Source: Gammaproteobacteria bacterium (GTDB lineage Bacteria > Pseudomonadota > Gammaproteobacteria > S012-40). From it: a stretch of 64,000 nt of DNA. Where the stretch lies: NCBI GenBank assembly GCA_029884425.1, contig JAOUHV010000011.1:1-64000 (forward strand), given 5' to 3'. The notes beneath the pieces are model-generated. The model was not told the origin of the DNA and searched no databases. It worked only from the letters and a program-made list of their open reading frames with translations. Both the position numbers and the translations under genes were made by a program. Of this stretch, positions 1 through 64,000 are shown piece after piece (position 1 is the first letter of the stretch; every line of letters begins with the position of its first letter).

Positions 1-2
1 TG

Positions 3-1853
3 GTCAATACTGGCACAGGTTATAACTCCAATCTGAGCACTGATTTGAGTAATGATCACCCGATAGCCTTTGGCTACAACACGTTGTTGGCAACCTCTGA
101 TGGTGAGCTGATCGATCCGGCATCAACGACGTATATTGATTCCCGTCTTGGTCGTAGTGCGGCAGGGGCTGCTGCCACCAAAAACCGCATGGCGGTGCCG
201 TTGGAGAATGGCAGCCTGGAGTGTACTTCCTGTCACGATCCGCATGTACGTGGCACCAATGGCGAAGAAGGTACCAATATCAAGTTTCTGCGCTTGAATC
301 GCTTCCAGAAAACAACCCAACCCAGTGGCGCCGCGTTCAATGTGGCGACGGATATTGGCTGTTTGGCGTGTCACAAAAAAGCGGGCTGGGAAAATTCTAC
401 CCATGCTCATGCTCAGGTGGCGGACGAGACTTATGCTGACGCAGCAGCAGCGACACGCGAATTTCCAAAAAATATTCAAGTCTGGCAGGCCAGTTGTTTA
501 AGCTGCCATGATGCGCACACGGTTCCCGGTGCTGAACGGTTATTGCGTGAAGGCACCGATGATATCAATACCCCCAAACAGGCAGGCGGCAATCCGTCGG
601 TGGATGACAGTTGTTATCAATGTCATACCTCGCTGGCCAATGCGGATCAGGTGCTGACAGATGTGACCGCAGTGGCGGATATCGAAGCGGTGGATGGCAA
701 GGCAGCCAACCATAGACCAGTAATCGTATCGAAAGTGCATAATGTGCTTACGGCGGATTTGACCGAAGATGCAGATCCGAATGCGGTGCCTTCGCTCAAC
801 TTGGGTTCAGGTCACAATACGCAGTGTTCGGATTGTCACCATCCGCACCGCATGATTTCCAATGCCACCGTGACATCAAGTCCGACCACGCCGGCCCCCG
901 GCAAAGGCAAGCACGTTCACACTGCGGGTGTGGCGCATAACAATATCGCCTCCGGTGCGTTGCGTGGTGTAACCGGCGTTGAACCAACGACGCTAACGCC
1001 AACGACGTCCGCTTCGTTTGATCCATCAAATGGTACGTTGACCTACGCGTTCAAGAAAGGTGACCCTGGGGCGTCGCCAGGCACTGATGTCATCGAGTCA
1101 TACACCACACGTGAGTACCAGGTGTGCATGAAGTGTCATTCCAGCTATGCTAACACCCCTGCTGCTAATGTGAGCAATACGGCGATGGAATTCAATGCTG
1201 ATATTTCGGAAGCGGGCGAGCCGGGTGGCAACCACCTGAGCTGGCATCCAGTGATGGTTGGGACTAATCGAAGTGTGACCACGGGCGGTGCGGCAGCGGA
1301 GACATTTGTGGCGCCGTTTAATACTGCGGTGGGTACGCAGACAATGTACTGTTCGGATTGCCATACCAATAATGATGTCACTGGTCCTAAGGGGCCGCAC
1401 GGTTCCAATGTGCCGAAGGTGCTTGCAGGTCCCTGGAACTCAAACACAGGCAAGCTGGGCAGTGAAAATGATTTGTGCTTTAGCTGTCACAAATTCAATG
1501 AATATGGCCAAGGTGGTACCGGAGTGGAGCAGAGCGGCTTTAGTTGCGTGGGCTGTACGACTCCCTTGTCAGGTTTTAGCGATAACAACTTACACTTGGG
1601 GCACATGCAAACTAATCCCAATGTCAAGGAAGATGGTCCTGCTGGTGCCGCGACTGCCAAGCAAGTGGTCTGTCAGGATTGCCATGTGCGTTTGACTCAT
1701 GGCTGGAAGAAAAAAGGCATGCTGGCGGATAAGAACGATCTGGCGGGTGGTTTTGAATCGACCTATTTTGATCCGGCGGTTTCCCGCCTGCGGGTGGCAA
1801 CCTATCGCGCCAGTGGTGCCTGGACTAAGGCGGACTGCACGACTTGTCATTAA
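3..1853 (+). CDS. Multiheme (decaheme) c-type cytochrome, 5'-truncated by window edge
   Basis: This is a periplasmic or surface multiheme cytochrome c likely to carry electrons. The frame is open from base 3, so the true start and signal peptide lie outside the window; a TTG at 45 is only an internal codon. Ten CXXCH heme-binding motifs are visible (CTSCH, CLACH, CLSCH, CYQCH, CSDCH, CMKCH, CSDCH, CFSCH, CQDCH, CTTCH). The last one ends the protein: its His is the final residue. An eleventh pair, CVGCT at 1545-1559, has the Cys spacing but Thr in place of the heme-ligating His. The DHPI and CxSCHDPH segments recur in the pentaheme cytochrome at 20203, so the two are probably related. It lies directly upstream of the ccm operon, which supplies the heme ligation machinery. 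The exact family and electron partner are not identifiable. Confidence 0.9.
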   Translation, partial: VNTGTGYNSNLSTDLSNDHPIAFGYNTLLATSDGELIDPASTTYIDSRLGRSAAGAAATKNRMAVPLENGSLECTSCHDPHVRGTNGEEGTNIKFLRLNRFQKTTQPSGAAFNVATDIGCLACHKKAGWENSTHAHAQVADETYADAAAATREFPKNIQVWQASCLSCHDAHTVPGAERLLREGTDDINTPKQAGGNPSVDDSCYQCHTSLANADQVLTDVTAVADIEAVDGKAANHRPVIVSKVHNVLTADLTEDADPNAVPSLNLGSGHNTQCSDCHHPHRMISNATVTSSPTTPAPGKGKHVHTAGVAHNNIASGALRGVTGVEPTTLTPTTSASFDPSNGTLTYAFKKGDPGASPGTDVIESYTTREYQVCMKCHSSYANTPAANVSNTAMEFNADISEAGEPGGNHLSWHPVMVGTNRSVTTGGAAAETFVAPFNTAVGTQTMYCSDCHTNNDVTGPKGPHGSNVPKVLAGPWNSNTGKLGSENDLCFSCHKFNEYGQGGTGVEQSGFSCVGCTTPLSGFSDNNLHLGHMQTNPNVKEDGPAGAATAKQVVCQDCHVRLTHGWKKKGMLADKNDLAGGFESTYFDPAVSRLRVATYRASGAWTKADCTTCH

Positions 1854-1870
1854 CCGTATGATTTATTGAT

Positions 1871-1899
1871 AAAAAAGCCGGCGAAAAGCCGGCTTTTTT
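1871..1899 (+). terminator. Intrinsic terminator after the decaheme cytochrome
   Basis: A perfect GCCGGC/GCCGGC stem (1877-1882 and 1888-1893) with a GAAAA loop is flanked by six A and six T residues, so it could act in both directions. It separates the cytochrome from the ccm operon. Confidence 0.9.
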
Positions 1900-2021
1900 G
1901 TGACAGCGCTATTCGGGCCAAAAACCTAGTTTCGTGGCTTTTAATAGTGCTAGAATGCTGGCTTAATTTTGCGTTTAACAATAACAACAAACATCTTCGC
2001 AGGACTTCCGGGCTATTCATC

Positions 2022-2657
2022 ATGTTAGAAACCGCGAATCTCAGCTGTGTACGCGGCGATCGTATTTTGTTCGAAGAATTGAGTTTCTCTGTGCAGGACG
2101 GTGAGCTGGTCCATGTGGTCGGTCCCAATGGTGCGGGCAAAACGTCGCTGATCCGCATGATGTGCGGTCTGGTGGCGCCGGCGATGGGTGAAGTGCGCTG
2201 GCGCGGCCAAAATATTCGTAAGCAAAAAGAAGAATTCAACAGCGAATTGCTGTATCTGGGGCATCAACTGGGTATTAAGGCCGAGTTGACTGCCGTGGAA
2301 AATCTGCGCATTTCCTGCGCAATGTCCAACCAGGCGCTGGCAGACGATGATGCCTGGCGGGCGTTGGATGAAATTGGCCTGCGTGGCCGCGAAGATCTAC
2401 CCACGAAAGTGTTGTCGCAAGGACAGCAGCGTCGGGTTGCCTTGGCGCGATTATTGGTTAGTCGCGCCAAGTTGTGGATTTTAGACGAACCCTTTACTGC
2501 ATTGGATGTCAAAGCCGTGGCCCAGTTGGAAGCCGTGCTTGGGCGCCATTTGGCCAGTGGTGGCATGATTGTGCTGACAACGCATCAGGCGTTCAGTTTG
2601 CCACAAGGACGTATGCGCCAATTGGTGTTGGAAAATCGCCGGGGGATTCTGCAGTGA
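2022..2657 (+). CDS. ccmA: Cytochrome c maturation ABC transporter ATPase CcmA
   Basis: ATPase of the CcmABCD complex, which releases holo-CcmE (heme chaperone) from CcmC at the inner membrane. The 211-residue protein has Walker A GPNGAGKT at about 34-41, signature LSQGQ at 131-135 and Walker B LWILDEP at 151-157, all intact. I chose ATG 2022 because it gives the usual family length and N-terminus (MLETANLSC). The frame is open further upstream, but those 52 codons do not resemble CcmA and overlap the terminator region. The ribosome site is weak (AGGA far upstream). The stop overlaps the GTG start of ccmB. First gene of an overlapping ccmABCDEFGHI operon. Confidence 0.95.
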   Translation: MLETANLSCVRGDRILFEELSFSVQDGELVHVVGPNGAGKTSLIRMMCGLVAPAMGEVRWRGQNIRKQKEEFNSELLYLGHQLGIKAELTAVENLRISCAMSNQALADDDAWRALDEIGLRGREDLPTKVLSQGQQRRVALARLLVSRAKLWILDEPFTALDVKAVAQLEAVLGRHLASGGMIVLTTHQAFSLPQGRMRQLVLENRRGILQ

Positions 2658-3322
2658 TTACCGCATTACGATGGCTGTTGTGGCGAGATCTGACCCTGGC
2701 GATGCGCCGCAAATCCGAAGTGCTGACGACATTGTTCTTTTTCGTCATCGTGGTCAGTCTGTTTCCGCTGGGGGTGGGGCCCGAACTGCAAACCCTGGAA
2801 GAGATTGCGCCGGGCGTGTTGTGGGTAGCGGCGTTGTTGGCGTCGATGTTGTCGTTGAACCGACTGTTTGCTGATGACTACGCCGACGGCAGTTTGGAGC
2901 AGATGCTGCTTTCCGCGCAACCGATGTACATGGTGGTGTTGAGCAAGGTTGCGGCGCATTGGTTGGTCAGTGGTTTGCCATTGGTGCTGATTTCGCCCGT
3001 TTTGGGAATGCAGTTGGGGTTGAGCACGGAAAACATCCTGATTTTGATGCTGACCCTGGCGTTGGGAACGCCTGTGCTGAGTTTGGTTGGTGCCGTGGGT
3101 GCTGGCCTGACGCTTGGGGTGCGAGGCGGTGGGGTGTTGTTGTCTTTGCTGGTGTTGCCGCTGTATATTCCGATTCTGATTTTTGGTGCGGGTGCAGTTG
3201 AATCAGCTCGTGCCGGACTGGGATTTGAGGCTCACGTTTCGCTGTTGGGTGCATTTTTGGTGTTGGCTGTGCTGTTGGCGCCGTTTGGTGCCGCGGCAGC
3301 GTTAAGGATTTCGTTGGACTGA
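2654..3322 (+). CDS. ccmB: Cytochrome c maturation ABC permease CcmB
   Basis: Membrane permease subunit of CcmABCD, working with CcmA and CcmC to free heme-loaded CcmE. The 222-residue, strongly hydrophobic product has about six membrane segments, the family's usual size and layout. The start is GTG 2654, overlapping the ccmA stop (GTGA); the next codons give VITALRWLLWRDL, the usual CcmB N-terminus. An ATG-containing reading farther upstream in the same frame lies wholly within ccmA and is not used. It ends one base before ccmC, which implies translational coupling. Confidence 0.93.
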   Translation: MITALRWLLWRDLTLAMRRKSEVLTTLFFFVIVVSLFPLGVGPELQTLEEIAPGVLWVAALLASMLSLNRLFADDYADGSLEQMLLSAQPMYMVVLSKVAAHWLVSGLPLVLISPVLGMQLGLSTENILILMLTLALGTPVLSLVGAVGAGLTLGVRGGGVLLSLLVLPLYIPILIFGAGAVESARAGLGFEAHVSLLGAFLVLAVLLAPFGAAAALRISLD

Positions 3323-3323
3323 T

Positions 3324-4076
3324 ATGCAGATTTTTTCTTGGTCGTTTTGGTGGCAGTATTCGTCACCCAAGGTGTTTTACCCGGTGGCGGGTAAAATGAT
3401 TCCCTGGTTTGCGGCAACCGCAGCAATTTTGACGGTAGTCGGTTTGTATTTCGGCTTTTTTGTCGCGCCAACCGATTATCAGCAGGGCGAGAGTTATCGC
3501 ATCATGTTCATTCATGTGCCTGCCGCCTGGATGTCGATGCTGATTTATCTGGTGATGTGTGGCTACGCTGCAATTGGTTTGATCTGGAACACCCGCTTGT
3601 CGCACATGATGGCGTCGGCCCTGGCACCAACAGGAGCACTGTTTACCTTTTTGGCGCTCTGGACCGGGGCGTTGTGGGGCAAACCCACGTGGGGAACCTA
3701 CTGGGTTTGGGATGCGCGCCTGACCTCTGAATTGATATTGCTGTTTTTGTACCTGGGATATATGGCGCTACAGGCAGCGATAGATGATCCACAACGCGCA
3801 GCGCGTGCCAGTGGCCTGTTGGCTTTGGTGGGCGTGATTAATGTGCCCATCATTTATTTTTCTGTGCGCTGGTGGAATACCTTGCATCAGGGTGCCTCGG
3901 TGACGGTGACGAATGCGCCAACGATGGAAAGCAGTATGTTTACCGCCATGATTGTAATGACGTTTGCGTTTTGGGCATACGCAATCGCCATGGCACTTTA
4001 TCGTGTCAGGGTGGTCATATTGGAGCGAGAGCGTCACGCGGCCTGGGTGCTGGAAATGATGGAGGCCAGAAAATGA
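3324..4076 (+). CDS. ccmC: Heme transporter/handling protein CcmC
   Basis: Inner-membrane heme-handling protein that presents heme to CcmE on the periplasmic side. The 250-residue sequence contains the WWD heme-handling signature at about 119-134 (WGKPTWGTYWVWDARL). Conserved flanking histidines are visible near residue 64 (FIHVPAAW) and in the LHQGAS segment. About six membrane spans are apparent. The stop TGA overlaps the ATG of ccmD (ATGA). Length and motif order match proteobacterial CcmC well. Confidence 0.96.
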   Translation: MQIFSWSFWWQYSSPKVFYPVAGKMIPWFAATAAILTVVGLYFGFFVAPTDYQQGESYRIMFIHVPAAWMSMLIYLVMCGYAAIGLIWNTRLSHMMASALAPTGALFTFLALWTGALWGKPTWGTYWVWDARLTSELILLFLYLGYMALQAAIDDPQRAARASGLLALVGVINVPIIYFSVRWWNTLHQGASVTVTNAPTMESSMFTAMIVMTFAFWAYAIAMALYRVRVVILERERHAAWVLEMMEARK

Positions 4077-4246
4077 ACTGGGGCAGCTTTTCCGAATTTT
4101 GGGCCATGAATGGTTATGCTTGGTATGTTTGGGGTTCTTACGGCGTGACTTTTTTGTTTATGGCGATAGAAGTTATTTTGCTGGTGCGGACCAAGCGTAC
4201 TCTGGTGCAGCGTTTGACGCGCATTTCCCGAATGAGTAGAGAGTAG
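4073..4246 (+). CDS. ccmD: Heme exporter accessory protein CcmD
   Basis: A 57-residue single-span membrane protein that stabilises the CcmABC complex and is needed to release holo-CcmE. The start is ATG 4073, overlapping the ccmC stop. The protein begins [15 protein letters not shown], has one hydrophobic segment (about residues 20-40) and ends in a basic tail, as typical CcmD does. Identification rests on position between ccmC and ccmE, size and topology, since CcmD sequences diverge. Confidence 0.9.
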
Positions 4247-4251
4247 TATTC

Positions 4252-4713
4252 ATGAAAACGAGACATAAGCGCATGTTTTTGATTGGCGGTGGTTTGGCGG
4301 CCATCGCTATTGTGGCCACGTTGCTGTTCAATGCATTTAACAGCAACATGGTGTTTTTCTTCAGTCCCAGTGACGTGCACGCCAGCAAAGCGCCGTTGGA
4401 TCGCGATTTCCGTTTGGGCGGTTTGGTGGAAGAAGGATCGTTACAGCGTGAAGACGATGGTCTGACCGTGCATTTTAATGTTACCGATGGTGCGCAAACC
4501 GTTGCGGTAACCTACACCGGTATTTTGCCGGATCTGTTCCGTGAAGGTCAGGGCGTGGTTGCTCAGGGCCGTATGTCCGGGAACAGATTCGCTGCGTCCG
4601 AAGTTTTGGCCAAGCATGATGAAAACTACATGCCGCCAGAAGTTGCTGACGCGCTGGAAAAAGCCAAAAAAGCCGAAGCTGCAGCCGCTGCAAAGCCTGC
4701 TGACGGCATCTAA
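4252..4713 (+). CDS. ccmE: Heme chaperone CcmE
   Basis: Membrane-anchored periplasmic chaperone that binds heme covalently through a His and hands it to CcmF. The 153-residue protein has an N-terminal anchor (about 8-27), an OB-fold body and the heme-binding motif [13 protein letters not shown] with His at residue 122. The C-terminal tail is Lys/Ala-rich. ATG 4252 follows five bases after the ccmD stop. Confidence 0.96.
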
Positions 4714-4745
4714 TATTTTCTGAGTTTCTTTGGGGGAGAACTTTC

Positions 4746-6743
4746 ATGGTACCTGAGTTAGGTCATTTCGCCGTGATCATGGCGATGCTGATTGCCGCAG
4801 TGCAATTTGCCTTGCCATTGTGGGGGGCGCATACCGGCAATCAGGCATTGATGCGCGTGGCGCGTCCAGCTGCAGCGGGACAATTTGTCTTTATCAGCAT
4901 TGCCTTTCTGTGTTTGACCTACACCTTTGTGACGAATGATTACTCGGTGACGTATACCGCTGGTCATTCCAATTCCATGCTGCCGATGATTTACAAAATC
5001 GCCGGTGTTTGGGGGGGGCACGAAGGATCGCTGTTGTTGTGGATGCTGATGCTGACGGGCTGGGGATTGGCGGTGGCGATTTTTAGCCGCAATCTGCCGT
5101 TGGACATGGTGGCGCGAGTTCTGGGTGTGCTGGCATTTGTTGGCTTTGGTTTTTATCTGTTCACGATGATTACCTCCAATCCGTTTGATCGTTTGTTGCC
5201 ACCGGCACTGGATGGCAAGGATCTGAATCCGCTGCTGCAGGATCCTGGTTTGATAATCCATCCTCCATTGCTGTACATGGGCTATGTGGGTTTCTCTGTG
5301 GCGTTTGCGTTTGCAGTCGCTGCCTTGCTGTCGGGCAAGATGGATGCGGCCTGGGCGCGTTGGTCGCGTCCGTGGACCATTATCGCCTGGGTGTTTCTGA
5401 CCCTGGGTATTGCGCTGGGTAGCTGGTGGGCGTACTACGAGTTGGGCTGGGGTGGCTGGTGGTTCTGGGACCCTGTTGAAAATGCCTCCTTCATGCCTTG
5501 GCTGGTGGGAACAGCGCTGGTGCATTCGCTGGCGGTGACCGAAAAGCGCGGCAGTTTCAAGAACTGGACGGTTCTGCTGGCAATCTTGGCGTTTTCGTTA
5601 AGTCTGCTGGGTACCTTCCTGGTGCGTTCCGGGGTGTTGACCTCAGTACACGCCTTCGCTTCGGATCCTGCACGTGGTACCGCAATTTTGATTTTCCTGG
5701 TGGTTGTCATCGGTTTGTCGTTGGTGCTCTACGCATGGCGTGCGCCTGCAGTAGGTTTGGGCGGACGGTTTGGCATGTACTCGCGCGAGTCGATGCTGCT
5801 GGTGAACAACGTATTGCTGGTGGTGGCGATGGCTGCGGTACTGATCGGTACGCTGGCGCCGCTGATTTGGGACTCGCTGGAGCTGGGTAAGATCTCGGTG
5901 GGTCCTCCGTCTTTCAATATGGTGTTTGTCATCCTGATCATGCCGTTGCTGTTTATGGTGGCGATTGGGCCGATTGTTCGCTGGAAACAGGGCAGCCTGC
6001 CAGACACCGTTACTCGCTTGAAATACGCCTTGGGTATTGCACTGATCCTGGGGATATTGGTGCCGTTGGCCATGGGTGAGTTGACCTTCAAGGCTGCGCT
6101 TGGCAGTTTTGTCGCTATGTGGATCGTGGTGTCGATCATCAGCAGTATCATGCATCGCTGGCGTACACGCGAAGAGCGTGCGGGCAAGGGCGAGGGTAGT
6201 TTCTCCCGCAGTTATTACGCGATGCAGCTGGCGCATTTTGGTGTTGCCGTGATGGTGCTGGGCGTTACGTTGGTGACCAATTACGAATCGCAGAAAGATG
6301 TGCGCATGAACATCGGTGATACGGTGGAAGTACATGGCTACACCTTCCGTTTCGATGGTACCCGTCATGTCCAGGGGCCTAACTACGAAGCGGACCAAGG
6401 TGTGGTAACCGTTTTCCAGGACGAACGTGAGATTGAAGTTCTGCATCCGGAAAAACGCTTTTACAACGTAACCACCATGGTGATGACAGAAGCGGCGATT
6501 GATTCGGGATTCTTCGGTGATTTGTACGTGTCCTTGGGTGAGCCTGTATCCGGTGGTGCTTGGAGTGTTCGCGTTTACTACAAACCGTTCGTGAACTGGA
6601 TTTGGGGCGGCGCATTGCTGATGTCGATTGCTGGCGTGCTGGCGGTGACTGATCGCCGTTACCGTCTGGCTGCGCGTCGCAGTGAAAAAACGACTAAACA
6701 ATCCAAAGATGTGGTTGGTCAGGCGACGGAGGCTAATTCCTGA
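4746..6743 (+). CDS. ccmF: Cytochrome c heme lyase subunit CcmF
   Basis: Core of the heme lyase (CcmFHI), which attaches heme from CcmE to apocytochrome CXXCH motifs. It has 665 residues and more than ten membrane spans. The WWD signature is visible (GWGGWWFWDPVENASFMPWL), as are conserved segments around GGHEGSLLLW and IHPPLLYMGY. A GGGGGAG ribosome site lies before ATG 4746. The stop overlaps the ccmG start (TGATG). The full usual length is present with no interruption. Confidence 0.97.
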   Translation: MVPELGHFAVIMAMLIAAVQFALPLWGAHTGNQALMRVARPAAAGQFVFISIAFLCLTYTFVTNDYSVTYTAGHSNSMLPMIYKIAGVWGGHEGSLLLWMLMLTGWGLAVAIFSRNLPLDMVARVLGVLAFVGFGFYLFTMITSNPFDRLLPPALDGKDLNPLLQDPGLIIHPPLLYMGYVGFSVAFAFAVAALLSGKMDAAWARWSRPWTIIAWVFLTLGIALGSWWAYYELGWGGWWFWDPVENASFMPWLVGTALVHSLAVTEKRGSFKNWTVLLAILAFSLSLLGTFLVRSGVLTSVHAFASDPARGTAILIFLVVVIGLSLVLYAWRAPAVGLGGRFGMYSRESMLLVNNVLLVVAMAAVLIGTLAPLIWDSLELGKISVGPPSFNMVFVILIMPLLFMVAIGPIVRWKQGSLPDTVTRLKYALGIALILGILVPLAMGELTFKAALGSFVAMWIVVSIISSIMHRWRTREERAGKGEGSFSRSYYAMQLAHFGVAVMVLGVTLVTNYESQKDVRMNIGDTVEVHGYTFRFDGTRHVQGPNYEADQGVVTVFQDEREIEVLHPEKRFYNVTTMVMTEAAIDSGFFGDLYVSLGEPVSGGAWSVRVYYKPFVNWIWGGALLMSIAGVLAVTDRRYRLAARRSEKTTKQSKDVVGQATEANS

Positions 6744-7267
6744 TGTTGCGTTTTTTAATTCCTCTGGGCATTTTCGCTGTCCTGGTTGTGTTTTTCTTTA
6801 TCGGTCTGGGCAAAGATCCTGGCCGCCTGCCATCGGTGCTGGTGGATAAGCCTGCGCCGATGTTTGAGGTTCCTGAGTTGCTCAACAGCGAGGCGACTTT
6901 TTCGCCTGAGCAGATGAAAGGGCAAGTATGGATGCTAAACGTGTGGGCTTCCTGGTGTGAAGCCTGCCGCTCCGAACATCCTCTGTTCATGGAAATTTCA
7001 CGTCGCGGCGACGTTGTGATGGTGGGATTGAATTACAAAGATGAGCGCAATGATGGTCTGGGTTGGCTGCAGCAGTTGGGCAATCCGTACAAGTCGATTG
7101 CCTGGGACTACAGTGGCGATGTGGGCATTGATTACGGTGTATACGGTGTGCCGGAAACGTTCCTGATCGACAAAGAAGGCGTGATTCGTTACAAGCACGT
7201 CGGCCCCGTTTCCCGTCAGGACTGGAATGAAATTCTCCTGCCCAAAATTAAGGAGCTTCGCGGATGA
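6743..7267 (+). CDS. ccmG: Periplasmic thiol:disulfide oxidoreductase CcmG/DsbE
   Basis: Membrane-tethered thioredoxin-like protein that keeps apocytochrome CXXCH cysteines reduced for heme ligation. It is 174 residues long, with an N-terminal anchor (about 1-22) followed by a thioredoxin fold. The active site reads WASWCEACRSEHP, so the redox motif is CEAC. The cis-Pro loop YGVPETFLID is present. The ATG at 6743 overlaps the ccmF stop, and its own stop overlaps ccmH. Confidence 0.95.
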   Translation: MLRFLIPLGIFAVLVVFFFIGLGKDPGRLPSVLVDKPAPMFEVPELLNSEATFSPEQMKGQVWMLNVWASWCEACRSEHPLFMEISRRGDVVMVGLNYKDERNDGLGWLQQLGNPYKSIAWDYSGDVGIDYGVYGVPETFLIDKEGVIRYKHVGPVSRQDWNEILLPKIKELRG

Positions 7268-7740
7268 AAGCGTTGAGCCGTATTGTATGCCTATTGTTGC
7301 TGGCGCTGGCGTTACCTGTGAGCGCGCAGGAAGCTGCGCCGTTGTCGGATATGGATCCCGTGCTGCAGGCGCGAATGGATGAATTAACCAAAGAGCTGCG
7401 TTGCCTGAAATGTCAGAATCAAACCATTTACGATTCCAAGGCTGGCTTGGCGGATGATTTGAAGCGTCAGATTCGTATTCAAATAGAAAAGGGAAAGTCA
7501 GATGAAGAAGTCGTTGAATATCTGGTTTCCCGATATGGCGAGTTCGTACTGTACCGTCCACGTTTTGATGCGCAGACATTTTTTGTTTGGGTCGGGCCAT
7601 TTATTTTGCTGATCGTGGGTGTAGTTGTACTGGTGGTTACGATTCGTAAGCGTCGTCAGCTGATTGACGATTCGCCGCTGAGTGAACAAGACGAGAAACG
7701 CGTACAGGATCTGTTGCGCGAACAAGCTGGGGATAAATAA
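7264..7740 (+). CDS. ccmH: Cytochrome c maturation thioreductase CcmH (CcmL-type)
   Basis: Periplasmic thioreductase subunit of the heme lyase. The 158-residue protein has a signal peptide (cleavage near VSA-QEA), the family redox motif LRCLKCQNQ, a three-helix domain and a C-terminal membrane anchor (about 101-124) followed by a short cytoplasmic tail. This is the short CcmH form; the TPR part is encoded separately by the next gene. The start ATG overlaps the ccmG stop (ATGA). Confidence 0.95.
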   Translation: MKALSRIVCLLLLALALPVSAQEAAPLSDMDPVLQARMDELTKELRCLKCQNQTIYDSKAGLADDLKRQIRIQIEKGKSDEEVVEYLVSRYGEFVLYRPRFDAQTFFVWVGPFILLIVGVVVLVVTIRKRRQLIDDSPLSEQDEKRVQDLLREQAGDK

Positions 7741-7742
7741 AA

Positions 7743-9062
7743 ATGGCTATGTTTTGGTTTTGGGCCGCCTTGTTTGTGGTATTGGCTCTGGTGTTTGTGT
7801 TGCCGCCTTTGTTGCGCAAGGGAAAAGGTGAGGATGAAGTGCCAGTGGGCGTGGATCAGCGCGCACTGACCTTGGAGGTCTATCGTGACCAGTTTACCGA
7901 ACTGGAAAATGATCTGAAGATTGGCACGATCAGTCAGGATCAATACGAGAAAGCCAAGCAGGACATCGAAAAGAATATGTTGGCCGACGTGGGCATGCTG
8001 GAGAAAAATGCGCAGCACCAGGCGAAAGCCTCCGCAAAGCTTGCCAATATTGCGGCTGGCGTGATCGCTCTGGCGGTGCCGGTAGTGGGCGTTTCGTTGT
8101 ACATGAGCTGGGGCGCTGGTGAGGCCGGACTGGATCCGTCGTCCGCTACACCACAAGTAGCTGCCGCCGAGCACAATGAGGTCAATATTGAAGCACTGGT
8201 TGAGCAGTTGCACGAACGTTTAAAAGCTCAGCCTGACGATGGTGAGGGCTGGTACATGCTGGCGCGCACCTATCAGTACATGCGTCGTTTTGACGAAGCC
8301 GTTGAAGCCTTTAAGCGAGCGGTGGAGCTGGGTGGAAGCAATAGCCCTGACGTGTTGGCAACTTATGCTGACGCCATTGCGATGGCGAGCGATCGTACGT
8401 TGACTCCCGAGTCGGTTGCGCTGTTGAAACAGGCGCTGCAATTGGATCCATTCCATGGGCAGTCGTTGTGGTTGATGGGAACAGCGTCGTACCAGAATTC
8501 CGATTTTAAAGGTGCGCTGGAGTACTGGACGCGCTTGCTCAACGTGCTGCAGCCTGGCAGTCAGGATCACACGCAGATTTTGGCGAACATTAATGAAGTT
8601 CGCTCCAATCTGGGTATGGCGCCGATGGCGGCACCTATGGTTGGTGGGCCCATGATGGGCGCAGGTCCGGCGATGGCACAGCAGGGCAGTGCGGCACCGG
8701 CGGCGAATGCCGGTCCAGGAGCTGTTATCAAAGGCAAGGTCAGTTTGAGCAGCAAGCTGGCAGGCAAGGTGAGCCCTGAGGATACAGTGTTCGTATTTGC
8801 CCGTGCGGTTGATGGTCCACGGATGCCGTTGGCGATTGTTCGTGCCCAAGTGAAAGATTTGCCGATGAGCTTTGAGCTGAGTGACGCGATGGCCATGAAC
8901 CCCAACATGACCCTGTCCAGTGTGGACAAGGTGATTGTCGGTGCGCGAGTTTCCAAAACCGGCAACGCGATGCCGCAGCCAGGTGACAAGCAAGGTCTGA
9001 GCGGTGAAATCACCGTGGGTGACAAGGCAAGCATAACACTGGTGATTGATTCTGAAATCTAG
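7743..9062 (+). CDS. ccmI: Cytochrome c maturation TPR protein CcmI (CycH)
   Basis: Apocytochrome chaperone of the heme lyase complex. The 439-residue protein starts with a membrane span and a cytoplasmic segment, then a second span at about 95-115, then TPR repeats in the periplasm (about 140-290, e.g. GEGWYMLARTYQYMRRFDEAVEAF). A Met/Ala/Gly/Pro-rich linker (about 295-330) leads to a beta-rich C-terminal domain. It lies two bases after ccmH and ends the operon before a strong terminator. The low-complexity linker is more hydrophobic than usual but is probably only a spacer. Confidence 0.93.
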   Translation: MAMFWFWAALFVVLALVFVLPPLLRKGKGEDEVPVGVDQRALTLEVYRDQFTELENDLKIGTISQDQYEKAKQDIEKNMLADVGMLEKNAQHQAKASAKLANIAAGVIALAVPVVGVSLYMSWGAGEAGLDPSSATPQVAAAEHNEVNIEALVEQLHERLKAQPDDGEGWYMLARTYQYMRRFDEAVEAFKRAVELGGSNSPDVLATYADAIAMASDRTLTPESVALLKQALQLDPFHGQSLWLMGTASYQNSDFKGALEYWTRLLNVLQPGSQDHTQILANINEVRSNLGMAPMAAPMVGGPMMGAGPAMAQQGSAAPAANAGPGAVIKGKVSLSSKLAGKVSPEDTVFVFARAVDGPRMPLAIVRAQVKDLPMSFELSDAMAMNPNMTLSSVDKVIVGARVSKTGNAMPQPGDKQGLSGEITVGDKASITLVIDSEI

Positions 9063-9086
9063 GTTGCTTTGCTGTTTTTAAGCACG

Positions 9087-9117
9087 AAAAAAGGCCCAGT
9101 TGATACTGGGCCTTTTT
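9087..9117 (+). terminator. Intrinsic terminator of the ccm operon
   Basis: A GGCCCAGT/ACTGGGCC stem with a TGAT loop is flanked by A and T runs, 25 bases after the ccmI stop. Confidence 0.92.
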
Positions 9118-9460
9118 GTATTTGATCAGTCCGGGTTGAATGGCGCGCAAAGTGGTGCGCGCTTGAATGTATTGCTTTAAACTTCTGATTCTTATGCCGT
9201 AGTAGTGCTTCCGTAGTTAAAAAGGGGTAGTTGGGGCCGATATAGCCATTATGGATGGATTCCAGGGCTGGGAGTGGCATGGATGCGAGGTGCGCTGATT
9301 CACTCGAAATTCGTATTTTTGTTGTTCCTTTGGATTGTTTGAATTGGTTTTAGTTAGTTGAAAACCAAGGTTTTTTCTGGACTGATAAAACGCTGTTAAA
9401 CAATCGAGTGCAATTGTGTACGTGGCCGGCGACCGCTAATCCGAGGTAGGAGGCAGTATT
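9118..9460 (+). other. Intergenic region between ccm and the RHH/RND locus
   Basis: No credible gene is seen here. The last 120 bases hold AT-rich sequence with an inverted/direct repeat (see 9346-9374) and then a strong ribosome site TAGGAGG at 9447-9453 for the next gene. A promoter probably lies between 9340 and 9420, but no hexamer pair stands out enough to place it. Confidence 0.5.
9346..9374. promoter_or_regulatory. Candidate operator: GGTTTT / AAAACC repeats
   Basis: GGTTTT (9346-9351), nine bases, then AAAACC-AA-GGTTTT (9361-9374). The result is overlapping inverted repeats about 90 bases upstream of a ribbon-helix-helix gene. RHH repressors often autoregulate through such short repeats, so this is a reasonable operator candidate, but no binding site is known for this family. 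Confidence 0.3.
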
Positions 9461-9895
9461 ATGCATAAGATGGCAGAAATTGCAGCCCAGGAAGCTGAAC
9501 GCATGCGCAGTAACGCGGCGCAACGAGCTTCCAAACGCAAGGAAGATTTTTTGGGTGCACGGGTGCCCAAAGAGCTGAAGGAACGGGTCATGATGCGTGC
9601 CAGCGAGTTAGGTATTCCAGTTTCGCTACTGATTCGCAAAGTTCTGGAGGACGCATTCGCCGAACCGGGTCAAGCCTTGGCGCAAATGGCTGATCCTATC
9701 AAATGCAGTGCGGCTGACAGGCAGACTCGTTTGTCGTCGGTACTTGGCTGGAAATCGCTGGAGCTGAATCGCTCTCACGCTTGTGACTGTTGTGGGCAGG
9801 TATTACAGGCAGGGAATAACGTAGTCATGGGCGTCACGCCGGATAACGGCATGATGATAATTTGTGGTGCATGCAAGGAACAATTAAAAGCTTAG
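9461..9895 (+). CDS. Ribbon-helix-helix-like protein with C-terminal Cys cluster (possible regulator)
   Basis: Unknown 144-residue protein. Residues 30-66 (FLGARVPKELKERVMMRASE onward) look like a ribbon-helix-helix DNA-binding fold: a short beta strand, then two helices. A basic, Ala/Arg-rich N-terminal helix precedes it. The C-terminal part has two Cys groups, CDCC (108-111) and CGAC (135-138), which suggest a small zinc ribbon. The strong ribosome site TAGGAGG lies eight bases before ATG 9461. Its 3' end overlaps the next gene by about 25 bases, so it is likely co-transcribed with the exporter genes and may regulate them, possibly in response to metal or redox state. This function is inferred from fold and position only. 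Confidence 0.6.
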   Translation: MHKMAEIAAQEAERMRSNAAQRASKRKEDFLGARVPKELKERVMMRASELGIPVSLLIRKVLEDAFAEPGQALAQMADPIKCSAADRQTRLSSVLGWKSLELNRSHACDCCGQVLQAGNNVVMGVTPDNGMMIICGACKEQLKA

Positions 9896-11364
9896 CGCGA
9901 AGTCTGGCCGCCCTCTTGTTGATCGTTCTGACTGGCTGGAGTGTCCCGGCGACGGCTCAGGAAGATCTGGATCAGGGGATGCAGTCGGATCTTGCTGGCT
10001 CGTTGGATGAAAAATCCACTTCGGGATTTTCCTGGGGTGGCTATTTGCGCAACGAAACGGCTTACCGCTATGACGAACCACGAACCTTCACCAAAATTCG
10101 CAACACATTTTCGCTGAATTTAGCGTACGATTTTGGGAGCTCTGCTCGATTGTATGCCGCAGGTTGGTATTATTACGACCACGTCTACGACCTCTTTAAT
10201 TACGAAACCATTGCTGCGCGTACCCGGCGTGATGAAAAGGAAACTCTGGTCTTTATCGAAACACTCAAACACGAAAAAGACTCTGATGTTACCGATCTGC
10301 GAGAACTCTACCTGGATCTATATTTGCCCAGCATGGACGTACGCATTGGCCGCCAGTTTGTGGTGTGGGGGGTGATAGAAGGGATTCGTGTGGTTGATGA
10401 AATTAACCCGATGGATTTTCGTGAGTTGATTTTGCCCGAATTGCTGGATTATCGAATCCCATTGTGGACGCTGAAGGTGGATTATTACCTCGAACAGGGA
10501 GCGCTGCAATTTTTGTATATTCCTGATCTCACTTTCCACAAACCTGCGCCTGGTGGCTCTGAGTGGGAATTGTTCCAGGTGCTTGATAAAACCACCCTGC
10601 CAGAAAATGGCCGACCGGAGTTTGCGGAGTATGGCCTGAGGTGGAGTGGCAATGTTTGGGACGCGGATGTGTCCCTAAGTTATTTTTATACTTGGGATGA
10701 CTATCCCACCACCTTTCGTGTCATTTCCGATGCGGATGTGCAAACCGCAGATCCCACCACTGAACTGGCAATTTTGCCAACTTACAAGCGCATGGCGATG
10801 TATGGCAGCACGCTGACCAAGGAAATCGGTGGTAATATCGTCAAAGCGGAGCTCGTGTATGCCACGGGCAAGTATTTTGCCGTGGTGGATGAAGATCAAG
10901 ACGGCGATGGTTTCCTGGACGCCGATGGCGAGATAGAGCGACCGCACTGGCGTTGGGCGTTGGGATATGACTTTAGCTGGGGTGGAGCGGATTTTTCGCC
11001 TGCGATCGCCCAGTGGATCATCACAAATTACAATAATTACATTTTGACCGACGAAGTTGATACGACGTTTAATTTGTTTATTCGTAAGCCCATGCAGCGT
11101 TATTCATCAGTCTTTACCCTGCTGGGTATTTACTTGTGGAATTTCGAAGAAGTGTATTTGAAGCCAAAATTTACCTTTAATCTGACGAACAATTTTCAGA
11201 TTATGGCAGGTGTGGATTATTTTGCCGGAATACGTACCCAGTTTGGTCGTGCGGCAGATACGACTGCCGAAGGTGGTTTGATAGACTTGGAACAACGAGC
11301 ACAATTTCTCGGCAATTTCAGAGACAACAACCGAATATTCGTCGAGTTTAAATACAGTTTTTAA
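9871..11364 (+). CDS. DUF1302-like outer-membrane beta-barrel protein
   Basis: Probable outer-membrane barrel of 497 residues. ATG 9871 (MQGTIKSLARS) gives a signal peptide ending near VPATAQ; a TTG three codons upstream is also possible. The body is rich in alternating aromatic strands and contains the segment RIGRQFVVWG followed by the INPMDFREL stretch, which resembles DUF1302 proteins. It ends in an aromatic residue (FKYSF), the usual C-terminal signal for BAM insertion. DUF1302 proteins often sit beside RND/MMPL exporters, as here (the next gene starts 39 bases on). The usual DUF1329 or LolA-like partner is absent. Substrate unknown. Confidence 0.7.
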   Translation: MQGTIKSLARSLAALLLIVLTGWSVPATAQEDLDQGMQSDLAGSLDEKSTSGFSWGGYLRNETAYRYDEPRTFTKIRNTFSLNLAYDFGSSARLYAAGWYYYDHVYDLFNYETIAARTRRDEKETLVFIETLKHEKDSDVTDLRELYLDLYLPSMDVRIGRQFVVWGVIEGIRVVDEINPMDFRELILPELLDYRIPLWTLKVDYYLEQGALQFLYIPDLTFHKPAPGGSEWELFQVLDKTTLPENGRPEFAEYGLRWSGNVWDADVSLSYFYTWDDYPTTFRVISDADVQTADPTTELAILPTYKRMAMYGSTLTKEIGGNIVKAELVYATGKYFAVVDEDQDGDGFLDADGEIERPHWRWALGYDFSWGGADFSPAIAQWIITNYNNYILTDEVDTTFNLFIRKPMQRYSSVFTLLGIYLWNFEEVYLKPKFTFNLTNNFQIMAGVDYFAGIRTQFGRAADTTAEGGLIDLEQRAQFLGNFRDNNRIFVEFKYSF

Positions 11365-11403
11365 TCACAGTGCCCCATGGGCAACAGACAGAAAGGGTCG
11401 TGA

Positions 11404-14010
11404 ATGATTAAGGCGATATCCTCCATTGGTGTGAAGTTTCCCAAGACCGTGGTGTTGGTGATGCTGGCGGTGACCGCCTTCATGCTGATGCAATTGAGTC
11501 AGGGATTGCGTTGGGAGACTGACGCCAGGGTGTATTTGCCCAAAGGTCATCCTGCGATTATTTACGACGAAAAAATCGATGACGAATTTGGTGTTAAAGA
11601 CAACATCATCATCGGTATCGTGAATGATGACACTATTTACAACCAGGACACACTGGAACGGGTTAAGCGCATCGCGGAGAAAATACGCGGCCTTGATGGG
11701 GTGGCAGCACAGCGCGATGTGGACATTGCTTCCATGGCCACGGCGATTTATTTCACCGGGGACGATGAGTCCATTGCCGGTGTACCGTTGATGCCAGATG
11801 TGCCCAAAAATGACGAAGAAATGGCTGCACTGAAAAAACGAGTCACGGAAAACGCTGATCTGTTTGTGGGCAATATTGTGTCCGCTGACGGCAAGGCAAC
11901 CATGATTCGCGCCAAGCTCAAAGAAGGTATGGTCAATCGTTACATGACCTACTTCCAGATTAAAGGCATCCTGGCGGTGGAAGGTGGAACCAGCGCAGGT
12001 TGGGATTCCGCATCTTGGGGCGGCGGTGATGGCGACTGGAAAAAATGGCAAAAGACCGCCGAGTCGTCGGATGCTGCCAATGATCAATTGCAACAAAAAC
12101 AGGCCGATCAACAATCGCAATGGCAAGCCGGTGCGGGTGGTCAGTGGGATGCCGCCGGTGATGCCGGTGGTGGCGCCAATCCGTGGTGGCCGGGCAATCA
12201 GTCAGACAATTCTTCGACTGAAACTGAGACCGCTCCAGCGTTCAAGCCGGCACCAGAGACCGAGCATTTTTATCTGGCAGGTCGTCCCGTTATTGAAGTG
12301 ACCTCAGGCATTTACGCGCTGGATGACATGAAAATCATGATTCCAGCGATCGTTATTGTCATGGCACTGGTGTTGTTGGTGATATTCCGCAGTTTTCGCG
12401 GTGTGCTGATGCCGCTGATGGTGATGAGCTTTGCCATTATCTGGACTGGCGGATTGATGGTGTTGCTGGATGTGCCCTTGTACACCATTTCGACTATGCT
12501 GCCGGTTATTCTTGTGGCGGTGGGAATTGGCGATTCGGTGCATCTGATGAGTCAATACTACGATAGTGCCACACGCAATATTCATCGCAGCAGCAAAGAA
12601 ATTGTTGCTGAAACCATGGATAATCTAGGTGCGCCGCTAATTGCGACGACAGCGACTACCGCTATTGGTTTCCTGGCTTTGCTGTTTGCGGAAATGCCTC
12701 CGTTCAAAGTTTTTGCCGCATTTGCCATTTTGGGTATTGTGTTCTCGTGGTTGATTACGGTGACGTTGCTTCCGGCAATGCTGAGCCTGCTTAAGCCGCA
12801 TGTAGCGAATTATTACGCCAAGAAGCGAGCACAACGTGTCTACGAAGACAGCAGTCGTCTGGGATGGCTATTGGTGCGTTTGGGAGTGTTTATTAACGCC
12901 CGCACGAAACTGGTGATGGCATCATTGGTGGTGGTGATTATTGCTGCTGCTGTGGGTGCAAGTCAGTTGTTTGTCAACTCCAGTTGGCTCAGTGATTTCC
13001 GCGCAGAAAGTGAAATCAGTCAAGCAACAGCAATGATGAATGACAAGTTCAATGGCACTACATTCCTTCATGTGGTTATCGAAGCGGACGAACGTGACAC
13101 GCTAAAACGCCCTGATGTGTTAAAGGCGATGGAAGAATTGCAGAAATACGCTGAAACATTGCCAAAAGTGGGCGGTTCATTGTCGGTGGTAGATTATCTC
13201 AAAAACATGAACCTGAATCTGCATTCCGCTGATCAGCAGTACAATAGATTGCCTGATACCCAAGCGCAAATTGCTGAATTTATGTTTTTGCTGGCCTTGT
13301 CTGGTCGCCCTGAGCAATTGGATGAAGTGGTAGATTACAACTTCAAAAAAGGCTTGATCAGTATCGCCATCAAAACAGATTACACAAAAGATTTGAAGTT
13401 CGTGGTTGACTCGGTGGATGCGTTTGTGAAGCAACACTTCCAGGGATTGGGGGTGCGCGTAAATTATGCGGGGTCGGCGAATAATTCGTACGTGTGGGGG
13501 CATCTGCTGATTGGTAGCCAGACCGACTCCATTGTTATTTCTAAACTGGGAATTATTTTGGCCGCGGGATTGATTATGATGTCGTTGGTCGCCGGCATTT
13601 TCGTGGTGATGCCGGTTGTATTGAGCACATTGCTGGTGGCCGGTATTTGCGGATTTTTTGCAATTCCGCTGGATGTGTCTACTGCGCTGGCTGCAGGTAT
13701 TGCCATCGGTGTGGGTGTGGACTACGCGATACACTATATTTTCCGCTATCGGCGGGAACGTAAAAGCGGGAAAAACCACGACGAGGCGACCGCCGAGACG
13801 TTGCGGACCGCTGGCCGCACAATTGTGCTGAATGCGACGGTGGTGGCCGCTGGTTTTGCCGTGCTGTTTTTCTCACACTTTCCACCGCACGTAAAATTGG
13901 GATATTTCGTATCTGCCTACATGGTGATTAGCTGTTTGGTTGCCATCGTGGTATTGCCGGCGTTGTTTGCTTTCTTCCGGCCAAAATTTGTGGAGAAAGT
14001 GGCTGACTGA
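11404..14010 (+). CDS. RND/MMPL-family exporter with Trp-rich periplasmic insert
   Basis: Predicted inner-membrane exporter of the RND superfamily (MMPL/COG1033 type), 868 residues. The layout is TM1 (about 13-32), a large periplasmic loop, TM2-6 (from about 309), a second loop (from about 520), then TM7-12. The segment GIGDSVHLMSQYYDS and its repeat VGVDYAIHYIFRYRRE carry the polar membrane residues typical of proton-driven members. The first loop contains an unusual low-complexity insert at residues 194-279, rich in Trp, Gln, Asp, Ala and Gly. Its stop overlaps the following gene (TGATG). Neighbouring barrel proteins suggest transport of a hydrophobic molecule or lipid between the membranes; the substrate is not known. 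Confidence 0.82.
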   Translation: MIKAISSIGVKFPKTVVLVMLAVTAFMLMQLSQGLRWETDARVYLPKGHPAIIYDEKIDDEFGVKDNIIIGIVNDDTIYNQDTLERVKRIAEKIRGLDGVAAQRDVDIASMATAIYFTGDDESIAGVPLMPDVPKNDEEMAALKKRVTENADLFVGNIVSADGKATMIRAKLKEGMVNRYMTYFQIKGILAVEGGTSAGWDSASWGGGDGDWKKWQKTAESSDAANDQLQQKQADQQSQWQAGAGGQWDAAGDAGGGANPWWPGNQSDNSSTETETAPAFKPAPETEHFYLAGRPVIEVTSGIYALDDMKIMIPAIVIVMALVLLVIFRSFRGVLMPLMVMSFAIIWTGGLMVLLDVPLYTISTMLPVILVAVGIGDSVHLMSQYYDSATRNIHRSSKEIVAETMDNLGAPLIATTATTAIGFLALLFAEMPPFKVFAAFAILGIVFSWLITVTLLPAMLSLLKPHVANYYAKKRAQRVYEDSSRLGWLLVRLGVFINARTKLVMASLVVVIIAAAVGASQLFVNSSWLSDFRAESEISQATAMMNDKFNGTTFLHVVIEADERDTLKRPDVLKAMEELQKYAETLPKVGGSLSVVDYLKNMNLNLHSADQQYNRLPDTQAQIAEFMFLLALSGRPEQLDEVVDYNFKKGLISIAIKTDYTKDLKFVVDSVDAFVKQHFQGLGVRVNYAGSANNSYVWGHLLIGSQTDSIVISKLGIILAAGLIMMSLVAGIFVVMPVVLSTLLVAGICGFFAIPLDVSTALAAGIAIGVGVDYAIHYIFRYRRERKSGKNHDEATAETLRTAGRTIVLNATVVAAGFAVLFFSHFPPHVKLGYFVSAYMVISCLVAIVVLPALFAFFRPKFVEKVAD
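11983..12240 (+). repeat. Trp/Gln-rich low-complexity insert in the RND loop
   Basis: Codes for residues 194-279 of the exporter. Trp occurs at 200, 205, 212, 215, 240, 248, 261 and 262 in a Gln/Asp/Ala/Gly/Ser background (for example DWKKWQKTAESSDAAND). By the predicted topology it lies in the periplasm. Its composition closely matches the C-terminal tail of the ABC ATPase at 18576-19028. Confidence 0.8.
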
Positions 14011-14921
14011 TGTGGCGTGGCATAAGGGCGTGTTGTTTATTGCTTGCCTTGGCGGCAAACGCACAGGCGGCGGATCTTTGGGAGGAGGGCTGGATTTTTT
14101 CTCCCATCGCCGGCGTTGCGGTTCCAAAATTGGATGTAATTTATAACAAAGCCTTTTTTGCGCCACTGGCAGGTCAGTCTGAATTGCGCGACGAGTTACC
14201 GCAGGATGCTCAGGGTGAAAGCGCATATTCCATCGTTTCATTTCGTATCGAAAATAATTTGCCCAAGCCTGGAATTGCGCCGGAAGCAGGCTTGGAGTTT
14301 CGAAAAAATTTCGGTACGCGCAATGATTTTATAATTGGTGTCTCGGCTTGGGAGATTGGCTCTGCCGGCACAGTGCTGACAACTCTAACGTTGCAAGGTG
14401 TGGCGGATAATGACGCCATCTATGAGCGCAGAGCCAAGTTTTCCTATACCCAATATTTTCTTGGGTTGCGCCATTACTTGCGTGATCGCAAACAAAAAAA
14501 CAATTTCTATGTAAATGCTACGTTGCACGAGTTTTTTGACTTGGATTATAAAGAAACCCATGTTCTTGAATTTCTGAGTGGACCACCCAAAGGTTTTAAA
14601 CGTGTTGCAGTGTATCAAACACAGTCGACAGGGTTGTTATTAGGGCAGCTTGGACTGGGTTTTGAACGCATGATAGGCAGTCGTTTTTCGTTCGGTCTTG
14701 AGGCAGCCTACGCCAAGGGAGTTAATCGAGGTGTTTTTCGCACAGTGCAGGCTCGAAGCGACTTTAACCAGGGTGACCGTTTAATGGGGCCGCCTAAACC
14801 TCTATTGGAGGGGCCGGATGGAGCCGCTTATGTGCTGGGCGCAGATGGTGAGAGCAGGCATCGACTGGATATTGTGCTCGATGGTTGGCGCGTTACCGGT
14901 AAAATGAACGTGGCGTTTTAA
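14010..14921 (+). CDS. Secreted outer-membrane barrel-like protein, unknown
   Basis: Unrecognised 303-residue protein. It has a signal peptide (MWRGIRACCLLLALAANAQA, cleaved before ADL) and a body of alternating hydrophobic and aromatic strands, and ends in VTGKMNVAF, an outer-membrane-type C-terminal Phe. This suggests an 8- to 12-strand barrel. The ATG overlaps the exporter stop and the next gene begins three bases after its end, so it is translationally coupled into the unit. The next protein ends with the similar NMAF, so the two barrels may share an assembly route. No family name is claimed. Confidence 0.65.
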   Translation: MWRGIRACCLLLALAANAQAADLWEEGWIFSPIAGVAVPKLDVIYNKAFFAPLAGQSELRDELPQDAQGESAYSIVSFRIENNLPKPGIAPEAGLEFRKNFGTRNDFIIGVSAWEIGSAGTVLTTLTLQGVADNDAIYERRAKFSYTQYFLGLRHYLRDRKQKNNFYVNATLHEFFDLDYKETHVLEFLSGPPKGFKRVAVYQTQSTGLLLGQLGLGFERMIGSRFSFGLEAAYAKGVNRGVFRTVQARSDFNQGDRLMGPPKPLLEGPDGAAYVLGADGESRHRLDIVLDGWRVTGKMNVAF

Positions 14922-14924
14922 CGT

Positions 14925-17735
14925 ATGAAAGCCGCAAATGTCATTAAATTTACTTTGCTTTGGTTGCTAACTGTACTTGTGTTTAGTGCGATGTCCTCTC
15001 CAGCGATGGCATTGGATGAAAAGGGCGGGAAGTTATTGGCACAAGCGCGCGAATTTCTACAAAAAAATAATATTGCTGAGGCAAAGCGGGCATTGGAGTT
15101 GGTGCTGCAAAACGATTCGCAAACAGCCGAAGCGTATTTTTTATTAGGTCATGTTTATCTGCGCAGCAATGATGCGGCAAGTTCTGTTGCCAATTTCCAA
15201 AAGGCAGTTAGCCTGGATAGCAAAAATGCGGTTTATAGCCTTGGCTTGGGCAATGTATACGAGCGTGCCGGTCGCCCGGATTTGGCGATCAAAGAATATC
15301 AGCGGTTAGTGGATAGTGGTTCCCGGCATCCTGCCGTGAAGGCGGTGGAAAAAAATCTGGCGATTATGACGGCGCAATCTTTGATGTCACGTGGTGAGTA
15401 TAACGCGGCGTTGCTGATACTTAATGGTTTGTTGCTGGAGTATCCAGATGAAGCCTCCATTCTGTATATGATCGGTTCGGTCTATATGCAGTTAAATCGC
15501 ATGGAAGATGCAGAGCAAACTTATTTGAAGCTGCTGGCAGATAAACCGGACAGTGTGCTGGTTAATATGAGTTTGGCCAGTGTCTATGAGCGAACGGGGA
15601 AACCTGAGCAGGCGAGAAAATATTACTGGAAGGTTGTTGTCTTAGACAAATCACCTGAGTCAACGCGAGATGCGCGGATTCGCTATGGTATTGTCAGTGG
15701 TAATTTCTATCTTGAACAGCAGCGCTTCGAGGAAGCGATTGCAGCCTATGATGATGTGCAGAAAATAGCTCCTGACAATCCCGAACCTATCTTGAAAAAG
15801 GGCATTGCGTATATGCAAATTCGCAAGCCTGAAAAAGCCGAACAATTGTTTGCAATATTGGTTAAAAAGAACGAAAAAGATTTTACTTCCCGTCTGCAAT
15901 TGGCTAATGCGCTGGGGATGCAGCAAAAGAATAAAGAAGCCAAGGAACAACTGGAATACATTATCAAAAATGATGATGGGCGTTTTCGTGATCAGGCCAA
16001 GGTGCGACTGAATCTTATTCATACCCAGATTGCTGACGAAGCTCTGCGCTCTGGGAATGTGGCGGAAGGATTGGCTGAATATCAAAAGGCGCTGGAATAT
16101 TTTTCTGGAAACGTTGATGCGGCCTTTAAAGCAGGCACTATTCTCATGCGACAAGGTCGTCTGGAAGAGGCGCAACGTGAATTCGAAACGGTGTTGACAC
16201 ACATGCCGGACGCATTGCCGGCGAGAATGACCTTGGCGCAAATCTATGATCAGCGCGGTTTGTATTCGCAGGCCGCAGAGCAATATGAGCGTGTGATACA
16301 GATTGCGCCGGATACCAATGAAGCAAAATTTGCCAAGCAACGCTGGCCTATCTCGAAGGCGCGTGGATTATGGGCTGAACAGCGATTGCTGGAGGCAGAG
16401 GATGTGCTGGCCCAGGAGTTGGAAGAAAATTCGGGCAATACCGAGGCCTATATTTATTTGGGGATTATTCAATCTGCGCGTGGTAATGCCCGTGATGCGG
16501 TTGCGTCGTACCAGAAGGTGATGCAGTTGCAACCAGAAAACCAAGGGATACGCCTGCAGTTAGGAACGGCGTATGAGCAGTTGGGTATGGATGAAATGGC
16601 AGCCACGGAATATCGCAAGATTATATTTGCTGGCGCAACTGAAGTGGTTCTTAGTCAAGCCAAGGCGCGTTTGAGCGACGTGGAGTCGCGGCTCAATGGT
16701 TTCTCTGAAAGTATGAGTTATAGCTTTCAGTATGACGATAATCTGAATATGAATGACGAAAATCCAGTGGAAGAACTGCGTTCAGATTTGGCTTTCAACT
16801 TATTTTTTAATTACAAATTTTCAGATACTCACGCGGTTCGATTGGGGTGGAGTCCCACCTATTCAACTTATCATTTTAGTCAGTCCGATTATTTAAATTC
16901 CAATTTGAGTGCGGGTTGGACGGTGGGGATTCCTGGAGACAGTTATGCGATTGTCTATTCGAGGCAAGACCAACAGGGCTTGATGAATGAAACAACTGTC
17001 AGTAAGAGCCAGTCGCTGAGTCTAGCCAGAGCGCAACGTGTCGCGATGCCCGCGTTGTTCGGTTTAACGCCAAAGCGTTATGAGGGTGAGGATGGCGTGC
17101 CTACCTCGTTGCAGAGTACGCTGAATGCGCGAACCATTGAATCGTTTGGCGGAGTGCCGCTGGAATCATTATTGGTTGCCATGGGATTTAACATGGGGCA
17201 GTTGCTGCTGGGAGATGTGCAGGTCACTGTTAGCTACAACCTGACGGTTTACCGTAACGTGCATAACAAGCAAGTGATTAACGAAGCACGGGTCAGGGAT
17301 CCAGAGACAAATCAGATCACTGACACGCCGGTAAGAACCTTGTTTTATGATTCTCGTGATTATGAGTATAACAGTCATACCTTGGGTATGAATTTGCAGC
17401 GTGCATTGGCGGCGGGTTTATCCGGCAGCGTGGGGGGGAATGTGACATACACTGGTTACGTCAATCCTGATTCGGGTGCGAAAACACGTCGCCTGCTCGA
17501 TACGCGTAACAATTATACTGTGAGTGGTGAAGCCGGTTTGTTTTATGCGTTGACGCGAGGGGTGAATTTATTTGCCAACGTTAGCGTGACCCGCAATGAC
17601 TCAGATATGCCGATTGCAACGCTGTATAACAATGACAAGGATGAAACCGAACAAGCGATTGCCAGTTATCAAAGCACTTCGTTGGGGGATTATAAGCGGT
17701 TGTCTGGAACGCTGGGGATGAACATGGCGTTTTGA
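14925..17735 (+). CDS. Large TPR protein with C-terminal outer-membrane barrel
   Basis: A 936-residue exported protein. The signal peptide (cleavage near PAMA-LDE) is followed by many TPR-like repeats over about residues 30-590 (for example TAEAYFLLGHVYLRSNDAAS). From about 595 (SYSFQYDDNLNMNDEN) to the end the sequence is beta-rich and finishes in LGMNMAF, indicating a C-terminal barrel. TPR-plus-barrel architecture is known from PgaA (polysaccharide export) and SLAM (surface lipoprotein export); I cannot say it belongs to either. It is the last gene of the 9461-17735 unit and may gather periplasmic cargo for the exporter pathway. Confidence 0.72.
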   Translation: MKAANVIKFTLLWLLTVLVFSAMSSPAMALDEKGGKLLAQAREFLQKNNIAEAKRALELVLQNDSQTAEAYFLLGHVYLRSNDAASSVANFQKAVSLDSKNAVYSLGLGNVYERAGRPDLAIKEYQRLVDSGSRHPAVKAVEKNLAIMTAQSLMSRGEYNAALLILNGLLLEYPDEASILYMIGSVYMQLNRMEDAEQTYLKLLADKPDSVLVNMSLASVYERTGKPEQARKYYWKVVVLDKSPESTRDARIRYGIVSGNFYLEQQRFEEAIAAYDDVQKIAPDNPEPILKKGIAYMQIRKPEKAEQLFAILVKKNEKDFTSRLQLANALGMQQKNKEAKEQLEYIIKNDDGRFRDQAKVRLNLIHTQIADEALRSGNVAEGLAEYQKALEYFSGNVDAAFKAGTILMRQGRLEEAQREFETVLTHMPDALPARMTLAQIYDQRGLYSQAAEQYERVIQIAPDTNEAKFAKQRWPISKARGLWAEQRLLEAEDVLAQELEENSGNTEAYIYLGIIQSARGNARDAVASYQKVMQLQPENQGIRLQLGTAYEQLGMDEMAATEYRKIIFAGATEVVLSQAKARLSDVESRLNGFSESMSYSFQYDDNLNMNDENPVEELRSDLAFNLFFNYKFSDTHAVRLGWSPTYSTYHFSQSDYLNSNLSAGWTVGIPGDSYAIVYSRQDQQGLMNETTVSKSQSLSLARAQRVAMPALFGLTPKRYEGEDGVPTSLQSTLNARTIESFGGVPLESLLVAMGFNMGQLLLGDVQVTVSYNLTVYRNVHNKQVINEARVRDPETNQITDTPVRTLFYDSRDYEYNSHTLGMNLQRALAAGLSGSVGGNVTYTGYVNPDSGAKTRRLLDTRNNYTVSGEAGLFYALTRGVNLFANVSVTRNDSDMPIATLYNNDKDETEQAIASYQSTSLGDYKRLSGTLGMNMAF

Positions 17736-17739
17736 TGAC

Positions 17740-17768
17740 AAAACAGGGACCTGAAAGGCCCCTGTTTT
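17740..17768. terminator. Bidirectional terminator between convergent genes
   Basis: AAAACAGGG pairs with CCCTGTTTT around an inner CC/GG pair and a short loop. A on the left and T on the right allow it to work for both the TPR gene and the minus-strand ABC permease. Confidence 0.85.
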
Positions 17769-17795
17769 GGTATGGCTGGCAGAGAATTTAACGAA

Positions 17796-18557
17796 TTAAT
17801 CCCGCAATGCCTTGAAGGCAGAAATCGCCCAGGCCAATGTGCCAGCGGCAAACACCAGCATAATCGCCAGACCCTGGCCATACGCAGCCAGATTAACTTC
17901 ACCGACAAAAATTGCGCGGATCGCACCCACCGCATATTCAATCGGATTGATAATCGCGATGTATTGTATCCACTGTGGCATGTATTGTTCGGGCACCATG
18001 GCGCTGGAAAAAAACATCAGTGGCAGTGTCATGATGTTGCCCAGAACAACCAGTGGCTCTTCGCGTTGCAGCATGATGGCCAGACCATTGGAAATGCTGG
18101 CGAATGCGATGCCCATCAATAACACGATGATCATCACCAGTGAAACGTAAAGCGGATTCCAGGTAGTGCTGGCGCCCATCATCCACGCAGCAATCAATAC
18201 GATTAACGCCTGCACAACCACTTGAACCGCTGCGTGCAGTACGCGACTGAGTACGATGGAGGCGCGAGAGGCCGGCGAGGCAAGCATTTTGTCGACAGTG
18301 CCGGCGCTGATTTCGCGCAACAAGCTGACGCCTGCCCAGGACGAGCCGAACAATACCGTCATGATCAATACGCCTGGCAGGAAATAGTCGATGTACGATT
18401 CGGCGGGAAAGCCAGGCAGCTGAGCAAAGTGGCCAAACAGTGAGCCAAAAATGAACAGCCAAATCAGTGGTTGGATCAATGCAAACAATGACCACAGCGG
18501 CATGCGCGCTGAAATGATCATGTATTTTTTAAACAGGTACCAGGTATCTGAAATCAT
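17796..18557 (-). CDS. ABC-2 type transporter permease (DrrB/NodJ-like)
   Basis: Membrane subunit of an ABC-2 exporter, 253 residues with six membrane spans. It carries the ABC-2 family segment around DYFLPGVLIMTVLFGSSWAG and a late NPIEYAVGAIRAIFVGE stretch seen in drug, polysaccharide and lipid exporters. It is preceded, 15 bases upstream on the same strand, by its ATPase. It faces the TPR/RND unit tail to tail. Substrate unknown. Confidence 0.88.
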   Translation of the reverse strand: MISDTWYLFKKYMIISARMPLWSLFALIQPLIWLFIFGSLFGHFAQLPGFPAESYIDYFLPGVLIMTVLFGSSWAGVSLLREISAGTVDKMLASPASRASIVLSRVLHAAVQVVVQALIVLIAAWMMGASTTWNPLYVSLVMIIVLLMGIAFASISNGLAIMLQREEPLVVLGNIMTLPLMFFSSAMVPEQYMPQWIQYIAIINPIEYAVGAIRAIFVGEVNLAAYGQGLAIMLVFAAGTLAWAISAFKALRD

Positions 18558-18572
18558 TTTTTATCCTACAAC

Positions 18573-19985
18573 TTAATCTTTTTTGGATGACCAGTCTTTT
18601 GACCAGTTGTCTTTATTGGGCCACTTCTTTTCACCATCAGATTTGGTTGCGGCGGCATCATCGGATTGTTGCCACTGTTGCCAGTTTTTTTCGCCCGCAT
18701 TCGGCCAGGTCTGATTGTTAGATTGGTCCTCAGTGGTTGTTGGCGCTTCTTTCGCTGACGGGGTTTGCCACTGTTGCCAATGGTTGTCGCCAGTTTGTGT
18801 GGACGTGTCAGCAGCTTTGTTTTGCCAAGCATTATCAGTGGTGGCTGGCGCGGCGTCATGCGTCTGTTTCTGTTGCTGCCATTTTTGCCATTCCTGATTG
18901 GTTTCGCGCCAATCGGTGTTGGTGGCACTGGTCTCTGCGGTGCTGTCAGTGGTTTCTGCAGCCTGGTTTTGCCATTGCTTGGCCCATTTGCCACCGCCTT
19001 TGCCGGCCCATTTTTCCCACCACTTGTCGCCGCTGTCCTCGGTTTCCGTGTTGATGCTGTTGCCGGTGTATTTGATGAATACGTCGTCCAGCGTGGGGCG
19101 CGAAAAACTGATTTGAGCTACCTTGGCATTTTGTGCGGTAGCGATGGTCATTACTTGCGGAATAGCCTGCGCGCCGTTGTCGACATACAAATGCAGTTTG
19201 TCATTTTCCCAGGTGGTGCCTTTGATGAATGGGGCTTGTTTCAATGCCCAGGTGAGTCCTTCTTCGTGGCCATTGTCGCCCTCCATGGACAAGCTGATGA
19301 TGTCACCGCCGATGGATGATTTTAATGCTTCGGGCGTATCAATAATTTTGATCTGGCCTTGATTGATAATCGCGACGCGATGCGACAGCTTGTCCGCTTC
19401 CTCGAGGTAGTGAGTGGTCAACAGAATGGTTAAACCAAGTTCGCGATTGAGCTTTTCGATGTATTTCCACAGGCTCTGCCGACTCTTGGTGTCCAGGCCC
19501 AAGGTCGGTTCATCGAGAAACAGTAATTTGGGACTGTGTAATAGTGCGGTGGCGATGTCCAGCTTGCGACGCATACCGCCAGAATAACCAACTACCTGTT
19601 GATCGAGTACCTCGGTTAATTCGAAGTAACCGGCAAGTTCGGTAATGCGCTGGGCGATGTCCTTGCCGGACATGCGGTACAAGCGTCCGTGAAGTTCCAT
19701 GTTCTCGCGGCCAGTCAGGAAATAGTCAACGCCGGTTTCCTGGGCAACATAACCGATGGAACGACGAACCTGATCGGCATCGGTGTCAACATCAAAACCT
19801 GCAACGATGACTTTGCCCTCGTCAAAACCTGCAAGCGTGGTGAGTATGCGGATGGTGGTGCTTTTTCCTGCGCCGTTTGGACCGAGCAACGCCAGAATTT
19901 CACCGTCCTTGACTTCCATACTGAGCTGGTTGACGGCCTGCGTGCCCGACGCGTAGGTTTTGGTGAGTCCCTGAATGTTGATCAT
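18573..19985 (-). CDS. ABC-2 transporter ATPase with Trp/Gln-rich C-terminal tail
   Basis: DrrA-type ATP-binding subunit for the permease that follows it. Residues 1-310 are a normal exporter ATPase: Walker A GPNGAGKST (35-43), signature YSGGMRRKLD (134-143), Walker B LLFLDEP (154-160), H-loop LTTHYLEEAD (189-198), then a DrrA-like accessory domain ending in FSRPTLDDVFIKYTG. Residues 320-470 are an added low-complexity tail with 17 Trp in about 150 residues. Typical family members stop near 310-330, so the tail is an extension. It starts from ATG 19985 behind a good -10 box. Cargo is unknown. Confidence 0.9.
   Translation of the reverse strand: MINIQGLTKTYASGTQAVNQLSMEVKDGEILALLGPNGAGKSTTIRILTTLAGFDEGKVIVAGFDVDTDADQVRRSIGYVAQETGVDYFLTGRENMELHGRLYRMSGKDIAQRITELAGYFELTEVLDQQVVGYSGGMRRKLDIATALLHSPKLLFLDEPTLGLDTKSRQSLWKYIEKLNRELGLTILLTTHYLEEADKLSHRVAIINQGQIKIIDTPEALKSSIGGDIISLSMEGDNGHEEGLTWALKQAPFIKGTTWENDKLHLYVDNGAQAIPQVMTIATAQNAKVAQISFSRPTLDDVFIKYTGNSINTETEDSGDKWWEKWAGKGGGKWAKQWQNQAAETTDSTAETSATNTDWRETNQEWQKWQQQKQTHDAAPATTDNAWQNKAADTSTQTGDNHWQQWQTPSAKEAPTTTEDQSNNQTWPNAGEKNWQQWQQSDDAAATKSDGEKKWPNKDNWSKDWSSKKD
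18576..19028 (-). repeat. Imperfect WxxW/WQQWQ repeats in the ABC ATPase tail
   Basis: Encodes residues 320-470. Four imperfect units begin at about W334, W366, W403 and W435 (spacing 32, 37, 32). Most have WQ(K/Q)WQ at the start and a second Trp 20-25 residues later, often followed by QN or PN (for example NAWQNK, QTWPNA, KKWPNK). The linker is Asp/Thr/Ala/Ser/Lys-rich. No known domain is recognised. Confidence 0.8.
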
Positions 19986-20014
19986 GCCTATTACACCGAC
20001 TTGAAAAAACGACC

Positions 20015-20020
20015 ATTATA
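20015..20020 (-). promoter_or_regulatory. -10 box upstream of the ABC ATPase gene
   Basis: The minus strand reads TATAAT, giving a start about 23 bases before ATG 19985. No good -35 hexamer sits 16-18 bases upstream, so an activator or a weak promoter is possible. Confidence 0.45.
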
Positions 20021-20087
20021 GCGGGAAGTTTGCGCTTGCCTAGGGCCAAGTGTTTGATTGCGTTGCACACGGCAAAAGGTGCTGAGA

Positions 20088-20116
20088 TTGACACTGTGGC
20101 GCAGGTTCCGTACATT
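20088..20116 (+). promoter_or_regulatory. Sigma-70-type promoter for the pentaheme cytochrome
   Basis: A perfect -35 TTGACA (20088-20093), a 17-base spacer and TACATT (20111-20116). Transcription would start near 20123, leaving about an 80-base leader before the ATG at 20203. Confidence 0.65.
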
Positions 20117-20202
20117 AGCTGGTTATCAAAACCAGAGGGGCGACGCGTCAGGCTCCGACATAAAAAGGTATAAAAACGGTGCACGGTAGGCTGCGTATAA
20201 AT

Positions 20203-21363
20203 ATGTCAGGCATGGTTCGCTTAGGGTTGAGCGTTGTCATTGGTTTGAGTGGCTTGCTGGCCTTCAATACCTTGCTCAAAGCGGATGGCTGGGCGGGCAG
20301 TAAGGCACCGGCTCAGTACGATAACGAACTTTCAGCCGATGGCCTTCGCCAAGGCGGCATTGCCAACACGCGACACAATCTCACCATTTCCTATAACTCC
20401 GGCCGTGTGAATATGGAGGGCGTGCGCAACGATTACTACGAAATTTGCGTGTATTGCCATACGCCGCATGGTGCCAATTCTACTGTTGCTGCGCCGCTGT
20501 GGAATCGGACAGTGCAATCGTCGGTTTACACGGTTTTTCCTCGCGCTGAAACGATGCTGGGTCAGACGGTTACTCAGCCAGGGCCGAATTCTTTGACGTG
20601 CTTGTCCTGTCACGACGGCGTGACAGCGATTGATTCTGTTATCAATATGCCGACGCGCTTGGAAGGCTCTTTCCGTGCGGGCTATGCGTCGAGCCAGGAA
20701 AATTCAGTTAGCCGCGCCTTCCTTGATGCATGGGCAAGCGAGGGCAATGAACTGCTGGCTAAAGAAGGTAAGTTTACTTCTGCGGCGCAGCTGGGGCCTG
20801 CGGGATCAGGTTCGCAGAATCACTTTTCTTTGGGGGGAGCCTCGGATGGCTGTGTGGCCTGTCACCGTGATGGGGGCGGAACGCAGGCAGCGCCTGATTT
20901 TAGCGCGTTTGTGATCGGCGCCGACGGTATTCCCGCACTAAATACTGGCGTGCGGGGGATTGCGGCAGGAAACGGCAGCCTGAACGATGATCACCCGATT
21001 GGCGTGCGTTATCCGACCGACTTTTCAGCGGGGGTGGATTTTAATCCGCCGACCGTGGAAAAGGGCAGGATCGCGTTTTTTGATCGAGATGGCGATCGCC
21101 ACGCCGATGCCAACGAAGTGCGTCTGTACAACAGTGGTGACGGTTACGAAGTGGAATGTGCTTCCTGCCATGATCCGCATGGCGTTCCCATGAACTACGA
21201 CAATCATGGCGCACCGACCGACGGCGCCAAGATGATTCCCAGTTTCTTGCGGGTGGGCGCGATGGGCGTGGCCACTGCGAGTAATGCCGTCGGAGGTGTG
21301 CCGACCAACATCTTGGGTGGCAACAGCGGCAGTGAACTGTGCCTGACCTGTCATGTGAAATGA
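20203..21363 (+). CDS. Pentaheme c-type cytochrome
   Basis: Exported multiheme cytochrome of about 386 residues. ATG 20203 is preferred because it begins a normal signal peptide (MSGMVRLGLSVVIGLSG) and has GGTAGG upstream; an in-frame GTG at 20179 would add eight residues. Five CXXCH motifs are visible: CVYCH, CLSCH, CVACH, CASCH and CLTCH. The first, CVYCHTPHG, is typical of the doubled-CXXCH type. The NDDHPIGV and CASCHDPHG segments match parts of the cytochrome at the window start, suggesting related function or duplication. It has its own promoter and terminator, so it is monocistronic. Partner unknown. Confidence 0.9.
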   Translation: MSGMVRLGLSVVIGLSGLLAFNTLLKADGWAGSKAPAQYDNELSADGLRQGGIANTRHNLTISYNSGRVNMEGVRNDYYEICVYCHTPHGANSTVAAPLWNRTVQSSVYTVFPRAETMLGQTVTQPGPNSLTCLSCHDGVTAIDSVINMPTRLEGSFRAGYASSQENSVSRAFLDAWASEGNELLAKEGKFTSAAQLGPAGSGSQNHFSLGGASDGCVACHRDGGGTQAAPDFSAFVIGADGIPALNTGVRGIAAGNGSLNDDHPIGVRYPTDFSAGVDFNPPTVEKGRIAFFDRDGDRHADANEVRLYNSGDGYEVECASCHDPHGVPMNYDNHGAPTDGAKMIPSFLRVGAMGVATASNAVGGVPTNILGGNSGSELCLTCHVK

Positions 21364-21380
21364 TCGAATTCGCGAAAACT

Positions 21381-21407
21381 AAAAAGCCCCTCGATGAGGG
21401 GCTTTTT
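21381..21407. terminator. Terminator between cytochrome and moeB-like gene
   Basis: GCCCCTC/GAGGGGC stem with a GAT loop, flanked by A5 and T7. It can serve both convergent genes. Confidence 0.92.
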
Positions 21408-22154
21408 TTATGCGTGGCTACACACCGGACAATTGGGGTCTTTGGGGAGCTTGAGTGTACGCCACTCCATGTAGTAAGCATCCAGCAGCAGTAGGCGACC
21501 ACTCAGGTCCTGGCCTATGCCCATCAGCACCTTGAGTGCCTCGGTGGCCTGCATCGCACCGATAATGCCGACCGCAGGTGCCAGCACGCCGTTGAGGGAG
21601 CAGGTTTCACCCAGCTCACCAGCCTCTTTGTACAGGCAGTGATAACAGGGACCGGTACCCTTGTCGGCACGGAACACGGTAATTTGGCCTTCCATGCGAA
21701 TCACTGAACCTGAAACCAGCGGCTTCTTTTCTTCAACGCACATGCGATTTAAGGCAAAGCGCGAGGTGAAATTGTCGGTAGTGTCGATGATGACGTCTGC
21801 CAAGTGGACTTGCTCGCGTAATGCATCGTCTTCCAGGCGTTTGCTGATGGTGGTGATCTGAATTTCAGGATTCAGCGCCTGCAGCGTTTCTTTGGCGGAA
21901 TCCACCTTGAGTTTGCCAATGTCAGCATCGGTGTGCAGGATTTGTCGCTGCAGATTGCTGATTTCGACGGTGTCAAAATCGCTGATGACCAGATGGCCGA
22001 CGCCGCTGCTGGCCAGATACATGGCCACAGGCGAGCCAAGACCGCCGGCGCCTAGGATTAATGCTCGGGATTTCAATAGTTTATCCTGGCCGTCGTAATC
22101 CACTTGCGGCAGCATGATATGACGGTTGTAACGTTTGAGTTGTTCGTCGTTCAT
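21408..22154 (-). CDS. moeB: MoeB/ThiF-family adenylyltransferase (molybdopterin synthase activator)
   Basis: Activates the C-terminal Gly-Gly of a small sulfur carrier (MoaD, or ThiS) by adenylation. The 248-residue protein has the nucleotide motif GAGGLGSPVAMYLASSG, the IDTTDNFTSRF segment, the catalytic-loop region around GETCSLNGVLAPAVG, and zinc Cys pairs (CYHC and CPVC). Proximity to moaD favours MoeB over ThiF, though one enzyme may serve both. It lies three bases after the Kelch gene, so the two are co-transcribed. Confidence 0.88.
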   Translation of the reverse strand: MNDEQLKRYNRHIMLPQVDYDGQDKLLKSRALILGAGGLGSPVAMYLASSGVGHLVISDFDTVEISNLQRQILHTDADIGKLKVDSAKETLQALNPEIQITTISKRLEDDALREQVHLADVIIDTTDNFTSRFALNRMCVEEKKPLVSGSVIRMEGQITVFRADKGTGPCYHCLYKEAGELGETCSLNGVLAPAVGIIGAMQATEALKVLMGIGQDLSGRLLLLDAYYMEWRTLKLPKDPNCPVCSHA

Positions 22155-22157
22155 TCT

Positions 22158-23087
22158 TCAATTCCATGTGTAAGCAAAAACGGTGTTCACGGGTGTGCGT
22201 CCGTCATCGGCCCATCCGCCCACCAGGTAGATGGTGTTGTCCATCATGGCGACGCCCATGGCTGCACGGGCGGCGGGCATGGGGGGGAGCTCGCGCCAGA
22301 TATTGCTGCCGGCGGGGCAGAGCGAGGCGCGGTTGTGGATGTTTTCGGTGCTGTAGCCGCCAAAGAAAAACAGCGTATCACCGAGGTTGCACATGCCTTG
22401 GCCTGCGGCCGGCCAGGGTAGTTTTAGCTGGCTATCCTGTGTCCATTGGCGCGAGGGTTTGTCGTAAGTTTCGATGAAATCGAAGTTATTAAAGCCGTCG
22501 GGCGTGAAGGCAACGCCGCCGGCGACCATGATGGCGTTATGGCGCATAAACCCCGAAGCCGCAAAGCGGGGAGTAGGTAGGGAGGGTAATACTTCCCACT
22601 GGGCCATGCCGGGTTTCCAGCGTTCACAAAAGTCGAATCCAGGGTCGGTTTTGGGGCCACCTAGGCAGGCGTCGGGATGGTGGCCGGCCAGGATATAGAT
22701 GTAGCCCTCGTCCAGAACTGCGGCCGGGTAGTCGTGGGGCTGCTGCATGTCAGGGCCGGTAGTCCAGCGATTGGTTGCCGGGTCATAAATTTCCACGGTG
22801 CGTAAAAACTGAAAATTGCCATCAGGCTTTTTGAAGCCGCCACCCACGATGTAGATTTTGTCGCCAATGAGGAATCCCGCAGTGCCTGAACGCTTGGTTG
22901 GCATGGGGGCCAGTTCCTGCCAGCTTTGGTCCGCAGGGTTAAAGCAGACCACAGAATCCAGGCTTTTGAACTGGGGGCCGCCGCCGCCAAAAATGTACAG
23001 TTTGCCTTGGTATGGGATGACCGGAGCATGTGAGCGAGCCAGCTCCAGCGCTGGCAGTTCACGCCATTGCCCGTTTAACATGTTCAT
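22158..23087 (-). CDS. Kelch-repeat protein
   Basis: A 309-residue predicted beta-propeller. Repeats carry the Kelch pattern: paired Gly (GGG, GG) followed by Trp and Pro (for example KLYIFGGG, KIYIVGGGF, YLVGGWADD). About five to six blades are seen. No signal peptide is evident, so it is probably cytoplasmic. The start may be ATG 23087 or the Met two codons later. It is unusual as the gene directly upstream of moeB; it may be a scaffold, but no function is assigned. Confidence 0.8.
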   Translation of the reverse strand: MNMLNGQWRELPALELARSHAPVIPYQGKLYIFGGGGPQFKSLDSVVCFNPADQSWQELAPMPTKRSGTAGFLIGDKIYIVGGGFKKPDGNFQFLRTVEIYDPATNRWTTGPDMQQPHDYPAAVLDEGYIYILAGHHPDACLGGPKTDPGFDFCERWKPGMAQWEVLPSLPTPRFAASGFMRHNAIMVAGGVAFTPDGFNNFDFIETYDKPSRQWTQDSQLKLPWPAAGQGMCNLGDTLFFFGGYSTENIHNRASLCPAGSNIWRELPPMPAARAAMGVAMMDNTIYLVGGWADDGRTPVNTVFAYTWN

Positions 23088-23482
23088 AATGCTGCTTTAA
23101 TCCTTCCTGATATATATTTTTAGTGTGGATATTTGCCCGTATTTGGCTGGTTGTGTCAAGTTGAACTCAGCTCAGGGTGGTTTGGATTTAAAAAAAACAT
23201 ACTCTGAACGATATTAGGGGTATATACCGCGGGGCCTGATGATGCACGAATAGGCTCGGATTTGCGGGTGGAGTGCAAGATGTTGGAAATTTGACGCTAC
23301 CTTGTCTTTAAGTGCTTTAAGTTACTACCGTTTTTGGCAATTGTGCATATGTAAAAGCCGCTAATTTACTGTATGATGATGCCTTCAAATCTATCCAGAA
23401 AACCTGGTGCTCTACTTGGTTATTTGGCTAAGCATAAAATTTGTTAGGATAGTCGCAGGCTTAAGCTAGCAGGCTTATTTCG
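23088..23482. other. Divergent intergenic region upstream of moaA
   Basis: No gene is seen. The 395 bases separate the minus-strand Kelch gene from moaA and must hold both promoters. Short complementary arms (TGCAC and GTGCA near 23243-23277) could form a loose hairpin, but I could not match it to the Moco riboswitch or any other known leader. No convincing hexamer pair is placed. Confidence 0.4.
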
Positions 23483-24598
23483 ATGAAGTCCGGGGGTAGT
23501 GGAGTGCTAATCAACAACGATCAGTTTAAGGGGAAAGACGCATTTGCAGGGAGCAAGGATGATAAAGCAGTCCCCACAAGCAAATATGCGCCGTTGCAGG
23601 ATACCTTTGGTCGTACTTTCGACTATGTTCGCATTGCAATCACAGAAAAGTGCAATTTGCGTTGCACCTACTGTATGCCAGAAGAAGGCGTCGATTTTAA
23701 AAACGGCGAACAAATTCTAAGCACCGACGAGATTTTGCGCGTCGTGGGCATTTTGGCGCAAATGGGCGTGAAGAAAGTTCGATTTACCGGTGGTGAGCCA
23801 CTGGTGCGCAAGGACATCGTCGAGCTGGTACGCGGCACGGCGGCTACGCCGGGTATCAAAGGCGTGCACATGACCACCAACGGCATTATCTTCCCCAAAT
23901 ACGCAGAACAACTGCTTGAGGCTGGATTGACAGGCGTAAACATCAGCCTGGATACCTTGAATCCTGCCAAATTTAAAGAAATCACTCGCCGCGAAGGCGA
24001 AGATAAAGTGCTGGAAAGCATTCGCATTGCTCAGTCCCTTGCGTTCCCCCGTGTTAAGGTGAACGTAGTGTTGATGCGCGGCTTTAATGACACGGAGTTT
24101 TTTGATTTTACTGAAATGACCCGTGACCAGCGCGTGACGGTGCGTTTTATCGAGTTCATGCCGTTTGATGCCGAGCAGATTTGGGAATCGGGTGAGCACT
24201 TCCTCAGCGCCGAGACCATGGTGAAGCAGCTGAAAGAGCGCTATCCCACCATCGAGTTGGCATCAGGAACGCGTACTGAGCATCACATCTATCAAGTGCC
24301 TGGCTATGCCGGCAAAATCGCAATTATCCCCGCATTTACTCGCAGCTTGTGTGGTAACTGTTCGCGCATTCGTTTGACTGCAGACGGTGGTGTGCGTAAT
24401 TGCCTGTATTCCGATCAGGAATACAGCATTCGCAGCCTGTTACGCAGTGGTTGTACGGACGAGGAGATTGTTGCGACTTTCCGTCAAGCATTCCGCGAAA
24501 AAGCCAAAGATGGTTTCGAATCCAAGAAGCGTTCTGCGATGCAGGTATCGACTGTGAAGTTTGCCGGTCGGACCAGTATGACGCAGATCGGTGGCTAA
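23483..24598 (+). CDS. moaA: GTP 3',8-cyclase MoaA (molybdenum cofactor)
   Basis: Radical SAM enzyme that, with MoaC, turns GTP into cyclic pyranopterin monophosphate. The 371-residue product has the N-terminal 4Fe-4S motif CNLRCTYC (Cys 57, 61, 64), the GGEPLVRKD segment, and a second cluster in the C-terminal part (LCGNCSRIRL then a Cys in RNCLYS). It ends in the Gly-Gly that the family needs. The N-terminus is about 40 residues longer than usual before DTFGRTFDYVRI; a GTG at 23504 is an alternative start. It is followed by a hairpin and then moaCDE. Confidence 0.96.
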   Translation: MKSGGSGVLINNDQFKGKDAFAGSKDDKAVPTSKYAPLQDTFGRTFDYVRIAITEKCNLRCTYCMPEEGVDFKNGEQILSTDEILRVVGILAQMGVKKVRFTGGEPLVRKDIVELVRGTAATPGIKGVHMTTNGIIFPKYAEQLLEAGLTGVNISLDTLNPAKFKEITRREGEDKVLESIRIAQSLAFPRVKVNVVLMRGFNDTEFFDFTEMTRDQRVTVRFIEFMPFDAEQIWESGEHFLSAETMVKQLKERYPTIELASGTRTEHHIYQVPGYAGKIAIIPAFTRSLCGNCSRIRLTADGGVRNCLYSDQEYSIRSLLRSGCTDEEIVATFRQAFREKAKDGFESKKRSAMQVSTVKFAGRTSMTQIGG

Positions 24599-24611
24599 CG
24601 ACCGAAACGAG

Positions 24612-24638
24612 AGGGGTGTTCGCGAGATCACCCCTTTT
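24612..24638 (+). terminator. Probable terminator or attenuator after moaA
   Basis: AGGGGTG (24612-24618) pairs with CACCCCT (24629-24635) across a ten-base loop, followed by TTTT. It is shorter and weaker than the others in this window, so read-through into moaC is possible. Confidence 0.6.
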
Positions 24639-24764
24639 GATCTTGAATCCGAGTTTTTCGTTGTGTAAAAATCCCCTCGGTATTTTAGGTAAAAGTCACG
24701 TAACCCGTTGCTGTTTGAGTGGTGTGAGCCAGGCTTTCACCACAGAACTTATGAGAGAGAATAC

Positions 24765-25259
24765 ATGGACAATAAGTTGACCCATTTCAATGCCTCCGGT
24801 GAAGCGCACATGGTGGATGTGGGCATGAAAGATATCACGACGCGCGAAGCGGTGACCGAAGGCCGTATTTACATGGAGCCTGACACCTTGAAGCGCATTA
24901 TGGCGGGCGATCACAAAAAGGGCGACGTGCTGGGTATTGCGCGCACGGCGGGTATCATGGGGGCCAAGCGCACGCCTGATTTGGTGCCATTGTGTCATCC
25001 CATTTTGATTACCAATGTTGAGCTGGATTTAACGCCAGAGCCCGAAACTAACAGTGTTTATTGCCGCACGACGGTGCGCTGTAATGGTCAGACCGGCGTT
25101 GAAATGGAAGCGTTGTGCGCCACTCAGGTTGCGTTGTTGACGATTTATGACATGTGCAAAGCGGTTGATCGCGGTATGCGGATTACCGATGTACAACTCA
25201 CTGCCAAATCCGGTGGCAAGTCCGGTACTTGGACTCGGGAAGCAGTGCGGGGAAAGTAA
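24765..25259 (+). CDS. moaC: Cyclic pyranopterin monophosphate synthase MoaC
   Basis: Completes cPMP formation with MoaA. The 164-residue protein shows the family segments [15 protein letters not shown] and the GVEMEALC block, plus the late KSGGKSG loop. ATG 24765 was chosen because it gives the standard MoaC N-terminus ([19 protein letters not shown]) with a GAGAGA ribosome site. moaD follows one base after the stop. Confidence 0.96.
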
Positions 25260-25260
25260 G

Positions 25261-25491
25261 ATGAAAGTTAGAGTGAAATTTTTTGCCAGCATGCGTGATT
25301 CCATGGGCCGCGCCGATGACACAGTGGAGTTTTCGGGCAAGGCCACGGTGGCGGATGTGTGGGCCAAAGTGTCCAAGGATCCGTTGCCTGAGAACACCTT
25401 GATTGCGGTCAACATGGAATACACCAGTGTGGGCGAATCGCTAAAAGATGGCGACGAGGTTGCGTTTTTTCCTCCCGTCACTGGAGGTTAA
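25261..25491 (+). CDS. moaD: Molybdopterin synthase small subunit MoaD
   Basis: Ubiquitin-like sulfur carrier of molybdopterin synthase, 76 residues, ending in Gly-Gly (PPVTGG), which is activated by MoeB and thiocarboxylated. The body matches the family (VRVKFFASMRD, DGDEVAFFPPV). The GGAGGT encoding the final Gly-Gly also forms the ribosome site for moaE, tying the two subunits together. Confidence 0.95.
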   Translation: MKVRVKFFASMRDSMGRADDTVEFSGKATVADVWAKVSKDPLPENTLIAVNMEYTSVGESLKDGDEVAFFPPVTGG

Positions 25492-25494
25492 TAC

Positions 25495-25962
25495 ATGAAG
25501 GTGGTGGTGCAAGAGGGCATTTTCGATCCTTGGAAAGAGATCGCCGATTATCAGGCGACCTACCTGCCTAAGGGCAAGCACGGCGCAACGGCGGTGTTTA
25601 TCGGTACCATGCGCGACTTCAATGAGGGAGTGGACGGTATTCGTGGCATGTACCTGGATCACTATCCCGGCATGACTGAAAAGCACATTGAGCGTGTCTG
25701 CCAGGAAGCCCTGAACGAATGGGATGTGATGGACGCGTTTGTCGTTCATCGCGTGGGTGCGATTGAGCCGGATGAGCCGATTGTGCTGGTTGCCGTCTGG
25801 TCACGTCACCGTGCGATGGCGTTTGACGCCTGTCGTTTTATCATCAATGACCTGAAGCATCGCGCTCCTTTCTGGAAGCGGGAAACGCGCAAGGGCGGCG
25901 AGGAAACGTGGGTCGAAGGTAATACTGCTGATGAGCGTGCAGCGAAAATCAGCAAGAAGTAG
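25495..25962 (+). CDS. moaE: Molybdopterin synthase catalytic subunit MoaE
   Basis: Large subunit that inserts two sulfurs into cPMP using MoaD thiocarboxylate. The 155-residue protein has the family segments VFIGTMRDFNEG, LDHYPGMTEKHIE, VHRVGAI and the active-site region FWKRET (Lys). ATG 25495 lies three bases after moaD, with GGAGG at 25483-25487. Last gene of the moaCDE operon. Confidence 0.96.
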   Translation: MKVVVQEGIFDPWKEIADYQATYLPKGKHGATAVFIGTMRDFNEGVDGIRGMYLDHYPGMTEKHIERVCQEALNEWDVMDAFVVHRVGAIEPDEPIVLVAVWSRHRAMAFDACRFIINDLKHRAPFWKRETRKGGEETWVEGNTADERAAKISKK

Positions 25963-25990
25963 TAACGAATACACTTAGTTGTATGCGCGT

Positions 25991-26018
25991 AAAAGCGGTC
26001 CTTGTGGCCGCTTTTTTT
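25991..26018 (+). terminator. Terminator of the moaCDE operon
   Basis: AAAAGCGG pairs with CCGCTTTT around a small inner CC/GG pair; the stem is followed by a run of T. Confidence 0.85.
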
Positions 26019-26078
26019 ATTGGTTCTTTGGTTGAATGCGCCGTGTGTCAGGCAAACACGGCGCGTGATTGTCGCGGG

Positions 26079-27029
26079 TTAGTGACTGGCTTGGGTGGCG
26101 TCGCGGGCGCAGCGAAAACCGACATCATCGTAGACTTCGCTGGGTTTAAGATTCATGCGATAGGCGCCACGGTAATACATTTCCAGTGCGTAGTGGCCTG
26201 AATTGCTCCAGCCACCGCCGCGAGCGACGCGGTAGGTTTGGCCATACTTGTCGCTCTTGGCATCAGAGTCGGGGTAAGCCATGTACCAGTCGGCAGTCCA
26301 TTCCGATACGTTGCCTGCGAGGTCATGGACGCCGTAGGGAGAGATGTCTTCTTTATGCTCACCAATGGGGGCGGCACCAAATTCCCACTCTGATTCGGCG
26401 GTGTTGGTGGCATTGGGGCGCCATTCATTTCCCCAGGGATACTCCTGGCCATTGGCACCGCGTGCGGCTTTTTCCCACTCTGCTTCGGTGGGCAGGCGCT
26501 TACCGGACCATTTGCAGTAGGCGTTGGCGTCTTCCCAACTGACGAACGTGACAGGGATAACGTCAAACTCTGCATAGCGAGCTTTGATCGCTTCCAGTAG
26601 CTGATCATGGTTCATGGTGTTGGTGTCGAGGTCCAGCTTGAGCACCGTGCCAGCGAGTTTGCGCAGGATATCGTCAGGCGCGCGGTTTAGCTTTTCCATT
26701 TGCATGCTAAACAAATAACCGTTGTTTAGCCAGAAACTGGGATTTTTATGTCCGGTATCAGCAACGAAAGCGCGGTATTGACTGTTGGTGATTTCGTATT
26801 TATCGATGAGGTAGGCGGGCAGGTTGATCTTTTTTTGCGGATGCTCATCTTCGTAAAAGGGTTTGAGCTGACCATACTCCTCAGCCAAGTGCTGAGAATC
26901 GATCTTGTCACTACCTCGGACAAATTCACCTTCAGGAATGAGGATCATGTCCTTAGTATCAGAGGCTGGGGTGGCTTGAAGCTGAGTTGAGACAGAAAAT
27001 AAAGCTGCACAAAGGATGGTGTACTTCAT
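26079..27029 (-). CDS. Secreted FGE/SUMF1-family protein
   Basis: A 316-residue protein with a signal peptide (MKYTILCAALFSVSTQLQA). The rest is a formylglycine-generating-enzyme-like fold: IPEGEFVRGS, RLPTEAEWEKAARG, DLAGNVSEWTADWY and RVARGGGWSN are diagnostic segments. Bacterial members of this fold are often not sulfatase activators; no sulfatase is nearby. The typical catalytic Cys pair near the C-terminus is not evident (only RCARD is seen), so a structural or substrate-binding role is possible. It is divergent from the M1-like peptidase gene. Confidence 0.82.
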   Translation of the reverse strand: MKYTILCAALFSVSTQLQATPASDTKDMILIPEGEFVRGSDKIDSQHLAEEYGQLKPFYEDEHPQKKINLPAYLIDKYEITNSQYRAFVADTGHKNPSFWLNNGYLFSMQMEKLNRAPDDILRKLAGTVLKLDLDTNTMNHDQLLEAIKARYAEFDVIPVTFVSWEDANAYCKWSGKRLPTEAEWEKAARGANGQEYPWGNEWRPNATNTAESEWEFGAAPIGEHKEDISPYGVHDLAGNVSEWTADWYMAYPDSDAKSDKYGQTYRVARGGGWSNSGHYALEMYYRGAYRMNLKPSEVYDDVGFRCARDATQASH

Positions 27030-27189
27030 ATAACGCTTCTTCTTATTAATTGTTGGCGTAAAATCTGTGCCCCTGGGATCCAGGTGCCAGAGTCAGGTTA
27101 GCTGACGGTTCAGGAACCGGGCTTTATACTGCAAGCCTATGAGTATACGGTTAAGAAAGGCTTAATTACACGGTAAATTCGGGGGCGGA

Positions 27190-29295
27190 ATGAGGAAGGT
27201 AAAGCAGGCGATAAGCTGGGTAGTGTTAAATCTGTGGATGGTTGGTGCGATGGCGGAGCCGGTGACCCATCATCAACTGCAAGTGACCCTGTCACCTGCC
27301 AGTCAAACGCTGCAAGTGGTTGATAAGGTGACATTTCCGACCGCAGAGCCGCAAATTGTACTGTTGCATGCGGGCTTGCAGGTGCAGGCAATCACTGGCA
27401 GTTTGAGAAAACTGGACTCAAGTACCCAGGATTTTGCCGTCCCTGTGACCGCCTATGAGCTGAAACCGCAAACAAATGGCCAGCTAACATTGCAATATCA
27501 GGGTAAAATCCACCACCCGTTGCCCGAGGGTGATGGCGATAGTCCAGCCTTCCTGGGACCTGAAGGGGTTTACCTGGGAGCCAGTTCGGTTTGGTACCCG
27601 ATGAGCCGGGATGGTTTGTTGACCTTTGATCTGGATGTCACCCTGCCCGAGCGCTGGCGTGCGGTCAGTCAGGGGCGTCAGCATGGGCAACAGGAGAAGG
27701 GACCGCAGTGGCGGACCCGCTGGAGCGAGAAATCGCCCCAACAGGAAATATTTTTAATTGCGGCACCGTTTTATCAGTTTAGCCGTACAGCAGGTGACAT
27801 TCAGGTCATGGCGTATCTGCGGGACAACGACCCAGCATTGGCCAGCCGTTACCTGGATGTGACGGCGGATTATGTGAAGATGTACGAGACAATGATTGGG
27901 CGTTATCCCTACGACAAATTTGCCCTGGTGGAAAATTTTTGGAGCACTGGCTACGGGATGCCGTCGTTTACCTTGTTGGGCTCGGATGTCATTCGCCTGC
28001 CGTTTATTCTGTATACCTCCTACCCTCACGAAATATTGCATAACTGGTGGGGAAACAGCGTTTACGTAGATTATGACTCAGGTAATTGGGCGGAAGGTTT
28101 GACGTCTTATCTGGCAGACCATCTGTTGCAGGAAATGCGACAGGAGGGCGTGAGTTATCGTCGCGATTCGTTGCAGGCGTATGCGGATTTTGTGGATGCG
28201 GATAAAGACTTTTCGTTAAACGATTTTCGTACACGTCATAGCAACAGCAGTCAGGCGGTAGGCTATGGTAAAGGGCAAATGTTGTTCCATATGCTGCGTC
28301 GTGAGCTTGGGGATGATACCTTCAAAAAAGGGCTGCAGAAATTTTACGCTGAGCGAAAATTTACCGTCGCCAGTTATGATGACATCGAAAAGACGTTTTC
28401 TGCCGTCAGCAATCGGGATCTCAAACCGTACTTCCAGCAATGGGTGGGCCGAGTTGGCGCGCCAAAGCTGGCACTCAGCAAAGTGTCGCGCATCGAAGTG
28501 GATGACGAGTGGAAACTCTATTTCACCCTGGAACAAGTGCAGGATGGTGATGTTTACGATTTGAATATCCCCTTAGCTGTTACGCTGAAAGGGGAGTCGT
28601 CCGCAAGCCAGCAATGGATTCATCTGAACCAAAAAGAACAACAATTTGTTCTTACTTTTGCCCAGCCTCCTGTTCGGGTTGATATTGATCCGCAGTTCGA
28701 TATTTTCCGACGCGCCGATCTGGCCGAAATTCCCGCCGCACTGTCCCTGGCATTTGGTGCTTCAACGGCAGTGGCGGTATTGCCATTTGCGGCAGAAAAA
28801 GACGAAGTGCGTGAATACCATAATCTGGTTTCGCAATGGCGCATGCAAGGGCTGATGATTGACGCGGTTTACGACAACGAAATTAAGTCGTTGCCAACCA
28901 ATAAAACCGTTTGGGTTTTAGGCTGGCAAAATAAATTTGTTGATGCATTGAATTCTGGCGTTGCACCGTATGGGGCTGACGTTTCCTCCAGTAAGGTGAC
29001 CTTGGCTGGACAGCGTTGGAACAGCGAAAGCCAATCAGTTGTTTTGGTTCAGCGCAATCCCGCAGATCCAAAACATGCCTGGGTGTGGTTGGCTGCACAT
29101 GACGTCAGCGCCATTGCAGGCTTGGCGCGTAAAGTGCCGCATTATCGGAAATTTAGTTATTTGATGTTCGAGGGTAATGCCCCGGAGAACAAAGTGAAAG
29201 GACAGTGGCAAATAAAACGTTCGCCACTGAGTGTCTCATTGGATGATGACGCTGTGATGGGACAGTTGGCACCTCGTGTGCCGTTGATTGAGTAA
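27190..29295 (+). CDS. M1-like zinc metallopeptidase, secreted
   Basis: Predicted exported metallopeptidase of 701 residues. The signal peptide is followed by the N-terminal beta domain, then the zinc motif HEILH (His 280, Glu 281, His 284) and the third ligand Glu 302 in NWAEGLTSY. The spacing is HEXXH-X17-E, one residue shorter than the usual X18. The aminopeptidase GAMEN motif is replaced by GYGMPSFT, so classic aminopeptidase activity is uncertain. A C-terminal domain (from about 520) has no recognised family. The following PBP1b gene begins within or just after its end, suggesting one transcript. Confidence 0.8.
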   Translation: MRKVKQAISWVVLNLWMVGAMAEPVTHHQLQVTLSPASQTLQVVDKVTFPTAEPQIVLLHAGLQVQAITGSLRKLDSSTQDFAVPVTAYELKPQTNGQLTLQYQGKIHHPLPEGDGDSPAFLGPEGVYLGASSVWYPMSRDGLLTFDLDVTLPERWRAVSQGRQHGQQEKGPQWRTRWSEKSPQQEIFLIAAPFYQFSRTAGDIQVMAYLRDNDPALASRYLDVTADYVKMYETMIGRYPYDKFALVENFWSTGYGMPSFTLLGSDVIRLPFILYTSYPHEILHNWWGNSVYVDYDSGNWAEGLTSYLADHLLQEMRQEGVSYRRDSLQAYADFVDADKDFSLNDFRTRHSNSSQAVGYGKGQMLFHMLRRELGDDTFKKGLQKFYAERKFTVASYDDIEKTFSAVSNRDLKPYFQQWVGRVGAPKLALSKVSRIEVDDEWKLYFTLEQVQDGDVYDLNIPLAVTLKGESSASQQWIHLNQKEQQFVLTFAQPPVRVDIDPQFDIFRRADLAEIPAALSLAFGASTAVAVLPFAAEKDEVREYHNLVSQWRMQGLMIDAVYDNEIKSLPTNKTVWVLGWQNKFVDALNSGVAPYGADVSSSKVTLAGQRWNSESQSVVLVQRNPADPKHAWVWLAAHDVSAIAGLARKVPHYRKFSYLMFEGNAPENKVKGQWQIKRSPLSVSLDDDAVMGQLAPRVPLIE

Positions 29296-29317
29296 ATTGA
29301 AATTGTGGTACAAATAC

Positions 29318-31603
29318 ATGCGCTTCTTGTTGCGTTATTGGCTCGTGCTGTTGGGGCTGGTGGGCGTTGCCATTGCGGTGGCGATACTGTGGTTGTTTTT
29401 TTATGCTCTGGATCTGAACAAAACTGTTGTTGAGAAATTCGAAGGCAAGCGATGGTCGATTCCTTCCCGGGTGTATGCCCGACCTTTGGAGTTGTTTCCT
29501 GGAAAATATTTGAATCAGGAATCGTTTGAGCGCGAGCTGCAAACGGTCGGATATCAAATTTCCGATGATGGCTTAACGTCAGGTACATATGCGCGTCAAG
29601 GAAACCGGGTAACGTTAACTCGTCGTGCGTTCAAATATCCTGACGGTAAAGAACCATCGCTGTCTTTGACATTAAGCTTTGAGAACAACCGGGTCAAAAT
29701 GCTGCAAGACGCCAAGACTGGACAGAATTACCAGTTGCAGCGGATTGAGCCCCTGTTGATCGCCAATATTTATCCGCGCCTCAAAGAGGATCGCGAGCTG
29801 CTGCGTTTGCAGGATTTGCCACCGGTGTTGGTGCAGGGCCTGCAGGCCATGGAAGACAGAAAATTCCAGAAACATCATGGTATCGACTTTCTGGGTATTC
29901 TGCGTGCAGCTTGGGCGAACCTGACGGCGGGCAAAGTGGTGCAGGGTGGAAGCACGCTGACACAACAGTTGGTTAAGAATTTTTATCTGGACAGTGAACT
30001 GACGCTGGAGCGCAAGTTCAACGAAGCGATCATGGCGTTCCTGCTGGAGATTCAGTATTCCAAAGAAGAAATTCTGGAAGCGTACATCAATGAAATCTAC
30101 ATGGGGCAAGAAGGGTCACGCTCCATTCATGGATTTGGCCAGGCAGCGTGGTTCTATTTTGGCAAGCCGGCATCAGAATTGACTGTCGGTGAATCTGCGA
30201 CCCTGATCGCCATTGTGCCTGGTCCATCGCTTTATAATCCACGCAGATTCCATGAGCGCGTGCAGGCGCGTCGTGACATGGTGGTGGATGTATTGCTGGA
30301 AGATGGTCTGATCACTCAGGTGCAGGCAGTACAGGCTAAATATCGCCCATTGAAAGTGGTGCCGCGTTCCAGGTTGAGTTTTACCCAGTACCCGGCTTTC
30401 ATCGATTTGGTGAAACAGCAATTGCGGCGTGATTACAAAGAGGAAGATTTGCGGTCTGATGGCCTGCGAATTTTCACCAGCTTTGATCCCAACGTTCACT
30501 ACAACGCGCGACGTTCGTTGGAGCGCCAGCTGGCGCAGATGTATGTGCGCAACAATGCACCGTTGCAGGCAGGCATTGTGGTGACACGTCGTGGCACTGG
30601 TGAAGTCATGACGGTGATTGGTGATGTACGTCCTGGATTTGCAGGATTAAATCGAGCGTTATCCATTCATCGTCCGGTGGGATCTTTGCTCAAGCCTGCG
30701 ATCTATTTGACCGGGGTTGAGCAGGAAAATTACACCCTGACCACCTTGGTGGATGATGACCCGATTCGTATTCCACAAGCCAGTGGCCAGGATTGGCAAC
30801 CCAAAAATTACGATGGCGAAGTGCATGGCAACGTGCCTATGCTCAAGGCGCTGGCATTCTCCTACAATTTGTCAGCGGTGAATACCGGTTTGACCCTGGG
30901 TGTAGAAAATGTGATTCAGACGATTTCTGCGCTGGGCTACAAGGGAGAGATTCCGGTTTATCCTTCGGTGATGCTGGGAACGCAGGAAATGTCTCCGTTT
31001 GAAGTAACGCAAATTTATCAAACACTGGCGGATGACGGTTTTTACACGCCACTGCGCGCGGTACGGGAAGTGGTTGACTCAAACGGCAAATTACTGCGTC
31101 GTTACCCGATCAATACCGAGCAACGCTTCCCCGCAGAGAGCGTTGCGCTGATCAAATTTGCTTTGAACTACGGTTTGTACCACGGCACGGGGCGATCGGT
31201 GGGTGAGCGGTTGCAAAACAAAGTGCTCGCAGGCAAAACAGGAACGACGGATGATATGCGCGATAGTTGGTTTGCCGGATTTGGAAACGATTATGTCGGC
31301 GTTGTCTGGTTGGGCAATGATGATAACAAAGTGACCGGATTGACCGGCGCAACGGGTGCACTGCGAATCTGGGGTGAAATGATGCAAGGCATTGCTCTGG
31401 ATTCGGTGCCAGACGCATTGCCTGATACCGTAAAATTGGTTGGTGTAGATTTAGAGTCTGGCCAATTGGGTGATGACAACTGTGAACACTTTGCAGTGCT
31501 GCCGTATAAAGATGGAACATTACCGGATGAAAAGGCTGACTGTGCAGGCTCGGACAGTACTGCCAGCACGGTTTGGGAAGACTTCATGGGATGGTTCCAA
31601 TGA
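29318..31603 (+). CDS. mrcB: Penicillin-binding protein 1B (bifunctional transglycosylase/transpeptidase)
   Basis: Class A PBP that polymerises and crosslinks peptidoglycan. It has one N-terminal membrane span, a UB2H-like domain, a GT51 domain (EDRKFQKHHGID, GGSTLTQQLVKN) and a transpeptidase domain with SLLK (SxxK), SYN (SxN) and KTGT motifs, all intact. ATG 29318 is chosen; an in-frame TTG at 29288, overlapping the previous gene, would add ten residues. The product is about 761 residues, the usual size. The stop overlaps the next gene (ATGA). Confidence 0.94.
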   Translation: MRFLLRYWLVLLGLVGVAIAVAILWLFFYALDLNKTVVEKFEGKRWSIPSRVYARPLELFPGKYLNQESFERELQTVGYQISDDGLTSGTYARQGNRVTLTRRAFKYPDGKEPSLSLTLSFENNRVKMLQDAKTGQNYQLQRIEPLLIANIYPRLKEDRELLRLQDLPPVLVQGLQAMEDRKFQKHHGIDFLGILRAAWANLTAGKVVQGGSTLTQQLVKNFYLDSELTLERKFNEAIMAFLLEIQYSKEEILEAYINEIYMGQEGSRSIHGFGQAAWFYFGKPASELTVGESATLIAIVPGPSLYNPRRFHERVQARRDMVVDVLLEDGLITQVQAVQAKYRPLKVVPRSRLSFTQYPAFIDLVKQQLRRDYKEEDLRSDGLRIFTSFDPNVHYNARRSLERQLAQMYVRNNAPLQAGIVVTRRGTGEVMTVIGDVRPGFAGLNRALSIHRPVGSLLKPAIYLTGVEQENYTLTTLVDDDPIRIPQASGQDWQPKNYDGEVHGNVPMLKALAFSYNLSAVNTGLTLGVENVIQTISALGYKGEIPVYPSVMLGTQEMSPFEVTQIYQTLADDGFYTPLRAVREVVDSNGKLLRRYPINTEQRFPAESVALIKFALNYGLYHGTGRSVGERLQNKVLAGKTGTTDDMRDSWFAGFGNDYVGVVWLGNDDNKVTGLTGATGALRIWGEMMQGIALDSVPDALPDTVKLVGVDLESGQLGDDNCEHFAVLPYKDGTLPDEKADCAGSDSTASTVWEDFMGWFQ

Positions 31604-31959
31604 AAGTGGTGCTTGGGGTGCTGATTATTTTGCTGGCCGCCTGCGCCAGCCAGCCCCCGAGAGATGAACAAACGGAAATAAAAGAGCCTGCGCAGCATTC
31701 CTTGCTGATTTGGGCGGAAAAGCTGGAAGCTGCTGGTAGTTTTCAGCAATCTGCTTCACAAATCGAGCGTTTGTTGCGCCTCGAACCCCGCAATGCCCGT
31801 GCCTGGTACCAATTGGCACGGGTTCATTTTCGACTTGCACAATACAAACAATCACGCCAATTCTCGCTGCGATCGATCAGTTACGCCAACAATGATCGTT
31901 GGTTGCTAAAGAAAAATCACGAGCTGATTACGCAAATTGATGAGGCGACACGTCTCTAG
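31600..31959 (+). CDS. TPR-containing lipoprotein
   Basis: A 119-residue predicted lipoprotein. ATG 31600 begins a signal peptide with lipobox LLAAC (Cys at residue 16). TPR-like helices follow (residues about 40-100: SQIERLLRLEPRNARAWYQL). The start overlaps the PBP1b stop, so the two are translationally coupled. It may serve the synthase much as LpoB-type lipoproteins serve PBP1b, but it is not LpoB by sequence. The functional link is inferred. Confidence 0.82.
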   Translation: MKVVLGVLIILLAACASQPPRDEQTEIKEPAQHSLLIWAEKLEAAGSFQQSASQIERLLRLEPRNARAWYQLARVHFRLAQYKQSRQFSLRSISYANNDRWLLKKNHELITQIDEATRL

Positions 31960-32187
31960 TTTCTTGTTTGGATATAGTGAACATTTGTGTGAGTTCGAAT
32001 TTGGCACTGTCTAACGATATTGTTGGTAATTTCAAAAACAACTGTAAGATGTTCATGATGCAGCGACGATGAATCATGGCATGCTGTCAATCAAAAATAC
32101 AATCTTCTACTGTCTTCTGGCGACCAACGCCATTAAGAAAAATGGTAAATAGTTAAAGCAAAACCCCTTGATATGGATGTCACAAAG

Positions 32188-32211
32188 AAAGGCTCTTCGG
32201 GGCCTTTTTTT
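32188..32211 (+). terminator. TTCG-loop terminator
   Basis: An eight-pair stem AAAGGCTC/GGGCCTTT with a TTCG tetraloop and a T7 tail. Confidence 0.88.
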
Positions 32212-32214
32212 GTT

Positions 32215-32462
32215 GTTGCGAAAAATTAATAACATGGGATGTTTTCAGGTTTTCGTTATTTCGTTGAGTTTTTTAATTGGTCATTGTTCAGTTTATGTCA
32301 TCGATATCTCATGAAGCAGAGGCATATGAATGCCGTTGGTTTATTGGTGTTCTCTCATGCGCCAGTGTGGCTGATTTGGGGAAAAACTTCACAATTCTCC
32401 AAAACGCGACAGCAGGCCCCCCGCGGTCGCTAAATTTTGCGTCGCTTCGGCGGCGCTTTTTT
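32215..32462 (+). ncRNA. Candidate small RNA ending in a TTCG-loop terminator
   Basis: No open frame of merit is present, yet a strong terminator ends the segment. Just before it, GCGAC (32406-32410) and GTCGC (32426-32430) could form a second hairpin enclosing a GC-rich loop. The 5' end is not defined and no known sRNA family is recognised. Confidence 0.3.
32439..32462 (+). terminator. TTCG-loop terminator without an upstream gene
   Basis: A seven-pair stem GCGTCGC/GCGGCGC (one G-U pair) with a TTCG loop and T6. It is about 480 bases from the last coding region. Confidence 0.88.
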
Positions 32463-32482
32463 GTTTCTGAATAACCTACATC

Positions 32483-32511
32483 TTGTCAATATCAATGTTT
32501 ACATTTATTGT
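32483..32511 (+). promoter_or_regulatory. Sigma-70-type promoter for the 132-residue gene
   Basis: TTGTCA (32483-32488), a 17-base spacer and TATTGT (32506-32511). It would place the start about 35 bases before ATG 32554. Confidence 0.5.
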
Positions 32512-32553
32512 ATTCGACTAGTTTAACTTCATGGCTGCACTCCTGGGGGAGGC

Positions 32554-32952
32554 ATGATCGAATTCGTTCAGATCGGTGTGGAGTTTTATTGCAAGGGAGA
32601 GCGTTTCGCATTGTCGTCAAAGGTCGGGCTGGATCACTTCATGGCGAGTGAGCCGCCTTACAATTTCCATGACCTGTTGGCCGAGCAACATAACATTGTT
32701 CCGGGAACGGAAGAGTACGGTGTTTTGCGTACGGCAAAGATCGAATTCAGCGAACTGGATGATGAAGCTCGCCAGTTTGTGGTTGATGGTGAACTTGATG
32801 TTGATCGCTGGATTCAACATTTGCGTGTGGAGCAGGAGCTAGAGGCTTTGCTTGAGGCCGCTAAATTTCATCTTGGAGCAGAGGATCTGGTTGAGCACAA
32901 AGAGCAGCTCAAGCAGATGTTGTTGAGCGCCCACGACAAAGATCGTCGTTGA
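32554..32952 (+). CDS. Hypothetical protein, 132 residues
   Basis: Unrecognised acidic, soluble protein without signal peptide or membrane span. It begins MIEFVQIGVEFYCKGERFAL, is mixed alpha/beta at first and becomes a charged, Leu/Glu/Lys-rich helix near the end (HLRVEQELEALLEAA). A GGGGGAGG ribosome site is very close to ATG 32554. It has its own promoter and terminator, so it is a single-gene unit lying before motA. Function unknown. Confidence 0.7.
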   Translation: MIEFVQIGVEFYCKGERFALSSKVGLDHFMASEPPYNFHDLLAEQHNIVPGTEEYGVLRTAKIEFSELDDEARQFVVDGELDVDRWIQHLRVEQELEALLEAAKFHLGAEDLVEHKEQLKQMLLSAHDKDRR

Positions 32953-32978
32953 TAATGATGTCGCGTTGGATGTGATAC

Positions 32979-33000
32979 CAGCCGCGCTTGCGGCTGTTTT
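32979..33000 (+). terminator. Terminator after the 132-residue gene
   Basis: CAGCCGC/GCGGCTG stem with a GCTT loop, followed by TTTT. Confidence 0.85.
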
Positions 33001-33104
33001 GTTCTATTTTCCCTTTTGCTTCAATGTCGTTACGTTCCAGGGGGGGGCTGGGATGGTATCGAATTATCTGTTGGGTTTCCCAATCCAATGAATCTCATGC
33101 CTAT

Positions 33105-33131
33105 TTAAGTCCTGCGCTGGTTTGTCGATAT
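33105..33131 (+). promoter_or_regulatory. Sigma-28 (FliA)-type promoter for motAB
   Basis: TTAAGTCC (33105-33112), exactly 11 bases, then GTCGATAT (33124-33131). The FliA consensus is TAAAGTTT-N11-GCCGATAA; matches are 5/8 and 6/8. It lies 64 bases before motA, a class-3 flagellar gene in related bacteria. Confidence 0.6.
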
Positions 33132-33195
33132 GGTGGCTGAACGGGAGGAAAACAGGGCCAGCCAAATGATGTACTGGGCGACATAGGAAGAGCAG

Positions 33196-34047
33196 ATGAA
33201 AGCAATTGCCGGATTTATAATGGTGGTGGTGTGTGTGTTTGGCGGCTTTATGCTGTCCAACGGCCAGCTGTTGGCGCTGTGGCATCCACCGGAACTACTG
33301 ATCATCGGTGGTGGGGCGTTGGGCGCATTTATCGTGGCCAACCCACCAGTGATTTTGAAAGCTGTTGCTGCAGGAATTCCCGGCTTGTTCAAAGGTTCGT
33401 CCTACAGTAAACAGTTGTACATGGATTTGTTGGCGTTGCTGTTCGAAGTGTTCCAAAAGGCGCGTAAGGAAGGCTTGATGTCGCTGGAAGCGCATGTGGA
33501 TGAGCCAGACAAGAGCGCCATTTTCACCAAATACCCAAAAATATTGGCCAATCATCATGCCATGGATTTTTTGACGGATTATCTGCGGCTGATGGTGACC
33601 GGAACTGCCAACGCATTTGAGATGGAAAACCTGATGGATCAGGAGTTGGATACCCACCATCATGAGGTGTTGGCACCTGGTGAGGCAATGCAGACGATGG
33701 CTGATGGTTTGCCCGCGTTTGGTATCGTTGCGGCGGTTATGGGGGTGGTAATTACCATGAGTTCCATCGACCAAGGTGCGGAAGTCATCGGTGAAAAGGT
33801 GGCCGCGGCGCTGGTGGGAACCTTCGTGGGGATTTTGCTGGCCTATGGTTTGGCTGCGCCCATTGCCAACGCACTCAAGGCGGAAGCCGCCAACGAAAGC
33901 AAGTTCATCGAAGTAATCAAGGTGTCATTGTTGGCGTCACTTAACGGTTACAGCCCGCAGGTGGCCATTGAATTTGGTCGCAAGGTGATTCATTCGCACA
34001 ATCGCCCGACATTCAGCGAACTGGAAGACTACGTGAAGCAAAAATAA
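33196..34047 (+). CDS. motA: Flagellar motor stator protein MotA
   Basis: Stator ion-channel subunit that works with MotB to drive flagellar rotation. The 283-residue protein has four membrane spans (two at the N-terminus, two around GIVAAVMGVVITMSS and ALVGTFVGILLAYGL) and a large cytoplasmic loop. It resembles the E. coli MotA type. A ribosome site AGGAAGAG lies before ATG 33196. motB follows nine bases later. Confidence 0.95.
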   Translation: MKAIAGFIMVVVCVFGGFMLSNGQLLALWHPPELLIIGGGALGAFIVANPPVILKAVAAGIPGLFKGSSYSKQLYMDLLALLFEVFQKARKEGLMSLEAHVDEPDKSAIFTKYPKILANHHAMDFLTDYLRLMVTGTANAFEMENLMDQELDTHHHEVLAPGEAMQTMADGLPAFGIVAAVMGVVITMSSIDQGAEVIGEKVAAALVGTFVGILLAYGLAAPIANALKAEAANESKFIEVIKVSLLASLNGYSPQVAIEFGRKVIHSHNRPTFSELEDYVKQK

Positions 34048-34056
34048 GGTCTGACC

Positions 34057-34995
34057 ATGGCTGAGAACGCGCAACCGATAATCGTCAAAAAAGTCAAAAA
34101 AAGTGCTCACGGGCACCATGGTGGCGCCTGGAAAGTGGCGTATGCTGACTTCGTGACGGCGATGATGGCGTTCTTTTTGTTGCTGTGGCTGTTGAACGTT
34201 TCAGACCCCGAGACTCGAGGTGGAATAGCCGCGTATTTTAATGACCCCAGTATCGTTCATGCCGCCGGCGGTGCCAGTACCAGCGTGATTGAAATTGGCA
34301 AAAATGTGGATATGGCGCGAGGTGAGGGTGAAAAAATGCGTGATTCGCAGGAAAGCGATACTGCAGGTGGCAACAATGCCCAGCAGGCTGAACTGCAACA
34401 ATTGCTTGATCTGAAGGAATCGCTAGAACAACTGATTGAGTCGAGTCCCAGCATGATGCCGTTCAAAGAACAGATCATTCTGGATATTAACTCTGAAGGT
34501 TTGCGTATTCAGATCACCGACAAGGAAAATCGGCCCATGTTCGACTTGGGCGGTGCGCAGATGAAGTCATACACGCGCAAAATCTTCAAGGAAATTGCTC
34601 CCATACTGCAACAAATTCCCAACAAGGTAAGTATTTCCGGACACACGGATGCGTTGCAATTTTTTAGCAATGACAACAATTACAGCAACTGGGAATTATC
34701 TGCTGACCGGGCGAATGAGGCACGCCGCACCTTGATCAATTACGGAGTTCCGACGGCACAGGTTGCTCGCGTTATGGGGATGGCAGATAAGGCACCCTAT
34801 GACAGCAAAAATCCAACGGCGGCAGTGAATCGCCGCATCAGTATCGTGGTGTTGAACGCCAAGGCTGAACAATCCATTTATCGCCAGGAAGGCGGTGATG
34901 GCGCCATTACGGTCATTCCCGCCATCCTGCCCAAAGAACTGAAGGAAGCCATCAAACGCGACGCTATGGAGCGTTCGGGCACCATTCAGCGCTAA
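34057..34995 (+). CDS. motB: Flagellar motor stator protein MotB
   Basis: Peptidoglycan-anchored stator subunit. The 312-residue protein has the N-terminal span with the ion-binding Asp (YADFVTAMMAFFLLLWLLN), a plug/linker and a C-terminal OmpA-like peptidoglycan-binding domain (SISGHTDALQF then NWELSADRANEARR). Together with MotA it forms the stator complex; MotB's Asp carries protons through the channel. Confidence 0.95.
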   Translation: MAENAQPIIVKKVKKSAHGHHGGAWKVAYADFVTAMMAFFLLLWLLNVSDPETRGGIAAYFNDPSIVHAAGGASTSVIEIGKNVDMARGEGEKMRDSQESDTAGGNNAQQAELQQLLDLKESLEQLIESSPSMMPFKEQIILDINSEGLRIQITDKENRPMFDLGGAQMKSYTRKIFKEIAPILQQIPNKVSISGHTDALQFFSNDNNYSNWELSADRANEARRTLINYGVPTAQVARVMGMADKAPYDSKNPTAAVNRRISIVVLNAKAEQSIYRQEGGDGAITVIPAILPKELKEAIKRDAMERSGTIQR

Positions 34996-34996
34996 A

Positions 34997-35788
34997 TCAG
35001 AAGTTGTGCGAGATGAATCCGTACGCTGAGTGATTGTGGATGGATTCGAAATTTTCCGATTCCACCGTGTAGCCCACAATGCGCTCGTCGGCATTGAGTT
35101 TGGCTGCCACGTCCCGCACCATGTCTTCGACGAATTTGGGATTGTCGTAAGCGCGCTCGGTGACGTATTTTTCGTCGGGACGTTTGAGCAGTCCGTAGAG
35201 CTCGCACGAGGCTTCGGTTTCCACCAGGGTGATCAGTTCTTCAATCCAGACAAAATCACGCGTGCGCACGGTAACCGTGACGTGCGAGCGCTGGTTGTGC
35301 GCGCCGTAGTCAGAGATTTTTTTCGAACACGGACACAAACTGGTGACAGGTACCACGACCTTGATCAGCAGTTCGGGTTTGTCGCCCTTGATTTCGCCGA
35401 TGAAGGTGACGTCGTAATCCATCAGGCTGGTGACGCCAGACACGGGCGCAGCCTTGTTGACGAAATAGGGGAACATCATTTCGATGTGGCCCGATTGCGC
35501 TTCCAGGCGCTCAAGCATTTCCTTGAGCATTTCCTTGAATGACTTGACGGTAATTTCGCGTTCGTGCTCGTTGAGAATTTCAACGAAGCGTGACATGTGC
35601 GTGCCTTTGAAATTGTGCGGCAAGTTGACGTACATGTTGAAGGTGGCGATGGTGTGTTGCTCGCCACTGGTCTTGTCTTTTACCCGCACTGGGTGCCGTA
35701 TGTTCTTGATGCCCACTTTGTCGATGGGAATCTGACGGGTGTCAGCGCTGCTCTGAACGTCAGCGATGGGAGTGCAGGTGCCGGTCAT
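34997..35788 (-). CDS. folE2: GTP cyclohydrolase FolE2
   Basis: Type IB GTP cyclohydrolase (COG1469), making 7,8-dihydroneopterin triphosphate for folate or queuosine. The 263-residue protein contains the catalytic-loop motif [19 protein letters not shown] and the late NHSAY segment. It begins immediately after queD, with no gap, so the pair likely feeds one pathway (GTP to 6-carboxytetrahydropterin). FolE2 works with metals other than Zn and is often used under zinc limitation, but no Zur box was identified here. Confidence 0.95.
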
Positions 35789-36169
35789 TTATTCTTCCTC
35801 GTATCGCACGCAGGCACGCTCGGTTTCCCAGATGGTAATCGAACTGATACGGACGCGCTCGTCGTTGACAGTCTTGCTCAGCTCGGTAAAAAGGAAGCAA
35901 GCCAGGTTTTCTGCCGTGGGATTGATCTTGTCGAACGGTGGGATGTCGTTGAGATTGTAATGGTCGAGTTTGTCCAGCAGGGCCTTGGTGTGGCCCTTGA
36001 GGTCTTTGAAATCGATGCCCATGCCAACCTTATCCAGGGAGATGGCGGTGGCCTCAACCTCGATTTTCCAATTGTGACCGTGCAAACGATTGCAGGGGCC
36101 GTCATAACCACGCAGGTAATGAGCGGCGGCAAAGTCGGTCACGACTTTCATTGTGTAACGTGCTGCCAT
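35789..36169 (-). CDS. queD: 6-carboxytetrahydropterin synthase QueD / PTPS family
   Basis: Acts after GTP cyclohydrolase in queuosine (7-deazaguanine) synthesis. The 126-residue protein has the zinc His in AAAHYL and LHGHNW, and the catalytic Cys in DGPCNRLHGHNW. The late Glu residue region (IWETERACVRY) is present. It lies between dxs and folE2 on the same strand. Confidence 0.92.
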   Translation of the reverse strand: MAARYTMKVVTDFAAAHYLRGYDGPCNRLHGHNWKIEVEATAISLDKVGMGIDFKDLKGHTKALLDKLDHYNLNDIPPFDKINPTAENLACFLFTELSKTVNDERVRISSITIWETERACVRYEEE

Positions 36170-36182
36170 AATGTTGAGTATT

Positions 36183-38084
36183 TTACTTGGAGTTTGCGCC
36201 TATGGGTAGTCCCACAGAGCTAAAATGTGCCAAAACCTCTTCGGCGGCGCGGATTATACCACGACTGTCCAGGCCGCATTCGGCCAACAGTTGCTCGCGC
36301 GAGCCGTGATCGACGAAGATGTCAGGCAGGCCCAGGTGGATACAGCGGGGGACGTGTTCCATCAGTGACAGATACTCGGTGACTGCGCTGCCCGCGCCGC
36401 CAGCAATGGCGTTGTCTTCCAGGGTGATCAGCAGATCGTGGCGGGTGGCCAGATCCAGGATCAGCTCCTCATCCAACGGTTTGACAAAGCGCATGTTGGC
36501 CACGGTGGCGTCCAGCTGCTCGCCGGCGGCCAGTGCCTCGTGTAACAGTGCACCAAACGACAGGATCGCAACCCGCTGGCCCTGGCGACGGATTTCGCCT
36601 TTGCCCAGGGGCAGGGCGCGCATGGTGCTTTGCACGCTGACACCAGGGCCTTTGCCGCGTGGATAGCGGATGGCCGAGGGGCCGTCGAACTGGAAGCCGG
36701 TATACAGCATTTGCCGGCATTCGTTTTCGTCTGCTGGCGCCATGATCAGCATGTTGGGGATGCAGCGCATGAAGCTGAGGTCAAAACTGCCGGCGTGGGT
36801 CGGTCCATCCGGGCCAACCAGGCCGGCGCGGTCGATGGCGAACACCACCGGCAGATTCTGCAGTGCCACGTCGTGAACCAGTTGGTCATAGGCGCGCTGC
36901 AGGAAAGTGGAGTAAATGGCTACTACCGGCTTCAGACCTTCACAGGCTAAGCCTGCTGCCAGAGTGACCGCGTGTTGTTCGGCGATGCTGACATCGTAGT
37001 AGCGGTTAGCAAACTGCTGGGAAAATTCCACCATGCCTGAGCCTTCGCACATGGCCGGGGTGATGCCGATCAGGCGATTATCCTCGGCGGCCATGTCGCA
37101 CAGCCATTGGCCAAACACCTGGGTGTAGCTGGGACCGCTGGCTTTGGGTGCGATGCGCTGGCCGGTTTCGGTACTGAGCGCGGCGACCGCATGGTAGGTG
37201 CAGGGGTCAGCTTCGGAGGGCGCGTGGCCCTTGCCTTTTTTGGTCACCACATGCAGGAACTGCGGGCCGCTGAAGTCACGCATGTTGCGCAGGGTGGACA
37301 GCAGGGCATCGAAATCGTGACCGTCGATGGGGCCGATGTAATTAAAACCCAGCTCTTCGAACAGGGTGCCGGGAATCACCATGCCTTTGACGTGCTCTTC
37401 GGCGCGACGCGCCAGTTCGGCCACGCCTGGCATGGATTTGAATACTTTTTTGCCGGTTTCGCGGGCTTGGGTGTAGAGCTTGCCGCTGAGAATTTTGGCC
37501 AGGTAATTGGACAGGCCGCCGACGTTGGGTGAAATCGACATTTCGTTGTCGTTGAGGATGACCAGCAGGTTGGCATCCAGATCGCCGGCGTGATTCAGTG
37601 CCTCAAACGCCATACCCGCAGTCATGGCACCATCGCCGATAATCGCGGCTACGTGGCGACCGGCGTTCTGCTGCTTGGCGGCCAGGGCCATGCCCAGTGC
37701 CGCGCTGATGGACGTGCTGGAGTGACCGACGCCAAAGGTGTCGTACTCGCTTTCACAGCGCTTGGGAAAACCGGCAATGCCGTTGCGCTGACGCAGGGTG
37801 TGCATCTGGTCGCGGCGACCGGTGAGAATTTTGTGCGGATAACTTTGGTGGCCCACGTCCCACACCAGCCGGTCTTCCGGAGTGTTGTAGACGTAGTGCA
37901 GGGCGATGGTCAGTTCCAGCACACCCAGCCCGGAGGAGAGGTGGCCACCGGTTTCACCCACGGATTCGAGCAGAAAACCACGCAATTCGCTGGCGAGTTT
38001 GGGCAGGTCAGACTCCGGTAGCTGCCTGAGCTCTTCCGGTCCGTCAATGGAAAACAGCAATGGATAAGAAGCTGGGTCGACCAT
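36183..38084 (-). CDS. dxs: 1-deoxy-D-xylulose-5-phosphate synthase Dxs
   Basis: Thiamine-diphosphate enzyme joining pyruvate and glyceraldehyde-3-phosphate at the start of the MEP isoprenoid pathway. The 633-residue protein shows the TPP motif [20 protein letters not shown] and the DXS-type [19 protein letters not shown] segment. Length is normal. It follows ispA, as in many proteobacteria. Confidence 0.97.
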
Positions 38085-38189
38085 GTTTTTGTAGTTTCGT
38101 CTGCGTAACCGATTAATTTATGAAAAGTATACCCTATTTGCGCTCAGGGCTGGCCTTCATTTCCACACTGCGGACCAAGAAAATCGGCG

Positions 38190-39083
38190 CTAGTGGCCCC
38201 GTTGCACGATGTAGGCCGAGATGGCGCGCAGGGTATCTGCCCGTCGGTCCAGTCCGCTCAGAGCATCAAGTGCCTGCTGATGTAGTTCCAGGGCAATTTT
38301 CTTGGCCCCATCCAGACCCAGCAGCGCCGGGTAGGTCGGTTTGTTCAGCGCAATATCAGCGCCCTGGGTTTTGCCCAGGGTCTCGGTATCGGCTTCCACA
38401 TCCAGAATGTCATCACGTACCTGAAACGCCAGACCAACACAGCGGGCGTAGGTTTTCAGATTGTCGATGACGGCAGCATCCGCCTTGGCCACGTAAGCGC
38501 CCATTAGTACGCTGGCGCGAATCAGTGCGCCGGTTTTGTGCAGATGCATGTTTTCCAGTTCGGCCTGAGTCAGTTTTTGGCCAACGGACCCCAGGTCGAT
38601 GGCCTGACCGCCGCACATGCCGACCGAGCCGCTGGCATTGGCCAGTTCGGCGATCAGTTTCAGTCGCGTGGCGGCATCACCGACGCGCTCGTCATTGGCC
38701 AGCACATCGAACGCCAGGGTTTGCAGCGCGTCGCCCACCAGGATCGCTGTGGCTTCGTCAAAGGCTTTGTGGCAAGTCGGCTTGCCGCGACGCAGATCGT
38801 CGTTGTCCATCGCCGGCAGGTCGTCATGCACCAGCGAATAGGCGTGAATAAATTCAATGGCACAGGCCGGAGCATCGAGCTGCGCCAGATCCGCGCCCAG
38901 TGCGCTGCCAGCGGCGTAGACCAGTACCGGACGCACGCGCTTGCCGCCGTTTTGGCTGGAGTAACGCATCGCCTCGTGCAGGCGTTGTGGCTGCTGGCTG
39001 GCGGGGGGCAAAAAATGCTCCATGGCGCTTTCCACGCGATCCTTGTAGGCGGCCAGGGTGGTTTTGAAATCGTCAGTGCTCAT
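38190..39083 (-). CDS. ispA: Farnesyl diphosphate synthase IspA
   Basis: Makes farnesyl diphosphate from IPP and DMAPP/GPP. The 297-residue protein carries both Asp-rich motifs: DDLPAMDNDDLRRG (FARM) and DDILDVEAD (SARM). Its ATG overlaps the xseB stop by four bases, the typical xseB-ispA arrangement. Confidence 0.96.
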   Translation of the reverse strand: MSTDDFKTTLAAYKDRVESAMEHFLPPASQQPQRLHEAMRYSSQNGGKRVRPVLVYAAGSALGADLAQLDAPACAIEFIHAYSLVHDDLPAMDNDDLRRGKPTCHKAFDEATAILVGDALQTLAFDVLANDERVGDAATRLKLIAELANASGSVGMCGGQAIDLGSVGQKLTQAELENMHLHKTGALIRASVLMGAYVAKADAAVIDNLKTYARCVGLAFQVRDDILDVEADTETLGKTQGADIALNKPTYPALLGLDGAKKIALELHQQALDALSGLDRRADTLRAISAYIVQRGH

Positions 39084-39328
39084 TCGTCGTTTTTACCTTG
39101 GAAGGCTTGGGGTTCCAGCGTGCCATTTTTTTCCATCAGGATTTGCACTTTTTGTTCGGCGTCTTGCAGGGCCTGTTGGCACTGTCGTGTCAGCTGAATG
39201 CCTTTTTCGAAGGCCTCCAGGCTGTCTTCCAGGCTGAGATCGCCTTGTTCCATGGTGCGGACGATGGTTTCCAGTTCGCTCAGTGCGTCCTCGAAACGAA
39301 GTGCATCCTCTTTCTTCTTCTTGGCCAC
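39080..39328 (-). CDS. xseB: Exodeoxyribonuclease VII small subunit XseB
   Basis: Small subunit of exonuclease VII. The 82-residue, helical protein has the conserved ALSELETIVRTMEQGDLSLE and FEKGIQLTRQCQ segments. It heads the minus-strand xseB-ispA-dxs-queD-folE2 run. Confidence 0.95.
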   Translation of the reverse strand: MAKKKKEDALRFEDALSELETIVRTMEQGDLSLEDSLEAFEKGIQLTRQCQQALQDAEQKVQILMEKNGTLEPQAFQGKNDE

Positions 39329-39433
39329 AGCGGTACTCCGCGAAAAAAGCCGTAACTTACCAGCTTGGCGGCGAACGGGTCAATCTGCTGTCGGCAGGCT
39401 GACACCGGCAGGGGGAACGGCGATAATGGGCGC

Positions 39434-40444
39434 ATGAATGAATCTAAACAACACATTAGCCTATTTTTACCCGCGTTTTTCCAACTGCCAGCCGAATTGC
39501 GAGCGACGTTGCTCGCCGATGGTTTGCCATTGTTACTGGGACGAGGCCAGCGGCTGGCGTCAGTCAACGGTGGTGACTGGCACGAGGCATTATGGCGTTT
39601 GCAGGGGATGGGCGAAGCCTTGGGCGAGGACGTGCCGGTGGCAGCGCTGCGCATGCTCGGTGCTGGGCAACCGCTGGAGTCGGGCGTGTACGCCTGCGTT
39701 GATCCGGTCAATGTCAGCCCCAATCGCGATCACCTGTTGCTGCTGGGCAATGACATGTTGGCGATCAGTCTGGCGGAGGCTCAGGCCTGGGCGGCGGAGC
39801 TGAACCGGTTTTTTGCCGATGACCAACTGCAATTAACCGTGCTGCAGAATAAACAGTGGGTGTGGCACAGTCCGACGCTTCCAGCGTTGCAGTGTTGTCC
39901 GCTGCGCGAAGCCACCGGGCGTAATGTGCGGCAGTGTTTGCCTCAGGGCGAGCAGGTGCCGGCGTGGACGCGGTTGCTGACCGAGGCGCAGATGTTGTTG
40001 CACAGCAGTGCCGGCAATGTGCAGCGGCGTGCGCGTGGACTGATGGAAGTCAACAGTCTGTGGCTGTGGGGTATGGGCCGCTTGCCGGCAGCCCGCGCGG
40101 GCAAGTTTGCGCGTCTGTACGGCGATGATGTGTTTGTTGCCGGCCTGGCGCAATTGACCGGCGCGAGCTATGCATCTCTGCCTGATGGCCCGGAGGCGGT
40201 GCTGCGTGACGTGACGGCGGATTCGGCGCTGCTGGTGTGGGACATTGATGCCCAGCAGGACGTGGCGGCACAGCTGATCCACTGGCAGCAGCAGTGGTTG
40301 TTGCCGCTGATGGCAGAATTGAAAGCAGGCCGCCTGGCGCGGCTAACCGTGGAACTGGGTGGGGGCGTGGCGCTCACTGCCACGGGCAAGGATTTGAAAC
40401 GTTTCTGGCGACGCCGTCGGCGTCTGGACACTCTGGAGAGTTGA
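39434..40444 (+). CDS. RpfE/ApgM-like protein
   Basis: A 336-residue cytoplasmic protein resembling proteins annotated as RpfE-type regulatory protein or phosphoglycerate-mutase-like in related bacteria. The segment VYACVDPVNVSPNRDHLLLL and the later LMEVNSLWLWGMGRLP are distinctive. ATG 39434 is preferred; the frame runs further upstream, but that part lies in the divergent promoter region. The actual reaction is unclear and catalytic residues of a mutase are not assigned. Confidence 0.6.
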   Translation: MNESKQHISLFLPAFFQLPAELRATLLADGLPLLLGRGQRLASVNGGDWHEALWRLQGMGEALGEDVPVAALRMLGAGQPLESGVYACVDPVNVSPNRDHLLLLGNDMLAISLAEAQAWAAELNRFFADDQLQLTVLQNKQWVWHSPTLPALQCCPLREATGRNVRQCLPQGEQVPAWTRLLTEAQMLLHSSAGNVQRRARGLMEVNSLWLWGMGRLPAARAGKFARLYGDDVFVAGLAQLTGASYASLPDGPEAVLRDVTADSALLVWDIDAQQDVAAQLIHWQQQWLLPLMAELKAGRLARLTVELGGGVALTATGKDLKRFWRRRRRLDTLES

Positions 40445-40445
40445 T

Positions 40446-42005
40446 TTGAATTACGATCTGGCCGCGCTGGAGTTTGATGGCATTCGTCGATTGCTGGAAG
40501 GTTTGGCAGCAACGCCGTACGGTGCCGATGCCGCGCGCGGATTGGAGTCACCACCGAACGTTGAAGTTGCGCGGCAAATGCAGCGTGCGGTGAGCGCCGC
40601 GCGGTATCTGCTTGAAAGTCAGCGGACGCTGCGGATTGATTCACTGGCCAATGTGCGGCCTTCGCTGCGCCAGGTCGCCAGCCCCGGAGGAACCCTGAGC
40701 GCGAAAGCGCTGGCCAATTTGTTACAGGTGATGGACGCGGCGGCAAAGCTGCATCGGTGGGTGAGCGATGAACCTGCCCTGTATCCCGGTGATGCGCGAC
40801 ATCTGCTGGCGGATACAGCGTTGCAGTCGCTGTTGCAGACCACCGTGTCGGCATCGGGTGCGCTGCGCGATGATGCCTCGGAATCGTTGACGGCGCTGTG
40901 GCATGCGCAACGCAGTCAGAGTCGCGAAGTGGAAAAGCTGCTCAAGGCAATGATGCAGCGTGATGACGTTCGTCATTGTCTGCGTGACGAATCCAAGGTG
41001 ATTTGGCAAGGTACGCGTGCAATGTTGGCAGTCAAGGCTGACAAGACAGAACAGATTCGCGGCGTGCGGCGTGGCAGTCATTATGGTGGTCGCGATGCGT
41101 TGATCGAACCGCTGGAAGCTGTGGCGCTGAACAACCAGTTGGAACGCACCAGCCAGAGCATTGGGGTTGAGCAACAAAAATTGTTGTGCGAAATCTCGGC
41201 GCAAGTTCAGCAGCACATTGACGCGCTGGAAAAAATGCTCGATGCCATTACCTGGATTGATTTGGCAATCGCCGCAGCGCAATTGAGCATTCAAACCGGC
41301 AGTCATGCGCCCGAGTTGCTGGACGAATCCTGCGTGGAACTCAATCAGGCTTATCACCCGCAGTTATTGCTGCAATTTATTCAGGGGGTCATTCCCCGGC
41401 CAGTGCCGATAACCTTGCATCTGAATGGCGAGCAGGGATTATTGCTGATCACGGGTCCAAACACCGGCGGAAAAACCGTGGCGCTGAAAACGCTGGGTTT
41501 GTTGGTATTGATGGCGCAATGCGGTTTACACATTCCGGCAGAACACGATTGTCGCATCGGCTGGTATGATGCGGTGATGGTCGACATGGGCGACCGGCAA
41601 AGTTTGTATCATCAGCTGTCGACTTTTGCCGGCCATGTGGAAGCGATGAAACGTATTTTGAATTTGGCCGGTGAGCATTCATTATTGCTGCTGGATGAGT
41701 TAGGAACGGGAACCGATCCCGACGAAGGTGCAGCATTGGCCATGGCGATTCTGGATGAACTGATTGCACGTCGGTGCCAGGGCTTGGTCAATACCCATCT
41801 TTCACCGCTGAAGGATTATGCCGCGCAGCAACAATACATCCAGAATGCGGCAATGGTGTTTGATCCAAAGACATTGTCACCGACCTACGAATTGCAAATC
41901 GGGGCCAGTGGCGTTTCGCTGGGGTTGATCATTGCCGAACGCAATGGTTTGCCGGCGGGCCTGGTGGCTCGCGCCCGCGATTATCTAAAACAAATTGAAT
42001 CTTGA
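40446..42005 (+). CDS. MutS2-like DNA-binding ATPase lacking Smr domain
   Basis: A 519-residue MutS-family protein. The start is TTG 40446 (MNYDLAALEFDGIRRLLEGL), with GGAGAG seven bases upstream; this matches the MutS2 N-terminus. The ATPase domain is intact: GPNTGGKTVALKTLGLL (Walker A), DMGDRQSL and LLLDELGTGTDPDEGAALA (Walker B), NTHLS (H-like loop). Full-length MutS2 is about 780 residues with a C-terminal KOW/Smr nuclease; here the protein ends soon after the ATPase core. MutS2 is uncommon in gammaproteobacteria, so this may be a divergent branch. Confidence 0.75.
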   Translation: MNYDLAALEFDGIRRLLEGLAATPYGADAARGLESPPNVEVARQMQRAVSAARYLLESQRTLRIDSLANVRPSLRQVASPGGTLSAKALANLLQVMDAAAKLHRWVSDEPALYPGDARHLLADTALQSLLQTTVSASGALRDDASESLTALWHAQRSQSREVEKLLKAMMQRDDVRHCLRDESKVIWQGTRAMLAVKADKTEQIRGVRRGSHYGGRDALIEPLEAVALNNQLERTSQSIGVEQQKLLCEISAQVQQHIDALEKMLDAITWIDLAIAAAQLSIQTGSHAPELLDESCVELNQAYHPQLLLQFIQGVIPRPVPITLHLNGEQGLLLITGPNTGGKTVALKTLGLLVLMAQCGLHIPAEHDCRIGWYDAVMVDMGDRQSLYHQLSTFAGHVEAMKRILNLAGEHSLLLLDELGTGTDPDEGAALAMAILDELIARRCQGLVNTHLSPLKDYAAQQQYIQNAAMVFDPKTLSPTYELQIGASGVSLGLIIAERNGLPAGLVARARDYLKQIES

Positions 42006-42015
42006 AAGAAGTGCT

Positions 42016-43794
42016 ATGTGCGGAATTTGTGGTGAACTTCGTTTTGATCAGCAAGCAGCCAGTCGTGAACACATCGATGCGATGCTTCACAAACTGGAAC
42101 GTCGTGGCCCGGATGCCGCTGGCCATCATTTGCGTGGTCCGCTAGCGCTGGGACATCGCCGTTTGGCGATTATTGATTTGTCGGAGCGCTCCAATCAACC
42201 GATGGTTGATCAACAGTTGGGATTGACGCTGGTGTTCAACGGCACAATTTACAACTACAAAAAATTGCGTTCCGAATTGCGGCAGAAGGGCTACCAATTT
42301 TTTTCCGATGGCGATACCGAAGTCATCATCAAAGCCTATCACTGCTGGGGCGAAGCGTGTGTGGAACGCTTGCACGGCATGTTTGCGTTTGCACTTTGGG
42401 ATGAAGGACGCCGGACGCTGTTTTTGGCGCGGGATCGGTTTGGCATCAAGCCGCTGTATTTTACCCAGACGCAGCAATTTTTCCGTTTTGCTTCCAACAT
42501 TCAGGCATTGCTGGCGGCAGGTGGTGTCGACACTGATATCGATCCGGTGGCATTGCATCACCAACTGAGTTTGCATGCGGTGATTCCTGCGCCGCGCACC
42601 ATCCTCAAAGGCGTACACAAACTGGAACCCGGTACCTGCATGCGCATCGACGGCGAGGGCGAGATTACCGAGCATCGCTACTGGCAGTTGAACGCACAGC
42701 GTCCCAGCGAAAATTATTCCGAACAGGAGTGGCAGGAGCGCATTCATCAGGCATTGCGTGACGCGGTGAAAAAACGCAGTGACGTGGCAGACGTCCCTGT
42801 GGGTGTGTTGCTGTCTGGCGGTTTGGATTCCAGTTTGTTGGTCGCGTTGCTGGCGGAAGCTGGCGTAAAGGACATTCGTACTTTTTCCATCGGCTTTGAA
42901 GACATCGGCGATGAGCGCGGCAGCGAGTTTGAATTTTCTGATCAGGTGGTTGAGCGTTATCAGACGCGTCACCGTAAGCTGCATATTCCCAACGATCAGG
43001 TGCTAAAGCGTCTGCCTGAGGCGGTGGCCAACATGGCTGAGCCCATGGTGGGACAGGATGCGGTGGCGTTTTATCTGCTGGCCGAGCAGGTGTCCAAAGA
43101 AGTGAAAGTGGTGCAAAGCGGCCAGGGTGCCGACGAGGTGTTTGCCGGTTATTTCTGGTACCCGCAAATGAACGAGGCTCAGGGCAGTGATCTGGAGCGT
43201 TTTGCCGACCGTTATTTTGATCGCAGCCACGAGGAATATCTGCAAACCGTGACTGAAAAATATCACGGCACAGATTACACCAGCGCGTTGATTGGCAAAA
43301 TGTTGGGCCAGCCTGGAGCAGATACTTTTATCGACAAAGTATTGCGCCTGGATGTGACAACGCTGATTGTCGATGATCCGGTAAAACGCGTAGACAACAT
43401 GACCATGGCCTGGGGCCTGGAAGCTCGCGTGCCGTTTTTGGATCATCAGTTGGTGGAACTGGCGGCGCAAATGCCACCGGAGCTGAAGCTGGCCTCGGGC
43501 GGCAAGCACGTGTTGAAAAATATTGCGCGCGGTTTGATTCCCGATGGCGTGATTGATCGTCCCAAGGGCTATTTCCCCATGCCGGCGTTGAAATATGTGC
43601 GCGGCGAATTTCTCGAATTTATGCGCGAGATTTTATTGTCGGAGACGTGTCAGCGGCGCGGATTATTTCAGCGTGCCTATGTGGAAAAATTACTCGCCGA
43701 TCCAGAGTCGCATCTGACGCGCATCAAAGGCAGCAAGCTGTGGCACTTGGCGCTGTTGGAATTGTGGCTGCAAACCAATGTGCAACAAAGCTGA
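42016..43794 (+). CDS. N-acetylglutaminylglutamine-type amidotransferase (AsnB superfamily)
   Basis: Glutamine-dependent amidotransferase, 592 residues. ATG 42016 gives MCGICGELRF, exposing the catalytic Cys2; the frame extends seven codons further but would mask it. The glutaminase domain (RRGPDAAGHH, NGTIYNY) is followed by the synthetase domain (SGGLDSSLL P-loop, GADEVFAGY). Several stretches (LSERSNQPMVD, LLAAGGVDTDIDPVALHH, HAVIPAPRTILKGV) recall TIGR03104-type enzymes making the osmolyte N-acetylglutaminylglutamine amide, more than ordinary AsnB. The usual partner (ligase/acetyltransferase, Ngg) is not adjacent. Confidence 0.8.
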   Translation: MCGICGELRFDQQAASREHIDAMLHKLERRGPDAAGHHLRGPLALGHRRLAIIDLSERSNQPMVDQQLGLTLVFNGTIYNYKKLRSELRQKGYQFFSDGDTEVIIKAYHCWGEACVERLHGMFAFALWDEGRRTLFLARDRFGIKPLYFTQTQQFFRFASNIQALLAAGGVDTDIDPVALHHQLSLHAVIPAPRTILKGVHKLEPGTCMRIDGEGEITEHRYWQLNAQRPSENYSEQEWQERIHQALRDAVKKRSDVADVPVGVLLSGGLDSSLLVALLAEAGVKDIRTFSIGFEDIGDERGSEFEFSDQVVERYQTRHRKLHIPNDQVLKRLPEAVANMAEPMVGQDAVAFYLLAEQVSKEVKVVQSGQGADEVFAGYFWYPQMNEAQGSDLERFADRYFDRSHEEYLQTVTEKYHGTDYTSALIGKMLGQPGADTFIDKVLRLDVTTLIVDDPVKRVDNMTMAWGLEARVPFLDHQLVELAAQMPPELKLASGGKHVLKNIARGLIPDGVIDRPKGYFPMPALKYVRGEFLEFMREILLSETCQRRGLFQRAYVEKLLADPESHLTRIKGSKLWHLALLELWLQTNVQQS

Positions 43795-43930
43795 CAAAAA
43801 AAGTCGGCTTTAAACTGTAGTATTTTACTAGGGTATCCGATATAATTTTGAGCATGTAGCATAGTGAATATGTAACTTATTGATTTTATATAGTAGACTC
43901 GGCAGGGTCAGTGCTTTTTTGGAGTTAGAA

Positions 43931-44272
43931 ATGGACGTTTTAGAGCGTATTCGTCAACAGGTTGAGAGTACCCCCATCGTGATTTATATGAAGGGTTCTC
44001 CCCAGTTTCCTATGTGCGGCTTTTCCAGTCGCGCGGCTGCAGCCATTCAGTCCTGCGGCGTTGAGTTTGGTTATGTGAACGTGTTGGAAGATCCCGAGAT
44101 TTTTGCGAATCTGCCGCGTTTTGCTGATTGGCCCACCTTTCCACAGGTCTATGTGAATGGTGAGTTGATCGGTGGTTGTGATATCACTCTGGAGATGCAC
44201 CAGCGCGGTGAGTTGAAGCCCATGCTGGAAGATGCGGTGAAAAATGCCAAGAGCAAAGACGCTGCAGAGTAA
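43931..44272 (+). CDS. grxD: Monothiol glutaredoxin GrxD (Grx4)
   Basis: Iron-sulfur cluster carrier of the CGFS type. The 113-residue protein has the YMKGSPQFPMCGFSSRA active site and TFPQVYVNGELIGGCDI. ATG 43931 with GGAG at 43921-43924 gives the normal start MDVLERI. It has its own terminator. Confidence 0.96.
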   Translation: MDVLERIRQQVESTPIVIYMKGSPQFPMCGFSSRAAAAIQSCGVEFGYVNVLEDPEIFANLPRFADWPTFPQVYVNGELIGGCDITLEMHQRGELKPMLEDAVKNAKSKDAAE

Positions 44273-44289
44273 TTGCGTACCGAGCTAGA

Positions 44290-44322
44290 CAAAAAAACGC
44301 CCCTGTCGGGGCGTTTTTTTTT
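44290..44322. terminator. Bidirectional terminator after grxD and the DHH gene
   Basis: CGCCCC/GGGGCG stem with a TGT loop, flanked by A7 and T9. It abuts the stop of the minus-strand gene. Confidence 0.93.
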
Positions 44323-45280
44323 AAGCATATTGCTGGTTGAAACGGTCGACGAAGCGTTCGAATTCGCTATCTGGCAGCAGGTTGATACCGGCTGCAGCCT
44401 TGCGTCCCCCACCGGTTTCAAACTGGCGGCATAATTCGTCGGCCCCTGTGGCGTGATCGAGCGGTGCACGCACGCTGACCACAAAGCCGCTGTTCTGGCT
44501 GTTACGGGTCAGGATCGCATGGGCACGTTGTGGATTGGCGCTGGCCAGATCGTTGGCGAAAATGCCGCTGACACGGCGAGCCCATTTTTCTGCGGGCAGA
44601 CAGTAAACCGCAGTGGTTGCTGTTTCCCGTTCTGCGCGTAGCTTGCCGATGTTGGCGCTGTCGTCCTTGTATCCGGTCTGCAACTGGGCAAACGCAGAAT
44701 TGTCAGCGATGAACTCCAGCGGATTGCTGTAGGGCAGGGCGCTGCGGTACAGCGTGTCCGGCGGGAAGTGCAGGTCGTCGATACTTTCGCCATAACCGTT
44801 GTAGTTCAGCAGTCGGCCTAATTCGCGTAGCTGCGACAATTGCACTGCTGAGAGCGTTAGCGAATTTGCTAATTCGTTGGCGGTCTCGTCCAGGTTGTCA
44901 CCAAAACTGCCGACCACGGCCCAGGCGCGTTGACTGCCTCCCAGATAGCGATCAACCAGGTAGCAGGTGCCAATATTGGGAGCGGTGTTGATGTTGGCGG
45001 CCAATCCCATGTGATCGGGAATGTCGCCGGCATAGTGATGGTCAAAATAAGCGACCTCGACGCCGGCATGCAGCAGGCGGTCGAGGTCGTCGCGATTTTT
45101 ATCCAGCGAAACGTCCAGCACAGTGACTTTATCACCGGACACAGCGCGCACTTTTTTCAGCAGTTTGATGTCACGTTTGACGCCAGTGATCAGTGTACTG
45201 TCACAGGGACGTGTCAGGCGCAATTGCAGCAGTGAACAGATCCCGTCGGCGTCGCCGTTAAAAACATCAAACTGTGCCAT
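44321..45280 (-). CDS. DHH-family phosphoesterase
   Basis: A 319-residue DHH/DHHA1 enzyme. Motifs are GDADG near the start, VLDVSL, YFDHHYAG (about 79-85) and the DHHA1 motif GGGRKAAAG near the end. Family members include nanoRNase/pAp phosphatase (NrnA-like), RecJ and exopolyphosphatase. It starts with no gap after the fused ATP sulfurylase/APS kinase. A role in degrading 3'-phosphoadenosine-5'-phosphate left by sulfate assimilation is therefore attractive but inferred. Confidence 0.85.
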   Translation of the reverse strand: MAQFDVFNGDADGICSLLQLRLTRPCDSTLITGVKRDIKLLKKVRAVSGDKVTVLDVSLDKNRDDLDRLLHAGVEVAYFDHHYAGDIPDHMGLAANINTAPNIGTCYLVDRYLGGSQRAWAVVGSFGDNLDETANELANSLTLSAVQLSQLRELGRLLNYNGYGESIDDLHFPPDTLYRSALPYSNPLEFIADNSAFAQLQTGYKDDSANIGKLRAERETATTAVYCLPAEKWARRVSGIFANDLASANPQRAHAILTRNSQNSGFVVSVRAPLDHATGADELCRQFETGGGRKAAAGINLLPDSEFERFVDRFNQQYA

Positions 45281-46993
45281 TTATTTCAAAAAGCCCAATT
45301 GTTCCAGCTTCAGCAGAATTCGCTGTGCGGCTTCGTCGGCCGTGCAATCGGCGGTGTCGATACGCAGCTCGGGGTTTTCCGGGGCTTCGTAGGGATCGCT
45401 GATGCCGGTGAACTCCTTGATGATGCCGGCGCGTGCCTTGGCATACAGACCTTTGCGATCGCGCTGTTCGCACATTTCCAACGAGGTGGCGACGTGTACT
45501 TCGATGAAGCCGCCCAGAGGCTGGATCATGTTGCGTACGGTCTTGCGTGTTGCTGCGTAAGGCGCAATCGGTGCACAGATGGCGATACCGCCGTTCTTGG
45601 TGATTTCGCTGGCCACGTAGCCGATGCGCTCAACGTTGATGTTGCGGTGCTCCTTGGAGAAGCCCAGTTCGCTGGACAAATGCTTGCGCACCACGTCACC
45701 GTCGAGCAGGGTAATGCGACGACCGCCTTGCTCCAGCATTTTCACCAGCAGCGCGTTGGCGATGGTGGACTTGCCCGAGCCGGACAGGCCGGTGAAGAAC
45801 ACCGTGAAGCCTTGCTTGTGACGCGGCGGATGGGTTTTGCGCAGTTCTTCCACCACTGTTGGGTAGGAGAACCAGGACGGAATTTCCAGACCTTCCTGCA
45901 GACGGCGGCGGAACTCGGTGCCGGAAATGTTCAGGATGGTGTCACCCTGTTTGACTTCGGAAACGGGTTGGTACTCGGCTTTTTCCTGCACGTAAACCAT
46001 GGCTTCAAACGGCACCATTTCGATTTGCAGTTCTTCCTGGTGAGCTTTCACCAGATCCTGCGCGTCGTAAGGGCCGTAGAAGTCCTGACCCTGGCTGTTG
46101 TTGCCTGGGCCGGCGTGGTCACGGCCAACGATGAAATGAGTACAGCCGTAGTTACGGCGGATGATGGCGTGCCATACCGCTTCGCGAGGACCGGCCATGC
46201 GCATCGCCAGCGGCAGCAGGCTCAGCATGGTGGTTTGGGCAGGGTACTCGGCCAGTACGTGCTGATAGCAGCGTACGCGGGAGTAGTGGTCAATGTCGCC
46301 AGGCTTGGTCATGCCGACCACGGGTTGGATTAGCAGATTGGCTTCGGCCTGTTGCGCGGCACGGAACGTCAGTTCCTGGTGGGCGCGGTGCATGGGGTTA
46401 CGGGTCTGGAAAGCCACGATTTTGCGCCAGCCGCGCTGCTCGAACACTTCGCGCAGTTGCTTGGGTGTTTGGCGCAGAGGCTGGTAGTCGTAGTGGTGTG
46501 GCGCATCCAGGCCCTTGAGTTTGCCGCCCAGGTAGATTTTGCCGGCCTTGTTGTGCAGGTAGGCAACTGCCGGGTGAGCCATGTCATCGGCACCGAAAAC
46601 GTTTGCCGCCTCTTTGGATTTGTTGGGGGTCCAGATGTCGGAAACCTCCATGGTAGCCAGCATCACCCCTTCCTGGTCGCGCAGGGCAATGTTGTCGCCT
46701 TTGGATAGTTTGCTGGCGAAGTCTTCGGACACGTCCAGGGTGATGGGCATGGTCCAGAGGGTGCCGTTGGCCAGGCGCATGTTATCGACCACGCCGCTGT
46801 AGTCGGCTTCGCTCAGGAAGCCTTCCAGCGGCGAGAAACCACCGTTGAGCAGCAATTCCACATCACAGATTTGGCGGTGAGTCAGGTCCCAGGATGGATA
46901 ATTCAGCGCGGCTGCTTTTTCTTGTGCGGCCTCTTGCGCGTTCAGGTACAGATCTTTTAACTCGCCACCGTAGGGTGAAATCAGCTTGCTCAT
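45281..46993 (-). CDS. Bifunctional sulfate adenylyltransferase / APS kinase (Sat-CysC)
   Basis: Activates sulfate to APS and then PAPS. The 570-residue protein has a Sat domain (about 1-385; RNPMHRAHQEL, GRDHAGPG) and a C-terminal APS kinase domain (GLSGSGKST P-loop, DGDVVRKHLS, KGLYAKARAG). Both active sites look complete. It is a monomeric Sat type rather than the CysDN type common in gammaproteobacteria. It is divergent from the ArsS gene and directly followed by the DHH phosphoesterase. Confidence 0.93.
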   Translation of the reverse strand: MSKLISPYGGELKDLYLNAQEAAQEKAAALNYPSWDLTHRQICDVELLLNGGFSPLEGFLSEADYSGVVDNMRLANGTLWTMPITLDVSEDFASKLSKGDNIALRDQEGVMLATMEVSDIWTPNKSKEAANVFGADDMAHPAVAYLHNKAGKIYLGGKLKGLDAPHHYDYQPLRQTPKQLREVFEQRGWRKIVAFQTRNPMHRAHQELTFRAAQQAEANLLIQPVVGMTKPGDIDHYSRVRCYQHVLAEYPAQTTMLSLLPLAMRMAGPREAVWHAIIRRNYGCTHFIVGRDHAGPGNNSQGQDFYGPYDAQDLVKAHQEELQIEMVPFEAMVYVQEKAEYQPVSEVKQGDTILNISGTEFRRRLQEGLEIPSWFSYPTVVEELRKTHPPRHKQGFTVFFTGLSGSGKSTIANALLVKMLEQGGRRITLLDGDVVRKHLSSELGFSKEHRNINVERIGYVASEITKNGGIAICAPIAPYAATRKTVRNMIQPLGGFIEVHVATSLEMCEQRDRKGLYAKARAGIIKEFTGISDPYEAPENPELRIDTADCTADEAAQRILLKLEQLGFLK

Positions 46994-47158
46994 TCGGTTA
47001 CTTCCCTTGTTGAATCACGTTAAGGCCGGCAAGTATGCCAGCAATGTATATCAATTTAAAAGTAAATAAGAAAAACTTATAACGATATTGCAGATTCGCA
47101 CAATCCGAACTCATGATGTATTGTTTGGAACAGCAAATTAGTCAGGAGTTTCCCCTTT

Positions 47159-48121
47159 ATGCACGCAACCTTGCCATTGTTGCAAGCCAGTGATTTTCCC
47201 GCGTTACGCCGTGGCCGATTGCAGACCTTGCAGGTTAATTTGGGCTATGTGTGCAACCAGAGCTGTTTGCATTGCCACGTCAACGCCGGGCCGGGGCGCA
47301 AGGAACAAATGAGTGCGGCGATGGTGGATGAGGTGTTGGCGTTTGTTCGTCGCAGCGAAGTTACCACCCTGGATTTGACTGGAGGTGCGCCGGAACTTAA
47401 CCCGCACTTTCGGCGTTTGGTTGCCCAGGCGCGCAGTTTGGGACGACAGGTGATCGATCGTTGCAATTTGAGCATTTTGAGCGAGCCAGGCCAGGAAGGT
47501 CTGGCCGAGTTTTTGGCCGAACATCAGGTCGAGATAGTCGCTTCGCTGCCGTGTTACCTGCAGGAAAATGTCGATACGCAACGAGGTGCAGGGACGTTTG
47601 ATGCCAGCATCTCCGGATTAAAAAAATTGAATGCGCTAGGGTACGGTGTGCCGGGCAGTGGATTAATGCTGAATCTGGTGTATAACCCGCAGGGGCCGTC
47701 ATTGCCGCCGCCGCAGCAGGCGTTGGAACAGGACTACAAGGCGCATCTGCGCGAACATTACGCTATCGAGTTCAATCACCTGTTCACTATCACCAACATG
47801 CCAATCAAGCGTTTTGGCAGTACGCTGATTTCCAAAGGGCAATTCAGCGAATACATGCAGTTGCTCAAATCCTCGTTCAGTGAAACCAATTTGGCGCAGG
47901 TGATGTGCAAAACCCTGATCAGTGTGGATTGGCAGGGTTTTGTTTATGACTGCGATTTTAATCAGCAACTGGAATTGCCGCTGCGAATGGCCGGTGGCCG
48001 TAGCGTGCATTTGCGCGATTTACGCGCCGACGAATTGATCGGTCATCCGATCGTGGTCGCCGATCACTGTTATGGTTGCACCGCTGGTCAGGGCAGTAGT
48101 TGTGGCGGCGCCCTCAATTAG
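47159..48121 (+). CDS. arsS: Radical SAM protein ArsS-type (DUF3641, arsenosugar family)
   Basis: Radical SAM enzyme of the ArsS/DUF3641 family, 320 residues. The SAM-cluster motif is CNQSCLHC (Cys 32, 36, 39). The family's Cys-rich C-terminus (CYGCTAGQGSSCGG) is present. In several relatives one of the terminal Cys is selenocysteine; here all read as ordinary Cys with a normal stop. Proposed role in that family is joining an adenosyl group to arsenic in arsenosugar synthesis. ATG 47159 follows CAGGAG. It overlaps the next gene by about 50 bases. Confidence 0.88.
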   Translation: MHATLPLLQASDFPALRRGRLQTLQVNLGYVCNQSCLHCHVNAGPGRKEQMSAAMVDEVLAFVRRSEVTTLDLTGGAPELNPHFRRLVAQARSLGRQVIDRCNLSILSEPGQEGLAEFLAEHQVEIVASLPCYLQENVDTQRGAGTFDASISGLKKLNALGYGVPGSGLMLNLVYNPQGPSLPPPQQALEQDYKAHLREHYAIEFNHLFTITNMPIKRFGSTLISKGQFSEYMQLLKSSFSETNLAQVMCKTLISVDWQGFVYDCDFNQQLELPLRMAGGRSVHLRDLRADELIGHPIVVADHCYGCTAGQGSSCGGALN

Positions 48122-48794
48122 CGAAATAAAAATCAGCGTGGTGATACCGGTGCTCAATGAGCAGGTGGGAATTGTTGCCCATCTGCAGCGATTGCAGTTG
48201 TTGCGGCAGCGCGGACACGAAGTCATCGTGGTCGATGGTGGCAGCGACGATCAGACCGTTGCGCTTGCCTCGCCGCTGGCGGATTGTGTGCTGCAGGTCG
48301 GGCGTGGCCGGGCGCGGCAGATGAATGCCGGAGCGGCTAGTGCCAGCGGCGATGTATTGCTGTTTCTGCACGCCGATACCACTTTGCCCGAACAGGTCGA
48401 GAGCGAATTGATGTGCGCGCTGCGGACCCATGGTTGGGGACGGTTTGATGTGCGTCTGTCCGGTTCGGCCTGGGTGTTGCGCCTGGTGGAGCGAATGATG
48501 AACTGGCGTTCGCGGTTGACGGGTGTGGCGACTGGCGATCAGGCGATGTTTGTGCGCCGGCCTCTGTTCGTCGGCGTGCGTGGATTTCCAGAAATTCCGC
48601 TGATGGAGGATGTGGCGCTAAGCAAAACCCTGCGTCGCTATGCCAGGCCCTGGTGCTCACGGCTGAGGGTGGTGACTTCCAGTCGGCGTTGGGAACAAAA
48701 CGGTCCTTGGCGGACCATCTGGCTGATGTGGCGACTGCGATTGGCTTATTTTTTGGGGGTATCGCCCCAGGAACTGGCAAAACGCTACCGTTGA
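48072..48794 (+). CDS. Small GT2-family glycosyltransferase (TIGR04283-like)
   Basis: A 240-residue glycosyltransferase of the rSAM/selenodomain-linked type. It has SVVIPVLNEQ, the VVDGGSDDQT segment and LFLHADTTLP (DXD-like). It overlaps arsS, as in many genomes with this pair. ATG 48072 is used; a GTG at 48102 is possible and would remove ten residues. It would modify the product of the radical SAM step. Confidence 0.85.
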   Translation: MVAPLVRAVVVAAPSISEIKISVVIPVLNEQVGIVAHLQRLQLLRQRGHEVIVVDGGSDDQTVALASPLADCVLQVGRGRARQMNAGAASASGDVLLFLHADTTLPEQVESELMCALRTHGWGRFDVRLSGSAWVLRLVERMMNWRSRLTGVATGDQAMFVRRPLFVGVRGFPEIPLMEDVALSKTLRRYARPWCSRLRVVTSSRRWEQNGPWRTIWLMWRLRLAYFLGVSPQELAKRYR

Positions 48795-48851
48795 GAGACA
48801 GGCGGCAAAGGTTTGCCGCATCGCCGCCGGCAAGGTGTTGCCGCTGCGGGA

Positions 48852-49352
48852 TCAGGCTTTACCCAAGGTGCCGCCGGAACCGCGTGGCGCGGTATAGCCG
48901 CTGGAGCGCCCTTTGGCCGAGTAGGTGACCTCTTCGCCGGGCACCTTGCCGCGCAGGATGTCCAGCGCCGTCTGGGTGGTTTGTTCGCGAACCACCAGAA
49001 TGGCGCCATTGACCGTGTTCTGCCGCTGGCATTCACTGGCAACGGCTCCCAGTTTTTCCCAGAGACTGACCAGTCCCAGGGACTGGCCAGGGTCTTGTTT
49101 TTCCAGTGCAGCGTGGATGCTGTCGAGGGTGATCTCGACCTTCGCCTGCTTGAGCGAGCCCAGCCAGCGAGCGGTCAGGTCTTCCAGCAGGTTGACCTGA
49201 ACCAGTTTGGCCTGGGTCAGGTCGCTGAGATCCCCTTCATCCTCCCGCTTGAGCAGGCGGTATTCCTTCTGCAGCAGTGCCAATAGTTGTTCCGCAACGC
49301 TGGTCTGTTGCTCAAGGAGTGTTTTGGCGATGCTGGCAAAGGTCGGGCTCAT
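48852..49352 (-). CDS. flgN: Flagellar export chaperone FlgN
   Basis: Chaperone for hook-filament junction proteins FlgK and FlgL. The 166-residue, helical, Gln/Leu/Glu-rich protein is encoded downstream of flgM, as is usual. Sequence is divergent, but size, composition and position fit (about residues 10-60: LLEQQTSVAEQLLALLQKEY). Confidence 0.85.
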   Translation of the reverse strand: MSPTFASIAKTLLEQQTSVAEQLLALLQKEYRLLKREDEGDLSDLTQAKLVQVNLLEDLTARWLGSLKQAKVEITLDSIHAALEKQDPGQSLGLVSLWEKLGAVASECQRQNTVNGAILVVREQTTQTALDILRGKVPGEEVTYSAKGRSSGYTAPRGSGGTLGKA

Positions 49353-49365
49353 GGTTTATGTCCTG

Positions 49366-49689
49366 TTAGCCACCAAACATGCGTTCCATCTGGATCATTT
49401 TGTCGGCAATGCGTGGAGCATTGATTTCAAAGGTGCCGGAGGCAATTTGGTCGCGGATAGTATCAACCCGGCGGCTGTCGACCACCGGATGGTTGGCCAG
49501 TGCTTTCTCGGCCTGGCGCAGTTGTTCGGCCGTGCTGGTAAACGAGACGGCATCGGCGGTCGCGCTTCCAGGGGCTGAAGCCGCATGCTGCGTGCCTTGC
49601 TGTTCCGTTGAGGTGGATTGACCCTGTACACGTCCATAAAGAGCATGAATTTGGGCTCCAGCGGATCCGTTGATGTTGTTGACAGCCAT
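49366..49689 (-). CDS. flgM: Anti-sigma-28 factor FlgM
   Basis: Binds FliA until the hook is complete, then is exported. The 107-residue protein has an unfolded N-terminal half and a C-terminal helix region (VDSRRVDTIRDQIASGTFEI, then ADKMIQMER) typical of FlgM. It lies between flgA and flgN, behind a sigma-28-like promoter. Confidence 0.92.
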   Translation of the reverse strand: MAVNNINGSAGAQIHALYGRVQGQSTSTEQQGTQHAASAPGSATADAVSFTSTAEQLRQAEKALANHPVVDSRRVDTIRDQIASGTFEINAPRIADKMIQMERMFGG

Positions 49690-49721
49690 CGCTATTCCTC
49701 CAGATGCTATTCTGCAAACGG

Positions 49722-49748
49722 TTATCGTCCACGCAGATTGCTTCTTTA
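49722..49748 (-). promoter_or_regulatory. Sigma-28-type promoter for flgM(N)
   Basis: On the minus strand: TAAAGAAG, 11 bases, then GACGATAA (7/8 to GCCGATAA). It lies 32 bases before the flgM start. Confidence 0.7.
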
Positions 49749-49847
49749 GAAAAAAATCCCAGAATGTGACGGGCTTGGCAAAAAAAGCCCAGTTCCAGTC
49801 TGGCTTGCTCTGTCAATGATAGTCTATTGTTTAAATAAAACAATTGC

Positions 49848-50549
49848 TTACATCCTGATCTGTACCACTCCTGGACGCACGATCTCTGCCTCGATAATTT
49901 TATTGGAGGAGAGATTTTTTACGGGAATAAGCTCGCCGGTCATGCCTTTGGCCATGGCTTCGCCGGCCATTTTGATGGCGATACCTTGCAAATCAGCGGC
50001 GATGGTGACCTTGTCGCCTTTGCTGACGGTATTTCCTTGATAGACGGTGTCGGAGCGCAGGGGGAGGCCGTTGCTCAGGTTGTGGGTGGCGACCAGGCCA
50101 ACAATGGCATTGCGATCAGTAAGATAACCGCGACTGAGGCTGTTCAGATCCAGAATTTCTTCGCGAACGTCCTGGGTGGTCAGTGTCTGGCCCCTGCGGA
50201 GGTGGCGGTTGGCGACCAATACCTTGGCGTGGCGCTGGATGACCACGGGAAGGTAAACCGTCCAGGTGTTGCCGGTTGTGCAGCGGACGCCTATGGTGAC
50301 GTGGCGTTGGCCAATATTCCCATTATTTACAAACAGTTCGGGAGTTTCCGCGCATTTTTGCAGGTTAAGAAACTCGCTGAGCTTGCCGACATTCAAATCA
50401 ATGAGAGTACCGCTGGGGCTGACCGACTGGGCTGCTTGCTGGGTGAAGTCTCTGACCTGCTGGCGAATGGCTTCCGGATCGTGTTTTTCCTGGGAAAAAA
50501 CGATCGCTGGCATCAGCAACGCGAAGGTGAGAGAAATCGTTTTGAGCAT
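49848..50549 (-). CDS. flgA: Flagellar P-ring chaperone FlgA
   Basis: Periplasmic chaperone for assembly of the FlgI P-ring. It is a 233-residue protein with a signal peptide (cleavage near VFSQEK) and a C-terminal SAF-like domain (ANRHLRRGQTLTTQDVREE, LRSDTVYQGNTVSKGDKVTI). It is divergent from cheV. Confidence 0.93.
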   Translation of the reverse strand: MLKTISLTFALLMPAIVFSQEKHDPEAIRQQVRDFTQQAAQSVSPSGTLIDLNVGKLSEFLNLQKCAETPELFVNNGNIGQRHVTIGVRCTTGNTWTVYLPVVIQRHAKVLVANRHLRRGQTLTTQDVREEILDLNSLSRGYLTDRNAIVGLVATHNLSNGLPLRSDTVYQGNTVSKGDKVTIAADLQGIAIKMAGEAMAKGMTGELIPVKNLSSNKIIEAEIVRPGVVQIRM

Positions 50550-50588
50550 GATCCTGACAGAACTCGATAAAGTGGTAGTGCAGAAATA

Positions 50589-50604
50589 AGCAGTATCCGT
50601 GCCT
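50589..50604 (-). promoter_or_regulatory. Sigma-54-type promoter for flgA
   Basis: The minus strand reads AGGCACG-GATA-CTGCT (consensus TGGCACG-N4-TTGCW). GG and GC are correctly spaced; it lies 39 bases before the flgA start. Confidence 0.65.
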
Positions 50605-50633
50605 GTTATGGTGTTCTTGGGGATATATCGCCA

Positions 50634-50660
50634 TGAAGAACAGGGAGTTATTGCCGATAT
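50634..50660 (+). promoter_or_regulatory. Possible sigma-28-type promoter for cheV
   Basis: TGAAGAAC, 11 bases, then GCCGATAT (7/8). It is 34 bases before ATG 50695, which supports that start. The -35 part is weak (4/8). Confidence 0.4.
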
Positions 50661-50694
50661 AAATCCGGACTACATGCAGAAATCGGTGGAGCCT

Positions 50695-51633
50695 ATGGCA
50701 AACGTATTGAGCAAAGTGGATGAAAGAACCCAGCTGGTTGGACATAACCGCTTGGAATTATTGCTTTTTCGTTTGGATGGTAAGCAGCGTTATGGCATTA
50801 ACGTATTCAAGGTCCGGGAAGTGATTAGTTGTCCGACATTAACCCGTGTACCTCATTCGCATCCGGCAGTGATTGGTTTGGCCAATTTGCGTGGTCAGAC
50901 GATCAGTGTGATTGATATTCAAATGGCGGTGGGTAAACCCAAGGTTGAGGATGTTTCCCATTGTTCGGTAATTGTGACCGAGTACAATCGCTCGGTGCAG
51001 GGCTTTTTGGTGCCTAAAATAGAGCACATCGTCAATAAAAACTGGGACGAAGTGCAAATGCCGCCTGCGGCCGCCGGCAAAGGACATTTTTTGACCGCGG
51101 TGACTCGAATCGATGACGAACTGATTGAAATTTTGGACGTTGAGCGCGTTCTGTTTGATGTAACTGGCCAGCGGCTGGATGAGGCCGAAGCTGATAGCGT
51201 CGACGAGGATTTTCGTGCTGTCGCGGCCCAATATTTCGTATTGGTGGCGGATGATTCTTCTGTCGCGAGACACCAGATTGAGCGTACCATGAAGCAGACC
51301 GGGGTGGACGGCGTGCTTGTTGAAGACGGCGCTAAGGCGTTGAAATTGTTGCAGCAGTGGCGCGATAACGAGCCAGACAAGCTAGCTAAACTGGCCTTGG
51401 TCATTTCGGACGTAGAAATGCCGGAAATGGATGGTTACACTCTGACCAGCAATATTCGGCGTGATCCGAAATTGCGGGATTTGAAGGTGTTGTTGCACAC
51501 TTCACTGAGCGGGGTGTTTAATTCGTCGTTGCTGGAGCAGGTACAGGCGGATGGGTTCCTGTCAAAGTTTGACCGGGAGGAGCTTGGTGAGCAAATTCGA
51601 GGATTTGTCACCGAGTTTGCCAAAGCGCACTAA
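50695..51633 (+). CDS. cheV: Chemotaxis protein CheV
   Basis: Coupling protein: a CheW-like domain (about 15-165; RLDGKQRYGINVFKVREV, LANLRGQTISVIDI) fused to a response-regulator receiver domain with the phosphoacceptor Asp in LVISDVEMPEMDGY. ATG 50695 (MANVLSKVDERTQ) matches relatives; the open frame runs upstream to GTG 50599. The product has 312 residues. cheR follows 71 bases later. Confidence 0.94.
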   Translation: MANVLSKVDERTQLVGHNRLELLLFRLDGKQRYGINVFKVREVISCPTLTRVPHSHPAVIGLANLRGQTISVIDIQMAVGKPKVEDVSHCSVIVTEYNRSVQGFLVPKIEHIVNKNWDEVQMPPAAAGKGHFLTAVTRIDDELIEILDVERVLFDVTGQRLDEAEADSVDEDFRAVAAQYFVLVADDSSVARHQIERTMKQTGVDGVLVEDGAKALKLLQQWRDNEPDKLAKLALVISDVEMPEMDGYTLTSNIRRDPKLRDLKVLLHTSLSGVFNSSLLEQVQADGFLSKFDREELGEQIRGFVTEFAKAH

Positions 51634-51704
51634 ATAACGGAATATTGAGCGCGTAGCCAGCTGATCATTCAGGAAAAGTTGTACAACGTGGGGAAGGCAA
51701 TCAA

Positions 51705-52532
51705 TTGAATCAAGCGCTCACCAAAGAGGAATACGATGCGTTCCGGGGATATCTGGAGCAGACGTCGGGGATTTTGCTGGGAGAAAACAAGCACTATCTG
51801 GTCAGCAGCCGTTTGGGTCGTATTTTGGATGAACATCAGATGGCCAATTACGGTGAACTGGTGCGCTGTCTGCAAACCAACCGTATTCCCGGTATCAAGG
51901 ATAAGGTCATCAACGCAATGACCACCAACGAGACCATGTGGTTTCGTGATGTCTACCCGTTTGAGTTGCTGAAGGCCGAGATTTTGCCCCAGTATGCGCG
52001 CCAGCAAAACAAGCCATTGCGTATCTGGTCGGCTGCCTGTTCAACCGGGCAGGAGCCGTATTCGTTGAGCATGGTGGTGCAGGAGTTTTTGCAGGCCAAT
52101 CCGGGAACATTCCCCCAAGGGGTGCAAATCGTTGCGACGGATATTTCTTCCCGCGTTCTGGACTACGCCCGCGAGGCGATTTATGACCAGGCGGAAATAA
52201 GTCGTGGCCTGGAGCCTGCCCGCAGGGATCGATTTTTTACCAACAAAGACAACACCTGGCAGCTGCGGCCGGAAATCCAGTCGCGCGTGCAGTTTAAATT
52301 GTTGAATTTGCAACAAAGTTACGCGTCGTTGGGCACGTTTGATGTGATATTTTGCCGTAACGTGCTGATTTATTTCTCTTCTTCACTCAAGAGCGACATT
52401 CTTGAGCGCATGGCCAGCCAGCTCAGTCCCAATGGTTATTTGATGCTGGGTGGATCGGAAGCACCGAATCGTTATACTGGCCGTTTCGTGATGTCCCGTT
52501 TGCCGCAAGGGGTGGTTTACCGCCTCGGCTAG
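51705..52532 (+). CDS. cheR: Chemotaxis protein methyltransferase CheR
   Basis: SAM-dependent methyltransferase that methylates chemoreceptor glutamates. The 275-residue protein has the N-terminal helical domain, then TNETMWFRD, WSAACSTGQEPYS and CRNVLIYF. The start is TTG 51705 with GGGGAAGG eight bases upstream. It precedes the flgBCDEF unit. Confidence 0.94.
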   Translation: MNQALTKEEYDAFRGYLEQTSGILLGENKHYLVSSRLGRILDEHQMANYGELVRCLQTNRIPGIKDKVINAMTTNETMWFRDVYPFELLKAEILPQYARQQNKPLRIWSAACSTGQEPYSLSMVVQEFLQANPGTFPQGVQIVATDISSRVLDYAREAIYDQAEISRGLEPARRDRFFTNKDNTWQLRPEIQSRVQFKLLNLQQSYASLGTFDVIFCRNVLIYFSSSLKSDILERMASQLSPNGYLMLGGSEAPNRYTGRFVMSRLPQGVVYRLG

Positions 52533-52687
52533 GTAACGCTGAGCCTGGCAGGGTGGCAGCCGCTTGCCGCCTTGCCAGGGCAGATCTGCCAACCCCTTCT
52601 GATTTTCCATTTCTCCCGCCCGTATTTTTCTGTCTCAACCCTTGTGTTTTCGACGTTTACAGAGCAATTTTCCATGGCGTGACAGAG

Positions 52688-52703
52688 TGGCATACGGATT
52701 GCT
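52688..52703 (+). promoter_or_regulatory. Sigma-54-type promoter for flgBCDEF
   Basis: TGGCATA-CGGA-TTGCT, 38 bases before flgB. The -24 GG and -12 GC are intact. Confidence 0.75.
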
Positions 52704-52741
52704 GAATATCTTGGGAACCACCACACACAGGAGTTCACAGG

Positions 52742-53149
52742 ATGCGATTTGATCTCGACAAGGCCATGGGGATACATGAACAAGCGCTGTATGTGCGGGC
52801 GCGCCGAAACGGGATCATTGCGTCCAACCTGGCGAATGCTGATACCCCAAACTACAAGGCTCGCGATATCGATTTTCGCGAAGCGTTGAAACAGTCTGCT
52901 GGTAAGCCTGGTGAGGGCACAATGCGTACCACGCATGGTAACCACATCCAGCCATCTGGCAATGGGGCGGCATCTGCTGAAGTGCTATACCGTTACCCCC
53001 ATCAGGCATCCATTGATGGAAATACGGTGGATACACAAATGGAAAAAGCCCGTTTTGCAGAAAACGCCGTGCAGTATCAGACAACACTGGGTTTTCTCAC
53101 CGGGCGGTTTAAAGGTTTGAATGAAGCACTGAAAGGTGGAGGTCAATAA
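52742..53149 (+). CDS. flgB: Flagellar basal-body rod protein FlgB
   Basis: Proximal rod subunit, 135 residues. The N-terminal region has the rod signature RNGIIASNLANADTPNYKARD. AGGAG precedes ATG 52742. First gene after the sigma-54 promoter. Confidence 0.96.
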   Translation: MRFDLDKAMGIHEQALYVRARRNGIIASNLANADTPNYKARDIDFREALKQSAGKPGEGTMRTTHGNHIQPSGNGAASAEVLYRYPHQASIDGNTVDTQMEKARFAENAVQYQTTLGFLTGRFKGLNEALKGGGQ

Positions 53150-53151
53150 TC

Positions 53152-53565
53152 ATGTCTCTGTTCGGAGTATTTGATGTTGCAGGCTCGGCCCTAAGTGCCC
53201 AGTCCATCCGGTTGAATGTTACGTCCAGTAACTTGGCAAATGCGGAAACGGTAAGCAGCAGTACGGAAAAAACTTACCGCGCCCGACATCCGGTGTTTGC
53301 CACCGTCATGGATCCTTTTATGGAAAGTGCTCACCAGGCCGGGGTGAAGGTAAAAGGTATCGTGGAAAGCAAGGCAGAGTTGCGCATGCGCTACGAACCA
53401 GAGCATCCGTTGGCTGATGCCAAGGGGTACATTCATCTGCCCAATGTGAATGTTGTTGAAGAAATGGCTAATATGATCTCCGCATCCCGCTCGTACCAGA
53501 GTAATGTAGAGGTTATGAATACCGCAAAGCAGTTAATGCTGGCCACATTACGTCTGGGACAGTAA
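53152..53565 (+). CDS. flgC: Flagellar basal-body rod protein FlgC
   Basis: Proximal rod subunit, 137 residues. It has the N-terminal LNVTSSNLANAETVSSS and the C-terminal ASRSYQSNVEVMNTAKQLML motifs of the rod family. Two bases after flgB. Confidence 0.96.
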   Translation: MSLFGVFDVAGSALSAQSIRLNVTSSNLANAETVSSSTEKTYRARHPVFATVMDPFMESAHQAGVKVKGIVESKAELRMRYEPEHPLADAKGYIHLPNVNVVEEMANMISASRSYQSNVEVMNTAKQLMLATLRLGQ

Positions 53566-53598
53566 GTGGCAAAGGGTAATTAGCTCGGAGTAGAAGCC

Positions 53599-54294
53599 AT
53601 GCCAAAAGAAATTAATAACAATCCGCTGTACGACCAACTGGGTATCCAGAAGAAGCAGGCTGAGAAAAAAGATCAGAATGGCCTGGCGCAGGCGGATTTT
53701 TTGAAACTGTTGATGGCGCAAGTGCAGAACCAGGATCCACTAAAACCGCAGGATAATGGGGAGTTCTTGGGTCAGATGGCACAGTTCAGCACGGTTTCCG
53801 GACTGCAGGACATGCAAAAGTCCATCGACAATCTGGCAAACAGTTTTATGTCCAATCAGGCATTGCAGGCATCGAGTCTGGTAGGGCGTCTGGTACTTGT
53901 GCCAGGTGGCTCAGGATTTTTGCCTGAGCATGTCGAGGGCCAGGATCGATTCATGGCCGGTGCCATTGAGCCGGATGAACCGGTAAAAAGTGTCAAACTG
54001 GAAGTCGTTGGCGCCAATGGTGAGCTGGTGCGAACCATGCGCATGGGAGCGATGGATTCCGGTTTGGAACGATTTGTCTGGGATGGTCTGGATGATGCCG
54101 GCAATCCAGTAAAAGCTGGAAAGTATTCTATCAGGGCAACGGCCCTGGACGCAAAGGATGAACAGATTGCGCTGACAACGCACATGTTGGCGCCGGTTGA
54201 TAGCGTTACGCTCGGACGTAACGGTGAAAAGATGAAATTGAACGTCGCTGGTTTTGGCGCTATGGACATCGACAAGATTCGCGAAATTATGTAG
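53599..54294 (+). CDS. flgD: Flagellar hook cap protein FlgD
   Basis: Hook scaffold that promotes FlgE assembly. The 231-residue protein has the FLKLLMAQVQNQDPLKPQDN segment and a C-terminal FlgD Ig-like/Tudor-like domain (GLDDAGNPVKAGKYS). Confidence 0.95.
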   Translation: MPKEINNNPLYDQLGIQKKQAEKKDQNGLAQADFLKLLMAQVQNQDPLKPQDNGEFLGQMAQFSTVSGLQDMQKSIDNLANSFMSNQALQASSLVGRLVLVPGGSGFLPEHVEGQDRFMAGAIEPDEPVKSVKLEVVGANGELVRTMRMGAMDSGLERFVWDGLDDAGNPVKAGKYSIRATALDAKDEQIALTTHMLAPVDSVTLGRNGEKMKLNVAGFGAMDIDKIREIM

Positions 54295-54357
54295 TGAAAT
54301 GCGTGTGTAGTGGTTACTGGTTGTTCGGTAAATTTTCCTTGATGTAAGGAGTTTCTT

Positions 54358-55692
54358 ATGCCTTTTCGTATCGCTTTAAGTGGTTTGCATGCAGCGTCCA
54401 CCGACCTTTCGGTAACCGGTAATAATATCGCTAACTCGGCGACGGTTGGCTTCAAAAAATCGCGTGCTGAGTTTGTTGACGTGTATGCCCAAGCTTATGG
54501 CTCCATTACCAACGTGACTAATGGTTCTGGTGTGCGTACTCCCAATATTCGTCAGATGTTTGCTCAGGGGAATATTGAATATACAGATAACGCAACTGAC
54601 TTGGCGATTACTGGTCAGGGATTCTTTATTGTCGAAGATGACAAAGGTCGTTACCTGTCGCGCAACGGTACCTTTGGTTTGAACCGCGATGGTTTTGTGG
54701 TCAACAATACTGGCCAGACCTTGCAGGTTTTTCCAGCCGTCACTGTCGGTGCCAATACCACCTTTAACACTGGTTCGTTGATAGATCTGCAGTTGAAATC
54801 CGACATCGGCGCGCCACGCGCAACAACGCAAATTGATGTGAATTTGAATGTGGATGGCGATTTGACACCGCTAGTAATACCTACTGCGGGTGGTACTGTC
54901 TTTAACACGGATACCGTACCTCCATTCTCTCCTGCAGACCCTGCAACCTACCATCATGTAACTGCGTCTACAGTATATGACAGTTTGGGAGCGCCACATG
55001 TGGTGACCATGTATTATCGTAAAGTCGATGATTCTCCTACGGTAGCAAGCAATACTTGGCAGGTATTTACCGAAGTGGATGGATTGCCTACTTCTCCTTT
55101 TGATACCGTAGGTGCGGTTGCCGCTGGCGCAGGTACGCCTGCAGTGATGCGATTTAATACTGACGGTACGCTGGCGAATGTGACTGTTGGCGCGACATCA
55201 ACAACCACTTTGACGTTGGACACCATTAATACCACCACAGGCTCTGCGCCGCTGAACCTGACATTTGATTACGGACCTACTACGCAATACGGTAGTGAGT
55301 TTGCGGTTAACGATCTTTCCCAGGATGGTTTTACCACAGGTCGACTCACCGGCTTCGACGTTGAAGAAAATGGCATAGTCTATGCTCGTTACACTAATGG
55401 TAACGCAGAAATTCTTGGCATGGTGGGTTTGGCAACCGTAGCCAATCCTCAAGGCTTGCGCCAGAAAGGGGATTCTCTGTGGGTAGAAACCTTTGATGCT
55501 GGTGATGTGGTTTTGGGTCAGCCAGGAACAGCCAGTCTGGGTTTGATCCAGGCGGGTGCGCTTGAAGCGTCGACAGTGGAAATTGCAGATGAACTGGTCA
55601 ACATGATTGTTGCGCAACGCAACTATCAGGCAAATGCCCAGGTCATTAGTACTGCCGATCAGCTAACCCAGACATTGCTGCAAATCCGATAA
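54358..55692 (+). CDS. flgE: Flagellar hook protein FlgE
   Basis: Major hook subunit, 444 residues. It shows the N-terminal SVTGNNIANSATVGFKKSR motif (here LSVTGNNIANSATVGF) and the C-terminal VNMIVAQRNYQANAQVIS helix. AAGGAG lies before ATG 54358. Confidence 0.96.
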   Translation: MPFRIALSGLHAASTDLSVTGNNIANSATVGFKKSRAEFVDVYAQAYGSITNVTNGSGVRTPNIRQMFAQGNIEYTDNATDLAITGQGFFIVEDDKGRYLSRNGTFGLNRDGFVVNNTGQTLQVFPAVTVGANTTFNTGSLIDLQLKSDIGAPRATTQIDVNLNVDGDLTPLVIPTAGGTVFNTDTVPPFSPADPATYHHVTASTVYDSLGAPHVVTMYYRKVDDSPTVASNTWQVFTEVDGLPTSPFDTVGAVAAGAGTPAVMRFNTDGTLANVTVGATSTTTLTLDTINTTTGSAPLNLTFDYGPTTQYGSEFAVNDLSQDGFTTGRLTGFDVEENGIVYARYTNGNAEILGMVGLATVANPQGLRQKGDSLWVETFDAGDVVLGQPGTASLGLIQAGALEASTVEIADELVNMIVAQRNYQANAQVISTADQLTQTLLQIR

Positions 55693-55712
55693 TTGATCGA
55701 GGTATGTAGTTT

Positions 55713-56453
55713 ATGGATAGAATGCTCTATATCGGTATGACCGCTGCGCAAGAGTCGATGTACGCGCAGGGGTTGAACAACCACAATCTGGCGAACGTCA
55801 ACACCACCGGCTTTCGCGCCGATTTAGAGCAATTTCGCAGTATGCCTGTGTTTGGGCCCGGCCATCCCAGCCGGGCTTACTCCATGACGGAACGGCCTGG
55901 CATTGATTTTCGCCAGGGTGCGATGATTACTACAGGCAATCCAATGGACATGGCCATCAAGGGCAATGGCTGGTTTGCCGTGGAAGGACCGGATGGCAGT
56001 GAGGCCTATACTCGTGCCGGCGATTTTCGTGTGGACGCCAGAGGCTTTTTGCTGACGGGCACCGGTTTGCGGGTGATGGGAAATGCCGGACCGATTGTGA
56101 TTCCGCCGGCGCAAAGTATGTCTATCGGCAATGACGGTTCTATCCGCATTCAACCGCTGGGGCAAAATGCGGCCACCATGGCCGATGTTGGCCGCATCAA
56201 GATGGTTAATCCGGGCAACGCCAACATGGAAAAAGGCAGCGATGGCCTGTTTCGCACGCGTGAGGGCAATCCTGCGGATGCGGATTTGAATATGCGTGTC
56301 ATGACCGGCATGCTGGAAAGCAGCAACGTCAATGTGGTTGAAGCCATGGCGAAAATGATCACGCTGCAACGCAATTTTGATATGCAAACCAAGGTGATGA
56401 AAGCGGCGCAAGACAACGATCAGGCCACAGATACTTTGATGCGTATCAGTTAA
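55713..56453 (+). CDS. flgF: Flagellar basal-body rod protein FlgF
   Basis: Rod subunit, 246 residues. It has the N-terminal LNNHNLANVNTTGFRADLEQ and the C-terminal SNVNVVEAMAKMITLQRNFD motif. It ends its transcription unit before a strong terminator. Confidence 0.95.
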   Translation: MDRMLYIGMTAAQESMYAQGLNNHNLANVNTTGFRADLEQFRSMPVFGPGHPSRAYSMTERPGIDFRQGAMITTGNPMDMAIKGNGWFAVEGPDGSEAYTRAGDFRVDARGFLLTGTGLRVMGNAGPIVIPPAQSMSIGNDGSIRIQPLGQNAATMADVGRIKMVNPGNANMEKGSDGLFRTREGNPADADLNMRVMTGMLESSNVNVVEAMAKMITLQRNFDMQTKVMKAAQDNDQATDTLMRIS

Positions 56454-56478
56454 CAGCAATATTGAATCGTACACACAG

Positions 56479-56505
56479 CGGCGCCTTTGAGGCGCCGTTT
56501 TTTTT
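56479..56505 (+). terminator. Terminator between flgF and flgG
   Basis: CGGCGCCT/AGGCGCCG stem with a TTG loop and T8. It interrupts the flagellar run and requires a new promoter for flgG. Confidence 0.93.
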
Positions 56506-56538
56506 CGCGAATAAAAAGAGTTTGGTTTTGTGATGCAT

Positions 56539-56554
56539 TGGTACGGCAATTGAA
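56539..56554 (+). promoter_or_regulatory. Sigma-54-like promoter for flgGHI
   Basis: TGGTACG-GCAA-TTGAA. The -24 box is good, but the -12 has GA instead of GC. It is 35 bases before flgG, like the other two. Confidence 0.55.
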
Positions 56555-56589
56555 TATTACCAAGCATAGTCAGTATGAGTGAGGGTGCT

Positions 56590-57375
56590 ATGGATCGATC
56601 ACTATGGATTGCCAAAACCGGACTGGAAACACAGTCCACACGTATGTCGGTCATCTCGAACAACTTGGCCAACGTGAGCACCGCCGGCTTCAAAAAGAGC
56701 CGCGGTATTTTTCAGGATTTGATTTATCAAAATGTTCGTCAGCCAGGCGGCAAAAGTAGCGAAGACACCATTTTGCCTTCGGGTTTCATGCTGGGCAGTG
56801 GTGCGCGTACGGTTGCAACAGAAAAGCTGCATACGCAAGGCGCGTTCATCCAGACAGATAACACTTACGATATGGCGATTCAGGGGCGCGGATTTTTCCG
56901 TATTCAACTGCCCAATGGTCAGGTGGCGTATACGCGTGACGGTGCGTTTCGTGTTGATCATGAAGGCCGGGTAGTGACTGCAACAGGTTATCTGTTGGAT
57001 CCGCCGATTACTGTGCCGTTTAACGCGATGTCGTTTACGGTGGGCAACGATGGAGTAGTGACGGTCTCGGAACCAGGCACGCCAACAGTGACTCAGGTTG
57101 GTGAGGTGCAACTGTCAGATTTTATCAATCCCTCCGGTCTGCAGCCCATGGGTGAGAACTTGTACATCGAAACCGCTGCCAGTGGTCCACCGCAGGACAG
57201 CGCACCTGGTCAGAATGGCATAGGCACCTTGATTCAAGGATCGATTGAAAGTTCCAACGTCAATGTTGTTGAAGAGTTGGTCAACATGATCGAAGCACAA
57301 CGCGCTTATGAAATGAATTCAAAAGCCGTCGCCGCTGTGGATGGCATGCTGCGTAACTTGAATCAGACACTCTAA
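56590..57375 (+). CDS. flgG: Flagellar distal rod protein FlgG
   Basis: Distal rod subunit, 261 residues. ATG 56590 gives MDRSLWIAKTGLETQSTRM, matching FlgG; a Met five codons upstream is less likely. It has the SNNLANVSTAGFKKSRG and VNMIEAQRAYEMNSKAV motifs. First gene after the new promoter. Confidence 0.96.
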   Translation: MDRSLWIAKTGLETQSTRMSVISNNLANVSTAGFKKSRGIFQDLIYQNVRQPGGKSSEDTILPSGFMLGSGARTVATEKLHTQGAFIQTDNTYDMAIQGRGFFRIQLPNGQVAYTRDGAFRVDHEGRVVTATGYLLDPPITVPFNAMSFTVGNDGVVTVSEPGTPTVTQVGEVQLSDFINPSGLQPMGENLYIETAASGPPQDSAPGQNGIGTLIQGSIESSNVNVVEELVNMIEAQRAYEMNSKAVAAVDGMLRNLNQTL

Positions 57376-57391
57376 CCGATAGGGTAATGAT

Positions 57392-58063
57392 ATGAAGCGA
57401 CTATTAGTGTTTCCTGTGATTTTGCTGAGTGCGGCGTGCAGTCTCAATCCGCCGCCAAAGCCAGATCCTGAATACGCGCCAGTGCGTCCGGTGGTAGCAG
57501 AACCACCACCCACTGAAGATGGTGGCTTGTATCAGGGCGGCTATGGCATGAGCTTGTACGCGGATATGTCGTCCAAGCGCGTTGGTGATTTGATTACAGT
57601 CATTTTGCAAGAAAGCACCAACGCGTCCAAATCGGTGAGTACCAAAACCGCCAAGTCGAGCAATATCGACTTGCCGGGGCCAAGTATCATGGGCAAGCCC
57701 GTGACGTACAACGGCACCGAATTGTTCAGCGCATCGGTGGGGCAGTCGCGCGATTTTAATGGTACTGGTGATGCGAGCCAAAGCAACAGCCTCAGTGGCC
57801 GTTTGACGGTGGTGGTGACTGAAGTCTTACCCAACGGCAATTTGCTGGTGCGTGGCGAAAAACGTTTGCAACTGAATCAGGGCAGCGAGTTCGTAAAATT
57901 ATCTGGCTTGGTCAGACCTGCAGACATTCGTCCGGACAACAGTATTTTGTCTTCCAGTGTTGCGAATGCGTCCATCATCTACAGCGGCGAAGGTTCGCTG
58001 GCGGATGCGGGTTCGCCCGGATTGTTTTCACGCTTGGTCAGCAGCGCCTGGTGGCCGTTTTAA
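57392..58063 (+). CDS. flgH: Flagellar L-ring lipoprotein FlgH
   Basis: Outer-membrane L-ring subunit, 223 residues, with lipobox LSAAC. The VLPNGNLLVRGEKRLQLNQG and IRPADI-type segments are typical. Together with FlgI it forms the bushing. Confidence 0.96.
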   Translation: MKRLLVFPVILLSAACSLNPPPKPDPEYAPVRPVVAEPPPTEDGGLYQGGYGMSLYADMSSKRVGDLITVILQESTNASKSVSTKTAKSSNIDLPGPSIMGKPVTYNGTELFSASVGQSRDFNGTGDASQSNSLSGRLTVVVTEVLPNGNLLVRGEKRLQLNQGSEFVKLSGLVRPADIRPDNSILSSSVANASIIYSGEGSLADAGSPGLFSRLVSSAWWPF

Positions 58064-58075
58064 CAGGATGAATGT

Positions 58076-59173
58076 ATGAAAAAAATTATCAGTGTCATCG
58101 CGCTCATGCTGTGTACAGCACAACCGGTGTTGGCTGAACGTATCAAAGACCTCGCATCCGTTGCCGGCGTACGCAGCAATCAGTTGGTGGGTTACGGGTT
58201 GGTGGTTGGTTTGGATGGCACGGGTGATCAAACCCAGCAAACGCCGTTTACCGTGCAGAGTTTGCGCGGCATGTTGTCACAGTTTGGCATTGTATTGCCG
58301 CCTAATGTGAACCCACAGCTGAAAAATGTGGCCGCTGTGTCGGTGACCGCTGAATTGCCCGCGTTTGCCAAACCCGGCCAGCGGATTGATGTTACCGTGG
58401 CATCCATCGGTAATGCCAAAAGTTTGCGTGGTGGCAGTTTGTTGATGACGCCGCTAAAGGCGGTGAATGGTCAGGTGTATGCACTGGCTCAAGGTAATTT
58501 GATTGTCAGCGGTTTTGGTGCCGCGGCTGACGGTTCACGTGTGACTGTCAATGTTCCCAGCGTTGGACGCATTCCCAATGGTGCGAGTGTTGAGCGTACT
58601 GTTCCCAGCAGCTTTGGCGAAGGCAGTAGCGTGTTGCTCAATTTGAACGTAGCGGATTTTACAACGGCTAATCGTTTGGCGAAGGGCATAAATAAAATCA
58701 TGGGTGAAGGTGTGGCTGCGGCGGTGGATGGATCAACGGTGCGAGTGCAAGCACCACAGGATGCTTCGCAACGCGTGGCTTTTGCCGCAGAACTGGAAAA
58801 CATTCAGATTGAACCGGGTGAAGCAGCGGCACGTGTGATTATCAACTCGCGCACCGGCACAGTGGTGATTGGCAATCATGTGCAGGTGCAACCTGCCGCG
58901 GTGTCCCACGGCAGTTTGACGGTGCGGATCACACCGCAACCGCAAGTGAGTCAGCCAGCGCCACTCAGTGGTGGTCAGACCGCTGTTTTACCGGCTACCA
59001 ATATTCAGATTACTCAGGAAAACAACAAAATGTTTATGTTCAATCCTGGCGTTTCATTGGATGAAATTGTTCGTGCAGTGAATCAGGTGGGTGCCTCGCC
59101 CGGTGATTTGGTGGCAATACTTGAAGCGCTCAAAGAAGCTGGTGCGTTGCGCGCCGAGCTGATCATCATCTAA
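58076..59173 (+). CDS. flgI: Flagellar P-ring protein FlgI
   Basis: Periplasmic P-ring subunit, 365 residues, with a signal peptide. The [20 protein letters not shown] and [12 protein letters not shown] segments are diagnostic. A strong terminator follows. Confidence 0.97.
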
Positions 59174-59198
59174 GCGGCGAATTGCCGCCTGGCCAGAG

Positions 59199-59228
59199 TT
59201 TGCCGCCCTCATCCGGCGGCAAATTGTT
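59199..59228 (+). terminator. Terminator between flgI and flgJ
   Basis: TTTGCCGCC/GGCGGCAAA stem with a CTCATCC loop, then TTGTTTTT. A second small hairpin, GCGGC-GAATT-GCCGC (59174-59188), lies just upstream and could compete for the same bases. Confidence 0.85.
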
Positions 59229-59321
59229 TTTAAGCTCAATAAGACTCGGTCTTGAGTTAAATTCCCTTCCAATTGGTTGTTTTTAAAGCAGTTATTTTCA
59301 TTGTGCCGATTAAATAGGCAG

Positions 59322-59337
59322 TGGCACATATCTTGAA
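59322..59337 (+). promoter_or_regulatory. Sigma-54-like promoter for flgJKL
   Basis: TGGCACA-TATC-TTGAA, 36 bases before flgJ. The -24 is perfect; the -12 has GA rather than GC, as in the flgG promoter. Confidence 0.6.
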
Positions 59338-59373
59338 GTCACCTGGTAAAGGTCTAACCAGAGTGAGCACAAA

Positions 59374-60408
59374 ATGATTTCCACCGGCGCTGATGTCTAT
59401 CTCAATATCAATGGTCTGAATGACATCCGTCGCCAGTCGCGCAAGGATGAAAAACAGGCATTGCGCGAGGTCGCTCAGCAGTTTGAATCCATCTTCATGA
59501 AAATGATGCTCAAGTCCATGCGCGACGCAAGCTTTGGCGATCCCATGTTTGATTCAGAAAGCGGATCGTTTTATCGCGACATGTACGACGATCAGTTGGT
59601 GATGGAATTGAGTAAAAACGGTTCCGTAGGCTTGGCCAACGTACTGGTTGAACAGCTTGGTCGTTATCTGCCTGCGGCAGACAAAAAAGAGGCGAAAACA
59701 ACGCCGGTGGTGACGTCTTCTGCAGTTGCCACTGCCAACCAATTGCATGTAACGCAACGTCGTGCGGTTGCTGCTGCAGAGCAGGGGCGTGACAACATGG
59801 TTGAACCGCCTGTAGCAATGTTTGATGTCACAGCGGCGAACGTCAGTGAACCTGTAGCTGCTGAACAATCACCGCAGCTGAAGCCCATATCCCCAACAAT
59901 TGATTTCAATGCCGGTGATCCAGAGTCGTTTGTGAAAAATCTGTATCCGCTGGCGCAGCGTAGCGCCGCCGAGTTGGGTGTGAAACCTGAAGTGTTGTTG
60001 GCTCAGGCAGCACTGGAAACGGGTTGGGGCGGGGCGGTAGTGCGTAACGCCGATGGCAGCAGCAGCAACAACCTGTTCAATATCAAAGCTGATTCGCGCT
60101 GGGGTGGCGGCAGTGCCCAAGTGGCGACGCTGGAATACCGCGACGGTATTGCCCGCAAAGAACAAGCACGCTTCCGCAGTTACGATTCCTATGAACAGAG
60201 TTTTGCGGACTATGCAAACTTGATCAAAAACAGTCCACGTTATAGCGAAGCGGTGAAGCATGCCGGTGACAGTCATCGCTATGTCGAGGAATTACAGCAG
60301 GCTGGTTATGCCACGGATCCTCGTTATGCAGAAAAGATAAAAGCGATTATGCAGCGCCAAACCTTGGCGCCAACGCAACTGGCTGATGCCAGCGCACAGT
60401 CAGAGTGA
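59374..60408 (+). CDS. flgJ: Flagellar rod assembly muramidase FlgJ
   Basis: Rod cap (N-terminal, about 1-100; FESIFMKMMLKSMRDASF) fused to a C-terminal peptidoglycan hydrolase domain (LLAQAALETGWGG, NLFNIKAD). The 344-residue length is normal for the two-domain form. It opens the peptidoglycan for the rod. Confidence 0.95.
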   Translation: MISTGADVYLNINGLNDIRRQSRKDEKQALREVAQQFESIFMKMMLKSMRDASFGDPMFDSESGSFYRDMYDDQLVMELSKNGSVGLANVLVEQLGRYLPAADKKEAKTTPVVTSSAVATANQLHVTQRRAVAAAEQGRDNMVEPPVAMFDVTAANVSEPVAAEQSPQLKPISPTIDFNAGDPESFVKNLYPLAQRSAAELGVKPEVLLAQAALETGWGGAVVRNADGSSSNNLFNIKADSRWGGGSAQVATLEYRDGIARKEQARFRSYDSYEQSFADYANLIKNSPRYSEAVKHAGDSHRYVEELQQAGYATDPRYAEKIKAIMQRQTLAPTQLADASAQSE

Positions 60409-60426
60409 TGGGAATAGGAGCAACTT

Positions 60427-62421
60427 ATGCCATCAGGTAGCATTTTTAATATCGGTGTCTCTGGTCTTATTGCATTTCAGCGCAATTTGTCAACGACCGG
60501 TCATAATATTTCCAACGTCAACACTGAAGGCTATTCACGGCAGCGCGTTGAACTAACGGCTCAGCGTCCCATTCCCAGCGGCATGGGTTTCATTGGTAAC
60601 GGCGTTGATGTTCAGACCACTCGTCGCATGTTTGATGAACATGCTACCAATCAGGTGCGTTCGCGCAGTTCTTCAACTGAATTTTTCTCCGAGCTACGGC
60701 ATCTTTCCGAGCAGGTGGATAATCTTCTGGCTGACCCTGATGCGGGCATTGCCTCAGCACTGAATGCTTTTTTTGATTCAGTGCAGGGTTTGTCAGATGA
60801 CCCAAGTTCTATCCCTGCACGCGAAGTAATGCTGACCAATGCTCAGGGATTGGTGGATCGCTTTGATACCATGGATGAATGGTTGGATGACCTGACGGTG
60901 ACAGCCAATGATCGCATCGTCAACGTGGTCGGCGAAATCAATGCACTGGCAAAAAATATCGCTGATTTGAATAATGACATCATTGTGGCATCCGGTATCA
61001 GCGGTGGTCAGCCACCCAATGACTTGCTCGACCGCCGCGATCATTTGATTGACGAATTGTCAAAACGCATCAATGTCAACATCGTTACTGAAAATAATGG
61101 CATGCAAAACGTGTATGTGGGCATGGGGCAAAGTCTGGTGCTGGGCACACAAACCATGGACCTGGTTGGTCGGGCCAATCCTGATGATCCAGAAAATTTC
61201 GAAGTCGCTTATACCATGCCCAATGGTACTCTGGTTCCGATTACCCGCATGATTAACGGCGGTCAGCTAGGTGGTGTACTGAAGTTTCGTGATGAAGTTC
61301 TGAATCCTGCAAAAAATCACCTGGGGCGTCTGTCCATGGCTATCGCCGAGACGTTTAATGACCAACATAAGCTAGGTGTGGATCTGGATGGTTTGTTGGG
61401 CACAGACTTTTTTGTGGAGCCTCAGCCACTAAGCACATCCAGTGTTTTCAATGTCGGTGCAGAAACAGTGACGACCCGTGTTGTCGATATTACCGCACTG
61501 ACGACGGATGAATATCGAATGAATTATGATGGGGCGAATTATACGCTCACCAATCTGTCCAACAACGCCAAAACAACATTAACTGTGGCCGCTGGTGGTC
61601 CGCCTATCGTATTTAACCCAGTGGATGGTTTGGAAATCGAGATCACCAACACCCCTGTGGCCGGTGACACTTTTTATATTCGCCCTACGCGTAATTCAGC
61701 GCGTATCTTTGAGAAATTAATCGAAGACCCCAATCGTATTGCGGCTGCTGGACCGCTAACGACAGGCATTGCGACCAAAAATCTGGGTAACGCGAAGATT
61801 AATGAAGCAACCGTCGTTGATTTCACTAATCCTGCGTTTACTACCGTTCCTGGTAGTCTGTCGCCTCCTATTGTGATTCGATTTGATGATCCACCTTTAG
61901 CTGTACCCATGTCCTACAGCATTATAGATGCGAACACGTTAGTGCCTATCGAAACAGGTATTGCTTACGACCCGACTTCCAATGTTGGTCATGATGTATT
62001 TCCTACGCCTGGCGCAGTTGATTATGGTTATCGCATTCGCCTGGATGGAGTTCCCCAGCCTGGTGATGAGTTCATGGTGAACTTCAATACCAACGGTGTG
62101 AGTGACAACCGCAATGCCTTGGAACTGGCAGCGCTGCAAATCAAAGGCACCATGATCGGCGGAAATGCCTCATATCATGATGCTTACAGTGAACTGGTTG
62201 TAAGTGTGGGAAATCAGACCCGCCAATCACAGATCAATGAACAGGCACAGAGCGCCTTGTTGCACGAAGCCCAGGCAGTGCGTGAAAGTGTTTCTGGTGT
62301 CAATCTGGATGAAGAAGCGGCAAACCTGTTGAAGTATCAGCAGGCATACGCTGCTGCAGCACAAGTAATCGCAGCCGCTGACGAAGTGTTTCAAACACTG
62401 ATGGCTGCAGTAAGGAGGTAA
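60427..62421 (+). CDS. flgK: Flagellar hook-associated protein 1 FlgK
   Basis: Hook-filament junction protein, 664 residues. It has the N-terminal NLSTTGHNISNVNTEGYSRQ and the C-terminal NLDEEAANLLKYQQAYAAA helix typical of FlgK. The middle region is variable, as usual. Confidence 0.96.
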   Translation: MPSGSIFNIGVSGLIAFQRNLSTTGHNISNVNTEGYSRQRVELTAQRPIPSGMGFIGNGVDVQTTRRMFDEHATNQVRSRSSSTEFFSELRHLSEQVDNLLADPDAGIASALNAFFDSVQGLSDDPSSIPAREVMLTNAQGLVDRFDTMDEWLDDLTVTANDRIVNVVGEINALAKNIADLNNDIIVASGISGGQPPNDLLDRRDHLIDELSKRINVNIVTENNGMQNVYVGMGQSLVLGTQTMDLVGRANPDDPENFEVAYTMPNGTLVPITRMINGGQLGGVLKFRDEVLNPAKNHLGRLSMAIAETFNDQHKLGVDLDGLLGTDFFVEPQPLSTSSVFNVGAETVTTRVVDITALTTDEYRMNYDGANYTLTNLSNNAKTTLTVAAGGPPIVFNPVDGLEIEITNTPVAGDTFYIRPTRNSARIFEKLIEDPNRIAAAGPLTTGIATKNLGNAKINEATVVDFTNPAFTTVPGSLSPPIVIRFDDPPLAVPMSYSIIDANTLVPIETGIAYDPTSNVGHDVFPTPGAVDYGYRIRLDGVPQPGDEFMVNFNTNGVSDNRNALELAALQIKGTMIGGNASYHDAYSELVVSVGNQTRQSQINEQAQSALLHEAQAVRESVSGVNLDEEAANLLKYQQAYAAAAQVIAAADEVFQTLMAAVRR

Positions 62422-62427
62422 TAGCTA

Positions 62428-63723
62428 ATGCGTGTCTCAACTTCATTTTTATCTAGCACCTCAGTGGGTGCAATGACTGAGCAGCAGTCCAAACTGAACA
62501 AAACCCAGTTAAAAGTATCGCTTGGACAGCGCCTGTTGTCGCCATCAGAAGATCCTTATGCTTCATCGCGAGCACTTCGTTTTGAAGAATCCTTGGCGGT
62601 GTTTACCCAATTCGGTGTTAATGCGAGTTATGCGGATAACCGTCTGGCAACCCAGGAAGGTGTTCTCGAAGGAGTTAATGACGCACTGCAACGCGTACGT
62701 GAGCTGACAATTAATGCAAATAGTGACAGCCAGACAAACGAGAGCCGTCGTTTTATTGCCGAAGAGATCAAACAGATTTATCTGCAAGTACTGGATTTGG
62801 CGAATAGCAAGGATGCAACAAACGAATATCTGTTTTCAGGTTTTCAAGGAAAAACTCGTCCGTTTGTGCCTGATTCCGTTACTGGTCAGGTGCTGTATAA
62901 AGGTGACGATGGGCAGCGCTTTCTGAAGATTGGCCCCAGTACCTCCGTGCCCGTCAGCGATGCAGGCGAGGCTGTTTTCTACCATGTGCGCAATGGCAAT
63001 GGCACATTTACCACGGGCGATTTTGCAACCAATACTGGCACAGGCATCATTGACCCTGGTTCGGTAGGGTCCAATTATGTGCCTGAAGACTACACTATCA
63101 AATTTACAGGCCCAACGGTTCCTCCAAATAATCCTGATGATCCCGTTGAGTATTATGTCTATGACCGTAATGACATTATTGTTGCTCCACCTGCATCCGC
63201 AGGTTTGGCCAGGGCAGTATATGAGGTTACTGACTTGCTTACGTTCGGTGGGGTGCAATATCAAGAGGATGCATTGATTTCAGGGTTGGATGCTAACGGG
63301 GCGTTCGTTAGTATTTCGGGTGAACCAGCTCCGGGTGATATGTATGAGGTGAAGCGTTCGAATTACCAAGACATGTTTACCACGTTGGACAATCTGGTAA
63401 ATGCACTAGAAACCAATTTGAATACCGATGCAGATCGTACCCAGTTCCACAATGCCATGAATCGGGTGGTCAGCGACCTGGATCAAGCATTGGGAAATAT
63501 TCTGGATTCCCGTGCGCGTGTGGGGGCACGTCTTAATACCACAGGAAAGCAGATGGAGATTAATGAGTCTTTCACTCTGCAAATGGAAAAAACCTTGTCT
63601 GAAATTAAAGATTTGGACTATGCAGAGGCAGTAACGGACCTGAATTTGCAACTAGCAGGCTTACAGGCAGCCCAACAAGCCTATGTGAAAGTGCAGGGGT
63701 TGTCGTTGTTTAATTATCTTTAG
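62428..63723 (+). CDS. flgL: Flagellar hook-associated protein 3 FlgL
   Basis: Hook-filament junction protein, 431 residues. It has flagellin-like N- and C-terminal helices (LGQRLLSPSEDPYASSRALR; VTDLNLQLAGLQAAQQAYVK). Last recognised gene of the flagellar run. Confidence 0.95.
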   Translation: MRVSTSFLSSTSVGAMTEQQSKLNKTQLKVSLGQRLLSPSEDPYASSRALRFEESLAVFTQFGVNASYADNRLATQEGVLEGVNDALQRVRELTINANSDSQTNESRRFIAEEIKQIYLQVLDLANSKDATNEYLFSGFQGKTRPFVPDSVTGQVLYKGDDGQRFLKIGPSTSVPVSDAGEAVFYHVRNGNGTFTTGDFATNTGTGIIDPGSVGSNYVPEDYTIKFTGPTVPPNNPDDPVEYYVYDRNDIIVAPPASAGLARAVYEVTDLLTFGGVQYQEDALISGLDANGAFVSISGEPAPGDMYEVKRSNYQDMFTTLDNLVNALETNLNTDADRTQFHNAMNRVVSDLDQALGNILDSRARVGARLNTTGKQMEINESFTLQMEKTLSEIKDLDYAEAVTDLNLQLAGLQAAQQAYVKVQGLSLFNYL

Positions 63724-63775
63724 TCATTAAATGGTAAGGGTAAATGACTAAACCGCTACAACAAGGGTAGATCTG

Positions 63776-64000
63776 ATGCATGAAATGGTAGGGTTGCAGC
63801 GTGTAAAAACAAATTCTGGAGTATTAAATCCAGAATTTTTAGTGTTATTGAAGAAATTCACTGGAATTGATGTTTTCATTGAAACAGGCACGTTCTTGGG
63901 GGAGACGACAGCCCTAGCTTCAAAAATATTCTCTACTGTTCATTCCATAGAACTTAGTGAAGATTTATACAATAAAGCGAAAAAAAAATTTAATACAAAT
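63776..64000 (+). CDS. Probable SAM-dependent methyltransferase, 3'-truncated
   Basis: ATG 63776 opens a frame that runs through the window end (75 codons). The segment FIETGTFLGETTALASKIF followed by VHSIELSEDLYNKA fits a class I methyltransferase (SAM-binding loop and the acidic strand end). The region is visibly AT-rich compared with the flagellar genes. In other bacteria, methyltransferases after flgL often belong to flagellin or surface glycan islands, but the rest is outside the window. Confidence 0.6.
   Translation, partial: MHEMVGLQRVKTNSGVLNPEFLVLLKKFTGIDVFIETGTFLGETTALASKIFSTVHSIELSEDLYNKAKKKFNTN

Follow-up and report, generated by a model that had tools for sequence, protein, structure and literature searches.

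The ABC exporter ATPase of this gammaproteobacterial genome ends in a long tryptophan-rich tail, predicted to be disordered, which recurs in two bacterial phyla, and Trp-rich segments with common motifs are present in a periplasmic loop of the RND transporter encoded in the same block. The reading that we tentatively prefer, with rather less than even confidence, is that the tail is a conserved, disordered segment of multivalent Trp motifs, and that the ABC exporter and the RND pump serve one envelope export route for amphiphilic, lipid-like molecules. The window, meaning the whole analyzed stretch of 64,000 nucleotides (GenBank assembly GCA_029884425.1, contig JAOUHV010000011.1), contains both genes and their neighbors (Table 1).

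Table 1. Features of the export block in the window.
Feature	Position	Strand	Remarks
Small protein, 144 aa	9461..9895	+	weak CopG match below cut-off; two CxxC pairs
DUF1302 outer-membrane-type protein (PF06980)	9862..11364	+	kept in 28 loci, beside RND
MMPL/HAE3-like RND transporter, 868 aa	11404..14010	+	Trp-rich insertion in first periplasmic loop
RND Trp-rich loop, predicted disordered	12001..12214	+	~aa 200-270; 8 Trp; before FYLAGRPV strand; pLDDT 20-30
Conserved protein, 303 aa	14010..14921	+	no family match; outer-membrane-like (inferred from sequence)
TPR protein	14925..17735	+	C-terminal region barrel-like (inferred)
ABC-2 permease partner, 253 aa, DrrB-like	17796..18557	-	adjoins ATPase in nearly all loci examined
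DrrA-type ABC exporter ATPase with tail, 470 aa	18573..19985	-	TIGR01188, 330 bits, over cut-off
ATPase C-terminal tail, Trp-rich, predicted disordered	18576..19028	-	aa 320-470; 17 Trp; pLDDT <50 over 314-470
Near-invariant proximal core of the tail, WWEKWAGKGGGKWAKQW / KWWEKWAGKGGGKWAKQWQN	18966..19025	-	~aa 321-340

With 330.2 bits against a curated cut-off of 312.45, the ATPase falls in the DrrA subfamily (TIGR01188), and it possesses the DrrA1-3_C domain (PF13732, 35.8 bits against 27.4, residues 217-307). Because the first match stops at residue 308 and the second at 307, the residues beyond ~310 are extra, as a preliminary description of this DNA had supposed. DrrA proteins usually end near residue 310-330, a length that is not strictly defining, and the present one continues for 151 residues more; tail-less control DrrA proteins measure ~305-370 aa and have no Trp-rich end. 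The nearest solved relatives are TM_1403 (4yer), the ABCA lipid exporters and NosF.

The tail occupies the last 151 residues of the protein, and its Trp residues, exactly the 17 that had been counted before, lie at positions 322, 323, 326, 334, 338, 359, 366, 369, 387, 403, 406, 427, 435, 438, 455, 461 and 465. This number is far above chance: in 2000 dinucleotide shuffles, in-frame TGG codons numbered 3.1 on average and 10 at most. In an AlphaFold2 model based on a nine-sequence alignment, the pLDDT is below 50 for residues 314-470, against values near 90 for the preceding domain. The preliminary description had divided the tail into four imperfect units of 32-37 residues with regular Trp spacing, most of them starting with WQ(K/Q)WQ. 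WQxWQ is indeed found at 366, 403 and 435, but the fourth start, at 334, is only WAKQWQ; the steps are 32, 37 and 32 residues. Over lags of 26-41, the autocorrelation of the Trp residues does not exceed that of shuffled sequence (P ~0.89), and Tandem Repeats Finder detected no tandem array in the DNA of the tail, so that regular repeat units are not supported. In Pfam, the window tail has no match up to E 10, and neither Pfam nor the PDB links it to a known family of Trp-rich repeats. Among the choline-binding and cell-wall-binding Trp repeats of Pfam, the best score was 11.5 bits (E 0.37, cut-off 27), for the tail of a single Nitrospirota locus (L087).

Comparison between tails reveals what is not visible in a single one. 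The conserved part is the proximal core, with the near-invariant consensus WWxxWAGKGGGxxW, while the distal motifs drift, in a low-complexity region that cannot be aligned from one family to another. The core carries a charge of +4 in the window and the remainder one of -8; the majority of the tails are net acidic. WWxxWAGK-GG is present in all 24 orthologues of the class, and WWxxW is retained by most Nitrospirota tails; in the four most diverged of these, it is swapped for variants such as WGWGKKW and WGAWGG.

A first scan of genome contigs gave eight close relatives, six gammaproteobacterial and two from Nitrospirota, with 45-61% overall identity and a Trp-rich tail in every case; the permease is well conserved in the relatives compared for it (61-81% identity). 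Of 369 genomes drawn evenly from the class, 24 contain an ATPase orthologue (E 1e-125 or better), each with a tail containing 7-12% Trp; the next match falls to E 1e-61 and is tail-less. A second sample of 246 Nitrospirota genomes, searched with the query from L007, contains 18 orthologues, clearly apart from other DrrA proteins and Trp-rich in every tail that was read; lower-scoring DrrA proteins of this phylum (L076, L077) have no tail at their end. In a quick tree of the ATPase domain alone, in which some control branches are long, the 40 tailed rows lie on one side of a branch (SH-aLRT 94), the 22 tail-less controls lie outside, and one change is sufficient. By this tree, the tailed ATPases are one clade and the tail is of single origin.

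The 40 distinct tails are 72-332 residues long, with a nearly constant share of Trp (9.3 +/- 1.5%) and a Trp number that follows their length (r = 0.89). The 37 pairs that could be aligned, scored by identity only and not independent of each other, show a retention of 0.69 for Trp and of 0.47 for the remaining residues. The spacing is restricted: WxW occurs in one of several hundred tail gaps, where ~51 are expected, and also once in the RND loops. Steps of 3 and 5 are favored, and the signal at 1, 3, 4 and 8 in the tails comes partly from the conserved core. These comparisons indicate that the tail is kept by selection across two bacterial phyla, that this selection is Trp-specific and that plain drift is not the cause. 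The earlier argument against drift thus survives through the retention in 24 of 24 genomes, the second phylum and the preference for Trp, and not through regular spacing. A generic expansion present on many unrelated genes, which had been named as a possible refutation, was not encountered: the window's own genome contains no second copy, and a search with the tail across the 369 genomes gave one match per genome, in 18 genomes. Neither was the tail absent from close relatives with the same locus, where it was found in place.

The RND transporter matches the MMPL family (PF03176, 136.3 bits against a cut-off of 20.5) and has an Asp in both GxGxD-type segments. It remains below the HAE3 subfamily (TIGR00921, 243.8 bits against 351.9) and far below the HpnN hopanoid models (118.2 against 751.85 for TIGR03480, 67.9 against 1100 for NF052374). 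HpnN (5khn, 6wu0), Dispatched and MmpL3 are its nearest solved relatives. According to hydropathy, the insertion sits between TM1 and TM2, upstream of the conserved FYLAGRPV strand. Hydropathy and the known RND topology (PMC6394551) place this loop on the periplasmic side, hence on the membrane face opposite to that of the ATPase tail.

An orthologue of the transporter (50-66% identity) was found in 23 of the 369 genomes, all of them within the 24 that have the tailed ATPase. The one genome with a tailed ATPase in which no RND orthologue was found, G315, is a draft, 91% complete. A Fisher test of this two-by-two table gives 1e-35, a value that ignores relatedness and is to be read only as near-perfect co-occurrence. 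The Trp-rich loop is present in all 23 orthologues, with 4-6 Trp per 40 residues, and absent from seven RND paralogues (26-34% identity); the other MMPL-type proteins of the window's own genome likewise lack a polar Trp-rich loop. Nitrospirota RND proteins of the same blocks have Trp-rich loops with WKKWQ or WTQEEIEAWW. In three of them (L078, L080, L083), the loop contains SPSPSTGEGxGGG-like stretches, which look like inserted translations of short DNA repeats. A second RND-LolA-like operon of one genome (L105, G000:C21:10000-29000) is of the ordinary kind, without Trp-rich loop, and is a useful internal control.

Tails and loops also have motifs in common. They share 27 Trp-containing 7-mers, against a mean of 0.4 and a maximum of 4 in 200 trials in which the non-Trp residues of the loops were shuffled with the Trp positions fixed; as the 27 overlap, they represent a few motif families, namely (D/P)WKKWQ, WxGNxWVNADGT and EWWAKQG. 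The second of these is found in the ATPase tails of four Nitrospirota loci (L087-L090) and one gammaproteobacterial locus (L171), in a gammaproteobacterial RND loop (L051) and, in a shorter form, in the loop of L003. A survey of the 712 ORFs in these loci found polar Trp-rich segments in 40 of the 42 labeled as ATPase, in 25 of the 30 labeled as RND and in eight of all others; the labeled proteins without such a segment include generic ABC matches, fragments at locus ends and L086, with its wider-spaced Trp. The link to the RND loop suspected in the preliminary description is thus upheld by co-occurrence, position and common motifs, and the binding or coupling role suggested there gains partial support at the sequence level.

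In most gammaproteobacterial loci, the DUF1302, RND, 303-aa and TPR genes adjoin the permease-ATPase pair and face it. The Nitrospirota block contains genes for a LolA-like protein, an O-methyltransferase, a histidine phosphatase-like protein, DUF1302 and RND. In Nitrospirota and some gammaproteobacteria, the module has LolA_like/DUF1329 genes as neighbors; none was seen in the window block, and PF17131 genes are located on three other contigs. The 144-aa CopG-like protein, which is possibly a regulator of the module, adjoins the DUF1302 gene in several loci (L042, L047, L048, L051). No conserved cytosolic partner gene was seen beside the ATPase in all lineages.

The block is flanked by multihaem c-type cytochromes with paired CXXCH (20179-21363 and 45-1853, both on the + strand), and Ccm maturation genes are found at ~1866-9062. 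The 394-aa cytochrome adjoining the ATPase is kept in eight loci, the window and seven others. ThiF/MoeB-like, Kelch, moaA, moaC and moaE genes adjoin the block at 21408-25962; moaA, moaC and moaE likewise flank ATPase loci of Nitrospirota (L007, L079-L083), so that the two phyla resemble each other here. The cytochrome and molybdopterin neighbors occur in the window's family. Because most other gammaproteobacterial families have the module beside tsaD-like and unrelated genes, the module does not need these neighbors, and a link to the cytochrome or molybdopterin genes was rejected. Relatives of two further window genes (36183 and 38190, at 36183-39083; DXS-like and polyprenyl-synthase-like by inspection) are located near the module in L093, L094, L048 and L050. 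Such isoprenoid-type genes recur at some loci, not consistently, and were not retained as part of the module.

A related combination is known from Mycobacterium, where DrrABC, MmpL7 and LppX export one lipid, PDIM (PMC11539658). Both systems combine a DrrA-type ABC-2 exporter with an MMPL-type RND protein, and the modified signature has the style YSGGMRR in both. A like dependence of one lipid on both transporters would have indirect support from the co-occurrence of ATPase and RND in 23 of 24 genomes. The mycobacterial system has a periplasmic lipoprotein, to which the LolA-like proteins beside the module in Nitrospirota and some gammaproteobacteria may be compared. No Trp-rich tail or loop is described for it, and the DrrA of M. 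tuberculosis ends at residue 331; the window block has instead DUF1302 and TPR outer-membrane parts and no LolA-like gene. In AmeABCD, an HAE3 RND system for monoterpene efflux (PMC6394551), an HAE3-like RND protein is accompanied by a DUF1302 outer-membrane protein, as in the window, where PF06980 (9862-11364) and RND lie in one block, and by a LolA/DUF1329-like protein, as in part of the present loci. The described cassette, on the contrary, is without ABC exporter, and its RND loop is not described as Trp-rich. Wzt, of the Wzm-Wzt O-antigen exporter, also has an extension C-terminal to an ABC-2 exporter ATPase, through which it binds the substrate in the cytosol (PMC9445017). That extension is a folded carbohydrate-binding domain, unlike the window tail with its predicted disorder and lack of a Pfam match. 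The HpnN/MmpL3-type lipid transporters are near the window RND protein by sequence, although their curated cut-offs and that of HAE3 are not reached; relative to them, the Trp-rich loop is an added feature. The transporter families are thus already known; the open-licence papers searched contain no conserved, predicted disordered Trp-rich element shared by an ABC ATPase and an RND partner, and they describe neither a Trp-rich tail or loop on such transporters nor Trp-rich disordered segments at membranes.

The cargo is likely an amphiphile, as most of the nearest families move lipids or other hydrophobic molecules. The inner membrane separates tail from loop, so that binding between them is unlikely, and a direct contact was set aside. 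As the two segments cannot easily touch, their common motifs are most simply explained by a ligand or surface common to both: each would bind the transported amphiphile itself, or the membrane or lipid surface presenting it. In the proposed mechanism, the DrrAB-like flippase would receive the amphiphile from the ATPase tail, which would collect it at the cytosolic leaflet; at the periplasmic leaflet, the RND loop would do the collecting and pass the molecule to the DUF1302 and TPR outer-membrane parts, with LolA-like carriers where present. The conserved Lys/Gly/Trp core would lie nearest to the nucleotide-binding domain and the membrane, with the acidic, drifting Trp repeats contributing avidity. 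Several observations count against this lipid route. Net acidic tails do not favor plain attraction to anionic lipids, the more than fourfold variation in tail length implies that no fixed geometry is required, and G315 has the tailed ATPase without a detected RND orthologue. Exchange by recombination could also have produced the common motif families in the two genes, or these families could have different partners.

The main rival to a common ligand is self-association within each compartment: Trp stickers on polar spacers would cluster or condense the ABC and RND complexes, or bind a Trp-recognizing scaffold, without direct contact with the cargo. This is unlikely, yet deserves serious consideration. 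The predicted disorder, spacers rich in Q/G/K/E/S/D, the scaling of Trp number with tail length and the near absence of WxW from tails and loops are all in agreement with it, and a precedent exists in McdB, where an invariant Trp of a C-terminal motif mediates binding and tracks condensate formation (PMC11321042). However, generic stickers would not need a motif as specific as the near-invariant WWxxWAGKGGG, exact 7-mers common across the membrane argue for a specific ligand, and a cytosolic partner gene conserved in all lineages was not seen beside the ATPase.

Direct coupling is the less probable of these alternatives and must be called improbable. Here, the tail would touch either the permease of its own exporter or the RND protein at its cytosolic face and regulate the ATPase cycle, the loop would touch DUF1302 or TPR proteins, and the likeness would result from gene conversion followed by separate use. 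The core directly follows the DrrA1-3_C domain, and for M. tuberculosis DrrA, folding of the extreme C-terminal tail onto the NBDs, or signaling to them, has been proposed (PMC11539658); the genes are moreover adjacent in many loci, so that exchange is possible. Against this, the distal repeats vary freely beside a well-conserved permease, and the common motifs span different genomes and phyla, not one locus alone. Neutral expansion of low-complexity sequence, in a genome with a tendency to WQ-rich repeats, is very improbable and refuted as a full account by the single copy, the lack of a tandem array, the restriction of the Trp segments to two gene families, the complete retention of the tail in the class and the preferential retention of Trp, even if the low-complexity, unalignable distal part suggests that it may explain the origin of new distal units.

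Returning to the common-ligand reading, evolution appears to single out one short, mutable element on both machines, conserved in two phyla and confined to these two proteins. A bolder form of this reading, a two-station recognition code, is doubtful, slightly more so than clustering: one set of Trp motifs, on the ABC exporter in the cytosol and on the RND pump in the periplasm, would recognize one amphiphile, or one state of the membrane, both before the flip and after it, and thereby mark the cargo for a single export route. The element bears on the coupling between ABC flippases and RND pumps of one lipid, a question that also concerns the mycobacterial PDIM route. For the module itself, WWxxWAGKGGG provides a sequence signature where both proteins would otherwise be annotated merely as generic transporters.
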